In this document: positions 1 through 64,000 of the stretch, one piece after another
Layout of the letters: each line of letters starts with the position of its first letter
How positions within the stretch are numbered: the stretch's first letter is position 1
NCBI GenBank assembly: GCA_946486375.1
Contig: CAMLTW010000002.1
Coordinates: 248,001-312,000 of the forward strand
DNA: 64,000 bases
Direction of reading: 5' to 3'
DNA from: an uncultured Rikenellaceae bacterium
GTDB lineage: Bacteria; Bacteroidota; Bacteroidia; Bacteroidales; Rikenellaceae
The notes under the pieces: generated by a model
The model's database searches: none
Told to the model about the DNA's origin: nothing
What the model saw: the letters and a program-made list of their open reading frames with translations, nothing else
Translations under genes and position numbers: made by a program

Positions 1-152
1 TACGGATTGCCGACGAACAGATGAAGAATATGTTGTATACGGGGGCATTCCCGCTTGATCAGCCGATCGGTGAAGTGTTCTCTCTGTTGAATTACGAAAA
101 TAAATTCGTCATCAAGATCGAAGGACGAAATTTTGTTCTGGATAAAAAATAA
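1..152 (+). CDS. FecR-family anti-sigma factor, C-terminal end (partial)
   Basis: The reading frame enters from the left edge and ends at TAA 150-152, giving about 49 residues. The fragment has the pattern of the C-terminal DUF4974 domain of Bacteroidetes FecR proteins: a hydrophobic segment F-x-L-D-Q-P-I-G-E-V-F-S-L-L, then a short beta segment around FVIKIEG ending in FVLDKK. FecR proteins sit in the inner membrane and hold an ECF sigma factor until a TonB-linked receptor signals. The next gene is a SusC receptor with the STN domain that contacts FecR, so this is very probably the cognate regulator of the locus. The sigma factor gene should lie to the left of the window. Confidence 0.75.
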   Translation, partial: RIADEQMKNMLYTGAFPLDQPIGEVFSLLNYENKFVIKIEGRNFVLDKK

Positions 153-234
153 CCGAGCCCACCCTACTAACGACATATTAATAACCTGAAAATGAAGAAG
201 CCTATGATTGTGAGCCGATAATCATCCCAAAAAA

Positions 235-276
235 GCCGGAACCGGTTAGACCGGCCCCGGCGATTCCCTTTGTTTT
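235..276 (+). terminator. Possible terminator after fecR
   Basis: GCCGG (235-239) pairs with CCGGC (257-261), and CCGG (242-245) with CCGG (251-254) around loop TTAGA, leaving a 2x2 internal loop. A weak T-rich stretch follows at 267-276. It could end the fecR transcript ahead of the susC leader. The T-tract is poor, so this is tentative. Confidence 0.35.
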
Positions 277-362
277 AAATCCTGTAGAAACAACGCATCT
301 GTCACGAACCGCAAGTTTGACGGACAGGGTTTGTTGTGTCGCATTTAAAAACATTCAAATAT

Positions 363-3300
363 ATGAAAAAAATTTTATATTCTATTCTTTGTCTTCTATT
401 TTCAGGGAGTTTTTGCCTGGTTGGCAATTTGCAAGCCCAGAATGGCTCCCCGAAGAAAAGATTCAGCATCTCGGTTTCAAATACTCCGTTTTACGAAGCG
501 ATCTCCCAGATCGAGCAGCAATCGGGCTATCTTTTCCTCTATAAGAGTGAGGATGTGGATCCTGACCGGAGCATCACGCTCCACTTTCAGGAAGCCCCTC
601 TTTCCGATGTCATGAGGGTCCTGCTACAGGGCACTGGGCTGGAGTGGACGCTTTCCGGACGGCACATTACGCTGGCCAAAGCTCCTCCTGCTCCCCAGGT
701 CTATCCGGTGACGGTTTCCGGGAGCATTACAGATGCGGCGGGTGAACCGGTCGTTGGAGTGAGTGTCGTGATCAAGGGGCGCTATATCGGGGTGACCTCC
801 GGTACGGATGGGAAATTCTCCATCTCTGCCCGTTCTAACGACGTCCTCGAATTCAATAGCATGGGTTATGTGGCCCAGTCGCTGCCGGTGCAGGGACGGA
901 CCACAATCAATGTCCGCATGGAAGACGACACCCAGTTTTTGGAAGAGGTTGTGGTAATCGGATACGGCACGGCGACGAAAGCCAGCCTGACCGGTGCAGT
1001 ATCGGTCATTAAATCGGAAGAACTCACGACAGCACCGTTGGCCAGTACGACCAATGCCCTGGCCGGACGCCTGCCCGGTCTGATTACCAAGCAAACCAGC
1101 GGTCTTCCCGGTTCGGACGGGGCTACGCTGAGTATCCGCGGCTTCGATGCACCGTTAGTGATCGTCGACGGGGTCGAAGGTTCGTTCAACAACATCGATG
1201 CGAATGAGATCGAAAGCATCTCCATTCTGAAAGACGCTTCGGCGGCGGTATATGGTGCCCGGGCCGGTAACGGGGTAATCCTGGTGACCACCAAACGGGG
1301 AACCATCGGCAAACCGACCATCACGCTCAACAGTACGCTGACCTTCCAGAGGCCGACCAACCTGATGCGGATGGCCAGTGCCGGACAATATGCTGAAATG
1401 GTTCGCGAATCACACATCCAGGCCGGGCAGCCGGAAAACACTTCGCGCTTCTCGCTGGGCGACATCGAAAAGTATTACGCCGGTACGGATCCGGACTATC
1501 CGAGCACGGATTGGTTCGACTTCCTGATCCGCGACTGGGCGCCGCAGAGCCAGCACAACGTGTCGTTGCGCGGGGGTAGCGATGCGATCCGGTATTACGG
1601 TTTCGTCGGTTTCCTCGACCAGCAATCCATGATTAAGAGAGGCGGGGGGTATTACCGGCGTTACAATATTCGCTCGAATATCGATGCCCGCATTCTGCCG
1701 AACCTTAACATGTCCGTCGATTTTTCCGTCATCATGGATCAACGGCGCTTCCCCTGGCGGAGCGACGAGGGGAACAATTCGGTCTGGCAGGACATCTGGA
1801 ATACCGAACCGATCTACCCGGCGGAATTACCGGATCCGACCAAAGTGCCGTATGCCAATGGCGGGGGAACTGGAGGAGCCCACATCACCAGCAACCGCAA
1901 CCTGAGCGGGACGCGGGATTCGGATAACCAGACCTCCCGGATACAGGGTTCGTTGCGCTGGGACATTACCCAGATCCCCGGACTCTCGGCCAAATACGTC
2001 TTTACCCTGGAAAAATGGTATACGGATTACAAGTATTTCCAACACCTTCCGGATACCTATACCTACAATTTTGCCTCCGATACCTACACCAAGTTGGCCA
2101 AAGGTCTGGATACCAAACTGGATCAGAGCGCTTCCAGAGGACAGAACTGGCAGTCGCTGCTTTCGTTGGATTACCAGACCACCCTTGCGGAGTCTCACAA
2201 CATCACGGCTCAGCTGTTGTACGAGTTGTATGACCAGGGTAACAGTTGGATCAGTGCGGGGCGTTCCGATTTCGACACCAATATGATTCCTTACCTGTTT
2301 GCCGGAGGCTTGGCCAACCAGATTGCCAACGGCAGTGCGGCGGAAATGGGACGGGCCAGTCTGATCGGTCGTTTGAATTACAACTACAAGCAGAAATACC
2401 TGCTGGAAGGAACTTTCCGTTACGACGGTTCGGCCAAGTTCGCAAAGGGACACCGCTGGGGATTCTTCCCGAGCGTGTCGGCCGCCTGGCGTATTGCCGA
2501 GGAACCTTTCCTGAAGGATAATGTCTCGTTCGTCGACAACCTGAAACTGCGCGCCGGTTTCAGCCAGACAGGGAACGATGCGGTGGCGAACTTCAATTAT
2601 CTGGCCGGTTACAGCTTTGGGAACATCTACAACATCGGCGGGTCGGCCAAACCGGGCCTCCATCCGACCGGAATCGCCAATCCGTTTCTTTCCTGGGAAG
2701 AAATGACCATCTACAACGCGGGGATCGACTTCGGACTTTTCCGGAATCGTTTCTTCGGGGAAATCGATGCCTTCTACCGCCTGCGGGAGGGAATCCCCGG
2801 AAACCGCTCGACTTCGCTGCCGGATACGTTCGGGGCTTCGTTGCCAGTGGAAAACCTCAATGCGATCTCTACCCGGGGCTTCGAAGTGATGCTGGGCTAC
2901 CAGGGACAGATTCGGGATTTCCGTTACCGGATCAACGGGAACATTTCCTGGGCACGTTCGAAATGGGACAAGTACGACGAACCGGATTACGAAGATCCGG
3001 ATGACATCCGGATCAATAAACGAACCGGGAAATGGACCGATATTAATTACGGTTACAAATCGAACGGCCTCTTCACTTCGATGGAGCAGATCGAAGAGTT
3101 GCCTTATTACTACATGAATGGCACGCCTAACTCGTCGTTCCTTCACGAAGGGGACGTGATCCTGCTGAACACGAACGACGACAACGTGCTGGACTGGCGC
3201 GACCAGCAGGAAATCGGCAAAGGCAGTATGCCCAACTGGACGGGAGGTCTCAATATCGACTTTTACTACAAAGGCTTCGACTTCTCGATGCTTTGGCAGG

Positions 3301-3695
3301 GGGCGTTCGGATTTTCCCATCAGGTAGTCCTCAAACGGGGAATTGTTTTCCCGGAAGTGATATACAACGAACGCTGGACTTACGAGAACAACAACCCGAA
3401 TGCAATCGTTCCCCGCCTAGGTGGAGCTTCGACCAACGACTGGGGGTCAGATTACCATATGATAGCCGGAGATTATCTCCGCCTGAAATCCCTCTCGCTG
3501 GGGTATACCCTTCCCGGGAAGTGGTTGCAATGGGCCAATATCGGCCAGATACGGGCTTATGTGGCCGCAACCAATCTGGTTACATTCAGTAAGTTGAATA
3601 AATACAATATAGACCCGGAAGCCAATTCAGGGGCAGGAGGTTTTTACTACCCGCAGATGCGCACGATTACTTTCGGTCTGAATATTTCACTTTAA
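363..3695 (+). CDS. SusC/RagA-family TonB-dependent receptor with STN signalling domain
   Basis: Outer-membrane TonB-dependent transporter that imports oligosaccharides together with a SusD partner. I start it at ATG 363, which begins a clean signal peptide (MKKILYSILCLLFSG..., cleavage near AQA-Q); the longer frame needs a GTG at 336. From this start there are 1110 residues. An STN domain lies at about 32-105, a carboxypeptidase-regulatory-like beta domain at 115-190, a plug at about 195-320 (EEVVVIGYGT, then LSIRGFD and VILVTTKRG), and the barrel follows. SusC proteins with STN usually signal to a FecR/ECF-sigma pair, and a FecR end lies just upstream. susD follows after 11 bp. The substrate cannot be read from the receptor itself. 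Confidence 0.95.
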   Translation: MKKILYSILCLLFSGSFCLVGNLQAQNGSPKKRFSISVSNTPFYEAISQIEQQSGYLFLYKSEDVDPDRSITLHFQEAPLSDVMRVLLQGTGLEWTLSGRHITLAKAPPAPQVYPVTVSGSITDAAGEPVVGVSVVIKGRYIGVTSGTDGKFSISARSNDVLEFNSMGYVAQSLPVQGRTTINVRMEDDTQFLEEVVVIGYGTATKASLTGAVSVIKSEELTTAPLASTTNALAGRLPGLITKQTSGLPGSDGATLSIRGFDAPLVIVDGVEGSFNNIDANEIESISILKDASAAVYGARAGNGVILVTTKRGTIGKPTITLNSTLTFQRPTNLMRMASAGQYAEMVRESHIQAGQPENTSRFSLGDIEKYYAGTDPDYPSTDWFDFLIRDWAPQSQHNVSLRGGSDAIRYYGFVGFLDQQSMIKRGGGYYRRYNIRSNIDARILPNLNMSVDFSVIMDQRRFPWRSDEGNNSVWQDIWNTEPIYPAELPDPTKVPYANGGGTGGAHITSNRNLSGTRDSDNQTSRIQGSLRWDITQIPGLSAKYVFTLEKWYTDYKYFQHLPDTYTYNFASDTYTKLAKGLDTKLDQSASRGQNWQSLLSLDYQTTLAESHNITAQLLYELYDQGNSWISAGRSDFDTNMIPYLFAGGLANQIANGSAAEMGRASLIGRLNYNYKQKYLLEGTFRYDGSAKFAKGHRWGFFPSVSAAWRIAEEPFLKDNVSFVDNLKLRAGFSQTGNDAVANFNYLAGYSFGNIYNIGGSAKPGLHPTGIANPFLSWEEMTIYNAGIDFGLFRNRFFGEIDAFYRLREGIPGNRSTSLPDTFGASLPVENLNAISTRGFEVMLGYQGQIRDFRYRINGNISWARSKWDKYDEPDYEDPDDIRINKRTGKWTDINYGYKSNGLFTSMEQIEELPYYYMNGTPNSSFLHEGDVILLNTNDDNVLDWRDQQEIGKGSMPNWTGGLNIDFYYKGFDFSMLWQGAFGFSHQVVLKRGIVFPEVIYNERWTYENNNPNAIVPRLGGASTNDWGSDYHMIAGDYLRLKSLSLGYTLPGKWLQWANIGQIRAYVAATNLVTFSKLNKYNIDPEANSGAGGFYYPQMRTITFGLNISL

Positions 3696-3706
3696 TTCGA
3701 AGACCT

Positions 3707-5488
3707 ATGAAAAAGAGTATATTGATCTTAGCCGCCATTCTTTTCGGGACGACATCGTGTCTCGACATCCTGGATAAGCAACCCCTCGATATGATCTCCG
3801 ACGAAGTGGTTTGGAAAGATCCCGTATTGATGGACAAGTACCTGCTCGAATGTTACGCGGAGATGGGTTTCTTCAACGAGATGCAGTTGGGTGGAAACCA
3901 GGACGACGTGGGAGGCAACACCCCCTTTACCATGACCGGTATTTCGGACGAGGCTCATGCGGCCTGGGTACCGACTCCCAAGACACACTGGATCTCACCC
4001 TCCTCGGAGGTCGCTTCGTGGTGGGGTTACCCTGTGGTGCGGAAGCTGAACATTTTCCTGGACAAAATGGAAAATTCGCCGATCGAAGAGTCTGTCCGCA
4101 TCCAGCGGACAGCCGAGGCGCGTTTCCTGCGGGCGTTCTGCTACTTCCAAATGGTGAAGCGCTACGGCGGGGTTCCGCTGATTACCACGGAATTGGGTTT
4201 AGAGGATTCGGACGAACTGCTTTATCCGTTCCGGGAAAAGGAGGAGACGATCTACCAGTTTGTGCTGGATGAGCTGAACAGCATCATCGATAACAAACAC
4301 CTCCCTGAGAGCTATGGCGGCGGCGACTTGGGGCGTCCGACGATCTGGGCGGCGGCCGCGCTGAAAAGCCGTGCGGCCATGTACGCCGGGAGTATCGCCA
4401 GTTGGGGGAAAGTCCAGCTGGACGGTGTGGTGGGTATTTCGCCTGCCCGCAAAGCCTACTTTTGGCAGCAATCGCTCGACGCTTCGAATTTCATCCTGGA
4501 AAAAGGGCCGTTCGAACTCTATTACAAGTATTTCCACGAAGATATTGTGAAGAACTACCGCCAGATTTTCCTGGATGAAAACAACAGCGAAGTGATCTTC
4601 TCCGAAGTCTTCGACGGCAAAGCCGGCAAGGGGCACTCTTATGACCACTGGATGAACCCTCCGGGTTACAACGCCTGGAACGAAGGACAAGCCTATGTGG
4701 TGTACCTGGAATTTGTCGAGTCTTACCAGAACCTGCAGGGAGAGGCGGATCCCATCGACCGCCAGAAGATTGCCAACCACCACCAGTGGACGATGGAAGA
4801 ACTGTTCGGGAACAAGGATCCCCGTTTCCATGCTTCGATCTACACCCACGGCACGAAATGGAGCCACAACGGGGCGGAAGTCGTGCTGGACTACCACCAG
4901 GGTGTATACTGGCAAGGCCAGTGGTATGAGAGCGGGGTCGCCCCCAACGGGATGCCTGCCCAGGGGTTGAGTCAGACCAAATGGCGCCCTTCATCGTTCG
5001 GGATTCTGAAATACCTCGACGAAGATAATGCGATGGTTCCGGAGCGTTTTTATTCCCAGACTGACTGGATCGTCTTCCGCCTGGGTGAGATCTACCTGAA
5101 TAAGGCAGAGGCCGCCCTCGAACTGGGCGACGAGCCGTCGGCACGGGTAGCCCTGAACGAGATCCGGAAGCGGGCCGGTATGCCGGAATTTACCCGCGCC
5201 ATTACTCATGAGGACATTCGCCAGGAGCGGAAGATCGAACTGGCCTTCGAGGGCAATCGCTACTGGGACCTGCGCCGCTGGCGAATCGCGGAAGATGCGC
5301 TGACCAACGCTTGGTCCGGCCTGCGTTACAAAATGGACGGGGCATCAGGAAAACTTTACCTGGAGATTTTGCCGGATATTGCCGGAATGCCGGTTCCGTT
5401 CTTCAACGAGATGCATTACTACCTGCCGATTGCCCAATGGCGGATCGGACAGAATCCCAATCTGATTCAAAACCCCCTCTACCGTTAA
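3707..5488 (+). CDS. SusD/RagB-family outer-membrane glycan-binding lipoprotein
   Basis: 593 residues. The N-terminus is a lipoprotein signal with a Cys after GTTS (residue 18), followed by the SusD-like LDKQPLDMISDEVVW segment. TPR-like helices come in the middle (EARFLRAFCYFQMVKRYGGVPL), and the C-terminal RagB domain has the typical IRQERKIELAFEGNRYWDLR block, ending in NPLYR. SusD proteins sit as a lid on the SusC barrel and bind the polysaccharide at the cell surface. It lies 11 bp after susC and 74 bp before the first lipoprotein enzyme, so it is co-transcribed. Confidence 0.95.
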   Translation: MKKSILILAAILFGTTSCLDILDKQPLDMISDEVVWKDPVLMDKYLLECYAEMGFFNEMQLGGNQDDVGGNTPFTMTGISDEAHAAWVPTPKTHWISPSSEVASWWGYPVVRKLNIFLDKMENSPIEESVRIQRTAEARFLRAFCYFQMVKRYGGVPLITTELGLEDSDELLYPFREKEETIYQFVLDELNSIIDNKHLPESYGGGDLGRPTIWAAAALKSRAAMYAGSIASWGKVQLDGVVGISPARKAYFWQQSLDASNFILEKGPFELYYKYFHEDIVKNYRQIFLDENNSEVIFSEVFDGKAGKGHSYDHWMNPPGYNAWNEGQAYVVYLEFVESYQNLQGEADPIDRQKIANHHQWTMEELFGNKDPRFHASIYTHGTKWSHNGAEVVLDYHQGVYWQGQWYESGVAPNGMPAQGLSQTKWRPSSFGILKYLDEDNAMVPERFYSQTDWIVFRLGEIYLNKAEAALELGDEPSARVALNEIRKRAGMPEFTRAITHEDIRQERKIELAFEGNRYWDLRRWRIAEDALTNAWSGLRYKMDGASGKLYLEILPDIAGMPVPFFNEMHYYLPIAQWRIGQNPNLIQNPLYR

Positions 5489-5562
5489 TTCATCCGATAA
5501 CCGGGAGATTCCAGCCCCCATCCCACCTAAGGGGCCGGAATATTTCTCAAAAACGAACCACG

Positions 5563-6798
5563 ATGAGAGAAAAAATGAAAAAAGGATTGTTGTGTGCCTG
5601 GATCTTCCTGTTGCCGTTTCAACTGTCGGCCTGTTCCAAGGACAGCGGTGGCGGTAAGGATAAGGGAGAGGAAGAACCGCCCGTCGAGATCCCGAAAGGC
5701 GATGTGACCGTGGCAGTCTATTATTTCCCGAACTGGGGGCCTGCGGCCGGTTCGGAATGGGGCACTCTACAGCGCGCGAAGCCCATGTTCGAGGGGCACC
5801 AACAGCCTAAGGTTCCGGCTTGGGGGTATCAGAACGAAAATCGACCGGAAGTCATGGCACAGAAGATCGATGCCGCTGCCGACCACGGGGTCGATGTCTT
5901 CATCTTCGACTGGTATTTCTACGACCATGCCGAGATGCCGGGAAACAAATATCTGTACATGGCCCTGGAAGACGCTTTCCTACAGGCGTCGAACAACGAC
6001 CGGCTGAAATTCTCCATCATGTGGTGCAACCACGACCTGGGAGATATTGCCAAAGGCGCGGTAGAGCCGGAGACTTTTGAACGGCTGACCGATTACGTTA
6101 TCGAACGCTATTTCAAACACCCGTCTTATTGGTTGGTCGACGGTTGTCCCTATTTTTCGATCTACGAGGTCAATACATTCCTGAAGACCTTCGGCGGCGA
6201 CTGGACGGCAGCCGGAGCGGCCATCGAGCGTTTCCGGGAGAAAGTGAAGGCCGCCGGATTCCCGGATCTGCACCTGAACGGGGTACTCTACGGCATGGGA
6301 GGCATTATCGATCCGTCGGTCGAGGCGTTGAAGATTCAATCGACGACGACTTACGTCTGGATTCACCACAATCCTCTGTCCGATTTCCCGAAGACGAAAT
6401 ACGACAAGGCCGCCGGACAATATTTCAAGACCGTCCAATCCGGAGGAGGAGCGAACGGACTGGAGAATTCGGCCAACTACCTGCCTGTTCCTTATCACAT
6501 CAACGTCAGCATGGGGTGGGATTCCTCGCCGCGTTGCGGGGGCGTCGATCGGGCGGAGTGGCTCTCCCGGAGGGATTACCCGTTCGGAGCGGTCATCGTG
6601 GACAACACGCCCTACCTGTTTAAGAAATACCTGGCCGAAGCCAAAAAGCTGACGATGGCCAAACCGGAAAACGAACGGATCATTGTTGTCAACTCCTGGA
6701 ACGAATGGGGCGAAGGCAGTTACCTGGAGCCGGATAATGTCAACGGAATGGGGTACCTGGAAGCAATCCGGGAGGTATACGGCCCCGCAGCACATTAA
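5563..6798 (+). CDS. WbsX/GH99-like glycan-processing lipoprotein (copy 1)
   Basis: The start is ATG 5563, giving MREKMKKGLLCAWIFLLPF and a lipobox LSAC; the longer frame from 5311 only reads back into susD. The mature protein has the PF14307 (WbsX) layout: VAVYYFPNWG, then EGHQQPKVPAWGYQNE, GVDVFIFDWYFYD, and a C-terminal NSWNEWGEGSYLEPD. This is a TIM-barrel fold related to GH99, with conserved acidic residues in the WNEW-EG-LEPD motif. In PULs such proteins are surface or periplasmic lipoproteins thought to act on glycan side chains; the activity is mostly inferred. It is clearly paralogous to the next gene, which starts 18 bp later. Confidence 0.85.
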   Translation: MREKMKKGLLCAWIFLLPFQLSACSKDSGGGKDKGEEEPPVEIPKGDVTVAVYYFPNWGPAAGSEWGTLQRAKPMFEGHQQPKVPAWGYQNENRPEVMAQKIDAAADHGVDVFIFDWYFYDHAEMPGNKYLYMALEDAFLQASNNDRLKFSIMWCNHDLGDIAKGAVEPETFERLTDYVIERYFKHPSYWLVDGCPYFSIYEVNTFLKTFGGDWTAAGAAIERFREKVKAAGFPDLHLNGVLYGMGGIIDPSVEALKIQSTTTYVWIHHNPLSDFPKTKYDKAAGQYFKTVQSGGGANGLENSANYLPVPYHINVSMGWDSSPRCGGVDRAEWLSRRDYPFGAVIVDNTPYLFKKYLAEAKKLTMAKPENERIIVVNSWNEWGEGSYLEPDNVNGMGYLEAIREVYGPAAH

Positions 6799-6816
6799 TC
6801 GATTAAAACGAAACCG

Positions 6817-8031
6817 ATGAAAGCGATAAACCATATTTTGGTCTTCATGACCTTGCCTTTCCTGTTTTCCGCTTGCCGGGAGCAAGCGGTCCCGGCAGCC
6901 GATGAAATTACGGTGGCCTGTTATTATTTTCCAAACTATCATACCGGCGACCCTCGTGTAGAAGCACACAAGGGCAAAGGCTGGATGGAATGGGAACTGG
7001 TCAAAGAGGCGCGTCCGCGCTTCGAAGGGCACCAGCAGCCGAAAGTGCCCGCCTGGGGGTACGAAGATGAGGCCGATCCGAAAGCCATGGCGAAAAAGAT
7101 CGATGCGGCGGCCAATCATGGGATTGACGTATTTCTTTTCGACTGGTATCATTTTAATGATGGGCCATACCTCAATCGGGGGTTGGACGAAGGCTTTCTG
7201 AAAGCCCGTAACACGAAGCAACTGAAATTCGCCCTGATGTGGGCCAATCACGATTGGGTGGAACTCCATCCGGCCACCCGCGGAATTCCCCAGGAACTGC
7301 TTTATCGGGGAACGGTAACCCCGGAAGTCTATGACGAAATCTGCGACCACGTTATCCGGGATTATTTCACCCAACCCAATTACTGGCTGATCGACGGGAA
7401 GGCCTACTTCTCGATCTACGACATCCAGAAGTTCGTCGAGAGTTTCGGTTCGCTGGAAGCGACCCGTGCGGCCATGAACCGGATGCGGGAAAAAGCAGTC
7501 CGAGCAGGTCTCAAAGGCGTACACTGGAATGTGGTGGCTTGGGGGAACCCGATCCTGCCGGTAGAGGTGCCGCCGGACAATTACGCCGAACTGATCGAAA
7601 AGCTCGGTTTCGATTCGGCGACCTCTTACGTCTGGATCCACCACAGCTGGCCGGCCGAAGAGAAGACCGACTACAACAAAACGCGGGACGAATACCTCGC
7701 TTTCTGGGACGAGGCCAAAGCCGAATATCCGGTTCCCTATTATCCGAACATCACGATGGGATGGGATTCCAGCCCGCGGACGAACCAGAACGAGGACTGG
7801 AAACCGGAGTACGGCTATCCGTATTCGGGCGTATTGTACAACAATACCCCGGAGAATTTCAAACGGGGGATGGAAGTGATCAAACAGAAACTGCTTGCCG
7901 ACCCCGATGGGCCGCGGATCGTGAATATCAACTGCTGGAACGAGTGGACGGAGGGGAGTTATCTGGAACCCGACGAGATTCACGGCATGCAGTACCTCGA
8001 AGCGGTGAAAGAAGTATTCGGTAACCATTGA
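6817..8031 (+). CDS. WbsX/GH99-like glycan-processing lipoprotein (copy 2)
   Basis: 404 residues starting MKAINHILVFMTLPFLFSAC, a lipoprotein signal. It repeats the landmarks of the preceding gene in the same order: ITVACYYFPNYH, EGHQQPKVPAWGYEDE, GIDVFLFDWYHF, NYWLIDGKAYFSIYD, TSYVWIHHSWP, NITMGWDSSPR and NCWNEWTEGSYLEPD. The two therefore arose by duplication but have diverged well outside these blocks, which suggests different linkages or subsites rather than a recent redundant copy. It ends with TGA 14 bp before the next gene. Function is inferred from family and context. Confidence 0.85.
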   Translation: MKAINHILVFMTLPFLFSACREQAVPAADEITVACYYFPNYHTGDPRVEAHKGKGWMEWELVKEARPRFEGHQQPKVPAWGYEDEADPKAMAKKIDAAANHGIDVFLFDWYHFNDGPYLNRGLDEGFLKARNTKQLKFALMWANHDWVELHPATRGIPQELLYRGTVTPEVYDEICDHVIRDYFTQPNYWLIDGKAYFSIYDIQKFVESFGSLEATRAAMNRMREKAVRAGLKGVHWNVVAWGNPILPVEVPPDNYAELIEKLGFDSATSYVWIHHSWPAEEKTDYNKTRDEYLAFWDEAKAEYPVPYYPNITMGWDSSPRTNQNEDWKPEYGYPYSGVLYNNTPENFKRGMEVIKQKLLADPDGPRIVNINCWNEWTEGSYLEPDEIHGMQYLEAVKEVFGNH

Positions 8032-8044
8032 CAGGAAGGAGACG

Positions 8045-10222
8045 ATGAAAAATATCCTCATAAAAGGGATGCTCGTTTTGTCTGGCTTGTGCGGCTATAT
8101 GGCACAGGCCCAGCAAAGCCCGACACTGGAAGAGCGTTTCAAAAACCCACCGATGGAGTATCGGATGAACCTGAACACACACGATGTTCCGCACGACCCG
8201 GCGCAACAGAAAGAATTGCTGGACCGTTACCAGGCCGCGGGCTACGGCGGATTGGCGACCAATGTCAACTGGACGGACGACTACATGCAAAATGCCGGGG
8301 AACTCGAAACTTTCTATCGTTTTGTGCGGTCGGCTAACGAACGGGGGATGAATGTCTGGCTGTACGATGAGAAAATATATCCTTCAGGGATGGCCGGAAC
8401 GATGATTCTCGACGCACACCCGGATTGGGAGGCCGAAGGATTGTTCTTCCGCGATACGGTGATCCGGGGACCGGCGGCGGTTTCGCTGCCCCGCTTGCGG
8501 GGTGAACCGGTACGGACAGCAGCGGTGCCGGTCGAAGGGGAAAATCCCCGCATCGACCGAGCCGTCGATCTGGCTGGAGCCGTGGGAAGTGAAAACGTGG
8601 CCTGGAAGGTACCGGCAGGGGAATGGCATATCGTGCAGGTTACCCGGGATGCCCTCTATGAGGGGTTTCAAGCCGGTAACAGTCGGCTGGGGGTTGCTCC
8701 CCGCTATCCGAGCCTGCTGATGCCGGAGGTGACGGAGATGTTTATCGATGTCACGCATCAAAAGTATGCCGAATTTGCCGGTGAAAAATTGGGCAATCTC
8801 TTCACGGCCACTTTTACGGACGAGCCCTCTTTGATGGCCATGTCGTATACCGACCAGGGATTCGGGGTCTACCCGTGGAAACAAAATGTATCGGAGGAGT
8901 TCCGAAAACGTTCGGGATGTGTATTGGAAGAGGTCCTGCTCTCCCTGCTGTTGGACGAAGGTTCGGCAGGACAGCGGCTTCGGTACATCTATTTTGAGAT
9001 CGTTTCCGATTTCATGAGTCGCCATTTCTTTCGTTCGGTTCAGGAGTTCTGCCACACGCAGGACTTGCTGTCCGGCGGCCATTTGCTGGTCGAAGAAACC
9101 CTGATGGCGCAGGTGCCGCTGTACGGCAACATTATGGCCTGTTTCCGAAAGATGGATGTGCCGGGGATCGATGTACTGACCGGTATGCCTTCGTTTACCC
9201 GCCGTTACCTCTATTCCTCCCGTTTGGCTTCCTCGGCAGCGGAACTGGAAGGCAACCGGTACGTGATGACGGAGATCTGCCCGATCGCCGACCCGATGTT
9301 CCACGACGGACGGGAAGCACCGACCGCAGATGTCCGAGGGACGATCAACCGGCAAATGGTCGGCGGCGTGAATCGCTTTAACAACTACTTGCAGCTTCAT
9401 CACGAAGACGCCGCCGGGAGGGAACGATTCAATACCTATGTCGGACGAGTAACTTCCTTTCTGACAGGCGGTGTCCGAGCCGGAAAGATTGCGGTCTATT
9501 ATCCCATCGAAACGATGTGGACGAAATTCCGTCCGCTCCCCATGGGGCTGATTAACTGGGATCAGTTGGCTGGCGGCGCTCCGCAGGCCCAGGCGTTGGA
9601 TGGCTTGTTCGACCGGGTCAGCGACGCGTTAATGGAAAGCCAGTGGGAATTTTCCTATGTCGATGCGCAAGCCCTGGAGCAAGCCAGCGTGGAGGATGGA
9701 GCATTGAAGAACGGCGAATTGTCTTGGCAGGTATTGATTCTCCCTGGAGTGGAAACCCTTTCCGAGGCCGTTGCCCGTCAAATCGATCGGTTTATCGCTT
9801 CGGGCGGAACGGTGATCGCGCTGGAAGGTCTGCCGGTCAACTCCACAACAGCTTTCCCCTCGAAGCCGATTCAGGAGTGGGTTGAGCAGACCGGAAGAAC
9901 GGGCCGGATGGGAAAGAATGTGTTCTACTGGCCGGAGTGGAGTGCGGAAAAACTGAACCGACAACTGGAGGGTACTGTAAACCGTGCATTGCGGTTAGAC
10001 GATTCGCAAAACGTGCTGATCGCTCACCGGAAAATCGATGGAGAGAATCGCTATTTTATCACCAACGACAGCGATTCACCCCGGACCTTCACTCTCACTT
10101 TTACCGGGACGGGAGAAGCAGAACAATGGGAACCGCAAACCGGAGAGATCCGTACGGTCGGAAAAACGGTTCGTTTTCAACTGGAAGAATACGGCGGGAT
10201 GCTGTTTCGGCAGAAAGAATAA
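8045..10222 (+). CDS. Secreted GH106-related glycoside hydrolase (short form)
   Basis: 725 residues with a Sec signal peptide (MKNILIKGMLVLSGLCGYMA, cleavage near AQA-QQ) and no lipobox. The N-terminal half looks like the barrel of GH106 alpha-L-rhamnosidase-type enzymes: YGGLATNVNW, NVWLYDEKIYPSGMAG, and an acidic FTDEPS segment. The second half has an IAVYYP...W..F block and a Rossmann-like LPGVETLSEAVARQIDRF...GGTVIALEG segment, as in the gene that follows. It lacks the C-terminal beta-sandwich of the neighbour and is about 340 residues shorter. I place it in a GH106-like clan, not in a defined EC class. It sits in the PUL operon with gaps of 13 and 21 bp. Confidence 0.7.
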   Translation: MKNILIKGMLVLSGLCGYMAQAQQSPTLEERFKNPPMEYRMNLNTHDVPHDPAQQKELLDRYQAAGYGGLATNVNWTDDYMQNAGELETFYRFVRSANERGMNVWLYDEKIYPSGMAGTMILDAHPDWEAEGLFFRDTVIRGPAAVSLPRLRGEPVRTAAVPVEGENPRIDRAVDLAGAVGSENVAWKVPAGEWHIVQVTRDALYEGFQAGNSRLGVAPRYPSLLMPEVTEMFIDVTHQKYAEFAGEKLGNLFTATFTDEPSLMAMSYTDQGFGVYPWKQNVSEEFRKRSGCVLEEVLLSLLLDEGSAGQRLRYIYFEIVSDFMSRHFFRSVQEFCHTQDLLSGGHLLVEETLMAQVPLYGNIMACFRKMDVPGIDVLTGMPSFTRRYLYSSRLASSAAELEGNRYVMTEICPIADPMFHDGREAPTADVRGTINRQMVGGVNRFNNYLQLHHEDAAGRERFNTYVGRVTSFLTGGVRAGKIAVYYPIETMWTKFRPLPMGLINWDQLAGGAPQAQALDGLFDRVSDALMESQWEFSYVDAQALEQASVEDGALKNGELSWQVLILPGVETLSEAVARQIDRFIASGGTVIALEGLPVNSTTAFPSKPIQEWVEQTGRTGRMGKNVFYWPEWSAEKLNRQLEGTVNRALRLDDSQNVLIAHRKIDGENRYFITNDSDSPRTFTLTFTGTGEAEQWEPQTGEIRTVGKTVRFQLEEYGGMLFRQKE

Positions 10223-10243
10223 AGGATTGAAAACTCAGAATAT

Positions 10244-13200
10244 ATGAAAAAAAGAGTGTGGATTGCCCTGGCCGTTTTATGCGGTCTCTGGGGCTGGAGC
10301 GGTTGCGGCGAAGGAAATGATGCGGGAGATCGGTGGGAGCGGGCTTTCCTCGATCCGCCCGAGTCAACCAAGCCGTGGGTGTACTGGTATTGGATCAGCG
10401 ACAATATCTCCAAAGAAGGAATCACGCGTGATCTCGAAGCGATGGCCGAGGTCGGTATCGGCGAAGCGTTGATCGGTAACGTGGTGGATCCGGCGGTTCC
10501 GGTAGGCCGGGTGTCGCTGTTCAGTGAAGAGTGGTGGAGTTGTGTGGAGCATGCGATCTACGAAGCGGAGCGTTTGGGAATCAAGGTCGGGATGTTCAAT
10601 TGTCCGGGGTGGAGCCAGTCCGGCGGCCCCTGGGTTCAGCCGGAGCAGGCCATGCGCTACCTGGTTTCCAATGAATTCCGTTTGAGCGGGCCGCAGCGCC
10701 TGTCCCGGAAGTTGGAGGCTCCGGAGGCTGATTTCCAGGTGGTTGCCGTTCAGGCATTTCCTGCTCCAGCGGAAGACGATGACCGGATCGCCCGGAAATC
10801 GCCTCGGGTGAATGCCTCGGGGATCCGCAATCCACAGGCGCTTTTCGACGGTAATCTGTCGACAACGGCCGATTTTACGGAGTATCCGGCCCGGGTTGAG
10901 ATTCGACTGGATCATCCGGTGACCGTCCGGTCGCTGGAGCTTCATCCCGCCGATGCGCCGATGAGTGCCGATTGCAAACTGGAAGCCCTGGGGGCCGACG
11001 GAAGATGGCAGCCGGTTTCCCGATTCAAAATAGACCGGGAGAAACTTGACGTGGCGATCGGGCCAATACGCTTTGGAGCGGTTTGCCACAGTTTTGAAGC
11101 GATCACCGCCCGGGAATTCCGCCTGACTTTTACCAATGGGGCGGGCGGACGGCTCCGTTCCATTGAATTGAGTGGAGCGGCACGCTTGAGTTCCTATGTG
11201 GAAAAACAGTTGGGCAAAATGAGCCCGGTTCCCGAGATCTATGCCGATACTTACCGTTGGCCGGAATCGGCAGAGCCCGAAAGCAAAAGCCTGGTGGTCG
11301 ATCCGGGGCAGGTTATCGACCTGACAGCGCAGCTCGATGCCGATGCCAGGTTGGTCTGGGAGGTTCCGGAAGGAGAATGGGTGGTGGTTTACACCGGCAT
11401 GGCTCCAACCGGTACCATGAACGCACCGACCACTCCGGAAGGGCGTGGCCTGGAAGTCGATAAAATGAACCGGGAGTTGGCTCAATTTCATTTCGACTCC
11501 TTTATCGGCGAATTGTTGAAACGGATCCCGCCGGAAAAACGGACCGGATTTCGCCACGTCGTGGCCGACAGTTACGAGCAAGGGTCGCAAAACTGGACGG
11601 AAGGTTTTGCCGAAGAGTTTATGCGGGTGTATGGCTACGATCCTTACCCTTGGCTGCCGGTGCTGACCGGTCGGGTTGTGGAGAATGCGGATCGTTCCGA
11701 CCGTTTCCTGTGGGATATGCGTCGGTTGGTGGCCGACCGCATCGCCTCGGGGTATGTCGGCGGATTACGCGAACGGTGTGAAGAGAACGGGTTGCGCCTC
11801 TGGTTGGAGAATTACGGCCACTGGGGATTCCCCGGCGAATTCCTTAATTACGGCGGAGCCAGCCACGACTTGGGTGGGGAATTCTGGCTCTCGGCACCGT
11901 CGCTCGGACCTGTCGAGGTACGGTGTGCCTCTTCGGCCGGACATACCTACGGAAAAAATGTTGTTTCGGCTGAAGCCTTCACTTCTCATTGGAACTTTAC
12001 CCAGATGCCGCGCGACCTGAAGATCCGCGGCGATTGGTCCTGGTGCGAAGGAATCAACCACTTTGTGCTACACGTTTACATCCACCAGCCGGACGAACGA
12101 AAACCGGGCATGAGTGCCTGGTTTGGAACCGACTTTAACCGGCACAGCACCTGGTTCTCCTCTTCGAAAAGCTATTTCGATTACATCCGGCGTTCGTGTG
12201 CGCTGCTGCAGAGCGGCCGTCCGGTGGCGGACATCGCTTACTTCATCGGCGAAGATGCGCCGAAAATGACCGGTGACATGGAACCGACCTTGCCGGCGGG
12301 ATACGACTATGACTTCATCAACTCCGAAGTGCTGATGCAGGATGCCCGGGTGGTCGATGGGAGAATCGAACTCTCTTCGGGAGCCTCTTACGCCGTTCTG
12401 GTTCTTCCGCCGCAGGAGACGATCCGCCCGGAAATGCTGGAAAAAATCGCGAAACTGGTCGAAGCCGGAGCGGCGGTTTACGGCCCCCGTCCCGAGCGTT
12501 CCCCGAGCGGAAAGAATTACCCGAAGAGTGATGAGCGGGTGCGGGTGCTGGCGGATAAAATGTGGGGCGGCATCGACGGACGGCATACCACCAGCAACGC
12601 CTACGGGGCAGGTCGGGTCTTCTACGGCGGTGGTCTGAAGGAAGCACTGGTGCAATTGGGCGTTCATAGCGATTGCCTCCTGCCCGAAGGCTTCCTGTAT
12701 ACCCACAGGCAGGAAGAGGGGAGTCACCTATACTTTATCAGTAATCAGCAGGAGCGGGAACGGAATGAAACCGTAGCCTTACGAGTAACCGGCATGCGTC
12801 CCGAACTGTGGAATCCGGTGACGGGTGAGATCCGGGAGTTGTCGGATTATTCTGAAGCCGACGGCAAGATCTATATCCCGTTGCAATTTGGCGCAGGGGA
12901 TTCCATGTTCATTATTTTCCGAAAAAGCGGCAAGCCTTCTTCTTCGGGAATGAATTTCCCGATTTTCGAAACACGACAACTGGTGGATGGGACGTGGTCG
13001 GTCGATTTTTCCCCGGTATACGGTGACCGTTTTCGGAAGAGCTTCCCGGTATTGACGGATTGGACCGCTCAAGAAGATCCGGAGGTGAAATATTACAGCG
13101 GTACAGCAACGTATACCCTCTCTTTTACCAGCCATGCTGCTTCGCCCGACGGGGGCGTCTTCCTGGATCTTGGCCAGGTCGAGGGGATGGCAAAAGTTCG

Positions 13201-13450
13201 CCTGAATGGGGTCGAGTATCCGGTCTTGTGGCGTTATCCCTACCGGGTCGATGTATCCGATGAACTGAACCGGGGAGAGAATAAGTTGGAAGTCGAGATT
13301 ACGAATTGCTGGTGGAACCGCCTGGTAGGCGATCGGCAGCCGAGGGCGGAGCCGGTTACCTGGTCCGCTTATATCGGTTGGAACGAAGAAAGCGCCTTGC
13401 TTCCAGCCGGGTTGTTGGGGCCTGTCATGCTTCTCGAAGAAAAGAAGTGA
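10244..13450 (+). CDS. GH106-family (alpha-L-rhamnosidase-like) lipoprotein
   Basis: 1068 residues; the N-terminus carries a lipobox (GWSGC). The GH106 opening follows at about residue 25: FLDPPESTKPWVYWYWISDN, then ISKEGITRDLEAMAEVGIGE. A discoidin-like beta segment (LFDGNLSTTADF...VEIRLDHPVTVRSLELHP) lies at about 200-235. The barrel carries EAFTSHWNFTQMPRDLK and GINHFVLHVYIHQP. A C-terminal galactose-binding-like sandwich is at about 900-1068 (YSGTATYTLSF...FLDLGQVEGMAKVRLNGVE). GH106 members release alpha-L-rhamnose from complex glycans such as pectin rhamnogalacturonan. It is the last gene of the PUL operon; its natural terminator has been split by the mobile element immediately downstream. 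Confidence 0.85.
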   Translation: MKKRVWIALAVLCGLWGWSGCGEGNDAGDRWERAFLDPPESTKPWVYWYWISDNISKEGITRDLEAMAEVGIGEALIGNVVDPAVPVGRVSLFSEEWWSCVEHAIYEAERLGIKVGMFNCPGWSQSGGPWVQPEQAMRYLVSNEFRLSGPQRLSRKLEAPEADFQVVAVQAFPAPAEDDDRIARKSPRVNASGIRNPQALFDGNLSTTADFTEYPARVEIRLDHPVTVRSLELHPADAPMSADCKLEALGADGRWQPVSRFKIDREKLDVAIGPIRFGAVCHSFEAITAREFRLTFTNGAGGRLRSIELSGAARLSSYVEKQLGKMSPVPEIYADTYRWPESAEPESKSLVVDPGQVIDLTAQLDADARLVWEVPEGEWVVVYTGMAPTGTMNAPTTPEGRGLEVDKMNRELAQFHFDSFIGELLKRIPPEKRTGFRHVVADSYEQGSQNWTEGFAEEFMRVYGYDPYPWLPVLTGRVVENADRSDRFLWDMRRLVADRIASGYVGGLRERCEENGLRLWLENYGHWGFPGEFLNYGGASHDLGGEFWLSAPSLGPVEVRCASSAGHTYGKNVVSAEAFTSHWNFTQMPRDLKIRGDWSWCEGINHFVLHVYIHQPDERKPGMSAWFGTDFNRHSTWFSSSKSYFDYIRRSCALLQSGRPVADIAYFIGEDAPKMTGDMEPTLPAGYDYDFINSEVLMQDARVVDGRIELSSGASYAVLVLPPQETIRPEMLEKIAKLVEAGAAVYGPRPERSPSGKNYPKSDERVRVLADKMWGGIDGRHTTSNAYGAGRVFYGGGLKEALVQLGVHSDCLLPEGFLYTHRQEEGSHLYFISNQQERERNETVALRVTGMRPELWNPVTGEIRELSDYSEADGKIYIPLQFGAGDSMFIIFRKSGKPSSSGMNFPIFETRQLVDGTWSVDFSPVYGDRFRKSFPVLTDWTAQEDPEVKYYSGTATYTLSFTSHAASPDGGVFLDLGQVEGMAKVRLNGVEYPVLWRYPYRVDVSDELNRGENKLEVEITNCWWNRLVGDRQPRAEPVTWSAYIGWNEESALLPAGLLGPVMLLEEKK

Positions 13451-13463
13451 TAAAATAGAAAGA

Positions 13464-13481
13464 AACAACAAGGGGCCTTCC
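13464..13481 (+). terminator. Left half of a terminator split by element insertion
   Basis: AACAACAAGGGGCCTTCC is the exact reverse complement of 23496-23513. The two arms are now about 10 kb apart. Joined across the element they would form an 18-bp stem with loop TCGTTT, directly after the GH106 stop codon. This is the ancestral terminator of the PUL operon. Confidence 0.8.
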
Positions 13482-13490
13482 TCGTTTGGA
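13479..13490 (+). repeat. attL core repeat (TCCTCGTTTGGA)
   Basis: Identical to 23487-23498 in the same orientation. It overlaps the end of the left terminator arm and the loop, as expected if integrase cut within the loop of the target hairpin. Confidence 0.75.
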
Positions 13491-13504
13491 TTATCCTTGA
13501 AATG

Positions 13505-13542
13505 GTGCAACAAGTTGATAGATGACTTGTTGCACTTTTTTT
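13505..13542 (+). terminator. Strong element-borne terminator just inside attL
   Basis: GTGCAACAAG (13505-13514) pairs perfectly with CTTGTTGCAC (13526-13535) and is followed by seven Ts. The T-tract is on the + strand, so it stops rightward transcription entering from the PUL, not the leftward operon of the element. It appears to replace the host terminator the insertion destroyed. Confidence 0.85.
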
Positions 13543-13664
13543 ATTGAGACAAGGTAACGAAAAGGCAATGGTTCTATTTTCCGTACAATGCGTCGATGTC
13601 CACAACCTCAAATAACTAATACAAAGATATTGAAACCGGCAACAAGAATCAATAGGAGATGTAT

Positions 13665-14711
13665 TTATATTTCTTCTTTAAAAAATAGCTGATAGTAATA
13701 CATCCCTGTATTTTCATCATAACCACGCTTAATATACTGATTATTTCCATGCACGTAAATGTGGAAATTTTTATCTAGTTTAATAACACTTTTAAAGTTG
13801 CGAGATTGCTTTTTTACTGCAGAAGAAGAAATTGAAAATTCTTCAGCAACCTTGATTTCATGATCCTCTTCGTATGATTGCTTATAGGCTTTGAAACTAT
13901 CTATGACTTCTGGTTGGGCAATTACTTCATGAGTAAACTCGTCTAAATTAAATGATTCGTTTTGTTTGAAGTATTGAGCTGATTTATTTAACAATTCGGC
14001 TTGATCTGCTTTAGTAATATCAAACTCATTGGGCAGCCGCTTAACCATATAGTTTTTACATATATCTATCAAATTACGTGTATTGTAATACTCATCTTGG
14101 CATTGTTCTATATGCAAAAAATCATCAATCCAATATTTCGCATCTTGCCCTCTATTTGTATTATCAACTACAGAAAGGACATATCCATGATCTTTATTTA
14201 CATTATAAATTAAACATCCTTTATCTAATTTATTAATATTTATTCCTATTTTGCTTTTTACATTAAACTCATTACCATCTGGTTGTATCTCTAAAAAAGT
14301 ATTTTTATTTTCAGATTTGAAGATTCCTATTGCATCGGTAATTACGTTATCAACTTCACAATTACTAAAATATGCTACGTAGAATTCTCCTGATTTTATG
14401 TTGGGATGTAGAGACAATTCATATAAATAATTTGCCAAATGAACGGACTGTACATGCAGATTTTGAGGATTCTCGAATATTTTTGACACATAAGTATACA
14501 CTTCATTCAGCTCAATAGCCGAATTATGTATAAATCTATACGATTCATCCTGTTTGAAAGATGACAAAAAGTATTTTAAAAGTACTGAAGAAATATCTTC
14601 TGAAAGTATTGTTAATGATTTTGAAAGGAAAATACTGTCATCATTTGTTTTATTACCAACCCAATGAATCGCTAACGATTCAAGATTTATATCGTAGTTA
14701 TTAATAACCAT
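13665..14711 (-). CDS. NA37/YejK-type nucleoid-associated protein (third gene of AT-rich operon)
   Basis: 348 residues. It has the PF04245 (37-kDa nucleoid-associated protein) landmarks common in Bacteroidetes: LHPNIKSGEFYVAYF at about 101-115, DAIGIFKSENK at 126-136, KLDKGCLIYN, VVDNTNRGQDAKYWIDDFL at 181-199, NTRNLIDICKNY, a LLNKSAQYFK helix, and SRNFKSVIKLDKNFHIYVHG at 303-322. Family members bind nucleic acid; the E. coli relative is a nucleoid component of poorly known role. Its ATG lies one base beyond the TGA of the upstream gene, so translation is probably coupled. The AT-rich codon use differs sharply from the host. In this element it is unlikely to be the housekeeping copy; a role in a three-protein system is inferred. 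Confidence 0.8.
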   Translation of the reverse strand: MVINNYDINLESLAIHWVGNKTNDDSIFLSKSLTILSEDISSVLLKYFLSSFKQDESYRFIHNSAIELNEVYTYVSKIFENPQNLHVQSVHLANYLYELSLHPNIKSGEFYVAYFSNCEVDNVITDAIGIFKSENKNTFLEIQPDGNEFNVKSKIGININKLDKGCLIYNVNKDHGYVLSVVDNTNRGQDAKYWIDDFLHIEQCQDEYYNTRNLIDICKNYMVKRLPNEFDITKADQAELLNKSAQYFKQNESFNLDEFTHEVIAQPEVIDSFKAYKQSYEEDHEIKVAEEFSISSSAVKKQSRNFKSVIKLDKNFHIYVHGNNQYIKRGYDENTGMYYYQLFFKEEI

Positions 14712-14712
14712 A

Positions 14713-16140
14713 TCAGTTTGAAATTTTATTCCACATGCAAGGAAACGTCCAAGTTACATATATTATGAACCCGTACAAAATTATCAATAATATATAAATA
14801 TAACTTGTTACCCACAAACGGGAGATCAATGAGTTTTTTACATGTTCATCTAACTCTTTTTTGGGAATAGTTTCACTAATACATTTTCTCCAATATTTGA
14901 GTTCTTTACTTGCTAACCATAAATCTGATATATCTGTAATCAACTGCATTACTACAGAAGCGATAAAGTATATTGCAAGCCCTTTGAAAATTACATTAAT
15001 CAAATTATATTTTTCTAAAATTTTAATCTCAGTAAATTTTGTAAATAACGTAAATCCGACTAATAAAATTCCTGCAAGGACATCGCGAGTAAAGTTATTA
15101 AGAAGAGATCTTATCTTGGATGAGTATAAGTCTGATTGGACTTTTAAATCTTTAAGAAGGGAAGCTAATTCTTTTGCATAAGAATCCCTGCGCTCCAACA
15201 TGACAAAACTATATCTTTCTTTTGCTTGATCGAAAGCGTTATTTGCCACCAGAAGCAATTCATTTAGTAGAGGCTGCTCGTAATCTATATCCAAAGTTAC
15301 TCTGTCTAAGAATAACTTACGTCGAATATCAATTTTAGCATGATCTGTATCTTGATAAATCCATTCGACAATTTCTTTCAGTAATAATAAAAAATTTAGA
15401 TCAACCTTTGTCTTGTCATTATATAAAGGCAATTTTATTCTTCTGATACCTTGAAGAACAATGAAATCTTTATGTAATTCATTGGCAAACGTACTACATA
15501 AAGTTGCACAAGAATAAATTAAAGATATATTGCAATAATCTGTTTTAGACCTACTCTTTTTAGAGATGATAGAAGTGATTAAATACTTACAGCAATTAAA
15601 AGATAGTTCTTGTCCATTAGGGATTACCACATGTTCAGCAACAAGAGAATCGTTGGGCAAAAAATTCCCTTGGGTATCAAATGTATCATTAATATCTCCT
15701 GTTATTAATAGATTAGGGCCTCCGCAAGTGGTATTTAAACCATTTACGATAATTTTAATTTTCGAATATGGCAATTGAGTAAATGGTGATATATTTTTAA
15801 GCCATGCTTTAAAATTCGTTATTCCATAAAAAAACTGCACTTCATAATCATCAATAATTTTAAGATTCAGTTTATTAATGTTTACGACAAACTGGTTATC
15901 AGCATAATCGTCAATCTCATCAACAGAAATTGATTCTGTATTAACTCTGACCTGAGGAGTGATAAGATGATTATATTTTTTTATTTCATTATCCAGAGTT
16001 CGCACATCGACAAGTAATTTTGGATAATAATTAACCTTAATGGTTAAATTACCCCAAACCTCCGTGTAACTTCCTCTAGAAATTATTTTCTGCAGTTGGT
16101 TAAATATAACTTGCAACATATTAGATTGGGATGTCTTCAA
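14713..16140 (-). CDS. Unrecognised protein with C-terminal membrane segments (second gene of AT-rich operon)
   Basis: 475 residues that I cannot assign to a family. Residues 1-300 look soluble and mixed alpha/beta, with many Asn, Ile and Lys, a GLNTTCGGPNLLITG stretch at 134-148 and several scattered cysteines (139, 183, 184, 203, 211, 215). About 300-350 is a charged helix likely to be a coiled coil. Three hydrophobic segments follow at about 352-370, 381-402 and 442-466, so the protein is anchored in the inner membrane by its C-terminus. It overlaps the upstream gene by 20 bp and abuts the downstream one, so the three proteins are produced together. A membrane-anchored effector or sensor is one inference; no catalytic motif is visible. 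Confidence 0.75.
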   Translation of the reverse strand: MKTSQSNMLQVIFNQLQKIISRGSYTEVWGNLTIKVNYYPKLLVDVRTLDNEIKKYNHLITPQVRVNTESISVDEIDDYADNQFVVNINKLNLKIIDDYEVQFFYGITNFKAWLKNISPFTQLPYSKIKIIVNGLNTTCGGPNLLITGDINDTFDTQGNFLPNDSLVAEHVVIPNGQELSFNCCKYLITSIISKKSRSKTDYCNISLIYSCATLCSTFANELHKDFIVLQGIRRIKLPLYNDKTKVDLNFLLLLKEIVEWIYQDTDHAKIDIRRKLFLDRVTLDIDYEQPLLNELLLVANNAFDQAKERYSFVMLERRDSYAKELASLLKDLKVQSDLYSSKIRSLLNNFTRDVLAGILLVGFTLFTKFTEIKILEKYNLINVIFKGLAIYFIASVVMQLITDISDLWLASKELKYWRKCISETIPKKELDEHVKNSLISRLWVTSYIYILLIILYGFIIYVTWTFPCMWNKISN

Positions 16141-17167
16141 AACTATTAGTTTTAATCACGATATGGTACATACCGTCGCCTTGAGGCTCTTTAGGTAGAG
16201 TAAGGTTAACCTGTTCTAGTTCGCCTGTCCATGTTAATGTTATACCTTCCGCTGTAATAGCTGTATGTTTTAACGTATGACGATTCAATGCTTTTTGGCT
16301 TATTCTAAATTCTTGCCCATAAACACCATCTTCCTGCAGGAATTCTTTAAAAGAATCTATCGCACGGGTTTTTCGTTCGATATTTTCATCAAATAAAATC
16401 GTATCGATAAACTCATCTGAATTAAATATAGAATGACCAGTAAGATAATTAATTGCTCGTTGTTTGTAATGGGCAGATGTGTCTGTATCATTCAATAAAT
16501 CTTTATGTTGATTTGCCCATTTTGTTGCAGCACTTAATGCTCTTCTTGTCAAGGAGAAAATATCATCTTTTTCTGCAACGGCTAGAAAGTTTTGGAAATA
16601 CTTTTTAATAGAATCTCCGGCATTCCTATCGAATGCTAATGCTTCCCAGGCATATTTATCAGATAAAGATATCAATGCCATTTTTTGGATGGCCTTCGTG
16701 TCTTCAACAAATGTATCCTTTATTTTTTTCAACGAGGCTCTATCGCGATTTATCTTATATTGGTATACTAACCGATTATCAATTTTTAGTAAAAAAATAA
16801 ATGATGCTATGTTTCGAATCTTTACCAACGAGACAACAAATACTCCATCGGCCGTATTGCCTTTATGGTGTTCTCTAAATGAGGCCGTAATTTTTTTTGA
16901 TAATTTCAAGAATTGAGAATTATCCTGAATAATAGAGTGGCAATAATTGTAAGTCGAAGAATTTGCTTTATCAGGAAAGATATATTGTATGCCTTGCGCG
17001 ACATCTATTAATCTTTTTTTAAAAAACTCTTTTTGTTCAGGGTTAAGACTAACCTCATGCTTCAGATAGGCTGGTTTGTGCTCTTGCTCAATAATTATGT
17101 GAAAAATAAATTTTAGGATTTCGATAGACGCTTTATCGGCTTCAGTTAAGACGCTTTCTCGTTTCAT
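16121..17167 (-). CDS. Divergent NA37-like protein (first gene of AT-rich operon)
   Basis: 348 residues. No strong family label, but the layout follows the YejK/NA37 fold. A strand pair DGVFVVSLVKIRNIASFIFLL lies at about 108-127 and KKIKDTFVEDTKAIQKMALI at 147-166. DRNAGDSIKKYFQNFL at 180-195 resembles the R-x-G-x3-x2-F-x2-FL block of YejK. Helices follow at 200-245, and a C-terminal strand region GITLTWTGELEQVNL lies at 308-322. It is the same length as the operon's third protein but shares no obvious sequence with it, so they may form a heteromeric pair. The next gene starts 20 bp before this one ends. An alternative is an unrelated alpha/beta protein; the match should be tested by profile search. 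Confidence 0.65.
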   Translation of the reverse strand: MKRESVLTEADKASIEILKFIFHIIIEQEHKPAYLKHEVSLNPEQKEFFKKRLIDVAQGIQYIFPDKANSSTYNYCHSIIQDNSQFLKLSKKITASFREHHKGNTADGVFVVSLVKIRNIASFIFLLKIDNRLVYQYKINRDRASLKKIKDTFVEDTKAIQKMALISLSDKYAWEALAFDRNAGDSIKKYFQNFLAVAEKDDIFSLTRRALSAATKWANQHKDLLNDTDTSAHYKQRAINYLTGHSIFNSDEFIDTILFDENIERKTRAIDSFKEFLQEDGVYGQEFRISQKALNRHTLKHTAITAEGITLTWTGELEQVNLTLPKEPQGDGMYHIVIKTNSFEDIPI

Positions 17168-17504
17168 AATTCTTATAAGCTTAAAGTTAATACTTATGAA
17201 TGCCCAATAGTATATACAATTTTTGAAAATATTTCATCTGTATCAAAAATAATAATTAAAAAGGCATTTCCTGCGAACTATACTATTATTTCTATAATTG
17301 TTTTTAATTATTTATCATGAAATAGAAGGGAGGAATAAATTATGATAGTTTTCCACACCTCCCCCTTTCTCTCCGGTAGCGACCAGCCGAAGGATTGGGA
17401 GGCAAGCGTGCAAGGCCGCCCGCCAAAGGGCGCTTGTATAGCCTTGCTCGCTTGACCTACCAATCCGTATCTTTGCGTTCGGAGGGAAAGGAGGGAGGAA
17501 AAGG
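17168..17504. other. Gene-free stretch between AT-rich operon and relaxase gene
   Basis: The first half (to about 17340) is very AT-rich and should carry the promoter for the leftward operon. On the - strand TATTTTTG (17244-17251) fits the -7 box TAnnTTTG, with a weak TTCG at 17274-17277 at the -33 position. The second half is GC-rich and holds the long inverted repeat at 17392-17466, flanked by loosely complementary purine and pyrimidine tracts (17354-17375 and 17481-17498). The composition break near 17345 probably marks the edge of the imported cargo. I see no gene here. Confidence 0.5.
17392..17466. repeat. Long imperfect inverted repeat with internal hairpin
   Basis: The left arm (17392-17416) and right arm (17441-17466) are complementary over about 25 bp with roughly two mismatches and one extra base. 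The loop contains a second small stem, CGCCC (17417-17421) with GGGCG (17428-17432). It lies immediately after the relaxase stop codon on the - strand, so it may terminate the mob transcript, but there is no clean T-tract. A recombination or structured-RNA role is possible. Confidence 0.7.
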
Positions 17505-18716
17505 TTATATTCCCCGACTTTTTTTGAGCCGGGATTTTAAAGAAGGTACATGTTTTGCTTTCGGGCTGGGCTTTCTCGGATCACTCCACGATTCCTTGTA
17601 CCCGGCAGCGGTCGGGCTTTCCTTCCACAGATAGGGCCGGGCCGTTTGTCCCGCTTCCCCCCACCGGACAAGAGCGCGGACAAGGTATCCTTGCTCGATC
17701 AAGTCCCTGTCCATGCGTCGCATGGCGTACATTCCGTATTTTACCCATTCTCGCGGATCGCGTAGATAGGCCCAGCCACGTTCCAATTTGTCGTCCATTA
17801 CCAAATAACCATCGAAGGTGCGGCCCTCGTGCCGCATCCCCTGCAGATAGACGGGTTGCCCGTCTTTGATCTCGCGAACCTGCTCGCTTGTGAGTTGCAA
17901 ACCGAAGATAACCGGACAATGCACGGCCTGTCCCTGTCGTTGCCGTTTTGCTTGCTCTGCCTGCTGCCTTTCGCGTTCTACCCGACTTGCTTCGATGGTC
18001 TTGCATAGATTACCGTAGCTGAACTTCCGGTCTACCTGCGAGGCTTTCAGGATTTGCCCGTTCATCGTAAAGGTAAGGCCCTGTACCTCTTTTTCAGGAT
18101 CGCCGCCCCGGTGTACGAATGTCGTTACGATTCCCTGCCTTTGCAACGCTTCGGCCAGCTCCGTAAGGGAAAGGCAGCGGGGTAATGCTTCCTTTATCGC
18201 CTCGTAAATTGCATACTTGGGTTGATCCGGGCCGTGCAGCTTTTCGACTTTGACGTCCTGTTTACCTTCGGAGAACGTCAGGCCGTATTCCTTTTTCATG
18301 GCTTTGCAAACAGCGACGCTTCGGATGCGTTCGTTATGGCTTCTTACCAGCTTGGCGTCGTACCTTACCCGGTTGTAGAGGATATGCAGGTGGGGGTGCT
18401 GCGTGTCGGTGTGCCGAACGACAATGTATTGCGTTCCGGTGATGTGCATGCGCCGAAGGTACTCTCCGGCCAACTGTCGCATAAAATCGTCTGTCAGTTT
18501 CGGCGTATCGTCCCTGTGGAACGAAAGCGAGATATGCCCTACGACCCGGGAGTTTTCGGGACGTGCTTTTCTTTGGAAATTAAAACTCTCGGTAATGGCC
18601 TTAAGGCTTTTCATATCCACGCCGTCGCTATCCAACAGCCGGGCGTCTTCTCCTTTTTCAAGGAGATAGCGCACGGCTCCGCCGAAGGATTTGCCGGTTA
18701 TGATTTTAGCGATCAT
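17505..18716 (-). CDS. Relaxase / mobilization nuclease (MobB-like)
   Basis: 403 residues of the relaxase family PF03432. It opens MIAKIITGKSFGGAVRYLLE with Tyr17 as the likely DNA-attacking residue. GHISLSFHRDD follows at about 60-70, and the metal-binding histidine motif DTQHPHLHIL at about 104-113. The N-terminal half is the nuclease; the C-terminal part is Arg- and Gln-rich and may bind DNA or partner proteins. It nicks oriT and pilots the strand during conjugative mobilisation. It overlaps mobC by 11 bp, so the two are co-translated from the right. No coupling protein or mating-pore genes are present, so transfer needs a helper. Confidence 0.9.
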   Translation of the reverse strand: MIAKIITGKSFGGAVRYLLEKGEDARLLDSDGVDMKSLKAITESFNFQRKARPENSRVVGHISLSFHRDDTPKLTDDFMRQLAGEYLRRMHITGTQYIVVRHTDTQHPHLHILYNRVRYDAKLVRSHNERIRSVAVCKAMKKEYGLTFSEGKQDVKVEKLHGPDQPKYAIYEAIKEALPRCLSLTELAEALQRQGIVTTFVHRGGDPEKEVQGLTFTMNGQILKASQVDRKFSYGNLCKTIEASRVERERQQAEQAKRQRQGQAVHCPVIFGLQLTSEQVREIKDGQPVYLQGMRHEGRTFDGYLVMDDKLERGWAYLRDPREWVKYGMYAMRRMDRDLIEQGYLVRALVRWGEAGQTARPYLWKESPTAAGYKESWSDPRKPSPKAKHVPSLKSRLKKSRGI

Positions 18717-19074
18717 GGAAATATCCCTTTATGTAATCTGCCAAAAGTTCGTAAAAGACGATCAAGGTTGTCAGCCGCGAAGCTATCCCTGCCGTGCTTT
18801 TTTCGGCGTTTGCAACCCTGGCCAGTTGGTTCAGATTGTTGCCTTGCCGGGCAAGCTCGGCAACGGCTGTGAGGACTTCGGGCGGAATGCGGCGAGGCGG
18901 TCTTCCAAACAGCACCTTTTCGCGGCAGTAGGAGGCAAGGTCTGTTCCTGCCGCTTTTGCCTCGTTTTGCAGCCTTCGTTTAACGGCAGGCGTGACGTGG
19001 AATTTGACTTCCTCGGAGCGTTTTTGGGCTTCCGGCTTAGGGGGTCTGCCCCCTGTTTTTCTACCAGCCGCCAT
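18706..19074 (-). CDS. MobC-like mobilization accessory protein
   Basis: 122 residues. A basic N-terminus (MAAGRKTGGRPPKPEAQKRS) is followed by a ribbon-helix-helix-like segment (VKFHVTPAVKRRLQNEAKAAG), then SYCREKVLFGRPP and the typical MobC block ELARQGNNLNQLARVAN. Such proteins bind oriT, help open it and recruit the relaxase. The relaxase start lies inside its 3' end. oriT is expected just upstream, in the gene-free stretch to the right. Confidence 0.88.
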   Translation of the reverse strand: MAAGRKTGGRPPKPEAQKRSEEVKFHVTPAVKRRLQNEAKAAGTDLASYCREKVLFGRPPRRIPPEVLTAVAELARQGNNLNQLARVANAEKSTAGIASRLTTLIVFYELLADYIKGYFHDR

Positions 19075-19953
19075 AGCTTCCGATATTTAGAGGTGAAACC
19101 AAGCGACAGCAATAAGGGCGGCAGTTTTGGACGAGTGACCTATGGGAACCGTCCGCCGGCATCGAAGATGCCCAGAGGCCCGAATCCCCGGCGACCATCG
19201 GGAGCGGGGGATGTTTTGGTGTGCGACCGCAGGGAGCGAACCAAACGGGACAGCCCCGCAGGGCAAGGTTGCCCGGAAGTGTCCGAGAACGACCCGCCGG
19301 GGAGTTTCGAGGGCCTCCGAGTACAACCTTGCTCCTTTTGCTTTCGGGAGCGTTCGATGCCGGGTCTTTAGCCCCGATAGCGGTGCGTGGAAGTTCTCCC
19401 GATTGTCCCGACGCGCGAAGCGGGCCGGGGTAAGGGAGGACGGGAGCAAGGCGCAAAGCATCGAAGCTCACGCCGGGGTATGGGACAAGGCGAAAGGGAT
19501 TTCAGGGTGCGAAAACAAAACAGGGGATGGGGTCGGTATCCAAAGCCGAAGACCGTACGACCCTTCAGGCCGGAAGGTAAAGGGTATCCGTAAGGGAAGA
19601 AAAACAAGCTGTCATATCAAATGCTTTTTAGTCCCTGCAAAGATATAATCGTAGCACGGTTTAGGTTGCACCGCACATTGGCTGTGAAAGCTTTTGCATT
19701 GTCCTGCTTTTTATCCACAAGTTCGCTTAAAAACTGTATCCATACAACCATAGGCGTAAGAAGCCCCCCCTTCAAAACCGGTCAATTCTTCTCAATCCCC
19801 GTTAGGTAAAGAAAAAGTTCCTTATCCGGATTTACCTATGGCTATCTTGCACCCTCGAAGGCTGACGGAAAGCCTTTTTACTTTGCTTAAAATTTATTTA
19901 CTATGGGTATTATCTGTATCGAAGAGCGGGTATGAACGCTCCTTATCGGAAAA
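19075..19953. other. Long gene-free stretch upstream of mobC, probable oriT region
   Basis: About 880 bp without a credible gene. Open frames exist on both strands only because the sequence is GC-rich and short of stops; none shows a recognisable fold. Its position directly upstream of mobC is where Bacteroides mobilizable elements keep oriT. Visible structure includes GGCATC-GAA-GATGCC (19158-19172), and CCTTGCTCC near 19325 has its reverse complement GGAGCAAGG near 19442, as does TTCGATGC near 19353 with GCATCGAA near 19458. From about 19620 the composition turns AT-rich, suggesting promoters for the rightward HTH genes. I could not place a nick site. Confidence 0.45.
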
Positions 19954-20190
19954 ATGGAAACATTGGCCGCTCAGGCGCGGCAGTTGGAACGGCGGTACGA
20001 ACCGGAAACGGACGGGAATTGAATCGACTCGCAGGAGGTGTGCCTTGCGTTGGGCATTACCAAACGGACGCTGCAAAGCTACCGTGAAAAAGGGATTATC
20101 CCTTATTCCAGTGTGGGTGGCAAGTATTTCTACAAAGAAAGCGACGTGGCAGCCTATCTGCAATCGAAAACCAAACGAAGGGAGGCGTAG
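19954..20190 (+). pseudogene. MerR/excisionase-type HTH gene broken by an in-frame TGA
   Basis: One frame runs from ATG 19954 to TAG 20188-20190 (78 codons), interrupted by TGA at 20020-20022. Before the stop it reads METLAAQARQLERRYEPETD; after it comes a complete helix-turn-helix domain: IDSQEVCLALGITKRTLQSY, then REKGIIPYSSVGGKYFY. Relatives have Trp at the interrupted position (W-[IM]-D-S-Q-E-V), so a single TGG-to-TGA change explains it. The product would be a small DNA-binding regulator or excision factor. The next gene starts 2 bp after the end, showing the normal two-gene layout. Readthrough, restart or sequence error cannot be excluded. Confidence 0.75.
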
Positions 20191-20192
20191 CT

Positions 20193-20495
20193 ATGGCGAT
20201 GGACTATCTGACAATGGAAAGCGACCAGGTGCGGCAAGCCCTCGCGCTGCTTGGACAAGTCGAACGAGGCGTAAAAAAGGCGGCGGAGAACTACACGCCC
20301 TCGATTCGGGGCGAACGCTACCTGGCAGGGGATGAGGTGTGCGATTACCTGCATATCTCGCCCCGCACGCTGCAAACTCTCCGCGACACCCGACAAATCC
20401 CCTACACGGTCATCAGCGGACGCGTAATCCTCTATCCCGAAAAGGGAATCAAAGAAGTGCTGGAACAAAATTACAGAACCGTCGAAACCCCCTAA
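20193..20495 (+). CDS. Helix-turn-helix (excisionase-like) DNA-binding protein
   Basis: 100 residues. An N-terminal helix (YLTMESDQVRQALALLGQVERGVKKAAEN) is followed by a HTH_17/MerR-like domain: GERYLAGDEVCDYLHISPRT, then LQTLRDTRQIPYTVISGRVI and LYPEKGIKEVLEQ. Such pairs of small HTH proteins are common in Bacteroides integrative elements, where they act as recombination directionality factors or regulate excision and mobilisation. Its partner 2 bp upstream carries a premature stop, so this copy may now work alone. Its target could be the repeats just downstream. Confidence 0.8.
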   Translation: MAMDYLTMESDQVRQALALLGQVERGVKKAAENYTPSIRGERYLAGDEVCDYLHISPRTLQTLRDTRQIPYTVISGRVILYPEKGIKEVLEQNYRTVETP

Positions 20496-20970
20496 CCGGG
20501 CTGTTCCGGAAACCGCTACCTGCGGGGCTGCCTGTTTCGATTCAGGTAGTCCCGCTTTATTTTACCACTCTTATCGCAGATTTATCCGGTTTTTTCTTAT
20601 ATTTACAGCGACAAACTTTCTTAAATATTCTCGTTGGCGCTCGGTCGATCTCACCTTTAGAGATGACGCAGCGCCGTTGGGGTGTAACAGCCCGCGAACG
20701 GTAAATTGACTTGAGTGCCTTCGGGTGTTTGAGAAAGTTTGTCACCTGCGTCTCTCTTTTATTATGACAAACTTTCTCAATGGCCAATGCTACGGCAAGG
20801 CACACTCAAACACCAATGATGGGCATACGCCCCGCAACCGTTTATCCTGTTTTCGTTTTCATCTGCTTAGCTGACAAAACTCTGTCGGTCAGATTATTAT
20901 TCGCTTTTGCCGTGCCTTGCAGTACGGTAAGAGTTAAATCCTTATTACCAACTTTTTAACAATCAAACAC
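20496..20970. other. Gene-free stretch carrying repeats before the MNT-HEPN gene
   Basis: About 475 bp with no credible gene. It contains the three-copy GACAAACTTTCT motif described separately. Nearby, GGTGTTTGAG (around 20724-20733) is the reverse complement of CTCAAACACC (around 20805-20814), extending the symmetry outward. The last part (20900-20970) is the AT-richer leader of the next gene. Confidence 0.5.
20610..20780. repeat. Three copies of GACAAACTTTCT, two forming a 15-bp inverted repeat
   Basis: Copies lie at 20610-20621 (+), 20732-20743 (-) and 20766-20777 (+). The last two extend to TTGAGAAAGTTTGTC (20729-20743) and GACAAACTTTCTCAA (20766-20780), a perfect 15-bp inverted repeat around a 22-nt spacer. 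This looks like a binding site for a dimeric DNA-binding protein or a replication/transfer signal. Confidence 0.75.
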
Positions 20971-21903
20971 ATGGAAACGAATGAAATAATCGGGCAAGTA
21001 CGACCCGGACAAAACACGCAACCGGAGGAGCTTCAGCCACAATCCGTAACCTTATCCCCATCATCGAAAGCAGAGCATCCAAAACTTTACAACCCTGCGG
21101 AAGCGGAACAAATCGTCAAGCATTTAACTTGCGGACTGTTCGACCCGGAATACATTTTGTTGTTCGGAAAGCTCGTTGGCGGAACCCCATTCAGCGACCC
21201 TGCGACTTACGATCTGTTAATGGTCGTGCGTGAAACTCCCGCTTACGACTGGATGCAGGTTAAACGCTACCTGCGTTATCAAATGCCTGTCCGCCGCCGG
21301 GAGATCATCTACCTTAATATCTATATCCTGCCGCTAAGCTATGTCGAGTCCAACCATACGCCTTTTCTTTATTTTACCCATAGTGAGGGCGAGCTGCTCT
21401 ACTGCAAGGATCACTATCATTTTCGCCGCCCGAAACATCCCTGCAATTTTACGGCAGCCTATTGTGATGCGAAATACCATTTCGACACTTTTTCGGAGTT
21501 GGGAATGCTCTACATAGAAAAAGCAAACGGAGAGTATGCTCAAGGGCATAACCTGCGCCCGACAGCGCTCTTTACAGCACAAGCGGCAATTTATTTCTAT
21601 CACACACTCTATTATGTTTTTCACGGCATGGAGTTCGATATTCACGACCCGGTTGTAATGCACGAACGGATGCGGACACTCTCCTCGGAATTGATGCTAA
21701 TTCTGGACGATAACCACATCGACTACAACTTTACGCTGCCCTGTCTGAAAGGATTCATGCAGAAAGCGGCCTATCATCCGAAATTCGACGTTTCCCCGAA
21801 AGAATTGGAGATGCACATGGAACGCGTCGAGAAGATGGGAAATATCGTTCAGCGCCTCTGCGCCCTGCGGTTGGAATTGTATAAAGAGCTAAGCGAACAA
21901 TAA
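20971..21903 (+). CDS. Single-chain MNT-HEPN-like protein
   Basis: 310 residues. After a disordered N-terminus (about 1-40), residues 58-145 resemble a minimal nucleotidyltransferase: YILLFGKLVGGTPFSD followed by YDLLMVV, with Gly66/Gly70/Gly71 and Asp81 where the G-[GS]...D motif is expected. A second catalytic aspartate is not evident. Residues about 165-300 are helical and HEPN-like (LRPTALFTAQAAIYFYHTLYYV, MHERMRTLSSELMLILDD). MNT and HEPN proteins normally form two-gene toxin-antitoxin or defence modules; here both parts seem to be in one chain. No clear R-x4-6-H RNase motif is visible, so the HEPN part may be non-catalytic. A strong terminator follows. Confidence 0.6.
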   Translation: METNEIIGQVRPGQNTQPEELQPQSVTLSPSSKAEHPKLYNPAEAEQIVKHLTCGLFDPEYILLFGKLVGGTPFSDPATYDLLMVVRETPAYDWMQVKRYLRYQMPVRRREIIYLNIYILPLSYVESNHTPFLYFTHSEGELLYCKDHYHFRRPKHPCNFTAAYCDAKYHFDTFSELGMLYIEKANGEYAQGHNLRPTALFTAQAAIYFYHTLYYVFHGMEFDIHDPVVMHERMRTLSSELMLILDDNHIDYNFTLPCLKGFMQKAAYHPKFDVSPKELEMHMERVEKMGNIVQRLCALRLELYKELSEQ

Positions 21904-21914
21904 ACCGCCCGTTT

Positions 21915-21966
21915 ACAAACAAAAGGGCTTGGGAATCATTAAAAATTCCTAAGCCCTTTTGTTTGT
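21915..21966. terminator. Bidirectional terminator between convergent genes
   Basis: A 22-bp stem (21915-21936 with 21945-21966, one G-T pair) around loop CATTAAAA. Its A/T-rich outer arms give a T-tract on either strand. It separates the rightward MNT-HEPN-like gene from the leftward integrase gene. Confidence 0.85.
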
Positions 21967-22001
21967 AGGCATATCCGTTGAATCCTTCGTTTCGGCTGGG
22001 G

Positions 22002-23228
22002 TTAATCGGCTATTTTGAACTTATCCCCGATTTTTGATTCAAGGGCATCCATATCCCGTCCGATCTTGTCGTTGGTGATTTTGGCGTATATCTGGGTAGT
22101 GGTAATGTGCTTGTGACCGAGCATCTTGCTGACCGTCTCCAACGGGACGCCCTGGGAGAGCATGACGGTCGTCGCAAACGTATGCCGGGCCGTGTGCATC
22201 GTGGGATTAAACGACAATCCGGCGTGCCGGGCCACATGGCGCATCGACATATCCATTGTCTTATAGGTTCGCACCGGAAAAACCGCATTCCCCGGCAAAG
22301 CCAAGCGGCTATACTTCTCGACAAGCTGCCGGGCTACGGGAAGCAGCTTCACCCGAAACTGCGTTCCTGTCTTGGCGCGGTTGTCGATAATCCACATTTC
22401 CCCGTTCGCGTCCGTGTGAATATCGGCGTGAGTAAGTGCCTTAACGTCTATGTGGGACAGACCCGTAAAGTAACAGAACACGAATATATCCCGCACTATC
22501 GCGGTTTTGTAGTTGGGAAGATGTACGTGCATCACGGCCTGCAATTCCACCTCCGACAAAAAGCGGCGGTCGCGGTATTCGACCTTAAACCGATATCCGG
22601 CAAACGGGTCGGCTGCGATCCAACCGTTTTGGAAAGCGGTATAGGTCATCAGATGTAGTTTCTTGACCGGGGTTCGCATGGAACCCGACCGCAAACCCAG
22701 ATGATTGGACATAAAAACAATAAACTTATCCATAAAATCCCGTTTCAATTCTTTGAACGGAATATCCGAGAGGTTATATTCACGTAGGAGAAAGGCCGAC
22801 AAATGCCTGTAGGCTTCCTGGTAGTTTTTGAAGGTGCTTTGTGCCCGGTCTTTGCCTACACGCTTTCCGAACTCCTGCAAATACGCCTCGAAGGTCTGCA
22901 GGAGCAATTTACACTCGCCGCCCATGCCGAGCCACGCGTTTTTAACTTTTTCAGCGGTTACATAGCTGTCCCGATCGCAGATGCGTTGGTACTGCTTGCC
23001 GATGTTGGTTTTGATGTTCTCCAGTTTCTCGTTGATGCGTTGCGCTTCGATGCTCTTGCCCGAAGCCTTGTTCGCCTTGGTGTCCCAGAGGGCCGATCGG
23101 ACGGTCAGTTTGCAACTGAACTGGGCAATGGTTCCGTTGACGGTAATGCGGCCCATCACCGGGACTTTGCCGTTTTTCTCGGCCTGCCTTTTCAGGTAGA
23201 AAAGGACTTTGAAAGTGCTTCTTGCCAT
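22002..23228 (-). CDS. Tyrosine recombinase, IntDOT-like integrase
   Basis: I start at ATG 23228 because Bacteroides integrases begin M-(A)RSTFKVLFYLKR; the longer frame adds 53 residues upstream of the promoter-operator. 408 residues: an arm-binding domain 1-95, a SAM-like core-binding domain about 105-205, and a catalytic domain 225-400. Catalytic residues seen are Lys286, His345, Arg348, His372 and Tyr381. The usual first Arg is Ser258 (FTGLSHIDVK), as in IntDOT of CTnDOT, which tolerates some core mismatch. It catalyses integration and excision at the 12-bp core. The gene lies about 260 bp from attR and reads into the element. Confidence 0.93.
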   Translation of the reverse strand: MARSTFKVLFYLKRQAEKNGKVPVMGRITVNGTIAQFSCKLTVRSALWDTKANKASGKSIEAQRINEKLENIKTNIGKQYQRICDRDSYVTAEKVKNAWLGMGGECKLLLQTFEAYLQEFGKRVGKDRAQSTFKNYQEAYRHLSAFLLREYNLSDIPFKELKRDFMDKFIVFMSNHLGLRSGSMRTPVKKLHLMTYTAFQNGWIAADPFAGYRFKVEYRDRRFLSEVELQAVMHVHLPNYKTAIVRDIFVFCYFTGLSHIDVKALTHADIHTDANGEMWIIDNRAKTGTQFRVKLLPVARQLVEKYSRLALPGNAVFPVRTYKTMDMSMRHVARHAGLSFNPTMHTARHTFATTVMLSQGVPLETVSKMLGHKHITTTQIYAKITNDKIGRDMDALESKIGDKFKIAD

Positions 23229-23268
23229 AACTCTAATTTTTGGTGACAAACTTACGTTGATTAGAGTT
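23229..23268 (-). promoter_or_regulatory. Integrase promoter inside an inverted repeat (likely operator)
   Basis: TAAGTTTG on the - strand (23247-23254) is a perfect -7 box. It is framed by AACTCTAAT (23229-23237) and ATTAGAGTT (23260-23268), an exact 9-bp inverted repeat abutting the start codon. A protein bound to both arms would cover the promoter, so autoregulation or control by the HTH protein is plausible. No clear -33 TTTG is seen. Confidence 0.5.
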
Positions 23269-23486
23269 ATTTGGTGCTGTGAAAAACAAAGCAAAGTACT
23301 GAAAAACAATCCATTAAAAAGTAAAGTCCAAAAAAAGCCGCGGTAACGATTTGGTAACGCAACTCTTTCCGAACTTTGCCTTTTCATGCGGTTTTACCGC
23401 TTTCTAACCTCCGGGGCAATAATACTAAATCACTATTGTAGTGATATTTGCATTATATTGCCTCTGTCCCGTTTTTTTAAGGAGGC
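23269..23486. other. Right attachment arm region of the element
   Basis: No gene. It contains two copies of GGTAACG (23342-23348 and 23353-23359) that match GGTAACGA at 13553-13560 near the left end. It also has a hairpin ATCACTA-TTG-TAGTGAT at 23429-23445. Repeats at matching distances from the core are what integrase arm sites and directionality-factor sites look like, though binding is inferred. Confidence 0.4.
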
Positions 23487-23498
23487 TCCTCGTTTGGA
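23487..23498 (+). repeat. attR core repeat (TCCTCGTTTGGA)
   Basis: Exact copy of 13479-13490. The last three bases are also the first three of the right terminator arm. Confidence 0.75.
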
Positions 23499-23513
23499 AG
23501 GCCCCTTGTTGTT
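23496..23513 (-). terminator. Right half of the split terminator
   Basis: GGAAGGCCCCTTGTTGTT is the exact reverse complement of 13464-13481. In the uninterrupted chromosome it would also have ended leftward transcription from the sulfatase gene. It can no longer pair locally. Confidence 0.8.
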
Positions 23514-23677
23514 GTTCATGGCAGCCGAGCCCTTGACGCGATAATCTTTACTCTCTTTTACCTTTATCCTGGGAAGTCCTTCGTGCTGCGGAGCAGTATG
23601 GGGTTTTCCTGCTTTTGTCCGGCTCGGAACAGCAAGGTGGTGTTGGCAGAGAAAACAGGGAATCTGCTTTCCGGCGA

Positions 23678-24660
23678 TCATCGATGGGGCCAGGCATCGG
23701 GGAAGTTGGGCGAAGGTACGCTTTCGGTTTGGGCGAGGGCTTCCAATTTGGCGGCGATTTCCGGATAGCGGTCGGCCAAATTGGTAGTTTCGCTGATGTC
23801 TTGTTCGATGTTATAGGGTTCGGTTGGCTGGTTCCATCGGCGGATGGCCTTCCAAGCCCCCGTCGAACGGCTCAGGAGTGTCCGGGAAATTCCCAGAAAA
23901 GGGCGCGCTCCCGGAAATGAACAGGCCCCTCTTTCAACAGAGGTATCCAGCTTTGGCCATCGAGACCTTGTGGAGCACGGGCACCTGTAGCTTCGGGAAT
24001 CGTCGGTAGAATATCCGGAAAATAGACCATTTCGTCGGAAACCTGCCCTCTTCGGACAAAGGGAGCTTTCACCAGGATGGGCACCCGGATCCCTCCTTCA
24101 TAAAAGTTTGCCTTGTGTCCGTGCAGCACTCTGTTGGTGCGCAGTGTTCGGTGGGGTGCCATGCTGACCCCGCCGTTGTCTGAGATGAAAATGACCAGGG
24201 TTTGGTTGTCCAGCCCCAGTTCTTCCAACCGGCCGAGTGCCCGGCCTACGTTTCGGTCGAGGCTGTTCACAGGGCAGCATACTGTTTTGTTGCGCTGTCC
24301 CAATGTTCGAATCGGGCATATTCCAGCGTGTCATTAATGATGTAGGGTTCGTGTGGAGCATCGTAGGCCAGATAAAGGAAGAAGGGTTTGTCGCGGTGCT
24401 TCTCCAGAAAATCGAGAGCCTCTCCCGTGGATATATCGTTGTTGTGGAGCAGGCGTTTTCCGTCGGCATTTCCGGGATATGAATCAATTCGCGGTTGCCG
24501 AAACGGTAGTAGGGATAGTAATAAGGGGCGTTCGAGCGTACGGTACTGACCAGCCAGCCGGTAGACTCGTCGAACCCGTTGTTCAGCGGTCCGGCTTCGG
24601 GGTTGAAGCCGTCTAAGTGCCATTTATTGGCTAGTCCGGATCCATAGCCGCTGAGCCCTA
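23678..24660 (-). pseudogene. Sulfatase pseudogene, N-terminally truncated and frameshifted
   Basis: Pieces of one sulfatase can be followed across frames. First comes a degraded GLANKWHLDGFNPEAGPLNN segment, then GFDESTGWLVSTVRSNAPYY. A shifted frame gives ISTGEALDFLEKHRDKPFFL, and after another shift near 24290 SLDRNVGRALGRLEELGLDN and VIFISDNGG. A last shift near 23880 leads to EQDISETTNLADRYPEIAAK and a stop at 23678-23680. The N-terminal part with the C-x-P-S-R maturation motif is missing altogether. Intact relatives hydrolyse sulfate esters of host or algal glycans. It is clearly non-functional and converges on the PUL; the element inserted between them. Confidence 0.85.
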
Positions 24661-24689
24661 AAATCTAATAAGTTGTGTGCAAATTGTAT

Positions 24690-24732
24690 GTACGCAAAAG
24701 AAAAGGGGTCGCGATTTTCATCGCAACCCCTT
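24690..24732 (-). terminator. Terminator downstream of tRNA-Asn
   Basis: The stem 24703-24715 with 24720-24732 has loop GAAA on the - strand and one G-T pair, and is followed by TTCTTTT. It ends the tRNA transcript. Confidence 0.8.
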
Positions 24733-24742
24733 GATTTTCCGG

Positions 24743-24816
24743 CTCCTCAAGTAGGACTTGAACCTACGACCCCCTGATTAACAGTCAGGTGCTCTAACCA
24801 ACTGAGCTATTGAGGA
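24743..24816 (-). tRNA. tRNA-Asn (anticodon GTT)
   Basis: 74 nt with a full cloverleaf on the - strand: acceptor TCCTCAA/TTGAGGA, D-loop GTTGGTTA, anticodon stem CCTGA/TCAGG around loop CTGTTAA (anticodon GTT), T-arm GTAGG-TTCAAGT-CCTAC and discriminator G. CCA is not encoded. It has its own promoter 61 bp upstream and a terminator after it. The mobile element is not inserted in it. Confidence 0.95.
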
Positions 24817-24876
24817 AGATGCTCTTTTTTTGTGTAACCGTCCGGAAATCGTCGTGCTTTTCCCCTTTCGGCGGTG

Positions 24877-24908
24877 CAAATATAGATGCTCTTTTTTATT
24901 CCTGCAAA
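24877..24908 (-). promoter_or_regulatory. Promoter of tRNA-Asn
   Basis: On the - strand TTTG (24905-24908) is followed after 20 bp by TATATTTG (24877-24884), a textbook Bacteroidetes -33/-7 pair. It lies between the end of trmB and the tRNA. Confidence 0.8.
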
Positions 24909-24939
24909 TTTTTGCCGGGGTTTTTTGGCGCCTTCCCGA

Positions 24940-25656
24940 TTACAGCTGCTTATCCGGTTCAAAATCAGGTGCAAAAAAATCCTTTTTCCCGTTCAGCCGG
25001 AATTTCAGGTAGGTGATCGGGATGCCCCGTTGCAGGTACTGAGTTTCGTAGGCGGTTTTCACCGAAAGGGTTCGGTCGGCAAATCCGGTGCCATAGATAT
25101 CGTCGCAGGCCGCCGCCGTTTCCAAATCGTTGAAGGCGATGACCGCTTTCGTGTACTCGTGCAGATGGCGGCTGTCGGTTTTCAGGTGAATCCAACCCTC
25201 CGGTTTGAGGAACTTCGCATACCGGGAAAGAAATTCCGGAGCGGTGAGGCGTTTTTTGACCCGGCTTTTTTTCAGCTGCGGATCGGGAAACGTAATCCAG
25301 ATTTCGTCCGCTTCGTCCGGGCCGAAAAAAGAGTCGATGAATTCGATGCGGGTACGGACGAACCCGATGTTTTTGAGCTTTTCTTCCGTTGCCGTTTTCG
25401 CTCCGCGCCACATCCGGGCTCCCTTGATGTCCACCCCGATGTAGCCGGTTTCGGGATTTTGCCGTCCCAGCGCCACCGTATACTCTCCCCGTCCGCAACC
25501 CAGCTCCAGACATATCGGGTAGGACGCTTTGAAAAACGTTTCCCGCCAATGTCCTTTCAAGGGGTGATCGCGGTGGAATATTTCTTCGAATGCCGGTTGA
25601 ACGAGACAGTCGAACGTCTCATTCTCCCGAAACCGTTTGAGTTTGTCTTTTCCCAT
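24940..25656 (-). CDS. trmB: tRNA (guanine-N7)-methyltransferase TrmB
   Basis: 238 residues. SAM-dependent enzyme that makes m7G46 in the variable loop of tRNA. The SAM-binding motif is LELGCGRGEYTVALG (about 51-65), followed by YIGVDIKGARMWRGA and the family-specific ADEIWITFPDPQLKKSR block (about 114-130), which holds the catalytic Asp and the basic tRNA-binding segment. The C-terminus keeps LKTDSRHLHEYT. Its start lies 38 bp inside the end of gldH, so translation is coupled in the ricT-gldH-trmB operon. The tRNA-Asn gene lies downstream but has its own promoter. Confidence 0.93.
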   Translation of the reverse strand: MGKDKLKRFRENETFDCLVQPAFEEIFHRDHPLKGHWRETFFKASYPICLELGCGRGEYTVALGRQNPETGYIGVDIKGARMWRGAKTATEEKLKNIGFVRTRIEFIDSFFGPDEADEIWITFPDPQLKKSRVKKRLTAPEFLSRYAKFLKPEGWIHLKTDSRHLHEYTKAVIAFNDLETAAACDDIYGTGFADRTLSVKTAYETQYLQRGIPITYLKFRLNGKKDFFAPDFEPDKQL

Positions 25657-26128
25657 GACTGGTCGATTGGAATTCGATTCCGATGCCGGCGATGCCTGCC
25701 AGCAGGGAATCGGGCATCAAATGAGCGAACCGGAAACGATAGGTGCCCGGCTGCCCGAATTTTACGTTTTGCAGGTATGGAAACCGGTAATCTTTCGAAG
25801 CGGTTCCGCTGACCGCGACCTCCCCTTCGTTTTCCTCCCGACAGGAAAGCGTAACGGTGTCGCGCCAAAAGGTGCCGGACGGCGCCTGTGTTTCCACCGA
25901 AAGCCGCAGCCCGTCGAAACCGTAGGAATCCGTGCACCGCAATACCAGAAATAAATCCGTCTTTGAAAAGGTGTCCGGAGGGGTGAAAAAGATATACGCC
26001 GGCTCGTTCCGATCCCATCGGCGGAAGTCCGTGTCCGCTATAAGGACGGGAGGCCGCGAGGGAGTGCAGGATATCGCCATCATGAACCACAAACCAGCCC
26101 CGCTTAACAGCACCCTACGACGGATCAT
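25619..26128 (-). CDS. gldH: Gliding-motility lipoprotein GldH
   Basis: The start is ATG 26128, which gives MIRRRVLLSGAGLWFMMAIS followed by the lipid-attachment Cys; the longer frame overlaps the upstream gene heavily. 169 residues in total. After the signal come SRPPVLIADTDFRRWDRNEPAYIFF and a beta-rich domain (DLFLVLRCTDSYGFDGLRLSVET, GTFWRDTVTL), ending in a PDSLLAGIAGIGIEF segment typical of GldH. GldH belongs to the gliding/type IX secretion-associated set in Bacteroidota but is also kept by non-gliding gut species, where its role is unclear. It overlaps ricT by 14 bp and trmB by 38 bp. Confidence 0.85.
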   Translation of the reverse strand: MIRRRVLLSGAGLWFMMAISCTPSRPPVLIADTDFRRWDRNEPAYIFFTPPDTFSKTDLFLVLRCTDSYGFDGLRLSVETQAPSGTFWRDTVTLSCREENEGEVAVSGTASKDYRFPYLQNVKFGQPGTYRFRFAHLMPDSLLAGIAGIGIEFQSTSHGKRQTQTVSGE

Positions 26129-27455
26129 TTTTCGGTTTCGGTTTCCGGTATCGGTTCCGTTTGGGCGGATTCTGCTTGCGCTGCCCGGTCTCCCCTTCCG
26201 GAGCTTGCCCCTGCGCCTTTCTTTCTTCGTTGCTGCGGGAAGGTTTCTGTTGTGCTCCCGCTTTTCCATTGGGTGCGCCGTTGCCCCCTCCCTTATTTCC
26301 GTTCCGGTTCCGTCCTCGGCTCCTTCCGCCGCGCTTGCTACTGTCGAAACGGGTGATGCTTTCTTCTCCGACTCCGCTCCGGTAATCGGGTTCGGTATCG
26401 GCGGCTTCCTGCATCCGGCTCATGTCCGCCAGCGTTTCCACTTTCTTGCCCTGCCGGTTCATCCGGATGATTTCCCGTACCCGTTCGACGGGCAAGGGAA
26501 TCATGGCCACGGAAGAATGCGGGTCGCTGCTGAAATACATGGTTCGGTTGAAGATGTCGTTCTTCACCAGATAGTAGTTCCCGTCCAGCGCTTCCAGGGG
26601 AGCGTTGATGCGCGGAAACTCGCGCCGGGCGTCGATGTAGGAGTCGAGTTCATAGATCAGGCAGCATTTGAGTTTGCCGCACTGTCCGGCCAACTTCTGG
26701 GGGTTGAGGGAAATTTCCTGCACCCGGGCCGAATTGGTCGTCACGGAGACGAAGTTGGAAATCCAGGAGGCGCAGCACAGTTCCCGGCCGCAGGAGCCGA
26801 TTCCGCCGATCCGGCCCGCTTCCTGCCGGGCTCCGATCTGACGCATTTCCACCCGGATTTTGAACCGGTCAGCCAGGATTTTGATGAGTTCCCGGAAATC
26901 CACCCGTTCTTCCGCGATGTAATAGAAGATGGCTTTGATCCGGTCGCCCTGGTATTCCACATCCCCGATTTTCATGTCGAGTTTCAGCCCTGCGGCGATC
27001 TGCCGGGATTCGATCATGGTCGAATGTTCGAGGGCGATGGCTTCCTGCCACTTTTCGATATCGTAAGGCTTCGCTTTGCGGTAAATCTTTTTGACTTCCG
27101 CGTTGGCCGGATTGAACCCCGTCTTTTTCATCTGCAGCCAGACCAGGTCTCCCGTCAGGGAAACGATGCCGATGTCGTGTCCCGGCGACGCTTCCACCGC
27201 CACGATGTCGTCTTTTTTCAGCGGCAGGCCGTTGACGTTCCGGTAATATCCCTTGCGGGTATTTTTGAAGCGAACTTCCACGATGTCGTCCGGACGATTT
27301 TCCGGCATTCCTTCCAGCCAGTCGTAAACATGCAGTTTCTGTCCTCCTTCGCAGACCGAAACCCGGATGTCGTTTCCCTCTTCCTCCGCACAGAAACAGC
27401 ATCCCCGGCCGATATCTTTCACGCACTTATCTTTATCGCAACTCCTGCAACTCAT
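26115..27455 (-). CDS. ricT: PSP1-domain protein (RicT/YaaT-like)
   Basis: 446 residues. The N-terminus is cysteine-rich (MSCRSCDKDKCVKDIGRGCC, then FC), a plausible Fe-S or zinc site. The PSP1 C-terminal domain spans about 100-260, with RIEMRQIGARQEAGRIGGIG-type sequence followed by SCGRELCCASWI and GQCGKLKCCLIYE. The last 80 residues are a low-complexity Arg/Asn/Gly/Lys tail likely to bind RNA. In Bacillus the homologue is part of the Fe-S Ric complex that works with RNase Y; a comparable RNA-processing role here is inferred. A -7 box TACCTTTG lies upstream on the - strand (27482-27489). It is the first gene of the ricT-gldH-trmB operon. Confidence 0.88.
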   Translation of the reverse strand: MSCRSCDKDKCVKDIGRGCCFCAEEEGNDIRVSVCEGGQKLHVYDWLEGMPENRPDDIVEVRFKNTRKGYYRNVNGLPLKKDDIVAVEASPGHDIGIVSLTGDLVWLQMKKTGFNPANAEVKKIYRKAKPYDIEKWQEAIALEHSTMIESRQIAAGLKLDMKIGDVEYQGDRIKAIFYYIAEERVDFRELIKILADRFKIRVEMRQIGARQEAGRIGGIGSCGRELCCASWISNFVSVTTNSARVQEISLNPQKLAGQCGKLKCCLIYELDSYIDARREFPRINAPLEALDGNYYLVKNDIFNRTMYFSSDPHSSVAMIPLPVERVREIIRMNRQGKKVETLADMSRMQEAADTEPDYRSGVGEESITRFDSSKRGGRSRGRNRNGNKGGGNGAPNGKAGAQQKPSRSNEERKAQGQAPEGETGQRKQNPPKRNRYRKPKPKNDPS

Positions 27456-27622
27456 ATGTTCACTGGGTTTTGTAACGAAGACAAAGGTAGGGGATTATTT
27501 TCGATTAACCTAACGTTTACGCCCGGTTTTGCCTCCGCCGGAGGACCGTCCGGAAGCCGTTCAGTGGTACATTATTTGATGAATACAGAAGATAAATCCT
27601 TTTAAAAAGCTACATTTGCATT

Positions 27623-28210
27623 ATGGTAACGGAAGATATGAAAGAAAATCCCGCTGAAAACGAGGAAGTTGCTACGGAAGAAAGAGATCCTGTCCAGTAC
27701 GAGGAATTTATCTCCGCAAGCAGCGATTCTGACAAGGTGGCAGACCCGGAAACGCCCGGGAGTGACACGTCTGAAAATTTGGCAGCGGAAGTCAAAGAGT
27801 GGCAGGACAAGTACCTCCGCCTGTCGGCCGAGTTCGACAATTACCGCAAACGTACGTTGAAGGAGAAAATGGACCTGATCGCTTCCGGAGGAGAAGACGT
27901 CATCAAGTCCATGCTGGCGGTGCTGGACGATATGGGTCGCGCCGTGACGGCCACGGAGAAGTCCGACGACATCGAATCGGCGCGGCAGGGAATGAAACTC
28001 ATCCGACAGAAGATGGTCGATGCGCTCCGGCAGAAGGGCGTAACGGAAATCCCGGCGTTGGGAGAGCCGTTGGATACCGACCTGCATGAAGCGGTGGCCA
28101 AGTTTCCGGCGGAAGAAGATCGGAAGGGGAAGATCATCGACGTGGTGCAGAAGGGGTACAAGCTGAAGGACAAGGTCGTCCGTTTCGCGAAAGTGGTTGT
28201 AGGAGAATAA
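27623..28210 (+). CDS. grpE: Nucleotide-exchange factor GrpE
   Basis: 195 residues. An acidic disordered N-terminus (1-55) is followed by the long coiled coil ([33 protein letters not shown]) and the C-terminal beta domain ([45 protein letters not shown]). GrpE releases ADP from DnaK. A perfect -7 box TACATTTG lies at 27611-27618, only 5 bp before the first ATG, so the transcript may begin near 27622. The second in-frame ATG (27638) is therefore an equally good start. dnaJ follows after 7 bp. Confidence 0.93.
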
Positions 28211-28217
28211 CACAGAT

Positions 28218-29393
28218 ATGGCAAAAAGAGACTACTACGAGGTGCTGGGAGTGTCGCGGGATGCGAGTGCCGACGAGATCAAGAAGGCATACCGGAAAGC
28301 GGCGATCAAGTACCACCCGGACAAGAACCCCGGGGATAAGGAAGCCGAGGAAAAGTTCAAGGAGGCCGCGGAAGCGTACGACGTGTTGAGCAATCCCGAC
28401 AAGAAGGCCCGTTACGACCAGTTCGGACACGAGGGCATGAACGGCCAGGCCGGGTTCGGCGGTCAGGGGGGCTTCGGCGGAGGCGGATTCACGATGGAGG
28501 ACATCTTCGGGCGTTTCGGGGACATCTTCGGCGGACATTTCGGCGGGTTCGGCGGCTTCGAGGGTTTCGGCGAACAGGGACGGGGAGGCCAGCGGGTGAA
28601 CCGGGGTTCCGATTTGCGCGTCAAGGTGAAGCTGACCCTCAAGGAGGTCGTTCACGGGACGGTGAAGAAACTCAAAATTACCAAGATGGTCGCCTGCGAC
28701 CAGTGCGGAGGAACGGGAGCGAAGAACAAAAACGATTATAAAACCTGTCCCACCTGCAACGGTTCGGGCTATGTGACCGAGGTGGTGAACACCTTCTTTG
28801 GGCGAACCCAGACCACGCAGGCGTGTCCGACCTGTCACGGCGAAGGGAAAGTGATTACGGAGGCGTGTCCCAAATGCCACGGAGACGGGATCGTGCGGGG
28901 CGAGGAGATCGTCGAAATCAAAATTCCGGCGGGCGTGGGCGAAGGCATGCAACTGACGGTGGCCGGGAAGGGGAATGCCGCCCGCCACGGCGGGGTGAAC
29001 GGCAACCTGCTGGTGGTGATCGAGGAGGAACCGGACAAGGACTTGGTGCGGGACGGAAACGATCTGATCTACAACCTGAACATTTCCGTGCCGCAGGCGG
29101 TTCTGGGGGGAAGTGCAGAGATCCCGACGGTGGACGGTCGGGCCAAGATCAAGATCGAGCCGGGCACGCAGACCGGGAAAGTGCTGCGGCTGAAAGGGAA
29201 GGGGATTCCCGACGTGAACGGTTACGGCAAGGGAGACCTGCTGGCGATCGTCAACGTGTACATTCCCAAAAACGTTTCGGCGGACGAGAAGGCCGCTTTG
29301 GAAAAACTGGCCGATTCCCCCAACTTCAAGCCGGGCGCTTCGGGCGGCCGCGACCAGAATATTTTCGAGCGGATGCGGAACTTTTTCAGTTGA
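28218..29393 (+). CDS. dnaJ: Chaperone DnaJ (Hsp40)
   Basis: 391 residues, a full type I DnaJ. The J domain (1-70) has YHPDKNPG with the HPD motif. The Gly/Phe-rich linker lies at about 75-130. Four zinc-binding C-x-x-C-x-G-x-G repeats follow ([32 protein letters not shown]), then two beta-rich substrate-binding domains. It delivers clients to DnaK and stimulates its ATPase. dnaK itself is not in the window. It is co-transcribed with grpE and followed by a strong terminator. Confidence 0.97.
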
Positions 29394-29421
29394 GTCATAT
29401 TTGTTTCGGATAAACAAGCGG

Positions 29422-29452
29422 CGGACGATTCTCAGAATCGTCCGCTTTTTTG
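29422..29452 (+). terminator. Terminator of grpE-dnaJ
   Basis: GCGGACGATTC and GAATCGTCCGC form a perfect 11-bp stem with loop TCA, followed by six Ts. Confidence 0.9.
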
Positions 29453-29528
29453 CGGGATTTCCGAAAATTAGCGCTATATTCGCGTCCTTTTTGCGAAATC
29501 GGCCTGTGGCCGGGGAAAACGGATACGA

Positions 29529-30071
29529 ATGAGCGGGACGGGTATGGTGTGGCTTTTCTGGGCGCTGTTCTGCCTCCACAATCTGGAAGAAGGGCTTCTG
29601 CTGCCCCGATTTTTCCGGGTTGTAATGAGTTGCGGTATCTTTAAAAACAGTTTTCGTCGTACGGAAAAGGCGGTTGCGGACGGAGGATTTCGTTTCGCCC
29701 TATTCGCCGTCTCCGGTTTAGGGTTGGTGATGACTTTTCTGAAAACCTTTTTTCCGGCTGCTCGTGGAACGGGATTCCTTTATGCGGGTTTCGTATGAGC
29801 CGTCCTGCTGAACGTGGTGTTTCCGCATTTGTTGTTGAGCATCCGTTGCAGAAGGTACATGCCCGGGCTGGGAACAGGTGTGCTTTTGATCCTGCCGGCA
29901 GGCGTGTGGTTGCTTGTCCGGTCGGTGGAGGCGGGGGGAATGACTGTCGGTCGGATTGCGGCGGCCGCGGCCGTTTGGATTGCGGTGCAGGCGGTTCTGC
30001 TGCCGGTACTGTTTCGCATCGGTCGCCGAAGGAACGGGCCGGGAAGTGAAAATCGATCTCAAATAAAATAA
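29529..30071 (+). pseudogene. HXXEE-domain membrane protein gene with in-frame TGA
   Basis: A single frame of 181 codons is interrupted only by TGA at 29796-29798. It opens MSGTGMVWLFWALFCLHNLE, where HNLEE is the signature of the HXXEE family (PF13787). Hydrophobic segments continue across the stop, and the conserved LNVVFPHLLLSIRCRRYMPG lies after it. The family consists of small multi-pass membrane proteins of unknown function. A Trp codon (TGG) or Arg codon (CGA) one base away would restore the gene. The next gene starts 2 bp after its end, so the pair was an operon. Recent nonsense mutation or sequencing error are both possible. Confidence 0.75.
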
Positions 30072-30073
30072 TT

Positions 30074-30670
30074 ATGGAAGATGTTTTGGATCTGGCCCGG
30101 CAGTATCAGCGCCGGGCATGGGAAGTGATCGCCCGAACCGATGTGGTGAACATCTGGAAATCGGTAGGGGCGGAACCCAATCTGGTCGGTTCGCTGCGCA
30201 CGGGTTTGCTGATGAAACACCGCGACATCGATTTTCACATTTATTCCGATCCTTTCTGGTTGGAGGACAGTTTCCGGGCGGCTTCCCTGTTGGGACAACG
30301 GCCCGGTATCCGCCGGATCGAATACATCAACGGGTTGGATACGGACGAAAAGTGCGTGGAATGGCATGCGTGGTACGAGGACGACGAAGGCGAAATCTGG
30401 CAGATCGACATGATCCACATGCCGAAGGAGTCTCCGTATGCCGGATGGTTCGAGCAGGTGGCCGACCGGATTTCGGATGCGCTGACCCCGGAGACCCGGC
30501 TGGCCGTTTTACGGGTTAAGCTGGACGTGCCGGACGGTGCAAAGGTGCCCGGAGTGGAAATCTACCGGGCCGTGCTGGATGGCGGAGTGACCGACTATGC
30601 GGGGTTCCTGGCCTGGAAGCAGGAACATCCGGAGGATGCCGGTCTGCGCTGGCTGCCGCAGGTGAAATGA
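30074..30670 (+). CDS. Nucleotidyltransferase-fold protein of unknown function
   Basis: 198 residues. The segment NLVGSLRTGLLMKHRDIDFH at about 36-55 has the G-S...D-x-D arrangement of Pol-beta-type nucleotidyltransferases (Gly39-Ser40, Asp51 and Asp53), followed by the strand FHIYSDPF. A possible third acidic residue lies in EIWQIDMIHMP. Related proteins in Bacteroidales are uncharacterised; possibilities include antibiotic-modifying or tRNA-acting enzymes, but nothing in the context decides. It lies 2 bp after the broken HXXEE gene and converges on the MFS transporter gene. Confidence 0.6.
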   Translation: MEDVLDLARQYQRRAWEVIARTDVVNIWKSVGAEPNLVGSLRTGLLMKHRDIDFHIYSDPFWLEDSFRAASLLGQRPGIRRIEYINGLDTDEKCVEWHAWYEDDEGEIWQIDMIHMPKESPYAGWFEQVADRISDALTPETRLAVLRVKLDVPDGAKVPGVEIYRAVLDGGVTDYAGFLAWKQEHPEDAGLRWLPQVK

Positions 30671-30714
30671 TCCTCCGAAAGGCGGTCGGTGGCGTCGGCG
30701 TGAAGATGCAAGGC

Positions 30715-31890
30715 TTATTTCCTTTCGTGTATTTTGCGGAGTTCAGGCGCTATCGCTGTTGCGCTCAGGCCCACGAGCGCCACGACGGCAAGGGCCCAGC
30801 GGAGGCTGAGGGCCTGGGAAACGAACCCGATTACGGGAGGCCCCAGCAGGAAGCCGAGGAATCCGATGGTGGAAACGGCGGCCAACGCCATGCCCGGACG
30901 CATCGTTTTGGATTTGCCCGCCAGACTGTAACAGATGGGAACGATGGAAGAAATGCCGAAGCCGACCAGCAGGAAACCGGCGGTGGCCGGGATGAGAAAG
31001 GGAAGCAGCACCGCCGTCATCAGTCCCGAAGCAATGAGAATGCCGCTGATCCGGATGACGGTGATGGTACCGAAACGGGTGATGATCCGGTCGCCCAGAA
31101 AACGGCCCAGCGTCATGGTTCCCATACAGGCGATGTAGCCCAGCCGGATCAGTTCCTTCGGAGGGGCGATGACCGATTGGAAGTAAACGGCGCTCCAGTC
31201 GTACATCGTGCCCTCGCAGGACATGCAGACGAATGCCAGCACGCCCAGCAGAACGATGTAGCGGTCGGGTTTGAAAAACGACCGGGGGCGTCCGGGGGAC
31301 TCCTTCCTGCCCGGTTTCGGGTCGCGCGGCAGCATCCACCCCCGCATGGCCAGGAGCACGAGGATGCTGAAACCGAAAATCAGGCAGAAGTTGACGAGCG
31401 GGGAAACGTCCGCGCCGACCATCCAGGTGCTGAAAAGTCCTCCCACGAATCCGGCCAGGCTCCACAGTCCGTGGAACGTGGCCATGATGCTGCGGCCATA
31501 AAGCCGTTCTACGCCGACTCCCTGCGTATTGACGGCGATGTTGTACAGGTTGGCCGTGATCCCGAAGCAGCCGAGAGCCGCCGTGAGCTGCCAAACCGTC
31601 GAAATGGTGCCGAGAGCGATCAGCGTCAGCGGGTACAGGAAAGCGGCCGCCGTAAGCGTTTTCCGGCTTCCGAACCGCCCTACGAGGTAACCCGATATGC
31701 CCATGGCGAACAACTGCCCCAGCGGGATGGCGAACAGCACGCTTCCCAGTTGGGCGTCGTTCAGCCCGAGAGCGGTTTTGATGTCGGGAATCCGGCTGGC
31801 CCAGCTGGCGAACACCAGCCCCTGCGTGAAATAGAAGGCGCTGACTGCCAATCGGTAATATCCCCGCGGATGGAGGTACGGAAATTTCAT
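30715..31890 (-). CDS. Major facilitator superfamily transporter
   Basis: 391 residues from ATG 31890. I prefer this start to the ATG at 31917 because the promoter (31915-31944) would begin transcription near 31908, downstream of 31917. Twelve hydrophobic segments can be counted. The protein opens RLAVSAFYFTQGLVFASWAS, with the MFS A-motif-like GYLVGRFGSRKTLTAAAF after the second helix. The GLNDAQLGSVLFAIPLGQL segment recalls YbjJ/fucose-permease-type carriers. The substrate is unknown; sugar or drug export are both possible. It converges on the nucleotidyltransferase-like gene. Confidence 0.85.
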   Translation of the reverse strand: MKFPYLHPRGYYRLAVSAFYFTQGLVFASWASRIPDIKTALGLNDAQLGSVLFAIPLGQLFAMGISGYLVGRFGSRKTLTAAAFLYPLTLIALGTISTVWQLTAALGCFGITANLYNIAVNTQGVGVERLYGRSIMATFHGLWSLAGFVGGLFSTWMVGADVSPLVNFCLIFGFSILVLLAMRGWMLPRDPKPGRKESPGRPRSFFKPDRYIVLLGVLAFVCMSCEGTMYDWSAVYFQSVIAPPKELIRLGYIACMGTMTLGRFLGDRIITRFGTITVIRISGILIASGLMTAVLLPFLIPATAGFLLVGFGISSIVPICYSLAGKSKTMRPGMALAAVSTIGFLGFLLGPPVIGFVSQALSLRWALAVVALVGLSATAIAPELRKIHERK

Positions 31891-31914
31891 GCGGTGTTTC
31901 CTCTTTTTGCCGTG

Positions 31915-31944
31915 CAAATGTAATGGATTCTCCGGTGCCGCAAA
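31915..31944 (-). promoter_or_regulatory. Promoter of the MFS transporter gene
   Basis: On the - strand TTTG (31941-31944), an 18-bp spacer, then TACATTTG (31915-31922). This pair decides the start codon of the transporter. Confidence 0.7.
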
Positions 31945-32217
31945 ACGAAAAACGGATTTCCCTTTCGTCGGCTTCCCGTTTCGGACGGTTTTGCCGGCCT
32001 CCTGTGAATAGTGGGGAATCCGATTGCCCGTTTTCTTTTTTGCCGCCGGGAAACGTGCAAGAAACGTACCGGGGGGGCGGTAGGCCGACCTGCTTAACGG
32101 GCCTGAAGGGGACGGTTTCCCTGTCTGGGAACCGGCATGAAAAACGGACGGACAAATACTTGTCCGTCCGTTTCAGGAATATGGTGCGGGACGGCTTCAG
32201 ACCGTCCAGCCGCTTTC
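31923..32217. other. Gene-free stretch between MFS promoter and pckA end
   Basis: About 300 bp between divergently placed signals: the MFS promoter on the left and the pckA terminator (32137-32173) on the right. I see no gene or other repeat in it. Confidence 0.5.
32137..32173 (-). terminator. Terminator of pckA
   Basis: AAACGGACGGACAA (32142-32155) and its complement 32160-32173 form a 14-bp stem around a 4-nt loop. On the - strand it continues into a run of five Ts. Confidence 0.88.
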
Positions 32218-33828
32218 TCAGAGCTTCGGGCCGGCAGCCACGAGGTCTTTCCCCGTCTGGGTGCCCGTGAATTTCACGAAGTTCTTCACGAAGCGTCCTG
32301 CCAGGTCTTTGGCCTTCTTGTCCCACTCGGCGGCATCGGCGTACGTGTCGCGCGGATCCAGAATCTTCGGATCGACGCCCGGCAGCTCGGTCGGGATGGT
32401 CAGGTCGAAATACGGAATGACCTTGGTCGGAGCCTGGTCGATCGAACCGTCCAGGATGGCGTCGATGATTCCGCGCGTATCCTTGATGGAAATCCGTTTG
32501 CCGCTGCCGTTCCATCCGGTGTTCACCAGATAGGCTTTGGCGCCCGATACCTTCATCTTCTTCACCAGTTCTTCGGCGTACTTGGTCGGATGCAGCGAAA
32601 GGAAAGCGGCGCCGAAGCAGGCCGAGAACGTCGGAGTCGGTTCGGTGATACCCCGTTCCGTACCCGCCAGTTTCGAGGTGTAGCCCGACAGGAAGTAATA
32701 CTGCGTCTGTTCCGGAGTCAGGATCGATACCGGGGGCAGCACGCCGAAAGCGTCGGCCGACAGGAAGATCACCTTCTTGGCGGGGCCTCCTTTGGAAACG
32801 GGTTTCACGATGTTCTTGATGAAGTAGATCGGATAGGAGACGCGGGTGTTTTCCGTAACCGATTTGTCGTTGAAGTCCACGTTCCCCTTATCGTCCACCG
32901 TCACGTTTTCCAGCAGGGCGTCCCGCTTGATGGCGTTCCAGATGTCGGGTTCGTTTTCCTTGCTCAGGTTGATGACCTTCGCGTAGCATCCGCCTTCGAA
33001 GTTGAACACGCCTTCGTCGTCCCAGCCGTGTTCGTCGTCCCCGATCAGTAACCGTTTCGGGTCGGTCGAGAGGGTGGTTTTTCCGGTTCCGGACAAGCCG
33101 AAGAAGATGGCGGTGTTTTCCCCGTTCAGGTCGGTATTGGCCGAGCAGTGCATCGAAGCGATCCCTTTCAGCGGCAGCAGGTAGTTCATGTAGGAGAACA
33201 TTCCCTTCTTCATTTCGCCGCCGTACCACGAGCCGCCGATGAGCTGCATCTTTTCGGTCAGGTTGAAGACCACGAACGTTTTGGAGTTCAGGCCCAGCCG
33301 CGCATAGTCGTCACCGGCTTCGGTCTTCGAACCGTTCATCACAACGAAGTCGGGTTCGCCGAAGTTTTTCAGTTCCTCTTCGGTCGGGCGAATGAACATG
33401 TTCTTTACGAAGTGAGCCTGCCAGGCCACTTCCATGATGAAACGGAGTTTCAGCCGGGTGTTTTCGTTGGCGCCGCAGAAAGCATCCACCACGTAGAGCA
33501 CCTTATCGGAAAGTTCCTTGGCCACGATGCCCTTCAGTTCCTTCCAGGCTTCCTGCGAAAGCGGTTTGTTGTCGTTTTTGTATTCTTCCGACGTCCACCA
33601 GATGGTATCTTTGGTGGTATCGTCCATCACGAAGAATTTGTCCTTGGGCGAGCGACCGGTGTAAACCCCCGTCATCACGTCCACGGCACCCATGTTTGTC
33701 ACCACTCCTTTTTCGTAACCCGAAAGACCCGGTTTGGTCTCGTCTTCGAAAAGCTGTTCGTAAGAAGGATTGTGAATGATCTTCTTGACATTGGTGATGC
33801 CGTACTTGCTTAAATCGATGTTAGCCAT
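32218..33828 (-). CDS. pckA: Phosphoenolpyruvate carboxykinase (ATP)
   Basis: The start is ATG 33828 ([20 protein letters not shown]); the longer frame adds 15 residues from inside the promoter leader. 536 residues, normal for the ATP-dependent family. Visible motifs are [12 protein letters not shown], the P-loop [15 protein letters not shown], the metal-binding IGDDEHGW, and [14 protein letters not shown]. It interconverts oxaloacetate and PEP; in gut Bacteroidales it often runs towards oxaloacetate, fixing CO2 on the route to succinate and propionate. A -7 box TACCTTTG on the - strand (33871-33878) lies about 43 bp upstream. Confidence 0.96.
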
Positions 33829-33870
33829 AACTTTAATTGTTGAATCCATTTGTACTCTCAAAAATCCGTG

Positions 33871-33878
33871 CAAAGGTA
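33871..33878 (-). promoter_or_regulatory. -7 promoter element of pckA
   Basis: TACCTTTG on the - strand is a perfect TAnnTTTG match. No good TTTG is found at the expected -33 distance, so activation by a regulator is possible. Confidence 0.5.
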
Positions 33879-33961
33879 TGAATTATTTTCCTATTGTTAT
33901 TAAATTCACAGCATTTTTTTGAAATATTTTCGCACCTCCCTGCGGTATTCCGATAATCCGT

Positions 33962-34390
33962 TCAGGGTTCGGTGGTTCCGAAAAGCGTGCGGCGGACGAT
34001 ACCCAGCAGGCGGGACGGGAAAAGCGCGGTTCCCGCCAGCGCGCCGAGGGCATTGGCCGCTTCGTCCGCCAGGCTGCAACCGCGTCTGAAAAATTCGCCT
34101 TGCAGCCACTCGATACCGCCTCCGTAAGCCGCGGCGAACAGGAAAACGAGTGCCCTCCACGGGACTGTGTCCCGGCCGTGGATGTACAGGGCCCATCGGA
34201 AGGAAAGGCAGAACCCCGCATAGAACAAAAAATGAACCAGTTTGTCCGCATGGGGAATCCGGGAGAACCAGGAATCGGAAGGAAAATCCTCCGGCGGCAG
34301 CAGGCAGGCCCAGGTGATGACCAGGAGCACGACGGCCGGGAAAAGCCAGACGAGCCGTTTTTTGATTACCTTTGCAGCGTGTTTCGGCAT
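33962..34390 (-). CDS. VanZ-like family membrane protein
   Basis: 142 residues with four predicted membrane segments: LVWLFPAVVLLVITWACLL, LVHFLFYAGFCLSFRWALY, LVFLFAAAYGGGIEWLQ and ANALGALAGTALF. The motif HADKLVHFLFYAG, followed by GIEWLQGEFFRRGCSLADEA, is typical of VanZ-like proteins (PF04892), whose function is largely unknown despite the resistance-linked name. It is divergent from hemW. A -7 box TACCTTTG lies on the - strand at 34431-34438, placing the transcript start about 35 bp before the ATG. Confidence 0.85.
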   Translation of the reverse strand: MPKHAAKVIKKRLVWLFPAVVLLVITWACLLPPEDFPSDSWFSRIPHADKLVHFLFYAGFCLSFRWALYIHGRDTVPWRALVFLFAAAYGGGIEWLQGEFFRRGCSLADEAANALGALAGTALFPSRLLGIVRRTLFGTTEP

Positions 34391-34470
34391 GGCGGGATGC
34401 GATATGAACGAAGTAAAAAACTTCCGCCCGCAAAGGTAGCCGAAATTACGATTTCGGAAAAAACGACGTT

Positions 34471-35607
34471 TTGGCGGGAATTTACATTCATGTTCCGTTT
34501 TGCAGGCGGATGTGCAATTACTGCGACTTTCACTTCAGCGTTTCCCTTCGGCGGAAGGATGAAATGCTGGAAGCCCTGCTCCGTGAACTGGAAGAGCGGA
34601 AGGGGTATCTGAAGGGAGAGCCGGTGACCACGCTTTACTTCGGTGGGGGAACGCCTACGGTATATGCGCCGGCAGAGCTGGATCGGATTATCCGAAAAGT
34701 GAAAGACCTGTTCGGAGTAGAGGCGTTCACGGAGGTGACGGTGGAGGCGAATCCGGACGACCTGACAGCGGCGTATCTGGATGAGGTGGTTCGTACGGAC
34801 GTCTCCCGGCTGAGTATCGGCGTGCAGTCGTTCGACGATGCCCATCTGCGCTTTTTCAACCGGCGGCACGACGGAAAAACCGCGTTCGAGGCGGTGAAGC
34901 GGGCGAAGGAAGCCGGGTTCGCGAATCTGACGATCGACCTGATTTACGGCGTTCCGGGGATGAGCCTTCAACAATGGGAACGCAATCTGGAACTGTTTTT
35001 TCGGTTGGAGATTCCCCATCTTTCGGCCTATCACCTGACCATTGAGCCCCGAACGATTTTCGGAAGGATGGCCCGACAGAAACGGTTGACGGCGGTTCCC
35101 GACCGAACGAGTGTTCTGCATTACGAATGCCTGGAGCGGCGGCTGGCGGCGGCCGGGTACCGGCACTATGAAATCTCGAATTTCGCCCTGCCGGGAAGCG
35201 AAGCGGTGCACAATTCGGGGTACTGGCAAGGCGTGCCGTATCTGGGCGTCGGGCCTTCCGCCCATTCCTACGACGGAACGGAACGGTCGTGGAACGTGCG
35301 CAGCAATCCCGCTTACCTGCGAGGGGTGTTCGGGGGAGAGGATTACCGGGAAAGGGAACTGCTGACCCCTACGGATCGCTTCAACGAGTACCTGATGACA
35401 GGGCTTCGTACGGCCCGGGGGGTGGATGCAGCCCGCATCGAAAGGGTATTCGGGGCACAAAAGTTGTTTGAGCTGAGGCGCTCCGCAACCGGATTTTTCC
35501 GGCAGGGCCTGTTGCGGGAGGAGGAAGGGAGAATTTTCATCCCGACCGAACATTTTTTATTGTCCGACCATATCGTTTCGGCGCTTTTTCGGCTCGGGGA
35601 CTGTTAA
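34471..35607 (+). CDS. hemW: HemW-type radical SAM protein
   Basis: 378 residues starting at TTG 34471; the protein begins MAGIYIHVPFCRRMCNYCDF, exactly as family members do, and no ATG lies upstream in frame. The Fe-S motif is CRRMCNYC (C-x3-C-x2-C). Further landmarks are TLYFGGGTPTVY, EANPDDLT, SIGVQSFDDAHLRFFNR, HLSAYHLTIEP and the C-terminal HemN_C-like region. HemW is related to oxygen-independent coproporphyrinogen oxidase but acts as a heme chaperone or insertase rather than a synthase. The N-terminal cysteine of true HemN (C-x3-C-x2-C-x-C) is replaced, consistent with HemW. Confidence 0.9.
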   Translation: MAGIYIHVPFCRRMCNYCDFHFSVSLRRKDEMLEALLRELEERKGYLKGEPVTTLYFGGGTPTVYAPAELDRIIRKVKDLFGVEAFTEVTVEANPDDLTAAYLDEVVRTDVSRLSIGVQSFDDAHLRFFNRRHDGKTAFEAVKRAKEAGFANLTIDLIYGVPGMSLQQWERNLELFFRLEIPHLSAYHLTIEPRTIFGRMARQKRLTAVPDRTSVLHYECLERRLAAAGYRHYEISNFALPGSEAVHNSGYWQGVPYLGVGPSAHSYDGTERSWNVRSNPAYLRGVFGGEDYRERELLTPTDRFNEYLMTGLRTARGVDAARIERVFGAQKLFELRRSATGFFRQGLLREEEGRIFIPTEHFLLSDHIVSALFRLGDC

Positions 35608-35661
35608 TATTAAAACAACGGAAAAAGTCCTCAAGAACAAAGGATATTTCCGAAAAAGGTT

Positions 35662-35709
35662 TATTTTTGAACTTTATTCCGGCAAGCGGCGTCAAAAGCC
35701 GGCCGGAAT
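35662..35709 (+). promoter_or_regulatory. -7 element and leader hairpin of the glycogen synthase-phosphorylase gene
   Basis: TATTTTTG (35662-35669) is a perfect -7 box. It is followed at once by a hairpin, ATTCCGG (35676-35682) with CCGGAAT (35703-35709), which would lie at the 5' end of the mRNA. A leader stem here could affect stability or translation. No -33 TTTG is evident. Confidence 0.45.
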
Positions 35710-35740
35710 GTTTCAAAGTGTTTAATTAAAATTTCTATAA

Positions 35741-38700
35741 ATGGAAGCAAAAAAGGAGCTGTCGCTGGACTACCTGTTCGAGGTGAGCTGGGAGGTTTGC
35801 AACAAAGTGGGAGGTATCCACACGGTGATAGCTACGAAAGCCCTGACGGTGGAACAGCAACTGAAAGAGCGGTATGTGCTGATAGGCCCCGATGTTTCGC
35901 GGGAAGTGGTGAATCCCGAATTCGAAGAAGACCCCAATTTGCTCCGTTCCTGGAGACAGGCGGTTTACGATCAGGGCATCCGCATCCGGGTCGGTCGTTG
36001 GAAAGTGAAAGGGAACCCGATTGCGGTGCTGGTGGATTTCAGCGGTTTTTTCAACCGGAAGGATGAAATCCTGTCCGAAATGTGGGAGGATTACAAGGTG
36101 GACTCCATCAGCGGCCAGTGGGACTATATCGAACCGGTGCTCTTCGGATACGCCGCGGGGAAAGTGATCGCCAGCTATGTGGAGACGTTCTGCAAGTCCA
36201 CCGACCGGGTGGCCGCCCATTTCCATGAATGGATGACTGCCAGCGGCGGATTGTACCTGCGCAAGAATTCGCCCTACGTGGCCAACGTGTTCACCACCCA
36301 TGCGACGGTCATGGGGCGTTGCATCGCCGGGAACGGACTGCCCCTCTACCGGGACATGGAACGGTACAACGCCGACGAGATGGCCCGGCAGTTCAACGTC
36401 ATGGCCAAGCATTCGCTGGAAAAGAATGCGGCTACCGAGCTGGACTGTTTCACGACGGTGAGCGATCTGACTGCCAGAGAATGCAAGTATTTGCTGAAGA
36501 AGAATCCGGACATCGTGACGCCGAACGGCTTCGAAGACGATATCGTCTGGAAGGGAGAGGAGTTCGACGTCAAGCGCAGGGAAGCGCGCGCCGCCCTGTT
36601 GAAGGTGGCGGATGCCTGCCTGGGAACCGACAGCGCCGAAGAGGAACCGCTGATCGTCATGACCAGCGGCCGGTACGAGTTCCGGAACAAGGGGCTCGAC
36701 GTTTTCGTGGACTCGATGGTGCGGCTGGCCGAGCGTCCCGACCTGAAACGGAACGTGCTGGCGGTGGTGGCCGTTCCTGCCGGTAACGGGGGGCCGCGAA
36801 AGGATTTGCAGCGGCACCTGACCGATCCGGCTTCGCCTATCGACCGGAGCCTGCTGCCCAATACCACCCACTACCTGTACGATCAGGAACAGGATCCCAT
36901 CGTGCGGCGGATGCGCGGCACCCGGCTGATGGACCCGCAGAGCAGGGTGCAGCTTCTGTTCGTGCCCTCCTACCTCAACGGGGACGACGGGATTTTCAAC
37001 AAGGATTATTATGAATTGATGGTGGGAGCGGATTTGACCGTTTTTCCGTCCTATTATGAGCCGTGGGGATATACGCCGCTGGAAAGCATCGCTTTCTCGG
37101 TTCCGACGGTGACCACCACCCTGGCCGGATTCGGTCTCTGGGTTTCGCAGCACTGCAAGGAACATGTAGGCGTGGAAGTGATCGAGCGGACGGACGACAA
37201 CGATGCCGAAGTGGTCGGCGAAATCGCGGCAGCCGTTCATCATTATTCGACTTTGGGGACGGAGGAATACGAAGCAGTAAGGCGTTCGGCCCAGGAAATT
37301 TCCCGGATCGCTCTGTGGGAGAATCTGATCACCTATTATGCGGAGGCTTACGATCGGGCGATCGAGAGCGTTTCCTACCGGACGAACCGGGTTGTGATCG
37401 ACGGCGGCGAAGCGGGAGAACAGATCAATTTCGTGAAACAGCAGTTGGAAAGTACGCGTCCGGGCTGGGTGCGGGTAATGATCGAGCGGGATCTGCCCAA
37501 GCGCCTGCATCCGCTGGAAGTCCTTACCAAGAATCTGTGGTGGTCGTGGACGATGGGGGCTCACGAACTGTTCGAATACATCGACGAAACGTTGTGGGCC
37601 GAATGCGACCGGAATCCGATCACTTTTCTCGATAAGTTGAGCTATGCCCGTTTTCGGGAGCTGGAACGGGACGAAACCTTTTTGGCCCGGCTGGACGAAG
37701 TGTATGCGGCCTTCAATGCCTACATGGCGGAAAAGGAAAAGGCGAAGGGGCCGAGGATCGCTTATTTCAGCATGGAATACGGGATTCACAATTCCCTGAA
37801 AATCTATTCCGGCGGTCTGGGGATTCTGGCGGGCGACTACCTGAAGGAGGCGAGCGACCAGAACGTGCCGATGGTGGCCGTGGGGCTGCTTTACCGGTAC
37901 GGATATTTTACGCAGAAACTTTCCGCGGCGGGGGATCAGGAAGCCAGTTACGAGGAACAGAATTTCCAAAAGCTCCCTATTTCCCCGGTACGGGACGAAT
38001 TGGGCAACTGGAAGACGGTTCAGATCGCTTTTCCGGGGCGTACGGTGACGGCACGAATCTGGCGTTGCGATGTGGGGCGTACGGAACTCTATCTGCTGGA
38101 TACCGATCACGACCTGAATCTCAATGAAGACCGTTCCATTACCTATCATTTGTATGGTGGAGACTGGGAAAACCGGCTGAAGCAGGAATTGCTGCTCGGT
38201 ATCGGGGGGATTCGCCTGCTGCGGGAACTGGATGTTCCAGCAGACGTTTACCATTGCAACGAAGGACATGCGGCGTTCATCGGCATCGAACGGATCCGGA
38301 ACCTGATCGCCAAGCACCGGCTTTCGTTCAGCGAAGCGCTCGAAGTGGTGCGTTCGTCGTCGCTTTTCACGACGCATACGCCGGTTCCGGCGGGGCACGA
38401 CGCTTTCCCCGAATCCATGATCCGGCAGTATATTTCCCACTATCCGGATCGGCTCAACATCACGTGGGAGCAGTTCATCAACCTGGGCAAGACCCGTCCG
38501 AACGATCCCAACGAGAAATTCTCGATGAGTTTCCTGGCCTCGAACCTTTCGCAGGAGGTCAACGGGGTGAGCTGGCTGCACGGAGAAGTGAGCAAGCAGA
38601 TTCTGGGTGGCATGTGGCCCGGTTATTTCCCGGACGAGCTGCATATCGGTTATGTGACCAACGGGGTGCATTTCCCGACCTGGGCGGCTCAAAGCCTGCG

Positions 38701-39994
38701 GAAAATCTACAACCGGACTTTCGGGGAGGCTTTCGCGAACTATCATTATAATTTCGCCGACTGGCAGAAAATTTACGAGGTGGACGACAAGACCCTCTGG
38801 GACGCCCGGCTGGAGCTGAAGAAAAGACTTATCAAGCAGGTGAAAAAACGGGTGTCCGATCCGCAACAGTTCCGGTTCGATTCCCCGCGCCAGATGGTGC
38901 AGATTCAGGAATCCATCAAGACGGACGTGCTGACGATCGGGTTCGCCCGGCGTTTCGCCACCTATAAACGGGCGCATCTGTTGCTGACCAATCTGGATCG
39001 GCTTTCGCGGATCGTCAATAATCCGGAGCGTCCCGTGCAGTTCATCTTCGCAGGAAAGGCCCATCCGAACGACAAACCGGGACAGGATCTGATCAAACGG
39101 ATCGTGGAGGTGGCCGCCATGCCGCAGTTTACGGGGAAGATCATTTTCCTGCAGAATTACGATATGGCCCTGGCGCGCCGGATGGTGCAGGGCGTGGATA
39201 TCTGGATGAACACGCCGACCCGGCCGCTGGAGGCGTCGGGAACCAGCGGCGAAAAGGCCGTGATGAACGGGGTGATGCATTTCAGCGTGCTGGACGGCTG
39301 GTGGGTGGAAGGCTACAAGGAAGGCGCCGGTTGGATGCTTCCGATGCAGCGGACGTTCGACGATCAGCGTTATCAGGACGAGATGGACGCCGAAATGATC
39401 TACAACATCATCGAGGAAGAAATCGCTCCCAAATACTACGATCGGGATGCCGACAACGTGCCTCACCAGTGGATGAAGGCGGTGAAGATGTGCATCGCGG
39501 ACGTGGCTTCCAATTTTACGACCAGCCGGATGCTTGCCGACTACGAGGAACGCTTTTACAGCAAGCTTTACAAGCGGGGGCAGGAAATCAAGGCAGACAA
39601 TTTCGCGCTGGCGCGGGAGATCGCGGCCTGGAAGCGGCGCGTCAGCCGTTCCTGGGATCAGGTGAAGGTGCTTTCCGTGGATCAGCCCGATATGAGCCGG
39701 GCGGCGATGAAGACCGGAGAGGGGTACCACATCGAGGTGGACGTGGACATCGACGGTTTGCACCCGGAAGACATCGGAGTGGAGGTGATCGTGGCCGACC
39801 AGATTACCGGCGGACACGTGAAGATCGTCAACAAGCTGGAGTTCGAGATCGCTTCGGTGGACGGGAGCGTGGTCAAGTACGTGGCCGATCCGGTGATCGA
39901 GAATACGGGGACGTACGACGTGGCGATGCGGCTTTTCGCCCGGAATCCGAAGCTGCCGCACCGGATGGATTTCGCTTTAGTGAAGTGGGTATAA
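35741..39994 (+). CDS. Fused glycogen synthase / alpha-glucan phosphorylase
   Basis: 1417 residues, two enzymes in one chain. Residues about 1-545 are a glycogen-synthase glycosyltransferase (FEVSWEVCNKVGGIHTVIAT at the start, FHEWMTASGGLYL, FPSYYEPWGYTPLESIAFSV). A DUF3417 helical domain follows at about 575-680 (LEVLTKNLWWSWTMG). The rest is a GT35-like phosphorylase (IAYFSMEYGIHNSLKIYSGG, then LGILAGDYLKEASDQNVP), with the PLP lysine at about residue 1172 in EASGTSGEKAVMNG. One half elongates alpha-1,4-glucan and the other releases glucose-1-phosphate, so the fusion may balance both. Debranching and amylase genes follow downstream. Confidence 0.9.
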   Translation: MEAKKELSLDYLFEVSWEVCNKVGGIHTVIATKALTVEQQLKERYVLIGPDVSREVVNPEFEEDPNLLRSWRQAVYDQGIRIRVGRWKVKGNPIAVLVDFSGFFNRKDEILSEMWEDYKVDSISGQWDYIEPVLFGYAAGKVIASYVETFCKSTDRVAAHFHEWMTASGGLYLRKNSPYVANVFTTHATVMGRCIAGNGLPLYRDMERYNADEMARQFNVMAKHSLEKNAATELDCFTTVSDLTARECKYLLKKNPDIVTPNGFEDDIVWKGEEFDVKRREARAALLKVADACLGTDSAEEEPLIVMTSGRYEFRNKGLDVFVDSMVRLAERPDLKRNVLAVVAVPAGNGGPRKDLQRHLTDPASPIDRSLLPNTTHYLYDQEQDPIVRRMRGTRLMDPQSRVQLLFVPSYLNGDDGIFNKDYYELMVGADLTVFPSYYEPWGYTPLESIAFSVPTVTTTLAGFGLWVSQHCKEHVGVEVIERTDDNDAEVVGEIAAAVHHYSTLGTEEYEAVRRSAQEISRIALWENLITYYAEAYDRAIESVSYRTNRVVIDGGEAGEQINFVKQQLESTRPGWVRVMIERDLPKRLHPLEVLTKNLWWSWTMGAHELFEYIDETLWAECDRNPITFLDKLSYARFRELERDETFLARLDEVYAAFNAYMAEKEKAKGPRIAYFSMEYGIHNSLKIYSGGLGILAGDYLKEASDQNVPMVAVGLLYRYGYFTQKLSAAGDQEASYEEQNFQKLPISPVRDELGNWKTVQIAFPGRTVTARIWRCDVGRTELYLLDTDHDLNLNEDRSITYHLYGGDWENRLKQELLLGIGGIRLLRELDVPADVYHCNEGHAAFIGIERIRNLIAKHRLSFSEALEVVRSSSLFTTHTPVPAGHDAFPESMIRQYISHYPDRLNITWEQFINLGKTRPNDPNEKFSMSFLASNLSQEVNGVSWLHGEVSKQILGGMWPGYFPDELHIGYVTNGVHFPTWAAQSLRKIYNRTFGEAFANYHYNFADWQKIYEVDDKTLWDARLELKKRLIKQVKKRVSDPQQFRFDSPRQMVQIQESIKTDVLTIGFARRFATYKRAHLLLTNLDRLSRIVNNPERPVQFIFAGKAHPNDKPGQDLIKRIVEVAAMPQFTGKIIFLQNYDMALARRMVQGVDIWMNTPTRPLEASGTSGEKAVMNGVMHFSVLDGWWVEGYKEGAGWMLPMQRTFDDQRYQDEMDAEMIYNIIEEEIAPKYYDRDADNVPHQWMKAVKMCIADVASNFTTSRMLADYEERFYSKLYKRGQEIKADNFALAREIAAWKRRVSRSWDQVKVLSVDQPDMSRAAMKTGEGYHIEVDVDIDGLHPEDIGVEVIVADQITGGHVKIVNKLEFEIASVDGSVVKYVADPVIENTGTYDVAMRLFARNPKLPHRMDFALVKWV

Positions 39995-40061
39995 TGGATT
40001 TGCATATGTAGAACGACCGGAAGGAAAAGAACCGTTAAATTTCAATTCCGGTATGGATAAA

Positions 40062-40098
40062 GAAAGGGGGCGACCGAAAGGTTGCCCCTTCTTTTATA
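40062..40098 (+). terminator. Terminator of the synthase-phosphorylase gene
   Basis: AAGGGGGCGACC pairs with GGTTGCCCCTT around GAAA with one bulge, and a CTTTTAT tract follows. Confidence 0.75.
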
Positions 40099-40396
40099 AA
40101 TAAACCGGTTTACGGCAAAGGATGAATACGAATGAAATATTACAATAAATACAATTAAATATATATTGCATTTGTGCGTCTGTTGCAAAACGAAAATATG
40201 GAATAGAGATAATTGAAACTTTATATATTTGTCCGAAAATTGCGAAGGGAGTCGCACGGGAAACCCGACGTCGGAAACGAGTTTTCAAGAAGTTCCGGAA
40301 GGAATGCAATTAAATTTCAAAATCGGGAAACGGGGCTTGCTTTATTCCGAATTTTTTTTTAATTTTCGCAAGAAAGGGTTAAAAACTAAAGAAAAT
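40099..40396 (+). promoter_or_regulatory. AT-rich leader and -7 element of the debranching-enzyme operon
   Basis: No gene. TATATTTG at 40224-40231 is a perfect -7 box, which would give a leader of about 160 nt before ATG 40397. The leader ends in a T-run and an A-rich stretch (GTTAAAAACTAAAGAAAAT) just before the start codon, typical of Bacteroidetes translation starts. The long leader may carry regulation, but I see no known riboswitch. Confidence 0.5.
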
Positions 40397-42367
40397 ATGT
40401 CGGTACTGCATTTTGATAAACAGGAACTGGGAAACCTCGAATATTCGCTGCAGCGGGAAATGCTGAGCACCAATCGGGCCGGGGGGTACATGAATACGAC
40501 CATCGTGTGCTGCAACACGCGGAAGTATCACGGGCTGATGGTTTGCCCGATCGACGGCGCGGGATTCGAGGGGGAAGACTATGTGCTGTTGTCTTCGCTG
40601 GATGAAACGGTCATCCAGCACCAGCAGGCGTTCAATTTGGGGATACATCGTTTTCCCGGAATCTATGAGCCGAGGGGACATAAGTACATCGTGGATTTCG
40701 ATTTCACCCCGACGCCGACGATCACTTATCGGGTGGGAGGGGTGTTGTTGAAGAAGGAGATGCTGTGGCTGCATTCGCGGGCGGAACTCTTGATCCGCTA
40801 TACGTTGCTGGAGGCGAAATCGGACACGACTTTGCGGCTGAGACCGTTTCTGGCCTTCCGGCAGAAACACCGGCTGAGCAGCGCCAATATGATGGCGAAC
40901 GGGCTTTCGGTGCCGGTGAACGGCGGGGTGAAGAACCGATTGTATGATGGTTTTCCGTGGTTGTATATGCAGCTCAATGTGGCCAATGAATTCGTGGCGG
41001 CTCCGGACTGGTTTTATAACTTCGAGTATGCCGAGGAGTATAGGCGAGGCTATCCGTCGCACGAGGACCTGCTGACGACCGGTTTCTTCGAACTGCCGAT
41101 CCGGAAAGGCTGTCCGGTGATTTTTTCCGCATCCACTTCCGAGGCGGATCCGGACAGCCTGGAGCGTTTGTTCGAAGAAGAAATCGCCCGGCGCTCGAAT
41201 AAGACGGAGTTTCTGCCGTGTCTGCGGCATTCAGCGCGGCAGTTCATCGTCCGGAAGGACGAGAAGACGGAAGTGATCGCCGGATATCCGTGGTTCGGAC
41301 GATGGGGCAGGGACACTTTCATCGCGCTGCCGGGAATTACGCTGACGCAGGGCGGTGTGGAAACGTGCGGGGACGTGCTGGATACGATGGTCTCCGAGAT
41401 GAAGGACGGCCTGTTTCCCAACATGGGAAGCGCCTATAATTCGGTGGATGCCCCGTTGTGGTTTTTCTGGGCGTTGCAGCAGTACGGAAAATATATTCCG
41501 GAACGGGAGCTGTGGAAGATTTACGGCCCGAAGATGAAGGACATTTTGGAGGCGTATCGGCGCGGAATCGGCGACGGAGCCATCCGGGTGGACGAAAACG
41601 GATTGGTGTGGGCGTCGAAGGAAGGGTATGCGTTTACGTGGATGGACGCCATCGTGGACGGAACGCCGGTGACCGGCAGGGACGGGTATCAGGTGGAGAT
41701 CAATGCGTTGTGGTATAATGCGGTTTGCTATGCCCTGGAATTGGCGCGGAAGTTCCGCAACAAGAAGTTCGTGGAGGAATGGGAGCATTATCCGGGGCTG
41801 ATCCGGGAATCGTTCCTGAAAACGTTCTGGTACGAGAGCGACGGCGGGAAGGAGCGGTATCTGGCCGATTACGTAGGCGGAGACGGGATTCAGAATACGT
41901 TTATCCGGCCGAACCAGGTGATTGCGGCGGCCATGCCGTACAGCATGCTCGCCGATGAGCAGAAGCAGGCCGTGTTGGAAGTGGTGCGCAGGCATCTGTT
42001 GACGCCGAAGGGACTGCGGACGCTTTCGCCGAGGAATCCGCTTTACAAAGGGCGTTACGAAGGGGATCAGTCGGAACGGGACAGAGCCTATCATCAGGGA
42101 ACCGTGTGGCCGTGGCTGTTGGAACATTTTGTCAAGGCGTCGTTCGAGCTGTATGGGGACAAGTTTTTACCGGAGGCGAAGGAAATGCTGGCGAATTTCG
42201 AGGACGACATCACGGATTACGGAATCGGGTCGATTGCGGAAATCTACGACGGCGATCCTCCGCACCGGGCCAGAGGAGCCATTTCCCAGGCGTGGAGCGT
42301 GGGGGGAGTGCTGAGGATCAATCAGATGGTGGAGGAACGGGAACAAAAAACTGTAAAAGGAGAATAA
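40397..42367 (+). CDS. Glycogen debranching enzyme (GDE_N + GH133-type)
   Basis: The start is ATG 40397 (MSVLHFDKQELGNLEYSLQR); 656 residues. The upstream in-frame extension reads through the promoter. Residues about 1-210 are the N-terminal beta domain (STNRAGGYMNTTIVCCNTRKYHGLM). Residues about 290-650 form the (alpha/alpha)6 amylo-alpha-1,6-glucosidase domain, with the landmark GYPWFGRWGRDTFIALPGIT, then DAPLWFFWALQQY and a C-terminal GTVWPWLLEHFV block. It removes branch points from glycogen so that phosphorylase can proceed. Only 4 bp separate it from the GT4 gene, and the amylase follows, so the three form one operon. Confidence 0.92.
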   Translation: MSVLHFDKQELGNLEYSLQREMLSTNRAGGYMNTTIVCCNTRKYHGLMVCPIDGAGFEGEDYVLLSSLDETVIQHQQAFNLGIHRFPGIYEPRGHKYIVDFDFTPTPTITYRVGGVLLKKEMLWLHSRAELLIRYTLLEAKSDTTLRLRPFLAFRQKHRLSSANMMANGLSVPVNGGVKNRLYDGFPWLYMQLNVANEFVAAPDWFYNFEYAEEYRRGYPSHEDLLTTGFFELPIRKGCPVIFSASTSEADPDSLERLFEEEIARRSNKTEFLPCLRHSARQFIVRKDEKTEVIAGYPWFGRWGRDTFIALPGITLTQGGVETCGDVLDTMVSEMKDGLFPNMGSAYNSVDAPLWFFWALQQYGKYIPERELWKIYGPKMKDILEAYRRGIGDGAIRVDENGLVWASKEGYAFTWMDAIVDGTPVTGRDGYQVEINALWYNAVCYALELARKFRNKKFVEEWEHYPGLIRESFLKTFWYESDGGKERYLADYVGGDGIQNTFIRPNQVIAAAMPYSMLADEQKQAVLEVVRRHLLTPKGLRTLSPRNPLYKGRYEGDQSERDRAYHQGTVWPWLLEHFVKASFELYGDKFLPEAKEMLANFEDDITDYGIGSIAEIYDGDPPHRARGAISQAWSVGGVLRINQMVEEREQKTVKGE

Positions 42368-42371
42368 GAAC

Positions 42372-43664
42372 ATGAGGGTACTAATGTTTGGATGGGAGTT
42401 CCCGCCGCACATCGCAGGAGGGCTGGGAACGGCCTGTTACGGATTGACCCGGGGGCTGGCCAAGCACCATGTCGAAGTGAAGTTCGTCGTGCCCCGCGCG
42501 TATGGGGACGAGGATCAGCGCTTCGTGCGCGTGCTGAATGCCAGCGACGTGGATACGCTCTACGGAGACAATTTCAGCGAAGACTTCTGGAAGTCGCTTA
42601 CTTTCATTCATATCGACTCCAATATGGTGCCTTACGTTTCGCCGGAGGAATACGAGAGTTTCGCCACGGTCTACCAGGAGGGACGGAAAGTGGGAGAGAC
42701 GACGTGGCGGGACGTGTGGAAGGAGCGCTACACTTTTTCGGGAAAGTACGGAGCCAACCTGATGGAGGAGGTGGCGCGTTACGCCATGGTGGCCGCACAG
42801 GTGGCGCGGGATCTGGCGGGGCAGTTCGACGTGATCCATGCGCATGACTGGCTGACTTATTATGCGGGGATCGCGGCCAAGGCGGTGTCGGGCAAACCGT
42901 TGGTGGTGCACATGCACGCGACGGAATTCGACCGGAGCGGGGAGCATGTCAATCCGCAGGTTTACGACATCGAGAGAGCCGGGATGAGTGCTGCGGATCG
43001 GGTGATCGCCGTGAGCAACCTGACGCGGAACATCGTCATTGAAAAGTACGGCATTCCGGCGGAAAAGGTGGTGACGGTACATAATGCGGTGCGCTTCAGC
43101 ACGACCGATTCGAATGAGGTGGAACGGGGCGTGGAGGATAAGATCGTGACTTTTCTGGGGCGTATCACCTATCAGAAGGGGCCCGATTATTTCGTGGAGG
43201 CGGCGGCCAAGGTGCTCCGGCAGGTGCCCAATGTCCGGTTCGTCATGGCCGGAAGCGGGGACATGCTGAACCATGTGATCCGCCGGGTGGCGAAACTGGG
43301 GATTTCCGACCGGTTCCATTTCACCGGCTTTCTGCGGGGCGAGGAGGTGCAGCGGATGTTCGCTCTGAGCGATGTTTATGTGATGCCTTCGGTTTCCGAA
43401 CCGTTCGGAATTTCGCCGCTGGAAGCCATGAAGTCCAACGTGCCGGTCATCATTTCCAAACAGTCCGGGGTGGCCGAGGTGTTGAAGTATGCGGTGAAGG
43501 TGGACTATTGGGACGTCGATGCCATGGCCGATGCCATTTACGGGCTGATTACCTATCCGGCCTTGTCGAAGATGTTCATTTCCAAGGGACAGGAGGAAGT
43601 GACCAACCTGAAGTGGGACCGGGCTGCGGCGGAAGTGGCCGAGGTGTACCGTTCCGTGTTGTAA
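42372..43664 (+). CDS. GT4-family glycosyltransferase (alpha-glucan synthesis type)
   Basis: 430 residues with a GT-B fold. The N-terminal Rossmann domain opens MRVLMFGWEFPPHIAGGLGT, with GGLG contacting the nucleotide sugar, and has DVIHAHDWLTYYAGIAAKAV. The C-terminal domain has VVTVHNAV, TFLGRITYQKGPDYFVEAAA and the E-x7-E motif in SVSEPFGISPLEAMKSNVPV. Position within a glycogen operon suggests it transfers glucosyl units to an alpha-glucan, as a second synthase; donor specificity (ADP- or UDP-glucose) cannot be read. Gaps are 4 bp upstream and 26 bp downstream. Confidence 0.88.
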   Translation: MRVLMFGWEFPPHIAGGLGTACYGLTRGLAKHHVEVKFVVPRAYGDEDQRFVRVLNASDVDTLYGDNFSEDFWKSLTFIHIDSNMVPYVSPEEYESFATVYQEGRKVGETTWRDVWKERYTFSGKYGANLMEEVARYAMVAAQVARDLAGQFDVIHAHDWLTYYAGIAAKAVSGKPLVVHMHATEFDRSGEHVNPQVYDIERAGMSAADRVIAVSNLTRNIVIEKYGIPAEKVVTVHNAVRFSTTDSNEVERGVEDKIVTFLGRITYQKGPDYFVEAAAKVLRQVPNVRFVMAGSGDMLNHVIRRVAKLGISDRFHFTGFLRGEEVQRMFALSDVYVMPSVSEPFGISPLEAMKSNVPVIISKQSGVAEVLKYAVKVDYWDVDAMADAIYGLITYPALSKMFISKGQEEVTNLKWDRAAAEVAEVYRSVL

Positions 43665-43690
43665 AAAGTTAAAAATATAAAATAGAGCTT

Positions 43691-45259
43691 ATGAAGACCA
43701 TTTGTCTGTATTTCCAGGTTCACCAGCCTTTCCGTTTGAAAAAGTACCGGTTTTTCAACATGGGGAAGGATCACTACTACCTGGATGATTTCGCCAACCG
43801 CTCGATCATGCGCAAGGTGGCGGAGCGGTGCTACCTGCCGATGAACCGCCTGTTGCTGGAATTGATCCGGGAGCACGGTTCCGCGTTCAAGGTGAGTTTT
43901 TCCATATCCGGGATCGCGATCGAACAGTTCCGGGAATATGCGCCCGAGGTGCTGGAAAGTTTCAAGGCGCTGGCGGCCACCGGGCGGGTCGAATTCCTGG
44001 CCGAAACCTATTCCCATTCGCTGGCTGCGCTGATCAGCCGGGAGGAATTCGTGGAGCAGGTGAAGCGGCATGCCGCCCTGGTGAAGGAGGAATTCGGTCA
44101 GAAACCGGTGACGTTCCGGAATACGGAGCTGATTTATTCGGACGAAATTGGCGAGGTGGTGGCGGAGATGGGCTTCAAGACCATGCTGGCCGAAGGCGCG
44201 AAGCATATTTTGGGGTGGAAGAGTCCGGATTACGTGTATGCGAATGCCCTGAATCCGCGGCTGCGGCTGTTGCTGCGGAATTTCAAGCTGAGCGACGATA
44301 TCGCTTTCCGCTTCTCGGATCGCAGCTGGCACGAATGGCCGTTGACGGTGGAAAAGTACGTGGACTGGATTCTGCACCCGGATATGCAGGGGGATGTCAT
44401 CAACCTGTTTATGGACTACGAAACGTTCGGTGAACATCAGGGAGCGGATACGGGAATTTTCGAGTTCTTCCGGTACTTCCCGAAATACGCCCTGAAGACG
44501 AAGCAGATCGAGTTCAAGACGCCGCATGAGGTGACGAAGAAATACCAGCCGGTGGCGATCCTGCATGCGCCTTATCCGTTCTCCTGGGCCGACGAGGAGC
44601 GGGATGTGACCGCGTGGCTGGGGAATGAGTTGCAGGACGATGCTTTTCGGAACCTGTATGGGTTGCGGGACAAGGTGATGGCCGTAGGGGGAAAGGATTA
44701 CCTGCATGTATGGGATTTCATGCAGGCGTCCGATCATTTTTACTACATGGCGACCAAATGGTTTTCCGATGGGGATGTGCATAGTTATTTCAATCCTTAC
44801 GGGACGCCGTACGAGGCATATATTAATTACATGAACGTATTCAGCGACTTCAGCCGTGAGATCGAAAAGAAATACGGGGAACTGATGCAGGGCGGAGGCT
44901 CCGTGGGAGATGGCGGCCGGGAAGCCTTTGCGATGGGGGGAGACAGCCGGATTACGGTGACGGAGAAGGAAGCGAGCAAGGGAAAACAGGCACGGAAAAC
45001 GACGGGAGAGATGAAGGGAGAAGATCGGGAAGGGGGTGAAGCATGCGTGTGCGTTTGCGAAGGGCGTGAGGCGGAAGAAACGAGAGCTGTGGGGGGAAAG
45101 GATGAGGGGAAGAATGCCGCGAAAGCGCCGAAGGCGGTCGCACGGAAAGGGGCGGCGAGGCCCGTCCGGAAGGCGACCGGAGATGTTGCGAAAGGCAACG
45201 ACGGTACTGCCGTTGCTGCGGGCAGGAAGAAAAAGACCTCTACGCCGGCGGTGTCCTAA
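43691..45259 (+). CDS. GH57 alpha-amylase/glucanotransferase with unusual C-terminal tail
   Basis: 522 residues. The catalytic barrel (about 1-390) begins MKTICLYFQVHQPFRLKKYR. It contains the GH57 motifs VHQPFR, the nucleophile region TFRNTELIYSDEI and FMDYETFGEHQG with the presumed acid Asp. It cleaves or rearranges alpha-1,4-glucan and is probably cytoplasmic, as no signal peptide is seen. From about residue 400 the chain becomes a 120-residue tail rich in Lys, Ala, Gly, Glu and Arg, with a CVCVC cluster (near residue 453) and repeated K-A-[PV]-[AK] stretches towards the end. The tail has no fold I know. It is the last gene of the operon; a terminator follows. Confidence 0.9.
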   Translation: MKTICLYFQVHQPFRLKKYRFFNMGKDHYYLDDFANRSIMRKVAERCYLPMNRLLLELIREHGSAFKVSFSISGIAIEQFREYAPEVLESFKALAATGRVEFLAETYSHSLAALISREEFVEQVKRHAALVKEEFGQKPVTFRNTELIYSDEIGEVVAEMGFKTMLAEGAKHILGWKSPDYVYANALNPRLRLLLRNFKLSDDIAFRFSDRSWHEWPLTVEKYVDWILHPDMQGDVINLFMDYETFGEHQGADTGIFEFFRYFPKYALKTKQIEFKTPHEVTKKYQPVAILHAPYPFSWADEERDVTAWLGNELQDDAFRNLYGLRDKVMAVGGKDYLHVWDFMQASDHFYYMATKWFSDGDVHSYFNPYGTPYEAYINYMNVFSDFSREIEKKYGELMQGGGSVGDGGREAFAMGGDSRITVTEKEASKGKQARKTTGEMKGEDREGGEACVCVCEGREAEETRAVGGKDEGKNAAKAPKAVARKGAARPVRKATGDVAKGNDGTAVAAGRKKKTSTPAVS

Positions 45260-45312
45260 AATAAAAGGGGAGTGTTGTGATATATAGAGGGCGGTTCGAC
45301 CGCGGGAAATGG

Positions 45313-45350
45313 AAACGGATGATCTTCGGATCGTCCGTTTTTGTTTTTTT
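45313..45350 (+). terminator. Terminator of the glycogen operon
   Basis: AAACGGATGATC and GATCGTCCGTTT form a 12-bp stem (one G-T pair) on a TTCG loop, followed by TTGTTTTTTT. Confidence 0.88.
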
Positions 45351-45395
45351 GCATACCGGAGAGGGGAACGGAGGCGTTAGTTTTGCAGCGAATTT

Positions 45396-45426
45396 TTTGC
45401 GAATAGCGAAAAATTCCGTAGGTTTG
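45396..45426 (+). promoter_or_regulatory. Promoter of the thioredoxin-like lipoprotein gene
   Basis: TTTG (45396-45399), a 19-bp spacer, then TAGGTTTG (45419-45426). A second TAnnTTTG match (TAGTTTTG) lies at 45378-45385 but has no -33 partner at the right distance. Confidence 0.75.
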
Positions 45427-45478
45427 TTTTACCGCTTCCAGTGAAGCGGAACATGGATTTGGCAATAAATTGTTCAGG

Positions 45479-46624
45479 ATGAGTAGGATCGGTTGTATCG
45501 CTTTGTTGTCCTTGATGTTGGGTGCCTGCGGAGGCGGAAACGAAGCGACGATAAAAGGAACGTTCAGCGGCCTTGACCAAAATACGGTGTACTTGGATCT
45601 GATTGCGACCAGCGACATCACGCCGGTCGATTCGGCGAAGACGGATGAGAAGGGGCGGTTCAAATTCCGGGTCGCCTTGTCCGACAAACTTCCCGCGTTT
45701 TATAATTTGCGTTATAATGGTCAAACGATCACCCTGTTGCTGGCTCCGGGGGAAACGGTGCGGGTGAAATCGCTGGGGAACTATGCCCGCAATTATGTGG
45801 TGGAAGGCTCGGAAGATTCCCGGCGGATCAAGGAGCTGAACAGCATCATGCTGACGGCCCGCACTTCGCTGGATTCGATTTCCGATCTTTACGGAAGCCC
45901 CGCTGCGGGGGATGCGGAACGACGGTCGCTGTTGGGGCAATATTCCAAAATCTACCTGAAGCAGAAGCAGGACATGATCAAATTCATCGTCAACAACGCC
46001 ACCTCCCTGGCGGCTGTCTATGCGCTCTATCAACGGACGCCCAATGGGGAAAACGTGTTCGGAACGGTGAACGACCTGCCTTATTTCCGGCTGGTTTCGG
46101 ATTCGCTCAGCAGCAGGTATCCGGGATCGCCTCACGTGCTTTCGTTGAAACAGGATGTGAAGACGCTCGAAAACCGTTTGGAACTCAATAACATGTTGAG
46201 CAATGCCGAGGCGTCGGGGATTTCGTATCCCGACCTGGATCTGCCGGACATGTTCGGGAAGAAGGTGAAGCTGTCTTCCATCCGCGACAAGGTGGTGCTG
46301 CTGGATTTCTGGTCGGCTGCGGCTCCGGAAAGCCGGCTGTTGAATGCCGAACTGATGCAGCTTTACCGGAAGTATGCGGGGCAGGGTTTCGAAGTGTATC
46401 AGGTAGCGTTGGACGAGTCCAAGCCTCTGTGGATCACCGCCGTGCAGGAACAGAAACTGCCCTGGATCAGCGTGTGCGATTTTCAGGGCGCCAATTCTCC
46501 TGCTGTGCGGCTGTATAATGTCACCTCATTGCCGGCCAATTTTCTGATCGACCGGGAAGGGCGGATCGTCGCCCGGAACCTCACGGAAAGTCAGCTGGAT
46601 GCAAGGCTGGATGAATTGCTCTGA
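45479..46624 (+). CDS. DUF4369 / thioredoxin-fold lipoprotein without catalytic cysteines
   Basis: The start is ATG 45479 (the longer frame needs a TTG), giving MSRIGCIALLSLMLGACGGG with lipobox LGAC. 381 residues. A DUF4369-like beta domain lies at about 20-115 (ATIKGTFSGLDQNTVYLDLI), then a helical linker, then a TlpA/AhpC-like thioredoxin fold at about 245-381 (LDLPDMFGKKVKLSSIRDKV, LLDFWSAAAPESRLLNAELM). TlpA proteins have W-x-x-x-C-x-x-C here; this one reads W-S-A-A-A-P-E-S, so both cysteines are gone. The conserved cis-Pro segment (VTSLPANFLID) remains. It cannot be a thiol oxidoreductase; a structural or binding role in the envelope is inferred. Confidence 0.88.
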   Translation: MSRIGCIALLSLMLGACGGGNEATIKGTFSGLDQNTVYLDLIATSDITPVDSAKTDEKGRFKFRVALSDKLPAFYNLRYNGQTITLLLAPGETVRVKSLGNYARNYVVEGSEDSRRIKELNSIMLTARTSLDSISDLYGSPAAGDAERRSLLGQYSKIYLKQKQDMIKFIVNNATSLAAVYALYQRTPNGENVFGTVNDLPYFRLVSDSLSSRYPGSPHVLSLKQDVKTLENRLELNNMLSNAEASGISYPDLDLPDMFGKKVKLSSIRDKVVLLDFWSAAAPESRLLNAELMQLYRKYAGQGFEVYQVALDESKPLWITAVQEQKLPWISVCDFQGANSPAVRLYNVTSLPANFLIDREGRIVARNLTESQLDARLDELL

Positions 46625-46684
46625 CCGGTTTCCGGTTCCGGAAGCCGATCCGTTTTTCCATTTTCCCGAATTCAAGGCGCAGGC

Positions 46685-47434
46685 ATGGCTTACTATTTCG
46701 CTTCGGACACCCATATCGGACTCACGCTCGACGGCAGGCCCGTCGAAAGCGAACGCCGGTTGATGGCGTGGCTGGAGAAAATCGAGAAGGATGCCGATGC
46801 CGTTTTTCTGTTGGGCGACATCTTCGATTTCTGGTACGAGTACAAGCGGGTGGTTCCGAAAGGATTCGTCCGTTTGCTCGGCCGGTTGGCCGAAATGACG
46901 GATCGGGGGATGCAGATTCATTTTTTTCCGGGGAATCACGACATGTGGATCCGGGATTACTTCGAGCGGGAATGCGGATTGATCGTACACCGGGAAGGAC
47001 TTTCGACGGAGTTGTACGGGAAACGCATTTACATGGCCCACGGGGACGCTGTGGGATACGGCGGTGCGAAGGTGGCTTCCATGCAGCGGGTGTTTCGTTC
47101 CCGGACGGCCCGCCGGCTGTTTTCCGCACTGGTGCATCCCGATGCCGCGCTCAAATTCGGACAGGGATGGTCGCAGGGAAGCCGGGCCCGGAAAAACATC
47201 GCTCACGCTTTCCGGGGAGAAGAGGAAGGGGTGGTGAAATTCGCACGGGAATACCTGGCAGCGGAAGATCCGGATGTGGATTATTTTGTTTTCGGGCACC
47301 TGCATTGTCCTGCGGAATATCCGTTGACAGAGCGTTCGACGCTGTATGTGCTCGGGGAGTGGATTTCGGACGGATATCCGGTATACGGAATGCTCACTCC
47401 GCAGGGCTTCAGCCTGGAGAAATTCGTTCCCTGA
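46685..47434 (+). CDS. lpxH: UDP-2,3-diacylglucosamine diphosphatase LpxH-like
   Basis: 249 residues of the calcineurin-like metallophosphoesterase fold. The metal ligands are visible in order: FASDTHIG, LLGDIFDFWYEY, FFPGNHDMW, YMAHGD and VFGHLHCP. Length and the DFWYEY signature fit LpxH, which splits UDP-2,3-diacylglucosamine to give lipid X in lipid A synthesis at the inner face of the cytoplasmic membrane. The gene is convergent with folD; the terminator between them serves folD. Confidence 0.85.
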   Translation: MAYYFASDTHIGLTLDGRPVESERRLMAWLEKIEKDADAVFLLGDIFDFWYEYKRVVPKGFVRLLGRLAEMTDRGMQIHFFPGNHDMWIRDYFERECGLIVHREGLSTELYGKRIYMAHGDAVGYGGAKVASMQRVFRSRTARRLFSALVHPDAALKFGQGWSQGSRARKNIAHAFRGEEEGVVKFAREYLAAEDPDVDYFVFGHLHCPAEYPLTERSTLYVLGEWISDGYPVYGMLTPQGFSLEKFVP

Positions 47435-47547
47435 TGAGCGGAGGCGGCGGAATCGTCGAATTTTTCCTTTTGCCGGGCAGATGCCACTACCGAAGGCGGG
47501 GAAGGAAAGAGGGTGTACGGATTCGGACGATCATCGCTCGATGCCGA

Positions 47548-47576
47548 AATAAAAAGGAAGGCCATCGGCCTTCCTT
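47548..47576 (-). terminator. Terminator of folD
   Basis: AAGGAAGGCC and GGCCTTCCTT form a 10-bp stem with a 3-nt loop. The T-run (TTTTTATTT) follows on the - strand. Confidence 0.85.
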
Positions 47577-47599
47577 ACTCGTATTTTCCTGTCGGTGAC

Positions 47600-48475
47600 T
47601 TATCCGTAGATTTCTTTCTTCGCCGCCTTCAGGGTGTTTTTCATCAGGGAAATGATCGTCATGGGCCCTACGCCACCCGGTACCGGCGTGATGTAGCTGC
47701 ATTTTGGAGCCACTTCGTCGAATTTCACGTCGCCCAGCAGTTTCCACCCCGATTTGGTCTTGTCGCTTTTTACCCGCGTGATTCCCACGTCGATCACCAC
47801 GGCGCCCTCTTTGACCATATCCGCCGTAACGAATTCGGCCTTGCCGAGCGCGGCGATCAGAATGTCCGCTTGGGCCGCGATTTCCTTCAGGTTTTTCGTT
47901 CGGCTGTGGCAGAGGGTAACGGTGCAGTCCCATCCTTTCTGCGACAGCAGGTTGGCGATCGGGCGTCCCACGATGTTGCTCCGGCCGATGACCGCGCAGT
48001 TCTTTCCCGCCGTCTCGATCCCGTAATATTTCAGCAGTTCCAGAATGCCGTCCGGGGTGGCCGGCAGGTAGGCGGGCAGGCCGTTGATCATCCGCCCCGT
48101 ATTCACCGGATGGAAACCGTCCACGTCTTTCTTCGGGTCAATCGCTTCGGTGACTTTCTGTTCCGAAATGTGGGCCGGCAGCGGCAGTTGTACGATGAAC
48201 CCGTCCACGTCCGGATCGTCGTTGAGCCGCCGGATTTCCGAGAGCAGGAACGCCTCGGTGATGTTTTCGTCGAAACGCAGCACGGTCGAGCGGAATCCGA
48301 CTTCTCCGCAGCATTTTTCCTTGTGCCCGACATAGGTCTGGCTGGCTCCGTCGTTTCCGACCAGGATCGCTACCAGATGGGGAGCCGGTTTTCCGGCACG
48401 CACGAGCTCGTTCACTTCCGCGGCGATCTCCGCCTTCAGGCTGTTCGCCACCTCTTTCCCGTCGATTCGTATCAT
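47600..48475 (-). CDS. folD: Methylene-THF dehydrogenase / methenyl-THF cyclohydrolase FolD
   Basis: 291 residues, normal length. Landmarks are the catalytic Lys in [14 protein letters not shown], the QLPLPAHI segment, DVDGFHP, the NADP-binding [18 protein letters not shown] and the C-terminal [10 protein letters not shown] loop. It interconverts methylene-, methenyl- and 10-formyl-tetrahydrofolate for purine and formyl-Met synthesis. It lies 16 bp downstream of ffh on the same strand, so they are likely co-transcribed, and ends at its own terminator. Confidence 0.95.
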
Positions 48476-48491
48476 GTTTCTCTGGTTTGGG

Positions 48492-49817
48492 TTATCTTCT
48501 CCGTTTCATGCCGGCCATCTTTTTCAGGCCCCCTCCCGCCACGGTTTTCATCATTTTCCGGGTGTCCTCGAACTGTTTCAGCAACCGGTTCACTTCGGGC
48601 ACCGTCCGTCCGCTCCCTTTGGCGATCCGCTCCTTGCGGCTGCCGTTGATCAGCGAAGGATTCGACCGCTCGACCGGAGTCATCGAATAGATGATCGCCT
48701 CCGTGTATTTGAAGGCGTCGTCGTTGATCTCCACGTCCTTCAATGCCTTGCCCACGCCCGGAATCATGGACGCGAGGTCTTTCAGGTTTCCCATCTTTTT
48801 GATCTGGGCGATCTGGGCCAGGAAGTCGTTGAAGTCGAACTGGTCTTTCACCAGTTTCTTTTTCAGTTTGCGGGCCTCTTCTTCGTCGAACTGTTCTTGG
48901 GCTTTTTCCACCAGCGAAACGATGTCCCCCATGCCCAGAATCCGGTCGGCCATCCGTTCGGGGTGGAACACCTGCAACGCGTCCATCTTTTCCCCGGTGC
49001 TGACGAATTTCAGCGGTTTGTTCACCACGGCCCGAATGGAAATGGCCGCCCCGCCCCGGGTATCCCCGTCGAGCTTGGTGAGCACGACGCCGTCGAAATC
49101 GAGCCGGTCGTTAAACTCCCGTGCGGTGTTCACCGCATCCTGACCCGTCATGGCGTCCACCACGAACAGGATTTCGTCCGGATTCACGGCCGCCTTGATG
49201 GCTGCGATTTCGTCCATCATCTGAGCGTCCACCGCCAGACGTCCGGCGGTATCGACGATCACCGTGTTGATGTGCTTTTCTTTGGCGTACCGGACGGCGT
49301 TCTTCGCAATGGCTACCGGGTCTTTGCTTCCTTCCTCGGTGTAAACTTCCACTCCGACCTGCTGCCCCAGGATTTTCAGCTGGTCGATGGCGGCCGGACG
49401 ATAGACGTCGCCTGCCACGAGCAACACCTGTCTCCCCTTTTTGCTTTTGATGAAAGAGGCCAGTTTGCCGGAGAACGTGGTTTTCCCGGAACCCTGCAGC
49501 CCCGCGATCAGGATCACCGCCGGATTGCCCGAAAGGTCGATGTCGGCCATCGTTCCCCCCATCAGCCGGGCCAGTTCGTCGCGGACGATTTTGACCATCA
49601 TCTGTCCCGGTTTGACCGATTTCAGCACGTCCTGCCCCAACGCCTTCGCCTTCACTTCGTCGGTGAAGTTTTTGGCTACCTTATAGTTCACGTCGGCGTC
49701 GATCAGCGCCCGGCGCACCTCTTTGAGGGTTTCGGCCACGTTGATTTCGGTGATACGGCCTTCGCCTTTGAGAAGTTTGAACGACTTCTCCAGTTTATCG
49801 CTTAAATTCTCGAACAT
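48492..49817 (-). CDS. ffh: Signal recognition particle GTPase Ffh
   Basis: The start is ATG 49817 ([20 protein letters not shown]); the longer frame adds 77 unrelated residues that precede the promoter. 441 residues. An N domain (1-90), then the G domain with P-loop [15 protein letters not shown], the DTAGRLAVD and [12 protein letters not shown] motifs, and a methionine-rich M domain (about 300-441) that binds 4.5S RNA and signal peptides, with a basic C-terminus (KMAGMKRRR). It targets nascent membrane proteins to FtsY. Confidence 0.96.
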
Positions 49818-49840
49818 TTCTCCCAATTTTGAACGGGTAA

Positions 49841-49871
49841 CAAAGGTAGCGAATTTTTTCGCTCCCGCAAA
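49841..49871 (-). promoter_or_regulatory. Promoter of ffh-folD
   Basis: On the - strand TTTG (49868-49871), a 19-bp spacer, then TACCTTTG (49841-49848). Transcription should start near 49834, about 17 nt before the chosen ffh ATG, which supports that start. Confidence 0.8.
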
Positions 49872-50055
49872 GCGTAGAGCCGGAAGCCGGGAAGCCTGCG
49901 GCGGTTTCCGTTCCGGGGGGAGGCGATCGGTTTTCCGGGGAAGCGTTTCTTCGATAAGGGCTGAAAAACAGGTGGAGAATTTTACGAAAGGTGATACTTT
50001 GTGTGTAAAAAAATCCAATACGCTTATCAATTTACTGTTTTTTATCATTTTTGCT

Positions 50056-50085
50056 TTTGATTCCGGAAAGTAACGGCTATCTTCG
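50056..50085 (+). promoter_or_regulatory. Promoter of korAB
   Basis: TTTG (50056-50059), an 18-bp spacer, then TATCTTCG (50078-50085), one mismatch from TAnnTTTG. The leader to ATG 50138 is about 45 nt. Confidence 0.55.
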
Positions 50086-50137
50086 CCCCTAATTTAACAT
50101 CCTTCGAACCGATTGTGACTTTAACCGGAAGTTTATA

Positions 50138-51988
50138 ATGGAAGAAACAGAAAAGTGCGTCGATCTGGATGAGGCGATCATCCGATTTTCGGGCGATTCG
50201 GGCGACGGCATGCAGCTGACCGGAACGCTTTTTTCGGATACTTCGGCCCTGTTGGGAAACGGAATTTCCACCTTCCCCGATTTCCCGGCCGAAATCCGGG
50301 CGCCGCAGGGTACCGTTTCCGGGGTTTCGGGCTTTCAGCTTCATTTCGGAAGCCGGAAAATCAATACGCCCGGCGACTACTGCGATACGCTGGTGGCGAT
50401 GAACCCGGCCGCACTCCGGGCCAATGCCAAATGGCTCAAGAAAGGGGCGACGGTCATCTGCGACGTCGACACTTTTACGGAAAAGGGCGTGGCCCGTGCG
50501 GGCTTCAAAACCGCCAATCCTTTCGTGGAGCTGAACATCAGCGATTACAACATCATTTACGCTCCGATCACTTCCATGACCAAGGAGGCGCTGAAGGAGA
50601 GTCCCCTCGACATGAAAAGCATCGTCAAATGCAAGAACATGTTCGCGCTGGGCATCTGCTTCTATCTGTACAGCCGTCCCCTGGAACATACCGAGGCGTA
50701 TCTCGATCGGAAATTCCGGAAGAAGCCGGAAGTGGCGGCAGCCAATAAGGCCGTACTGAACGCGGGGTACAATTATGCGTCCAATACGCACAGTTTCGCC
50801 AGCACTTACTGCGTGGCTCCTGCCCCGATCGCTCCTGGAAAATACCGGAGCATCAGCGGGAATCAGGCGACTGCGTGGGGGTTGATGGCCGCTTCCGAAA
50901 AGTCCGGGAGGCCGTTGTTCTGCGGATCGTATCCCATTACGCCGGCCACGGCTATCCTGGAAGAACTGGCCAAACGGAAAGACCTGGGGGTGAAAACCCT
51001 GCAGGCGGAGGACGAAATCGCGGGAATCTGCACGGCCATCGGAGCCGCGTTCGCCGGAGATTTCGCCGTAACGACCACTTCCGGGCCGGGACTTTCGCTC
51101 AAGTCGGAAGCCACCGGGCTGGCCGTGATGACGGAACTGCCGCTGGTGGTCGTGGACGTGCAGCGGGGCGGCCCGTCCACGGGGCTTCCCACCAAACCGG
51201 AACAGGGGGATTTGTATCAGGCGCTGTGGGGCCGCAACGGGGAATGCCCGTTGGTGGTGATCGCCGCCAGCCGTCCGTCCGACTGCTTCCATTATGCCTT
51301 CATGGCGGGCAAGATCGCCATGGAACACATGACCCCCGTGCTGCTCCTTTCGGACGGGTTCATCGCCAACGGTTCGGAGCCGTGGAAAATACCTTCGATG
51401 AAGGATTTCCCCCAAATCGTGCCGCCGATCGTTACCGAGGCTCCCGAAGGAGGGTTTCTGCCTTATAAGCGGGACGAATTGCGTCTGGCCCGTTCGTGGG
51501 CGCTGCCGGGAACCAAAGGAGTGGAACACCGCGTGGGCGGGCTGGAAAAGGATTTCCTGAAGGGATGCGTTTCACACGATCCGATCAACCATCAGCGGAT
51601 GGTGAACGTCCGGGCCGCCAAGGTAGCGCGTGTAGCGGACTTCATCCCGTCTCAGCAGGTGATCGGCGACGAGTCCGGCGATCTGCTGGTAATCGGGTGG
51701 GGAGGAACTTACGGACACCTGCTTTCGGCGGTGGAAGACCTGCGCAAGGAAGGAAAGAGCGTTTCGCTCTGCCATTTCAATTACATCAACCCGTTGCCGA
51801 AGAATACGGCGGAAATATTCGGACGTTTCCGGAAGATCGTGGTGTGCGAACTGAACCTCGGTCAATTCGCGGGATACCTGCGGATGAATTTCCAACAGTT
51901 CCGGTTCGAGCAGTTCAACAAAGTGCAGGGACTGCCCTTTACGGTGGTGGAACTGAAAGAAAAGTTTTATGAATTGCTGGCCCGGTAG
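50138..51988 (+). CDS. korA: 2-oxoacid:ferredoxin oxidoreductase, fused gamma-alpha subunit (KorA-type)
   Basis: 616 residues. The N-terminal gamma-type domain (about 1-190) starts AIIRFSGDSGDGMQLTGTLF and has FPDFPAEIRAPQGTVSGVSG. The alpha domain (about 220-616) begins SGNQATAWGLMAASEKSGRP, with YPITPATAILEELAK, and contains TTSGPGLSLKSEATGLAVM. It forms the substrate and CoA-binding part of 2-oxoglutarate ferredoxin oxidoreductase, giving succinyl-CoA, CO2 and reduced ferredoxin; it can also run reductively. The beta subunit follows in the same operon. The exact 2-oxoacid is inferred from similarity to KorA, not visible directly. Confidence 0.9.
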   Translation: MEETEKCVDLDEAIIRFSGDSGDGMQLTGTLFSDTSALLGNGISTFPDFPAEIRAPQGTVSGVSGFQLHFGSRKINTPGDYCDTLVAMNPAALRANAKWLKKGATVICDVDTFTEKGVARAGFKTANPFVELNISDYNIIYAPITSMTKEALKESPLDMKSIVKCKNMFALGICFYLYSRPLEHTEAYLDRKFRKKPEVAAANKAVLNAGYNYASNTHSFASTYCVAPAPIAPGKYRSISGNQATAWGLMAASEKSGRPLFCGSYPITPATAILEELAKRKDLGVKTLQAEDEIAGICTAIGAAFAGDFAVTTTSGPGLSLKSEATGLAVMTELPLVVVDVQRGGPSTGLPTKPEQGDLYQALWGRNGECPLVVIAASRPSDCFHYAFMAGKIAMEHMTPVLLLSDGFIANGSEPWKIPSMKDFPQIVPPIVTEAPEGGFLPYKRDELRLARSWALPGTKGVEHRVGGLEKDFLKGCVSHDPINHQRMVNVRAAKVARVADFIPSQQVIGDESGDLLVIGWGGTYGHLLSAVEDLRKEGKSVSLCHFNYINPLPKNTAEIFGRFRKIVVCELNLGQFAGYLRMNFQQFRFEQFNKVQGLPFTVVELKEKFYELLAR

Positions 51989-52027
51989 CGGGCCGTGGGT
52001 TTTCCAAGGATTTCAATTACGAAGGTT

Positions 52028-53056
52028 ATGGACGGACAAATGAAATATACGCCGCAGGATTTCAAGAGCGACCAGGAGGTGAAATGGTGCCCCGGATGCG
52101 GGAATCACGCGATTTTGACGGCGGTGCAGAAAGCGCTTCCGGAAGTGGCGGAAGCATTGAACTATACGCATGAACAGTTTACGTTCGTGTCCGGGATCGG
52201 ATGTTCCTCCCGGTTTCCCTATTACATGCAGACGTTCGGTTTCCACGGAATTCACGGACGGGCGACGGCTATCGCCACGGGCGTGAAGGTCGCCAACCCG
52301 AAACTGACCGTCTGGCAGGTGACCGGGGACGGGGATGCGCTGGCTATCGGCGGGAACCATTTCATCCATGCCATCCGGCGGAACATCGACATCAACATCA
52401 TGCTTTTCAACAACGAGATTTACGGGCTGACCAAAGGACAGTATTCGCCCACGTCCAAACTGGGGAAGATCACCAAGACCTCTCCTTTCGGGACGATCGA
52501 GCATCCGTTCAATCCGGGGGAACTCGTGCTGGGAGCGCGCGGAACCTTTTTCGCCCGGACGCTGGATGTGGAAATGGGACTGACGAAAGACTGTCTGATC
52601 GCCGCGGCCAAACACGACGGCACGTCGGTGGTGGAAATTCTGCAGAACTGCGTGATTTACAACGATCGGACGCATGCCGATTTCGCAAACAAGGACGTGA
52701 GGGCCGACCGCACGATCGTATTGCGGCATGGGGAGAAGATGGTGTTCGGCAAGAACCGGGACAAAGGACTGGTGCAGATCGGAATGAAGCTGATGGTGGT
52801 GAAGATCGGGGAAGGAGGCGTGACGATGGACGACATCCTGGTACACAACGCTCACGAACCGAATCCGGGGGTGCACATGATGCTGGTGAACATGTCCTAT
52901 CCGAATTATCCCGTCGCTTTGGGCGTGATCCGGGACGTACCCGACCACACCTACGACGACAGCATCGAGGATCAGCTGGCGGAACTGAGGTGCAAGTCCA
53001 ACATCTGTTGCATGGACGATCTGTTGAACAGCGGCGAGACCTGGGAGGTGAAATAG
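52028..53056 (+). CDS. korB: 2-oxoacid:ferredoxin oxidoreductase, beta subunit (KorB-type)
   Basis: The start is ATG 52028 (MDGQMKYTPQDFKSDQEVKW); the longer frame relies on GTG. 342 residues. It binds thiamine diphosphate and a 4Fe-4S cluster: CPGCGNHAI near residue 20, SGIGCSSRFPYYM, then the TPP motif GDGDALAIGGNHFIHA with NNEIYGLTKGQ. It lies about 40 bp after korA. Together they make an alpha-beta enzyme without a separate ferredoxin subunit, unlike the four-subunit cluster near 58-60 kb. Confidence 0.92.
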   Translation: MDGQMKYTPQDFKSDQEVKWCPGCGNHAILTAVQKALPEVAEALNYTHEQFTFVSGIGCSSRFPYYMQTFGFHGIHGRATAIATGVKVANPKLTVWQVTGDGDALAIGGNHFIHAIRRNIDINIMLFNNEIYGLTKGQYSPTSKLGKITKTSPFGTIEHPFNPGELVLGARGTFFARTLDVEMGLTKDCLIAAAKHDGTSVVEILQNCVIYNDRTHADFANKDVRADRTIVLRHGEKMVFGKNRDKGLVQIGMKLMVVKIGEGGVTMDDILVHNAHEPNPGVHMMLVNMSYPNYPVALGVIRDVPDHTYDDSIEDQLAELRCKSNICCMDDLLNSGETWEVK

Positions 53057-53108
53057 CCTCCTGCGACCGGAACGGACAAAGAAAGCGTTTAGCCGGTACG
53101 AAAAGGAG

Positions 53109-53150
53109 ATGCCCCGGAGCGGAATCGAAAGACGCGTTCGGGGCATTTTC
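53109..53150. terminator. Terminator between convergent korB and GT2 genes
   Basis: ATGCCCCG (53109-53116) and CGGGGCAT (53139-53146) form an 8-bp stem with a long loop that can fold further (GCG/CGC). A short TTTC follows on the + side. Moderate strength. Confidence 0.6.
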
Positions 53151-53195
53151 GTATCTGCACGGAACTACGGAAAAGGCGGCAGGGAGGCCGAAGCC

Positions 53196-54221
53196 TTAAT
53201 TGCGATTCGTGCCTTTTACATCCGGCGCCGTTCTTTTTCCCAACAAATAGCGCAGTAAAATGGAGCCCCGGTAAACGGAGTCCGGTCGGCCCGTGCGCCG
53301 GGCCTGCACTTCCCGGCGTTTTTGCTTGAGCGTCGGAAGCGCCCGACGGAATTCCCGGTGCGCCCGGATCACCGACCGATACAGTTCCTTTTGTCCGTCG
53401 GCGCGGTAGCGCAGGGCTGCCAGACCGTCCAGCCCCATGCGGAAAAGGAGGACCGGATACAGGGAGCGGGAGGAAAGGTTCTTGTAAAGCATCGAAAGGT
53501 TGTTGCGGAAGTTCAGGAACACCTTCCGGGGGGTTTCGGCGGGCAGAGTACCCCCGCCCAAATGGTACACCGTCGAGGCCGGTTCCGCGAATATCCGGTG
53601 TCCGGCCTGTTTCAGCCGCCAGCAAAGGTCGATTTCTTCCTGATGGGCGAAAAAATCGCCGTCGAATCCGCCGTATTCCCGGAACAAGCGGCTCCGGATC
53701 GCCATACAGGCGCCGGTGGCCCAGAAAATTTCCCGGCGGTCATCGTATTGTCCCCGGTCTTCCTCCGTGACGTTCAGCACCCTGCCGCGGCAGAAAGGAT
53801 AGCCCAGCATGTCGATATAGCCTCCGGCCGCTCCGGCGTATTCGAATCGGCCGGGATCGGCCAGCGAACGGATTTTGGGCATCGCCGCCGCCGCATCGGG
53901 CCGTTCGTCCAGCAGGCGGACGAGCGGACGAAGCCATCCTTCGGTCACTTCCACGTCGGAATTCAGCAGGACGAAATATTCCGCTTCCACCTGTGCCAGC
54001 GCCCGGTTGTACCCTTCGGCGAAGCCGTAGTTCCGACCGAGCCGGATTTGCCGGATTTCCGGATAGCGGCGGGTCAGGAATTCCGTCGAGTCGTCCTCCG
54101 ATCCGTTGTCGGCCACGATGATCTCCGTGTCCGGTTCATCGGTGAACCGCACGACCGAAGGAAGAAACCGTTCCAGAAATTTCCGGCCGTTCCAGTTCAG
54201 GATGACGACGGCCGTTTTCAT
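53196..54221 (-). CDS. GT2-family glycosyltransferase
   Basis: 341 residues with a GT-A fold. It opens MKTAVVILNWNGRKFLERFL, then IIVADNGSEDDSTEFL, NYGFAEGYNRALAQVEAEYFVLLNSDVEVTEGWL (metal-binding D-x-D region) and FWATGACMAIRSRLFREYGGFDGDFFAHQEEIDLCWRL, the acceptor-side block. Rhamnosyltransferase-like members build surface polysaccharides or O-antigen-like glycans. Its ATG overlaps the TGA of the acyltransferase gene upstream (ATGA), so they are translationally coupled in an envelope operon with suhB. Confidence 0.9.
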   Translation of the reverse strand: MKTAVVILNWNGRKFLERFLPSVVRFTDEPDTEIIVADNGSEDDSTEFLTRRYPEIRQIRLGRNYGFAEGYNRALAQVEAEYFVLLNSDVEVTEGWLRPLVRLLDERPDAAAAMPKIRSLADPGRFEYAGAAGGYIDMLGYPFCRGRVLNVTEEDRGQYDDRREIFWATGACMAIRSRLFREYGGFDGDFFAHQEEIDLCWRLKQAGHRIFAEPASTVYHLGGGTLPAETPRKVFLNFRNNLSMLYKNLSSRSLYPVLLFRMGLDGLAALRYRADGQKELYRSVIRAHREFRRALPTLKQKRREVQARRTGRPDSVYRGSILLRYLLGKRTAPDVKGTNRN

Positions 54222-55147
54222 GCGTTCGGTTTCGAAGAACAGGATTTATCCAAACCTGCGTTTGCGGGAGGCTTGTGTTTCCATCGTTTGTGCGACCAGA
54301 GCCAGAGTTCCGGGGATTCCCGGATCATTTCCTCGAGCCGGGCCGCATACCGGTTCGTGATTTCGTAGGGTTCCACGGAGTCGGTGCCGTTATAAATCTC
54401 GATGAATTCCGCCTGGTAATATCCCCGCTTGATCTTCCGGATGTGCAGAAAATAAACGGGCAACCGGAATTTCCGGGCCAGTTTCTCCGTGCCCATGAAA
54501 AACGGGGTCGGTTGATTCAGGAACCGGAACCAGTGGTGGATTTCGTGGAACGGAGGGGTCTGGTCGGCGATCAGCGCCACGGCCAGCGGCTTTTTGCGCT
54601 CCTTCTCCGCCCGGATGATTTCTTTGGCGATGTCGTTCATCGGGACGGGACGGGTGCCGAACCGGGAACGGGCGTAGTGATAAAACTGGTCGAAAGCCTT
54701 GTTGTGCAGGGGGCGGTAAACCGCGGCTACATCGTGGTCGGTGAAAAGCTTGTAATTGGTGGTGTATTCCCAGGAACCGTAATGGGCCATGGCGCAGATC
54801 CATGTTTTCCCCTCCATCCGCTGCTCCTGTTCGCGGAAATTGACGAATCGGAACCGCTGTTCGATTTCCTTCCGGCTGATGGAACACATGGTCACGGTGT
54901 CGACGAAGATTTCGGACAGGTGCTTGTAGAATTTCCGTTCGACGGTTTTCAGCTCCTCCGGGGAACGGTCGGGAAACGAACGCCGCAGGTTGTCCCGTAC
55001 CACGCTCGTCCGGTATCTTCCCAGCGTGTAAATGAAAAAGTAGATCACATCCACCATGCCGTAATAAAGCACCCGATAGGGCAGCATTCCTATCGCCTTG
55101 CAGAAGCCTACCAGAAGCCCGTATTGGATTTTATGCCACAGCCGCAT
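54218..55147 (-). CDS. LpxL/HtrB-like lysophospholipid or lipid A acyltransferase
   Basis: The start is ATG 55147 (MRLWHKIQYGLLVGFCKAIG); the longer frame runs back into suhB. 309 residues. An N-terminal hydrophobic anchor lies at about 10-45, followed by RTSVVRDNLRRSFPDRSPEE and the catalytic H-x4-[DE] motif in MAHYGSWEYTTNYKL. Also present are VYRPLHNKAFDQFY and ALIADQTPP, both typical of the family. It adds a secondary acyl chain to lipid A or a related lipid at the inner membrane. It starts 5 bp after suhB and overlaps the GT2 gene by 4 bp. Confidence 0.88.
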   Translation of the reverse strand: MRLWHKIQYGLLVGFCKAIGMLPYRVLYYGMVDVIYFFIYTLGRYRTSVVRDNLRRSFPDRSPEELKTVERKFYKHLSEIFVDTVTMCSISRKEIEQRFRFVNFREQEQRMEGKTWICAMAHYGSWEYTTNYKLFTDHDVAAVYRPLHNKAFDQFYHYARSRFGTRPVPMNDIAKEIIRAEKERKKPLAVALIADQTPPFHEIHHWFRFLNQPTPFFMGTEKLARKFRLPVYFLHIRKIKRGYYQAEFIEIYNGTDSVEPYEITNRYAARLEEMIRESPELWLWSHKRWKHKPPANAGLDKSCSSKPNA

Positions 55148-55152
55148 GGGAA

Positions 55153-55938
55153 TCAGTCGAGGATACGTTGCCTGAACGAATCGTAAATCGAGGAGTTGGA
55201 GGCGATGATTTCCCGTCCGAAGACGTAATTGTCCCCTCCGGCGAAATCCGTGACGCGTGCGCCCGCCTGTCGTGCGATGAGGGCTCCCGCCGCCACGTCC
55301 CACGGAGAAAGGTTTTTCTGGTAAAAGCCGTCGAAACGTCCGCAGGCTACATAGGCGAGGTCCGCCGCGGCCGATCCGAGCCGCCGCACGCCGTTGGTAT
55401 GGCGCAGGAAATAATCCATGTGCCGGAGCAGTTCGGGGATGCTGTCGTCGGAAGCGTGCGAAAGTCCCATGCCGATCAGCGAATCGGTCAGCGTTCCGAT
55501 GGTCGATGCGCGGATTTCCCGGCCGTTCAGGTATGCGGCGGAGTCTTTCCAGGCATAGAAGCACTCTTTGTGCGTCACCTCGTAGACCACGCCCACCACC
55601 GGCTTGTCGTCTTCGGTCAGAGCCAGGCTGACGCAATACGGTGCCAGTCCGTGCACGAAGTTGGTCGTGCCGTCCAGCGGGTCGATGACCCACTTGTACC
55701 GTTGTCCGGTCGCTTTTTCCACGGTTCCCTCCTCGGTGATGAAACCGGCTTCGGGCAGCAGTTCCCGCAGCTCTTTCACCACCATCTTCTCGGTTTCCTT
55801 GTCTACATATGATACGAGGTCTTGTGCTCCTTTGTGTTCTACGCGGTCGAAAGAAAAGGTGAGCCGCTGCCGGGCGATGAAGTCGCCCGCTTCCCCGGCG
55901 ATGCGACAGACGTTTTCACAGAGATTCCGATAATCCAT
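55153..55938 (-). CDS. suhB: Inositol monophosphatase family protein (SuhB-like)
   Basis: The start is the ATG at 55938 (MDYRNLCENVCRIAGEAGDF); about 261 residues. Metal-binding motifs of the FIG superfamily are visible: LLPEAGFITEEGT, WVIDPLDGTTNFVHG and the C-terminal LSPWDVAAGALIARQAGARVTD. It dephosphorylates inositol phosphates or related sugar phosphates; SuhB also binds RNA polymerase in some bacteria. A -7 box TATATTTG lies on the - strand near 55967-55974, just upstream of this start and downstream of the longer one, which supports the choice. It leads the suhB-acyltransferase-GT2 operon. Confidence 0.9.
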   Translation of the reverse strand: MDYRNLCENVCRIAGEAGDFIARQRLTFSFDRVEHKGAQDLVSYVDKETEKMVVKELRELLPEAGFITEEGTVEKATGQRYKWVIDPLDGTTNFVHGLAPYCVSLALTEDDKPVVGVVYEVTHKECFYAWKDSAAYLNGREIRASTIGTLTDSLIGMGLSHASDDSIPELLRHMDYFLRHTNGVRRLGSAAADLAYVACGRFDGFYQKNLSPWDVAAGALIARQAGARVTDFAGGDNYVFGREIIASNSSIYDSFRQRILD

Positions 55939-55974
55939 ATCTCTTGAGTGCATTAAAATATTCAGCAAATATAG

Positions 55975-56483
55975 AAAAGATGTCTTACATATCATAAAAC
56001 ATGCCTCCCCGGATGGCGGAAAAGTTGTATTTTATGATAACCGATCGGGGAATGTTTCCTCTTTCGGGGGGAGGTGCGGCGGATGTTTTTCGAAAAGGGC
56101 GGAAGGGCGAGGCCGGAAGATGCATCGGGCCATAACCTGTTTCGGGTAAACAAAACCGGGAAAGCTGCCGGATTCCGGGTAAAAGCGGTCTGCTTATCGG
56201 AAAAATAACCGGGAAAGACGTAACTTTCGTAAACGGCGGAAAGAAACGGATTTCCGGAATCGGGTTGAAAACGGGAGGAATGTCGGCTGGCGGGGAAAGA
56301 ATTTCTTTTCTGCGGGGAAAAGGAACGCATGCGGAGACGGAAACCGAAAGAAAAACAGGGGTTTGGCAAAATTTCTGCACTTTCACCCCGTAGGGAACGG
56401 GCCTGTTCGGACGGTGAAAGGGTCGGGGCGATCCCGCTGTCGTCCGGGGCCTGATCGAATCATCAACCATAATACCGGAGAAA
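55975..56483. other. Gene-free stretch between suhB and gpmA
   Basis: About 500 bp. Its left edge holds the suhB promoter. The rest is GC-rich with an open frame on the - strand that reads through into gpmA and looks like an antisense artefact (Pro/Ser/Arg-rich, no fold). The gpmA promoter must lie here, but I find no convincing TTTG/TAnnTTTG pair. A degraded or very divergent gene cannot be ruled out. Confidence 0.4.
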
Positions 56484-57272
56484 ATGAAAAAGATTGTATT
56501 GCTTCGCCACGGCGAAAGCATTTGGAATAAGGAAAACCGCTTTACCGGCTGGACGGACGTAGACCTGACGGAAAAAGGGGAGGAAGAAGCGGCTCGGGCC
56601 GGCGACCTGTTGAAAGAGAGCGGTTTCCAGTTCGATATGGCGTACACCTCTTACCTCAAACGCGCGGTCAAGACGTTGGACAAGGTGCTGGATCGCATGA
56701 ACGAGGACTGGATTCCCGTGCGGAAAAGCTGGCGGCTGAACGAAAAGCATTACGGCGCTCTGCAGGGGCTGAACAAGAGCGAAACGGCGGAGGAATACGG
56801 GGAAGAACAGGTACGGCTCTGGCGGCGCAGTTACGATGTTGCGCCTCCCGCGCTCGGCGAGGACGATCCCCGCAATCCCGTTTTCGATGTCCGCTACCGG
56901 GAGGTGCCCGCGAGCGAACTGCCCCGGACGGAGTCGCTGAAAGATACCGTCAGGCGGATACTGCCTTACTGGAAGGAGACGATCTTTCCTTCGCTGGAGG
57001 CCTCCGATCAGTTGCTGGTCGTGGCGCACGGAAACAGCCTGCGCGGTATCGTCAAATACCTGAAACGCCTGTCGGACGAGGAAATCGTCAAATTGAACCT
57101 GCCGACCGGCATTCCCTATGTTTTCGAGTTCGACGATCACCTGAAACTCCGGAAGGACTATTTCCTGGGTGATCCGGAAGAAATCCGGCAGTTGATGGAT
57201 GCGGTGGCGAATCAGGGGAAAAAGCAGACTCTGGTAGCGGAAGAGGCCGCAATGCCGGGGAAGGAACAATAG
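56484..57272 (+). CDS. gpmA: 2,3-bisphosphoglycerate-dependent phosphoglycerate mutase
   Basis: 262 residues. It opens [20 protein letters not shown] with the phospho-acceptor His in LRHGES. Also visible are [29 protein letters not shown], and [10 protein letters not shown] with the second catalytic His. It interconverts 3- and 2-phosphoglycerate in glycolysis. It carries a short extra C-terminal tail ([20 protein letters not shown]) beyond the usual end of about 248 residues. A strong terminator follows. Confidence 0.95.
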
Positions 57273-57310
57273 CCTGCAAGCGTCGGTAGCGTAGCAGCTT
57301 TGACGAGGGA

Positions 57311-57358
57311 AAAAAACGAAATCCCGGAAGAACGTTCTTCCGGGATTTTTCTTTTGCA
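57311..57358. terminator. Bidirectional terminator between gpmA and the VOR operon
   Basis: A 30-nt perfect palindrome, 57319-57348 (AAATCCCGGAAGAAC and its complement), with a T-run on the + side (TTTTTCTTTT) and an A-run on the left that is a T-run on the - strand. It serves both convergent operons. Confidence 0.92.
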
Positions 57359-57376
57359 CAAGCTAAGGAAAGCCGG

Positions 57377-57973
57377 TCAGCGTATTACCGCATTCGCCGG
57401 AGCTTCCCCCGTGGCCAGGCCCGGTACCACCTGCGCCGTTTCCACCAGTTCCATACCCGTCCGGATGGCCGCTTCGTTGGCCGGCAGGGTTTTGTGCACC
57501 CGTTCCGGCAGGGATTTGGCCAGCCCTTTGTAGGCGTTCTCCAGGGTCACGTTCGGACTGACCTGTATCAGCGCCCCCAATACCACCATGTTGAACACCC
57601 TCGGATTTCCGGCCTTCGCCGCATGGGCGGTGGCGCCGATCCGGTAGATGCTGATGTCCTTTCGTTCCGGATGCCGGGTGATGCCGTTCGGGTCGTAAAT
57701 CAGGATGCCGCCCGGTTTGACCTGCGGTTCGAATTTGTCCATCGACTGCTGGTTCAGCACGACCGCCGTGTCGAATTCATGCACGATGGGGGAACTGATC
57801 CGCCGGTCGCTCAGGATGACCGTCACATTGGCCGTGCCTCCGCGCATTTCCGGTCCGTAAGACGGCATCCAGGTTACTTCCAGTCCCTGCATCACCCCCG
57901 AATAGGCCAGTATTTTTCCCATCGACAGAACGCCCTGCCCGCCGAAGCCCGCGATGATTATTTCCTGTTTCAT
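57377..57973 (-). CDS. 2-oxoacid:ferredoxin oxidoreductase, gamma subunit
   Basis: 198 residues. It opens MKQEIIIAGFGGQGVLSMGK, the nucleotide-binding Gly-rich start of the gamma family, then TWMPSYGPEMRGGTANVTVILSD and PQVKPGGILIYDPNG. It is the last gene of a four-gene operon (ferredoxin, alpha, beta, gamma) and starts 15 bp after the beta gene. The gamma subunit takes part in CoA-dependent catalysis in VOR and KOR enzymes. Confidence 0.92.
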   Translation of the reverse strand: MKQEIIIAGFGGQGVLSMGKILAYSGVMQGLEVTWMPSYGPEMRGGTANVTVILSDRRISSPIVHEFDTAVVLNQQSMDKFEPQVKPGGILIYDPNGITRHPERKDISIYRIGATAHAAKAGNPRVFNMVVLGALIQVSPNVTLENAYKGLAKSLPERVHKTLPANEAAIRTGMELVETAQVVPGLATGEAPANAVIR

Positions 57974-57988
57974 GACGATTTCCGCTTT

Positions 57989-58756
57989 TTAAATGTCCTT
58001 CAAATCCCCCAGCGGATAGACCGGATGCATGTGTTCCTCCATCCACCTGTTCGCCTCCACGGGCGAGAGTTTCCACCCCGAATTGCAGGTAGCTACGATT
58101 TCGATGAAAGACGTGCCCTTTCCGGCCATCGCCTTTTCGAATCCTTTCCGGATCGCTTTTTTCGCCCGCCGCACGTTGACCGGGTTGTTGACGCTCTGCC
58201 GGGTGATGTAGGAAACCCCGTCCAGGTGGGTCAGCATCTCGGCGATTTTGAACGGATAACCGTGCAGGTCGACCCGTCGTCCTTCCGGCGTAGTGGCGGT
58301 TTTCATGCCCACCAGCGTCGTGGGGGCCATCTGTCCGCCCGTCATTCCATAAATGGCGTTGTTGATGAAAATGATCGCGATGTTTTCTCCCCGGTTGCAG
58401 GCATGGATGGTTTCGCCCGTGCCGATGGCCGCCAGGTCGCCGTCCCCCTGATAGGTGAAAACCATTTTTCCGGGATTGAGCCGTTTCATCGCCGTGGCCA
58501 GGGCGCAGGCCCTGCCGTGAGCAGCCTCCGCCCAGTCGATGTCGATGTAGTTGTAGGCGAACACCGAACAGCCTACCGGGGAGACGCCGATGGTGGAATC
58601 CTGAATCCCCATTTCTTCGATCACCTCCGCAATCAGGCTGTGCACCGTGCCGTGGCTGCACCCCGGACAATAGTGCATCGTCGCATCCGTGGTAAGGGCC
58701 GGTTTCTGGTAAACCAGATTTTCGGGTTTTATTTCGACTTTGAATTCTTCAGACAT
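57989..58756 (-). CDS. 2-oxoacid:ferredoxin oxidoreductase, beta (TPP) subunit
   Basis: 255 residues. Cluster ligands are in MHYCPGCSHGTVHSL and SPVGCSVFAYNY; the TPP motif is YQGDGDLAAIGTGETIHA with INNAIYGMTGGQMAPTTL. It is clearly a different subfamily from korB at 52028 (IYGMTGGQ against IYGLTKGQ). It forms the catalytic core with VorB-like alpha, 36 bp upstream. Substrate is probably a branched-chain 2-oxoacid, judged from subunit composition. Confidence 0.92.
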   Translation of the reverse strand: MSEEFKVEIKPENLVYQKPALTTDATMHYCPGCSHGTVHSLIAEVIEEMGIQDSTIGVSPVGCSVFAYNYIDIDWAEAAHGRACALATAMKRLNPGKMVFTYQGDGDLAAIGTGETIHACNRGENIAIIFINNAIYGMTGGQMAPTTLVGMKTATTPEGRRVDLHGYPFKIAEMLTHLDGVSYITRQSVNNPVNVRRAKKAIRKGFEKAMAGKGTSFIEIVATCNSGWKLSPVEANRWMEEHMHPVYPLGDLKDI

Positions 58757-58792
58757 GTTACCGAATGTATAAGTGAATGATTTCGGGTGACT

Positions 58793-59872
58793 TTATTTCG
58801 GGAAATGAGCTTTGAACGCTTCGTACACTTCTCCCGGCGAGGGTACCACCCCTCCTGTCCGACCATAGTGATAGGCCGGCACCCGACATTGCGAAGCCAG
58901 CTTGACGTCTTCGATGAGTTGTCCGGCGCTCATTTCCAGCGCCAGGATGCCCTTTACCTGCCGGGAAAGAACTTCGATCGGCCCAGTCGGGAACGGATAG
59001 AGGGTCACAGGCCGCAGCAATCCCAGCCGGTATCCTTCCTCCCGAGCCATTTCCACGACCTTTTCCCCGATCCGTGCCGCCGACCCGTAGGCCACCAGCA
59101 GGTATTCTGCATCATCCGTCCGTACCGTTTCGTAACGCACTTCGTTTTCTTCGATGTTGCGGTATTTGGCCTGCAGTTTCAGGTTGAACCGTTCGTGGGA
59201 ATTCGGGTCGAGATCCACGGAAGTCACGATGTTCCGCCCCCTTCCTTTCTTTCCCGTCAACGCCCAGTCCATGCAGGTTTCGGCGATGTATTCGTCCGTC
59301 CACCGCGGCTGTTGAGGCCCCAGTACGACTTTTTCCATCATCTGTCCGATCACGCCGTCCGAAAGGATCATCACCGGCGTGCGGTATTTGAAAGCCAGGT
59401 CGAAAGCCAGGCCCACGAAATCATGCATTTCCTGCACCGAGAACGGAGCCAGCACGATCATGCGGAATCCTCCGTGTCCCGGAGCCTTGGTCGCCTGAAA
59501 ATAGTCCGACTGGGACGGCTGGATGGTTCCCAGCCCCGGCCCTCCGCGCTGCACATTGACCACCACGCACGGCAGTTCGGCTCCGGCCAGGTAGCTCAAT
59601 CCCTCGCTCATCAGGCTGATGCCCGGACTGGACGAGGAGGTCATCACCCGTTTGCCGGTGGCGGCCCCTCCGTACAGCATGTTGATCGCCGCGATTTCGC
59701 TTTCGGCCTGCAATACCACCATCCCCGTGGTTTCCCAGGGTTTGAGTTCCATGAGGGTTTCCAACACCTCCGACTGTGGCGTGATGGGGTAACCGAAGTA
59801 GCCGTCGCAACCGCAGCGGATCGCCGCTTCCGCCAGCACTTCGTTGCCTTTCATCAATCTTACTTCTTCCAT
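58793..59872 (-). CDS. vorB: 2-oxoacid:ferredoxin oxidoreductase, alpha subunit (VorB-type)
   Basis: 359 residues. It opens MEEVRLMKGNEVLAEAAIRC, followed by GYFGYPITPQSEVLETLMEL, the IAAINMLYGGAATGKRVMTS activation loop, SSPGISLMSEGLSYLAGAEL, GGPGLGTIQPSQSDYF and a C-terminal LGLLRPVTLYPFP transketolase-C-like segment. Unlike korA it has no gamma domain fused. It accepts the 2-oxoacid and CoA in the VOR-type complex, feeding electrons to ferredoxin during amino-acid fermentation or the reverse reaction in branched-chain synthesis. Confidence 0.92.
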   Translation of the reverse strand: MEEVRLMKGNEVLAEAAIRCGCDGYFGYPITPQSEVLETLMELKPWETTGMVVLQAESEIAAINMLYGGAATGKRVMTSSSSPGISLMSEGLSYLAGAELPCVVVNVQRGGPGLGTIQPSQSDYFQATKAPGHGGFRMIVLAPFSVQEMHDFVGLAFDLAFKYRTPVMILSDGVIGQMMEKVVLGPQQPRWTDEYIAETCMDWALTGKKGRGRNIVTSVDLDPNSHERFNLKLQAKYRNIEENEVRYETVRTDDAEYLLVAYGSAARIGEKVVEMAREEGYRLGLLRPVTLYPFPTGPIEVLSRQVKGILALEMSAGQLIEDVKLASQCRVPAYHYGRTGGVVPSPGEVYEAFKAHFPK

Positions 59873-59893
59873 ATTTCGTGTCTCTTTTTTCGT

Positions 59894-60136
59894 TCAACGG
59901 ACGGGCGCCGTGTCGAATTTTTGCCTGTAAACCGTGATGCAGCTGTCCGGGCAGACGATCGCGCAGTTGGCGCACCCGATGCAGGCGTCCGGATTTTCCA
60001 TGTAGGAAAAATTGTAGCCTTTGGAATTGACCGACCGGTGGAGGGCCAACACTTCGGAAGGACAGGCCGCGACGCATACGCTGCAGCCCTTGCACCTTTC
60101 CGTATCGACCACGATCGTTCCTTTTATTTTTGCCAT
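59894..60136 (-). CDS. 2-oxoacid:ferredoxin oxidoreductase, ferredoxin (delta) subunit
   Basis: 80 residues with two 4Fe-4S motifs, CKGCSVCVAACP and CIGCANCAIVCP. It carries electrons from the catalytic core to free ferredoxin. It is the first gene of the operon. A -7 box TAAATTTG lies on the - strand at 60189-60196, giving a leader of about 45 nt. Its tail (VYRQKFDTAPVR) is typical of the small VOR delta subunits. Confidence 0.93.
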   Translation of the reverse strand: MAKIKGTIVVDTERCKGCSVCVAACPSEVLALHRSVNSKGYNFSYMENPDACIGCANCAIVCPDSCITVYRQKFDTAPVR

Positions 60137-60436
60137 CTTATTCGTGAATTGAATTACAATAATTGAGTTTTTTCCTTTTCAATCCTTACAAATTTAATAA
60201 AAATAAACGAATGCGATTGATGATTTACAGAAAATTTTTATGATGCCCAAGGGCTGCGGAAAAAAGGCTTTCCTCGTGTAACGGGTTGTGGGTCAGCAGG
60301 TAGAGAGGGGAAGATTATGCGAAATTCAAAAGGAGGCAAAAAACGAAAAACGGTTTCCTTTCCGTTTTGGGGAAAGGAAACCGTCTGATAAATACCTCTG
60401 TCAGCCGGCGATGCATAAACCGGCGAAATGGCGGCG
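60137..60436. other. Gene-free stretch between VOR operon and small conserved gene
   Basis: The left part is AT-rich and holds the VOR promoter (-7 box at 60189-60196); the right part holds the terminator of the leftward small gene (60338-60384). I see no gene in between. Confidence 0.5.
60338..60384 (-). terminator. Terminator of the 97-residue protein gene
   Basis: A perfect 14-bp stem, 60350-60363 with 60371-60384, and on the - strand TTTTTCGTTTTTT after it. Confidence 0.88.
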
Positions 60437-60730
60437 TTATGCCTTTTTACTGCAGGCGCCGCTCAGCTTGGAGAACAGTTCGTCGATACGCACCATCAGG
60501 TCGTTTCTCAGCGCTGCATAGTGTTTCTTCACCAGGCTGCGGTTGTGTTTTTCCGCCGGTTTGATCCGTTCGAACAGATCGTTCCGGATGTTCACCGCTT
60601 CTTCGATGATGCCATAGATTTCCGCCCGTTTTTCCTCTCCGCCATGAAAATAAAGGCAGGTGTAGCCGTTGGAAATCACTTCGCTGACCAGATAGTCTAT
60701 CTCTTTTTTGAGTCCTCTTCTGCTTGCCAT
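60437..60730 (-). CDS. Small conserved protein of unknown function
   Basis: 97 residues, starting MASRRGLKKEIDYLVSEVIS. It is predicted almost entirely helical, with NGYTCLYFHGGEEKRAEIYG in the middle and a basic C-terminal helix (KPAEKHNRSLVKKHYAALRN) ending in GACSKKA. I believe similar short proteins are common in Bacteroidales, but no function is known to me. It has its own strong terminator and stands alone between two operons. A second frame over the same DNA is a shadow. Good coding character and a clean stop-terminator spacing support it. Confidence 0.75.
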   Translation of the reverse strand: MASRRGLKKEIDYLVSEVISNGYTCLYFHGGEEKRAEIYGIIEEAVNIRNDLFERIKPAEKHNRSLVKKHYAALRNDLMVRIDELFSKLSGACSKKA

Positions 60731-60872
60731 GGGTTTTTCGGTTTAAGTTTACAACAAATATCGGAATTTTTTTCAAACGGACAAACGGCGTTCCTCCTTT
60801 CGTTTCGGTCCGGACGAGGCGAACCGGTTCGTCTCCTTCCGGAAACCGAAGGCGGAGGCCGATGCGTCCGGC

Positions 60873-62246
60873 TCATACGTTCAGAATCCGCCAGTCGGTC
60901 GGGTAGAGGTTGTTGCAGCGCCGGTTCCCGATCTGCTTGATCCAGCCCAGCGGCAGTCCTTCGTAGCTGACCAGGTTGATTCCCGGTTGGAACAGGGCGG
61001 GCGGAAGCATTTCCCGGCGCAGGTAGCAGAGGGCTTTGGGCAGGGTGAGTTCCGTTTCAGGCACCGCCGTCCGGGAGACGTCGTGGAAAACGCCCAGCGT
61101 GTGGGCCGGCTTCAGCCGGTTTCCGAAAGATTCCCCGGCTTCGATGCCGGAATAAAGGATGCGCAGGTTTTCCGCCAGCAGGTTGACATATTCCATGGCC
61201 AGATCGTAGTAACCCACGATCCGGGAAGAATTCTTGATCCGGGTGAAACACATGTAATCGGGCTGTCCGAACCAGGGCGCGACTTCGGCATAGATGGGCT
61301 TTTTGACATCTTTCCAGGTCGACCGCCGATAAAGGGAACGGTCTCTTTTCGGGTGTCCGCCTTTGCGCAGGGCCGCCATGAAAAGGCCTTCCCCTTTGAC
61401 CCGGTGGGGATAGAAGCGGAAAGTTTCGATGCCCGCCGTCTCTCCCCGTGCGATTCCCCAGCTTTCCTCGGTGGCGACGTGAACCGGTTCGCAGCCGTAT
61501 TCGGAAACCAGCCAGGCGATGTTTTCCTCGTTTTCCTGTCGGTTGAAGGTGCAGGTGCTGTAAATCAGGATGCCGCCGGGCTTGAGCGAATCCCAGACGT
61601 CCCGCAGGATCCGGCGCTGACGGGCCGCGCAGAGGGCGACGTTTTCCGGCGTCCACTCCTTCCGGGCTTCCGGATTCTTGCGGAACATGCCCTCGCCCGA
61701 ACAGGGCGCATCCACCAGAACCAAGTCGAAGAACGAGCGGACGAAAGAAAAGTCCTGCGGGTCGTTGTGGGTGACGACGATGTTTCCCGTACCCCATTTC
61801 TGTACGTTTTCGGTCAGTATCCGGGCCCGCGTCCGAATTGTTTCGTTGGCGACCACGAGGCTTTCGAGTCCGGCCAGCGCGGCCAGATGGGTTGCTTTAC
61901 CCCCCGGAGCCGCGCAAAGGTCGAGAATTTTCACCGGTTCCCCTTCCGGGAAAAGTTGCCGGAAGACCTGTTCCAGAAACATCGAACTCGCTTCCTGAAC
62001 ATAGTAAGCTCCTCCGTGAAACAGCGGATCGGCGGTGAATAAAGGCCGTTCGGGCAGGTAGAACCCGTAATCGCTCCAGCCGACCGCCTCCCCTTCGGGC
62101 CGTTCGGCCGTCTTGTACGGATTGAACCGAATGGATACGGGAACCGGGGCATCGGTCAGCGCCTGGGCAAGCGGCTGCGCTTCGGCTGCGCCGAGCTGAT
62201 CGGTCAGCGTGTTCAGAAAGGATGACGGTAACGGAATTTCGTTCAT
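60873..62246 (-). CDS. RsmF/NOP-family rRNA cytosine-C5 methyltransferase
   Basis: 457 residues. SAM motif ILDLCAAPGGKATHLAAL at about 109-126; catalytic cysteines in VDAPCSGEGMFRKNPEA and YSTCTFNRQENEE. The C-terminal part (about 290-457) contains a PUA-like region (LPKALCYLRREMLPP, VSYEGLPLGWIKQIGNRRCN, NLYPTDWRI), which favours RsmF (m5C1407 of 16S rRNA) over RsmB. It begins 51 bp after the deoxynucleoside kinase gene on the same strand. Confidence 0.9.
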   Translation of the reverse strand: MNEIPLPSSFLNTLTDQLGAAEAQPLAQALTDAPVPVSIRFNPYKTAERPEGEAVGWSDYGFYLPERPLFTADPLFHGGAYYVQEASSMFLEQVFRQLFPEGEPVKILDLCAAPGGKATHLAALAGLESLVVANETIRTRARILTENVQKWGTGNIVVTHNDPQDFSFVRSFFDLVLVDAPCSGEGMFRKNPEARKEWTPENVALCAARQRRILRDVWDSLKPGGILIYSTCTFNRQENEENIAWLVSEYGCEPVHVATEESWGIARGETAGIETFRFYPHRVKGEGLFMAALRKGGHPKRDRSLYRRSTWKDVKKPIYAEVAPWFGQPDYMCFTRIKNSSRIVGYYDLAMEYVNLLAENLRILYSGIEAGESFGNRLKPAHTLGVFHDVSRTAVPETELTLPKALCYLRREMLPPALFQPGINLVSYEGLPLGWIKQIGNRRCNNLYPTDWRILNV

Positions 62247-62297
62247 GCAGCGTCGGTTTACGGAATGGGCGATAGGGGTGGGTCTGCACCGGCAGGA

Positions 62298-62909
62298 TCA
62301 TTTCTCCGGTTTCAGTCCGGTTTCGATCATTCCGATGATGCGGTCGATGATTTTCGGATCCAGGATGAAATCGTTTTTGTCCACGTCGATCACCAGCGTC
62401 TTGCCCCGGTAGATGTGTTCGATCCAGTGGTCGTATCGGGTATTCAGCCGTTGCAGGTAATCCTCCTGAATGGACATTTCGTAGGCCCGTCCCCGCCGCT
62501 GGATTTGGCTGACGAGCGTCGGAACGCTCGCTTTCAGGTAGATCAGCAGGTCGGGCGTACGCACCAGCCCCTTGGAGAGTTCGAACACTTCCATGTAGGT
62601 TTCGTAGTCCCGCGTAGCCATCAGTCCCGATTCGTGCAGGTTGGCGGCGAAAATGTGGGCGTCTTCGTAAATCGTCCTGTCCTGGATCAGGTTTTCCCGG
62701 CTCTCCCGGATGTCGAGCGCCTGCCGGAGCCGTTTCCCCAGAAAATAAATCTGGAGGTTGAACGACCAGCGGTTCATGTCTTCGTAAAAGTCCCCGATGT
62801 AGGGGTTGTCGCTGTCTTCGTAAAGCGGCTTGTAGCCGAGCCTTTCGGCCAGAATCTCCGTCAGGGTGGTTTTGCCGCTTCCGATGTTGCCTGCTATCGC
62901 TATATACAT
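62298..62909 (-). CDS. Deoxynucleoside kinase
   Basis: The start is ATG 62909, giving MYIAIAGNIGSGKTTLTEIL with a Walker A motif (GNIGSGKTT). 203 residues. Further motifs are IQDRTIYEDAHIFAANL (the D/E-R-x substrate motif), PDLLIYLKASVPTLVSQIQR and RRGRAYEMSI with the arginine lid. It phosphorylates deoxyadenosine, deoxyguanosine or a related nucleoside for salvage; the specificity cannot be read. It lies 57 bp downstream of the glycosyltransferase gene on the same strand. Confidence 0.9.
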   Translation of the reverse strand: MYIAIAGNIGSGKTTLTEILAERLGYKPLYEDSDNPYIGDFYEDMNRWSFNLQIYFLGKRLRQALDIRESRENLIQDRTIYEDAHIFAANLHESGLMATRDYETYMEVFELSKGLVRTPDLLIYLKASVPTLVSQIQRRGRAYEMSIQEDYLQRLNTRYDHWIEHIYRGKTLVIDVDKNDFILDPKIIDRIIGMIETGLKPEK

Positions 62910-62966
62910 AATTTCCTCGCTTCTGTCGGAACGCAATTTTGCGGTTCCGGGGTTTGTTGCCGGGGA

Positions 62967-64000
62967 TCAGCGGCCTCCGACCTGGCGGTAAAGTTCCATG
63001 AACCGGTCGGTCATGGCCTCCCAGCTGAACCGTTTCTTTTCCGCGGCGACGTTTTTCCGGAACTCCGCTTCCTTTCCCTCGTCGTAGAAGCGGTCTACGG
63101 CTTCGGCGATCGCCTCCGGCGTCGTGTCCACCACGTATCCCGCCTTTCCGTCCGGGACGATTTCCGCCAGTCCGCCCACCCGCGTCACGATCATCGGGAC
63201 GTCGAAATGGTAAGCCACCTGCGTCACGCCGCTTTGCGTGGCGCTCCGGTAGGGCTGGATCACCAGATCGGCAGCGGAAAAAAAGTACTTCACGTCGTCG
63301 TCTCCGATGAAATAATCGTAAAGCAGTATTTCATGTTCCAGACCGTGATGTCGGATTCGTTCTTCGTATTTCCCTTTGTCCGAGTAATACTCTCCGGCTA
63401 CGACCAGCTGCCGTTTGCCGAGCGTGCAGTGCGCTTTCAGGAGCGCCCAGGCGTCGATCAGCAGGTCGAGGCCCTTGTAGTCCCGGACATAACCGAAAAA
63501 GAGCGAATAACGGTATTCAGGGTTCAACCCCAGTTTCCGGCAGGCTTCTTCCCGCGGAACCGGGTCTCCGTAAACGTCGAACAAGGGATGCGGTGCAAAC
63601 AAGGCCGGTTTCGCGGTCGTGAACCGATCCAGATCGCTTTTCACCTGTTCGGACATGTAAATGAATCCGTCCGCGCTCCCTACGAAATACCGGGTGAACA
63701 GCCCGTCCAGCGGTCTTTTCTCATGCGGAACCACGTTATCCAGCAAGGCGAGCACTTTCGTGTGTCCGTTTTTGCGGGCCAGCCGGCAAATGGTACCGAA
63801 ACAGGGAGCCATGAGCGGCAGCCAGTACCGGATTACGATCGCATCGGGTTTCTCCCGGCGCAGCCTGCGCCCTATCCGGAACCAGTTCAGCGGGTTGACC
63901 GTGTTTACCGTCCGGAGGATTTCGAGGTCGCCGGGCGCCGGGGAATCCGAATACTGGCTTTTGCCCGGAAACAGGAAAGACGGATACTGCACCGTGAAAG
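62967..64000 (-). CDS. GT4-family glycosyltransferase (5' end outside window)
   Basis: The frame is open to the right edge. Before the first possible start (GTG 63992) it still reads FT-V-QYPSFLFPG, family sequence, so the true start lies beyond the window. The visible part, about 344 residues, includes the linker LALLDNVVPHEKRPLDGLFT, the donor domain (YSLFFGYVRDYKGLDLLIDA, VAGEYYSDKGKYEE), and the UDP-sugar-binding E-x7-E-like region around YHFDVPMIVTRVGGLAEIVP. It probably builds a cell-surface glycan. Gap to the downstream kinase gene is 57 bp. Confidence 0.88.
   Translation of the reverse strand, partial: FTVQYPSFLFPGKSQYSDSPAPGDLEILRTVNTVNPLNWFRIGRRLRREKPDAIVIRYWLPLMAPCFGTICRLARKNGHTKVLALLDNVVPHEKRPLDGLFTRYFVGSADGFIYMSEQVKSDLDRFTTAKPALFAPHPLFDVYGDPVPREEACRKLGLNPEYRYSLFFGYVRDYKGLDLLIDAWALLKAHCTLGKRQLVVAGEYYSDKGKYEERIRHHGLEHEILLYDYFIGDDDVKYFFSAADLVIQPYRSATQSGVTQVAYHFDVPMIVTRVGGLAEIVPDGKAGYVVDTTPEAIAEAVDRFYDEGKEAEFRKNVAAEKKRFSWEAMTDRFMELYRQVGGR

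Follow-up and report, generated by a model that had tools for sequence, protein, structure and literature searches.

A PUL combining two WbsX proteins with two GH106-type proteins in an uncultured Rikenellaceae bacterium

What sugar chain does a PUL handle when it sets two WbsX proteins beside two GH106-type proteins, and what would each of these proteins do there? Such a locus lies at the left end of the 64,000 nucleotides analysed here (the window, i.e. positions 248,001 to 312,000 of contig CAMLTW010000002.1, our contig C2, in the 3.13 Mb genome of a gut-type bacterium). Judged from its genes and their sequences, the locus most likely handles a rhamnose-bearing sugar chain.

Layout of the locus and its flanks

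The first-pass annotation had placed six genes of one operon at 363-13450. This set is borne out: the open reading frames are open and the family matches are far beyond chance. On the + strand lie, in this order, a SusC/RagA TonB-dependent transporter with an STN domain (363..3695, frame open from 336; STN 3.2e-12, SusC/RagA 1.7e-255), a SusD-type lipoprotein (3707..5488; SusD_RagB 2.3e-50), WbsX1 (about 5563..6798; PF14307 3.2e-38) and WbsX2 (6817..8031; PF14307 8.4e-49), a short GH106-type protein of 725 aa (8045..10222; PF17132 2.8e-17) and a long GH106 alpha-L-rhamnosidase of the BT_0986 type, of 1068 aa (10244..13450; PF17132 2.9e-203; PDB 6q2f and 5mqm). The open frame of WbsX1 runs from 5311 and overlaps SusD. 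By eye, WbsX1 and WbsX2 each have a lipobox and the short GH106 a signal peptide; lipid anchoring is viewed against the lipoprotein/LES background. We propose the two WbsX lipoproteins, which are GH99-like, as candidate endo-glycosidases and the short GH106 as a putative periplasmic alpha-L-rhamnosidase.

From SusC to the long GH106 the intergenic gaps are 11, about 74, 18, 13 and 21 bp, and a terminator-like hairpin with a T run, the probable operon end, follows at 13504..13536 (+); two terminator-like sites occur in 500 bp, against 0.4 expected from shuffles. The short gaps, the single direction and the hairpin fit one operon, as had been claimed. The adjacent SusC/SusD pair with co-directional carbohydrate-active enzymes makes the locus a PUL.

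It also appears to have regulators of its own. The 3' end of a FecR-type anti-sigma gene occupies 1..152 (+) of the window; this gene begins left of the window at L003:19115 (Pfam FecR 3.2e-15 on that part) and is preceded by an ECF sigma gene with sigma-70 regions 2 and 4 (L003:18501-19040). By their sequence and position these two genes complete the locus. An ECF sigma factor, a FecR protein and a SusC with STN are the usual set for trans-envelope self-regulation. As in other ECF-sigma/FecR PULs of Bacteroidota, the ECF sigma, FecR, SusC with STN and SusD genes are followed by lipoprotein enzymes in one direction, whereas the enzyme set WbsX1-WbsX2-short GH106-long GH106 is that of the present locus. 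The locus is thus a PUL of ordinary plan and known kind, and its enzyme module was not found in print (in a mostly open-access literature).

The first-pass annotation had allowed that genes left of the window might supply a different specificity. To the left come the ECF sigma and FecR genes, then a 926-aa helicase with a DUF2726-type end and a HEPN/nucleotidyltransferase protein (L003:14320-18051), so that no other specificity is supplied. The helicase matches the PADLOC MkoC/MkoA models at about 1e-50 and is possibly defence-related. A second SusC/SusD pair (L003:310-5395) lies farther left, at a distance of about 13 kb from the ECF sigma gene; its SusC is 27% identical to the PUL's own. To the right of the PUL a mobile element extends over 13665-23387, with a relaxase at 17505-18716 and a tyrosine recombinase at 22002-23387. 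Its low-GC cargo comprises three genes, two with NA37 domains and, between them, one of 475 aa that matches no Pfam family; PADLOC gave no match for any of the three. The GC is 0.55 in the PUL versus about 0.29-0.37 at 13.5-17.5 kb. As a test of the PUL as cargo of the mobile element, 23380-24945 was compared with the leftward DNA for direct repeats of at least 13 bp, and none was found. No carbohydrate-degrading enzyme was recognised in the helicase/HEPN left flank or in the mobile-element right flank.

The WbsX proteins and the GH99 family

Both WbsX proteins belong to PF14307 (132.5 bits for WbsX1 and 167.3 for WbsX2; cut-off 25.1). The first-pass annotation spoke of a duplicated WbsX: two copies are indeed present, but not by simple duplication, the pair being old and about 45% identical. 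In a tree of 30 of the 31 rows (the truncated WbsX of genome G077 was left out), WbsX1 and WbsX2 each group with their own counterpart in genome G056 (100/100 and 96/96 support) rather than with their sibling, and a recent duplication is thereby rejected.

The relation to GH99 appears in the profiles. Profile comparison of WbsX with GH99, the latter represented by four sequences of the family, yields a probability of 98.3% (E 2.4e-14, 324 columns), with NEWTE of WbsX aligned on NEWHE of GH99. EWxE is the GH99 catalytic motif according to the accessible part of PMC11025385; it is found in 30 of the 31 WbsX homologues, both window copies included, and the remaining one is truncated. WbsX1 reads EWGE and WbsX2 reads EWTE (E376, E379), i.e. 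both glutamates of the GH99 catalytic pair, EW[H/G]E, are kept. In an alignment of 26 of the 31 homologues every member matches PF14307; at E 0.01 or better, 15 of them have a GH99 match as well and 9 a GH71 match. WbsX resembles the GH99 endo-alpha-mannosidases/mannanases in fold and in profile, with the EWxE pair aligned; it differs from them in that the Pfam GH99 cut-off of 33 bits is not reached (22.2 for WbsX1, no match for WbsX2) and that the string H[I/L]EPY, another GH99 motif in the accessible part of PMC11025385, is absent from WbsX1 and WbsX2. On these two grounds we call the proteins GH99-like, not members of GH99.

The predicted model of WbsX2 is poor (pLDDT 53.8). Among the chains aligned to it, the best structural match is 5ngw (OpGH99A), at Z 10.7, which also has E 4.3e-5; many GH99 chains follow at Z 7.8-9.3, and since an unrelated GH5 reaches Z 8.0 we count the fold as modest support. 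Foldseek on the same model ranks a chitinase first and GH99 second.

The first-pass annotation had found no endo-acting enzyme beside the operon. This is now doubtful, because WbsX aligns with GH99 and keeps EWxE, and because the accessible parts of PMC11025385, PMC13421300 and PMC13063451 describe an endo mode for those GH99, GH71 and GH195 enzymes whose activity is reported. From their sequences, the two WbsX proteins look like chain-cutting enzymes, not glycosyltransferases. A point against is a related 71/99-like PUL protein, given in the available text of PMC13421300 as inactive on yeast cells and without a settled substrate. The GH195 endo-alpha-1,3-mannanase of PMC13063451 is, by its description there, a GH99-related endo-enzyme of a Bacteroidota mannan PUL and in this like WbsX; in contrast to the present locus, its substrate is described there as sulfated and its PUL carries sulfatases. 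No paper joining WbsX with a PUL or with a glycoside hydrolase was found in the mostly open-access literature searched; by title, the papers naming WbsX deal mostly with filaria antigens or unrelated matters, plus Plesiomonas O-antigen clusters.

PF14307 genes fall into two kinds. Ten genes of the family (L086-L095, in genomes G098, G048, G021, G079, G008, G156, G121, G145, G084 and G134) score 381-455 bits and are without a strongly hydrophobic start, although for two of them the annotated start may lie too far upstream. At each of the four for which neighbours are listed there is at least one polysaccharide-biosynthesis gene: glycosyltransferases at L086 and L090, a flippase-type gene and a UDP-sugar dehydrogenase at L087, a nucleotide-sugar dehydratase at L088. 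The secreted kind scores 118-180 bits and has a hydrophobic start in nearly all members, the listed exceptions being L059, whose neighbours likewise resemble biosynthesis genes, and one window copy taken from a truncated locus. EWxE is kept in both kinds, and the high-scoring genes appear as a cytoplasmic kind of WbsX that has this motif also. In the present locus, sequence and context point to a secreted glycosidase-like protein instead of the glycosyltransferase label of PF14307.

Across the phylum, WbsX2 finds matches at E 1e-30 in 5 of 395 sampled genomes (its own and four at 31-43%), and no WbsX relative was confirmed in viral contigs.

Two GH106 subtypes and the gene that follows

The locus had been described as holding duplicated GH106-like enzymes. 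There are two GH106-type genes (PF17132 62.9 bits for the short and 677.9 for the long, cut-off 29), but they are not duplicates: their active-site residue sets differ, which makes them different tools and not copies. For the comparison, homologues were split by best BLAST score into 24 short and 7 long members, window included (one short row is without N-terminal columns). The long GH106 (6q2f, E 7.6e-151) has D442, S443, E445, E522, E546 and E577 as equivalents of D458, S459, E461, E538, E561 and E593 of BT_0986, whose roles are taken from the accessible part of PMC6828813, and these six catalytic/calcium residues are present in all seven long members. In this it is like BT_0986 and RHA-P (5mqm, 6q2f); unlike them, it has no further RG-II-type enzymes recognised beside it.

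The short GH106 departs from the full BT_0986 set, with E for S459, H for E538 and D for E561, while the base is kept. Its residues are D259-E260, H346, D376 and the base E410; these positions were matched to BT_0986 by eye, the profile alignment confirming the base alone (E410 on E577). Among the 24 short members, window included, D259, H346, D376 and E410 are invariant, and position 260 is E in 22 members and D in the other two. The set is that of the Ram106B, or GH106_dist, subgroup as the available text of PMC6828813 describes it, where DE, H and D replace the BT_0986 residues and the enzymes hydrolyse pNP-alpha-L-rhamnoside and naringin. The likeness is drawn through this published residue description; the same text proposes an intracellular place for Ram106B, whereas the short GH106 is predicted to be secreted and lies near SusC/SusD. 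Foldseek on its predicted model gives 6q2f, 5mwk and 5mqm on top with TM 0.24 or less, a weak support given the pLDDT of 49.8.

Close relatives of the short GH106 occur in 6 of 200 family genomes, own included (51-53% identical, or self), and a seventh locus in a Bacteroidota MAG (L026, 46%); at E 1e-40 it is found in 5 of 395 phylum-sample genomes (own and four at 29%). At all seven loci (the window, L028-L031, L025 and L026) the gene after the short GH106 belongs to a rhamnosidase family: GH106 in the window and in L026, GH78 in the other five. The GH78 gene is full in L028, L029, L030 and L031; in L025, the same DNA as contig C288 of G077, the contig ends in a gene start with a Rha78A N-terminal (GH78-type) domain. 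A WbsX2-type gene precedes the short GH106 in five loci (the window, L028, L029, L031 and L025, where it is interrupted by a stop) and none does so in L030 or L026. Three genomes (G040, G048 and G068) carry a WbsX2-type gene but no close relative of the short GH106, which counts against the model. The seven loci are not independent, since they are mostly from close relatives, five of them from one genus group. GH106 and GH78 are nevertheless unrelated families that both fill this slot, and a substrate that contains rhamnose is the best explanation for their exchange at one place.

Substrate, rival readings and proposed model

The suggestion of a rhamnose-bearing glycan, made from the window alone, is supported by the two GH106-type enzymes, by the GH78 or GH106 neighbour in relatives and by rhaB-rhaA-rhaT in the genome: genes for a rhaB-type kinase, rhaA and rhaT are adjacent, next to an AraC regulator. 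RhaA is found in 81 of 200 family genomes. Of the six that carry the short GH106 five have it, the exception being G077, a genome 69% complete. Elsewhere in the genome analysed there are 8 GH78-domain matches, so that rhaBAT and rhamnose use are not bound to the PUL. In the genes read to its left and right, part of which were family-searched, neither a lyase nor a GH28, GH105, sulfatase or esterase was recognised, and ulvan and rhamnogalacturonan-I are therefore disfavoured as substrates.

Two loci speak against a pure rhamnose reading. In the first, the orthologous locus of G056 (L037), the core has the order of the window, i.e. ECF sigma, FecR, SusC (63.5%), SusD (63.0%), WbsX1 (73.2%) and WbsX2 (69.3%), and ends after WbsX2 with no rhamnosidase beside it. 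The short GH106 of G056 lies elsewhere with a GH78 (L030), and its long GH106 (45.8%) about 12 kb from the PUL, with two GH43 genes close by (L036). The second, L058, is more distant and combines ECF-FecR-SusC-SusD-WbsX with a GH20. From these two loci, SusCD-WbsX appears as a core that meets different exo-enzymes, which fits WbsX as the chain-cutting partner and makes WbsX alone no marker of rhamnose. SusC and SusD are both present in at least 5 of 24 neighbourhoods of secreted WbsX genes (L037, L038, L042, L052 and L058); many secreted WbsX genes stand alone. In L038 (genome G100) one of the WbsX genes near SusC/SusD lies directly 3' of a D-mannonate dehydratase gene (UxuA 2.8e-117), which hints at a uronate-bearing substrate for that other locus. 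Adjoining the long GH106 of G056 is a 602-aa protein (L036:10330-12138) with no Pfam match at 0.001, by eye partly GH71/99-like.

Three other readings deserve weighing. The locus could serve a plant side chain or glycoconjugate, such as an arabinogalactan cap, an RG-II fragment or a rhamnosylated flavonoid or saponin, the GH106 proteins acting on the plant rhamnoside and WbsX trimming the neighbouring sugar, perhaps as an exo-enzyme. BT_0986, the best-studied GH106, acts on RG-II chain B and Ram106B on naringin (accessible part of PMC6828813), and the available text of PMC10807430 interprets PULs that contain GH106 and GH78 as pectin loci; however, the flanking genes read, part of them family-searched, included no recognised pectin lyase, GH28 or GH105, and the GH99-type relatives of known activity act on mannans or glucans (PMC11025385, PMC13421300 and PMC13063451, in their accessible parts). 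We regard a plant substrate as rather unlikely.

It is less probable again that WbsX1 and WbsX2 are non-catalytic glycan-binding lipoproteins, with hydrolysis left to the GH106 pair alone. The idea comes from 5ngw, the best structural match of WbsX2, which reportedly belongs to a paper on a GH99-related protein whose title says 'lacking catalytic machinery'; the EWxE pair of both window copies and of nearly all homologues, aligned on the GH99 catalytic glutamates, argues against it. Lowest in our estimate stands a short GH106-type protein that acts on another sugar adjacent to rhamnose and is no rhamnosidase. Its identity to long GH106 proteins is about 21-23%, and its subgroup has other residues where BT_0986 has the serine, E538 and E561, yet the base is kept in every short member, and according to the accessible part of PMC6828813 the Ram106B enzymes, which share these substitutions, act as rhamnosidases on pNP substrates.

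The reading that we prefer is a self-regulated PUL for a rhamnose-bearing glycan, in which WbsX would cut inside the chain and two GH106 rhamnosidases would act beside it. The sequences show which genes are present and in what order, their homologies, the retained active-site residues, a conserved module and the presence of rhaBAT; regulation, cell location, mode of cleavage and substrate we infer. A signal from the STN domain of SusC would pass through FecR to the ECF sigma factor, and the sigma factor would transcribe the operon. WbsX1 and WbsX2, as lipid-anchored GH99-like endo-glycosidases, would cut through their two EWxE glutamates, probably at a manno-configured residue, and SusC/SusD would import the fragments. 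Both GH106 proteins, the short one of Ram106B type and the long one of BT_0986 type, would act in the periplasm and remove alpha-L-rhamnose in two different linkages or settings, and the L-rhamnose would enter the RhaT/RhaA/RhaB route encoded elsewhere in the genome. Taken as a whole, we give this model an even chance.

A wider proposal is more tentative and in our view improbable. Secreted WbsX proteins may form a glycosidase family of their own, made of retaining EWxE endo-enzymes that would work by a 1,2-anhydro-type route, i.e. via a 1,2-anhydro sugar, on residues of manno configuration (D-mannose, D- or L-rhamnose). Together with paired rhamnosidases they would make up a conserved module (WbsX2 - short GH106 - GH106 or GH78), and its target would be an undescribed microbial polysaccharide that is mannan-like and contains rhamnose.

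The family name of PF14307 makes its proteins glycosyltransferases, yet the secreted branch found here belongs to a degradation locus and has the catalytic pair of a glycosidase intact. If these proteins are endo-glycosidases, many PF14307 genes would be misnamed and would encode a chain-cutting activity open to assay. The module WbsX2 - short GH106 - rhamnosidase is a small testable enzyme set, and it narrows the likely substrate to rhamnose-bearing glycans.
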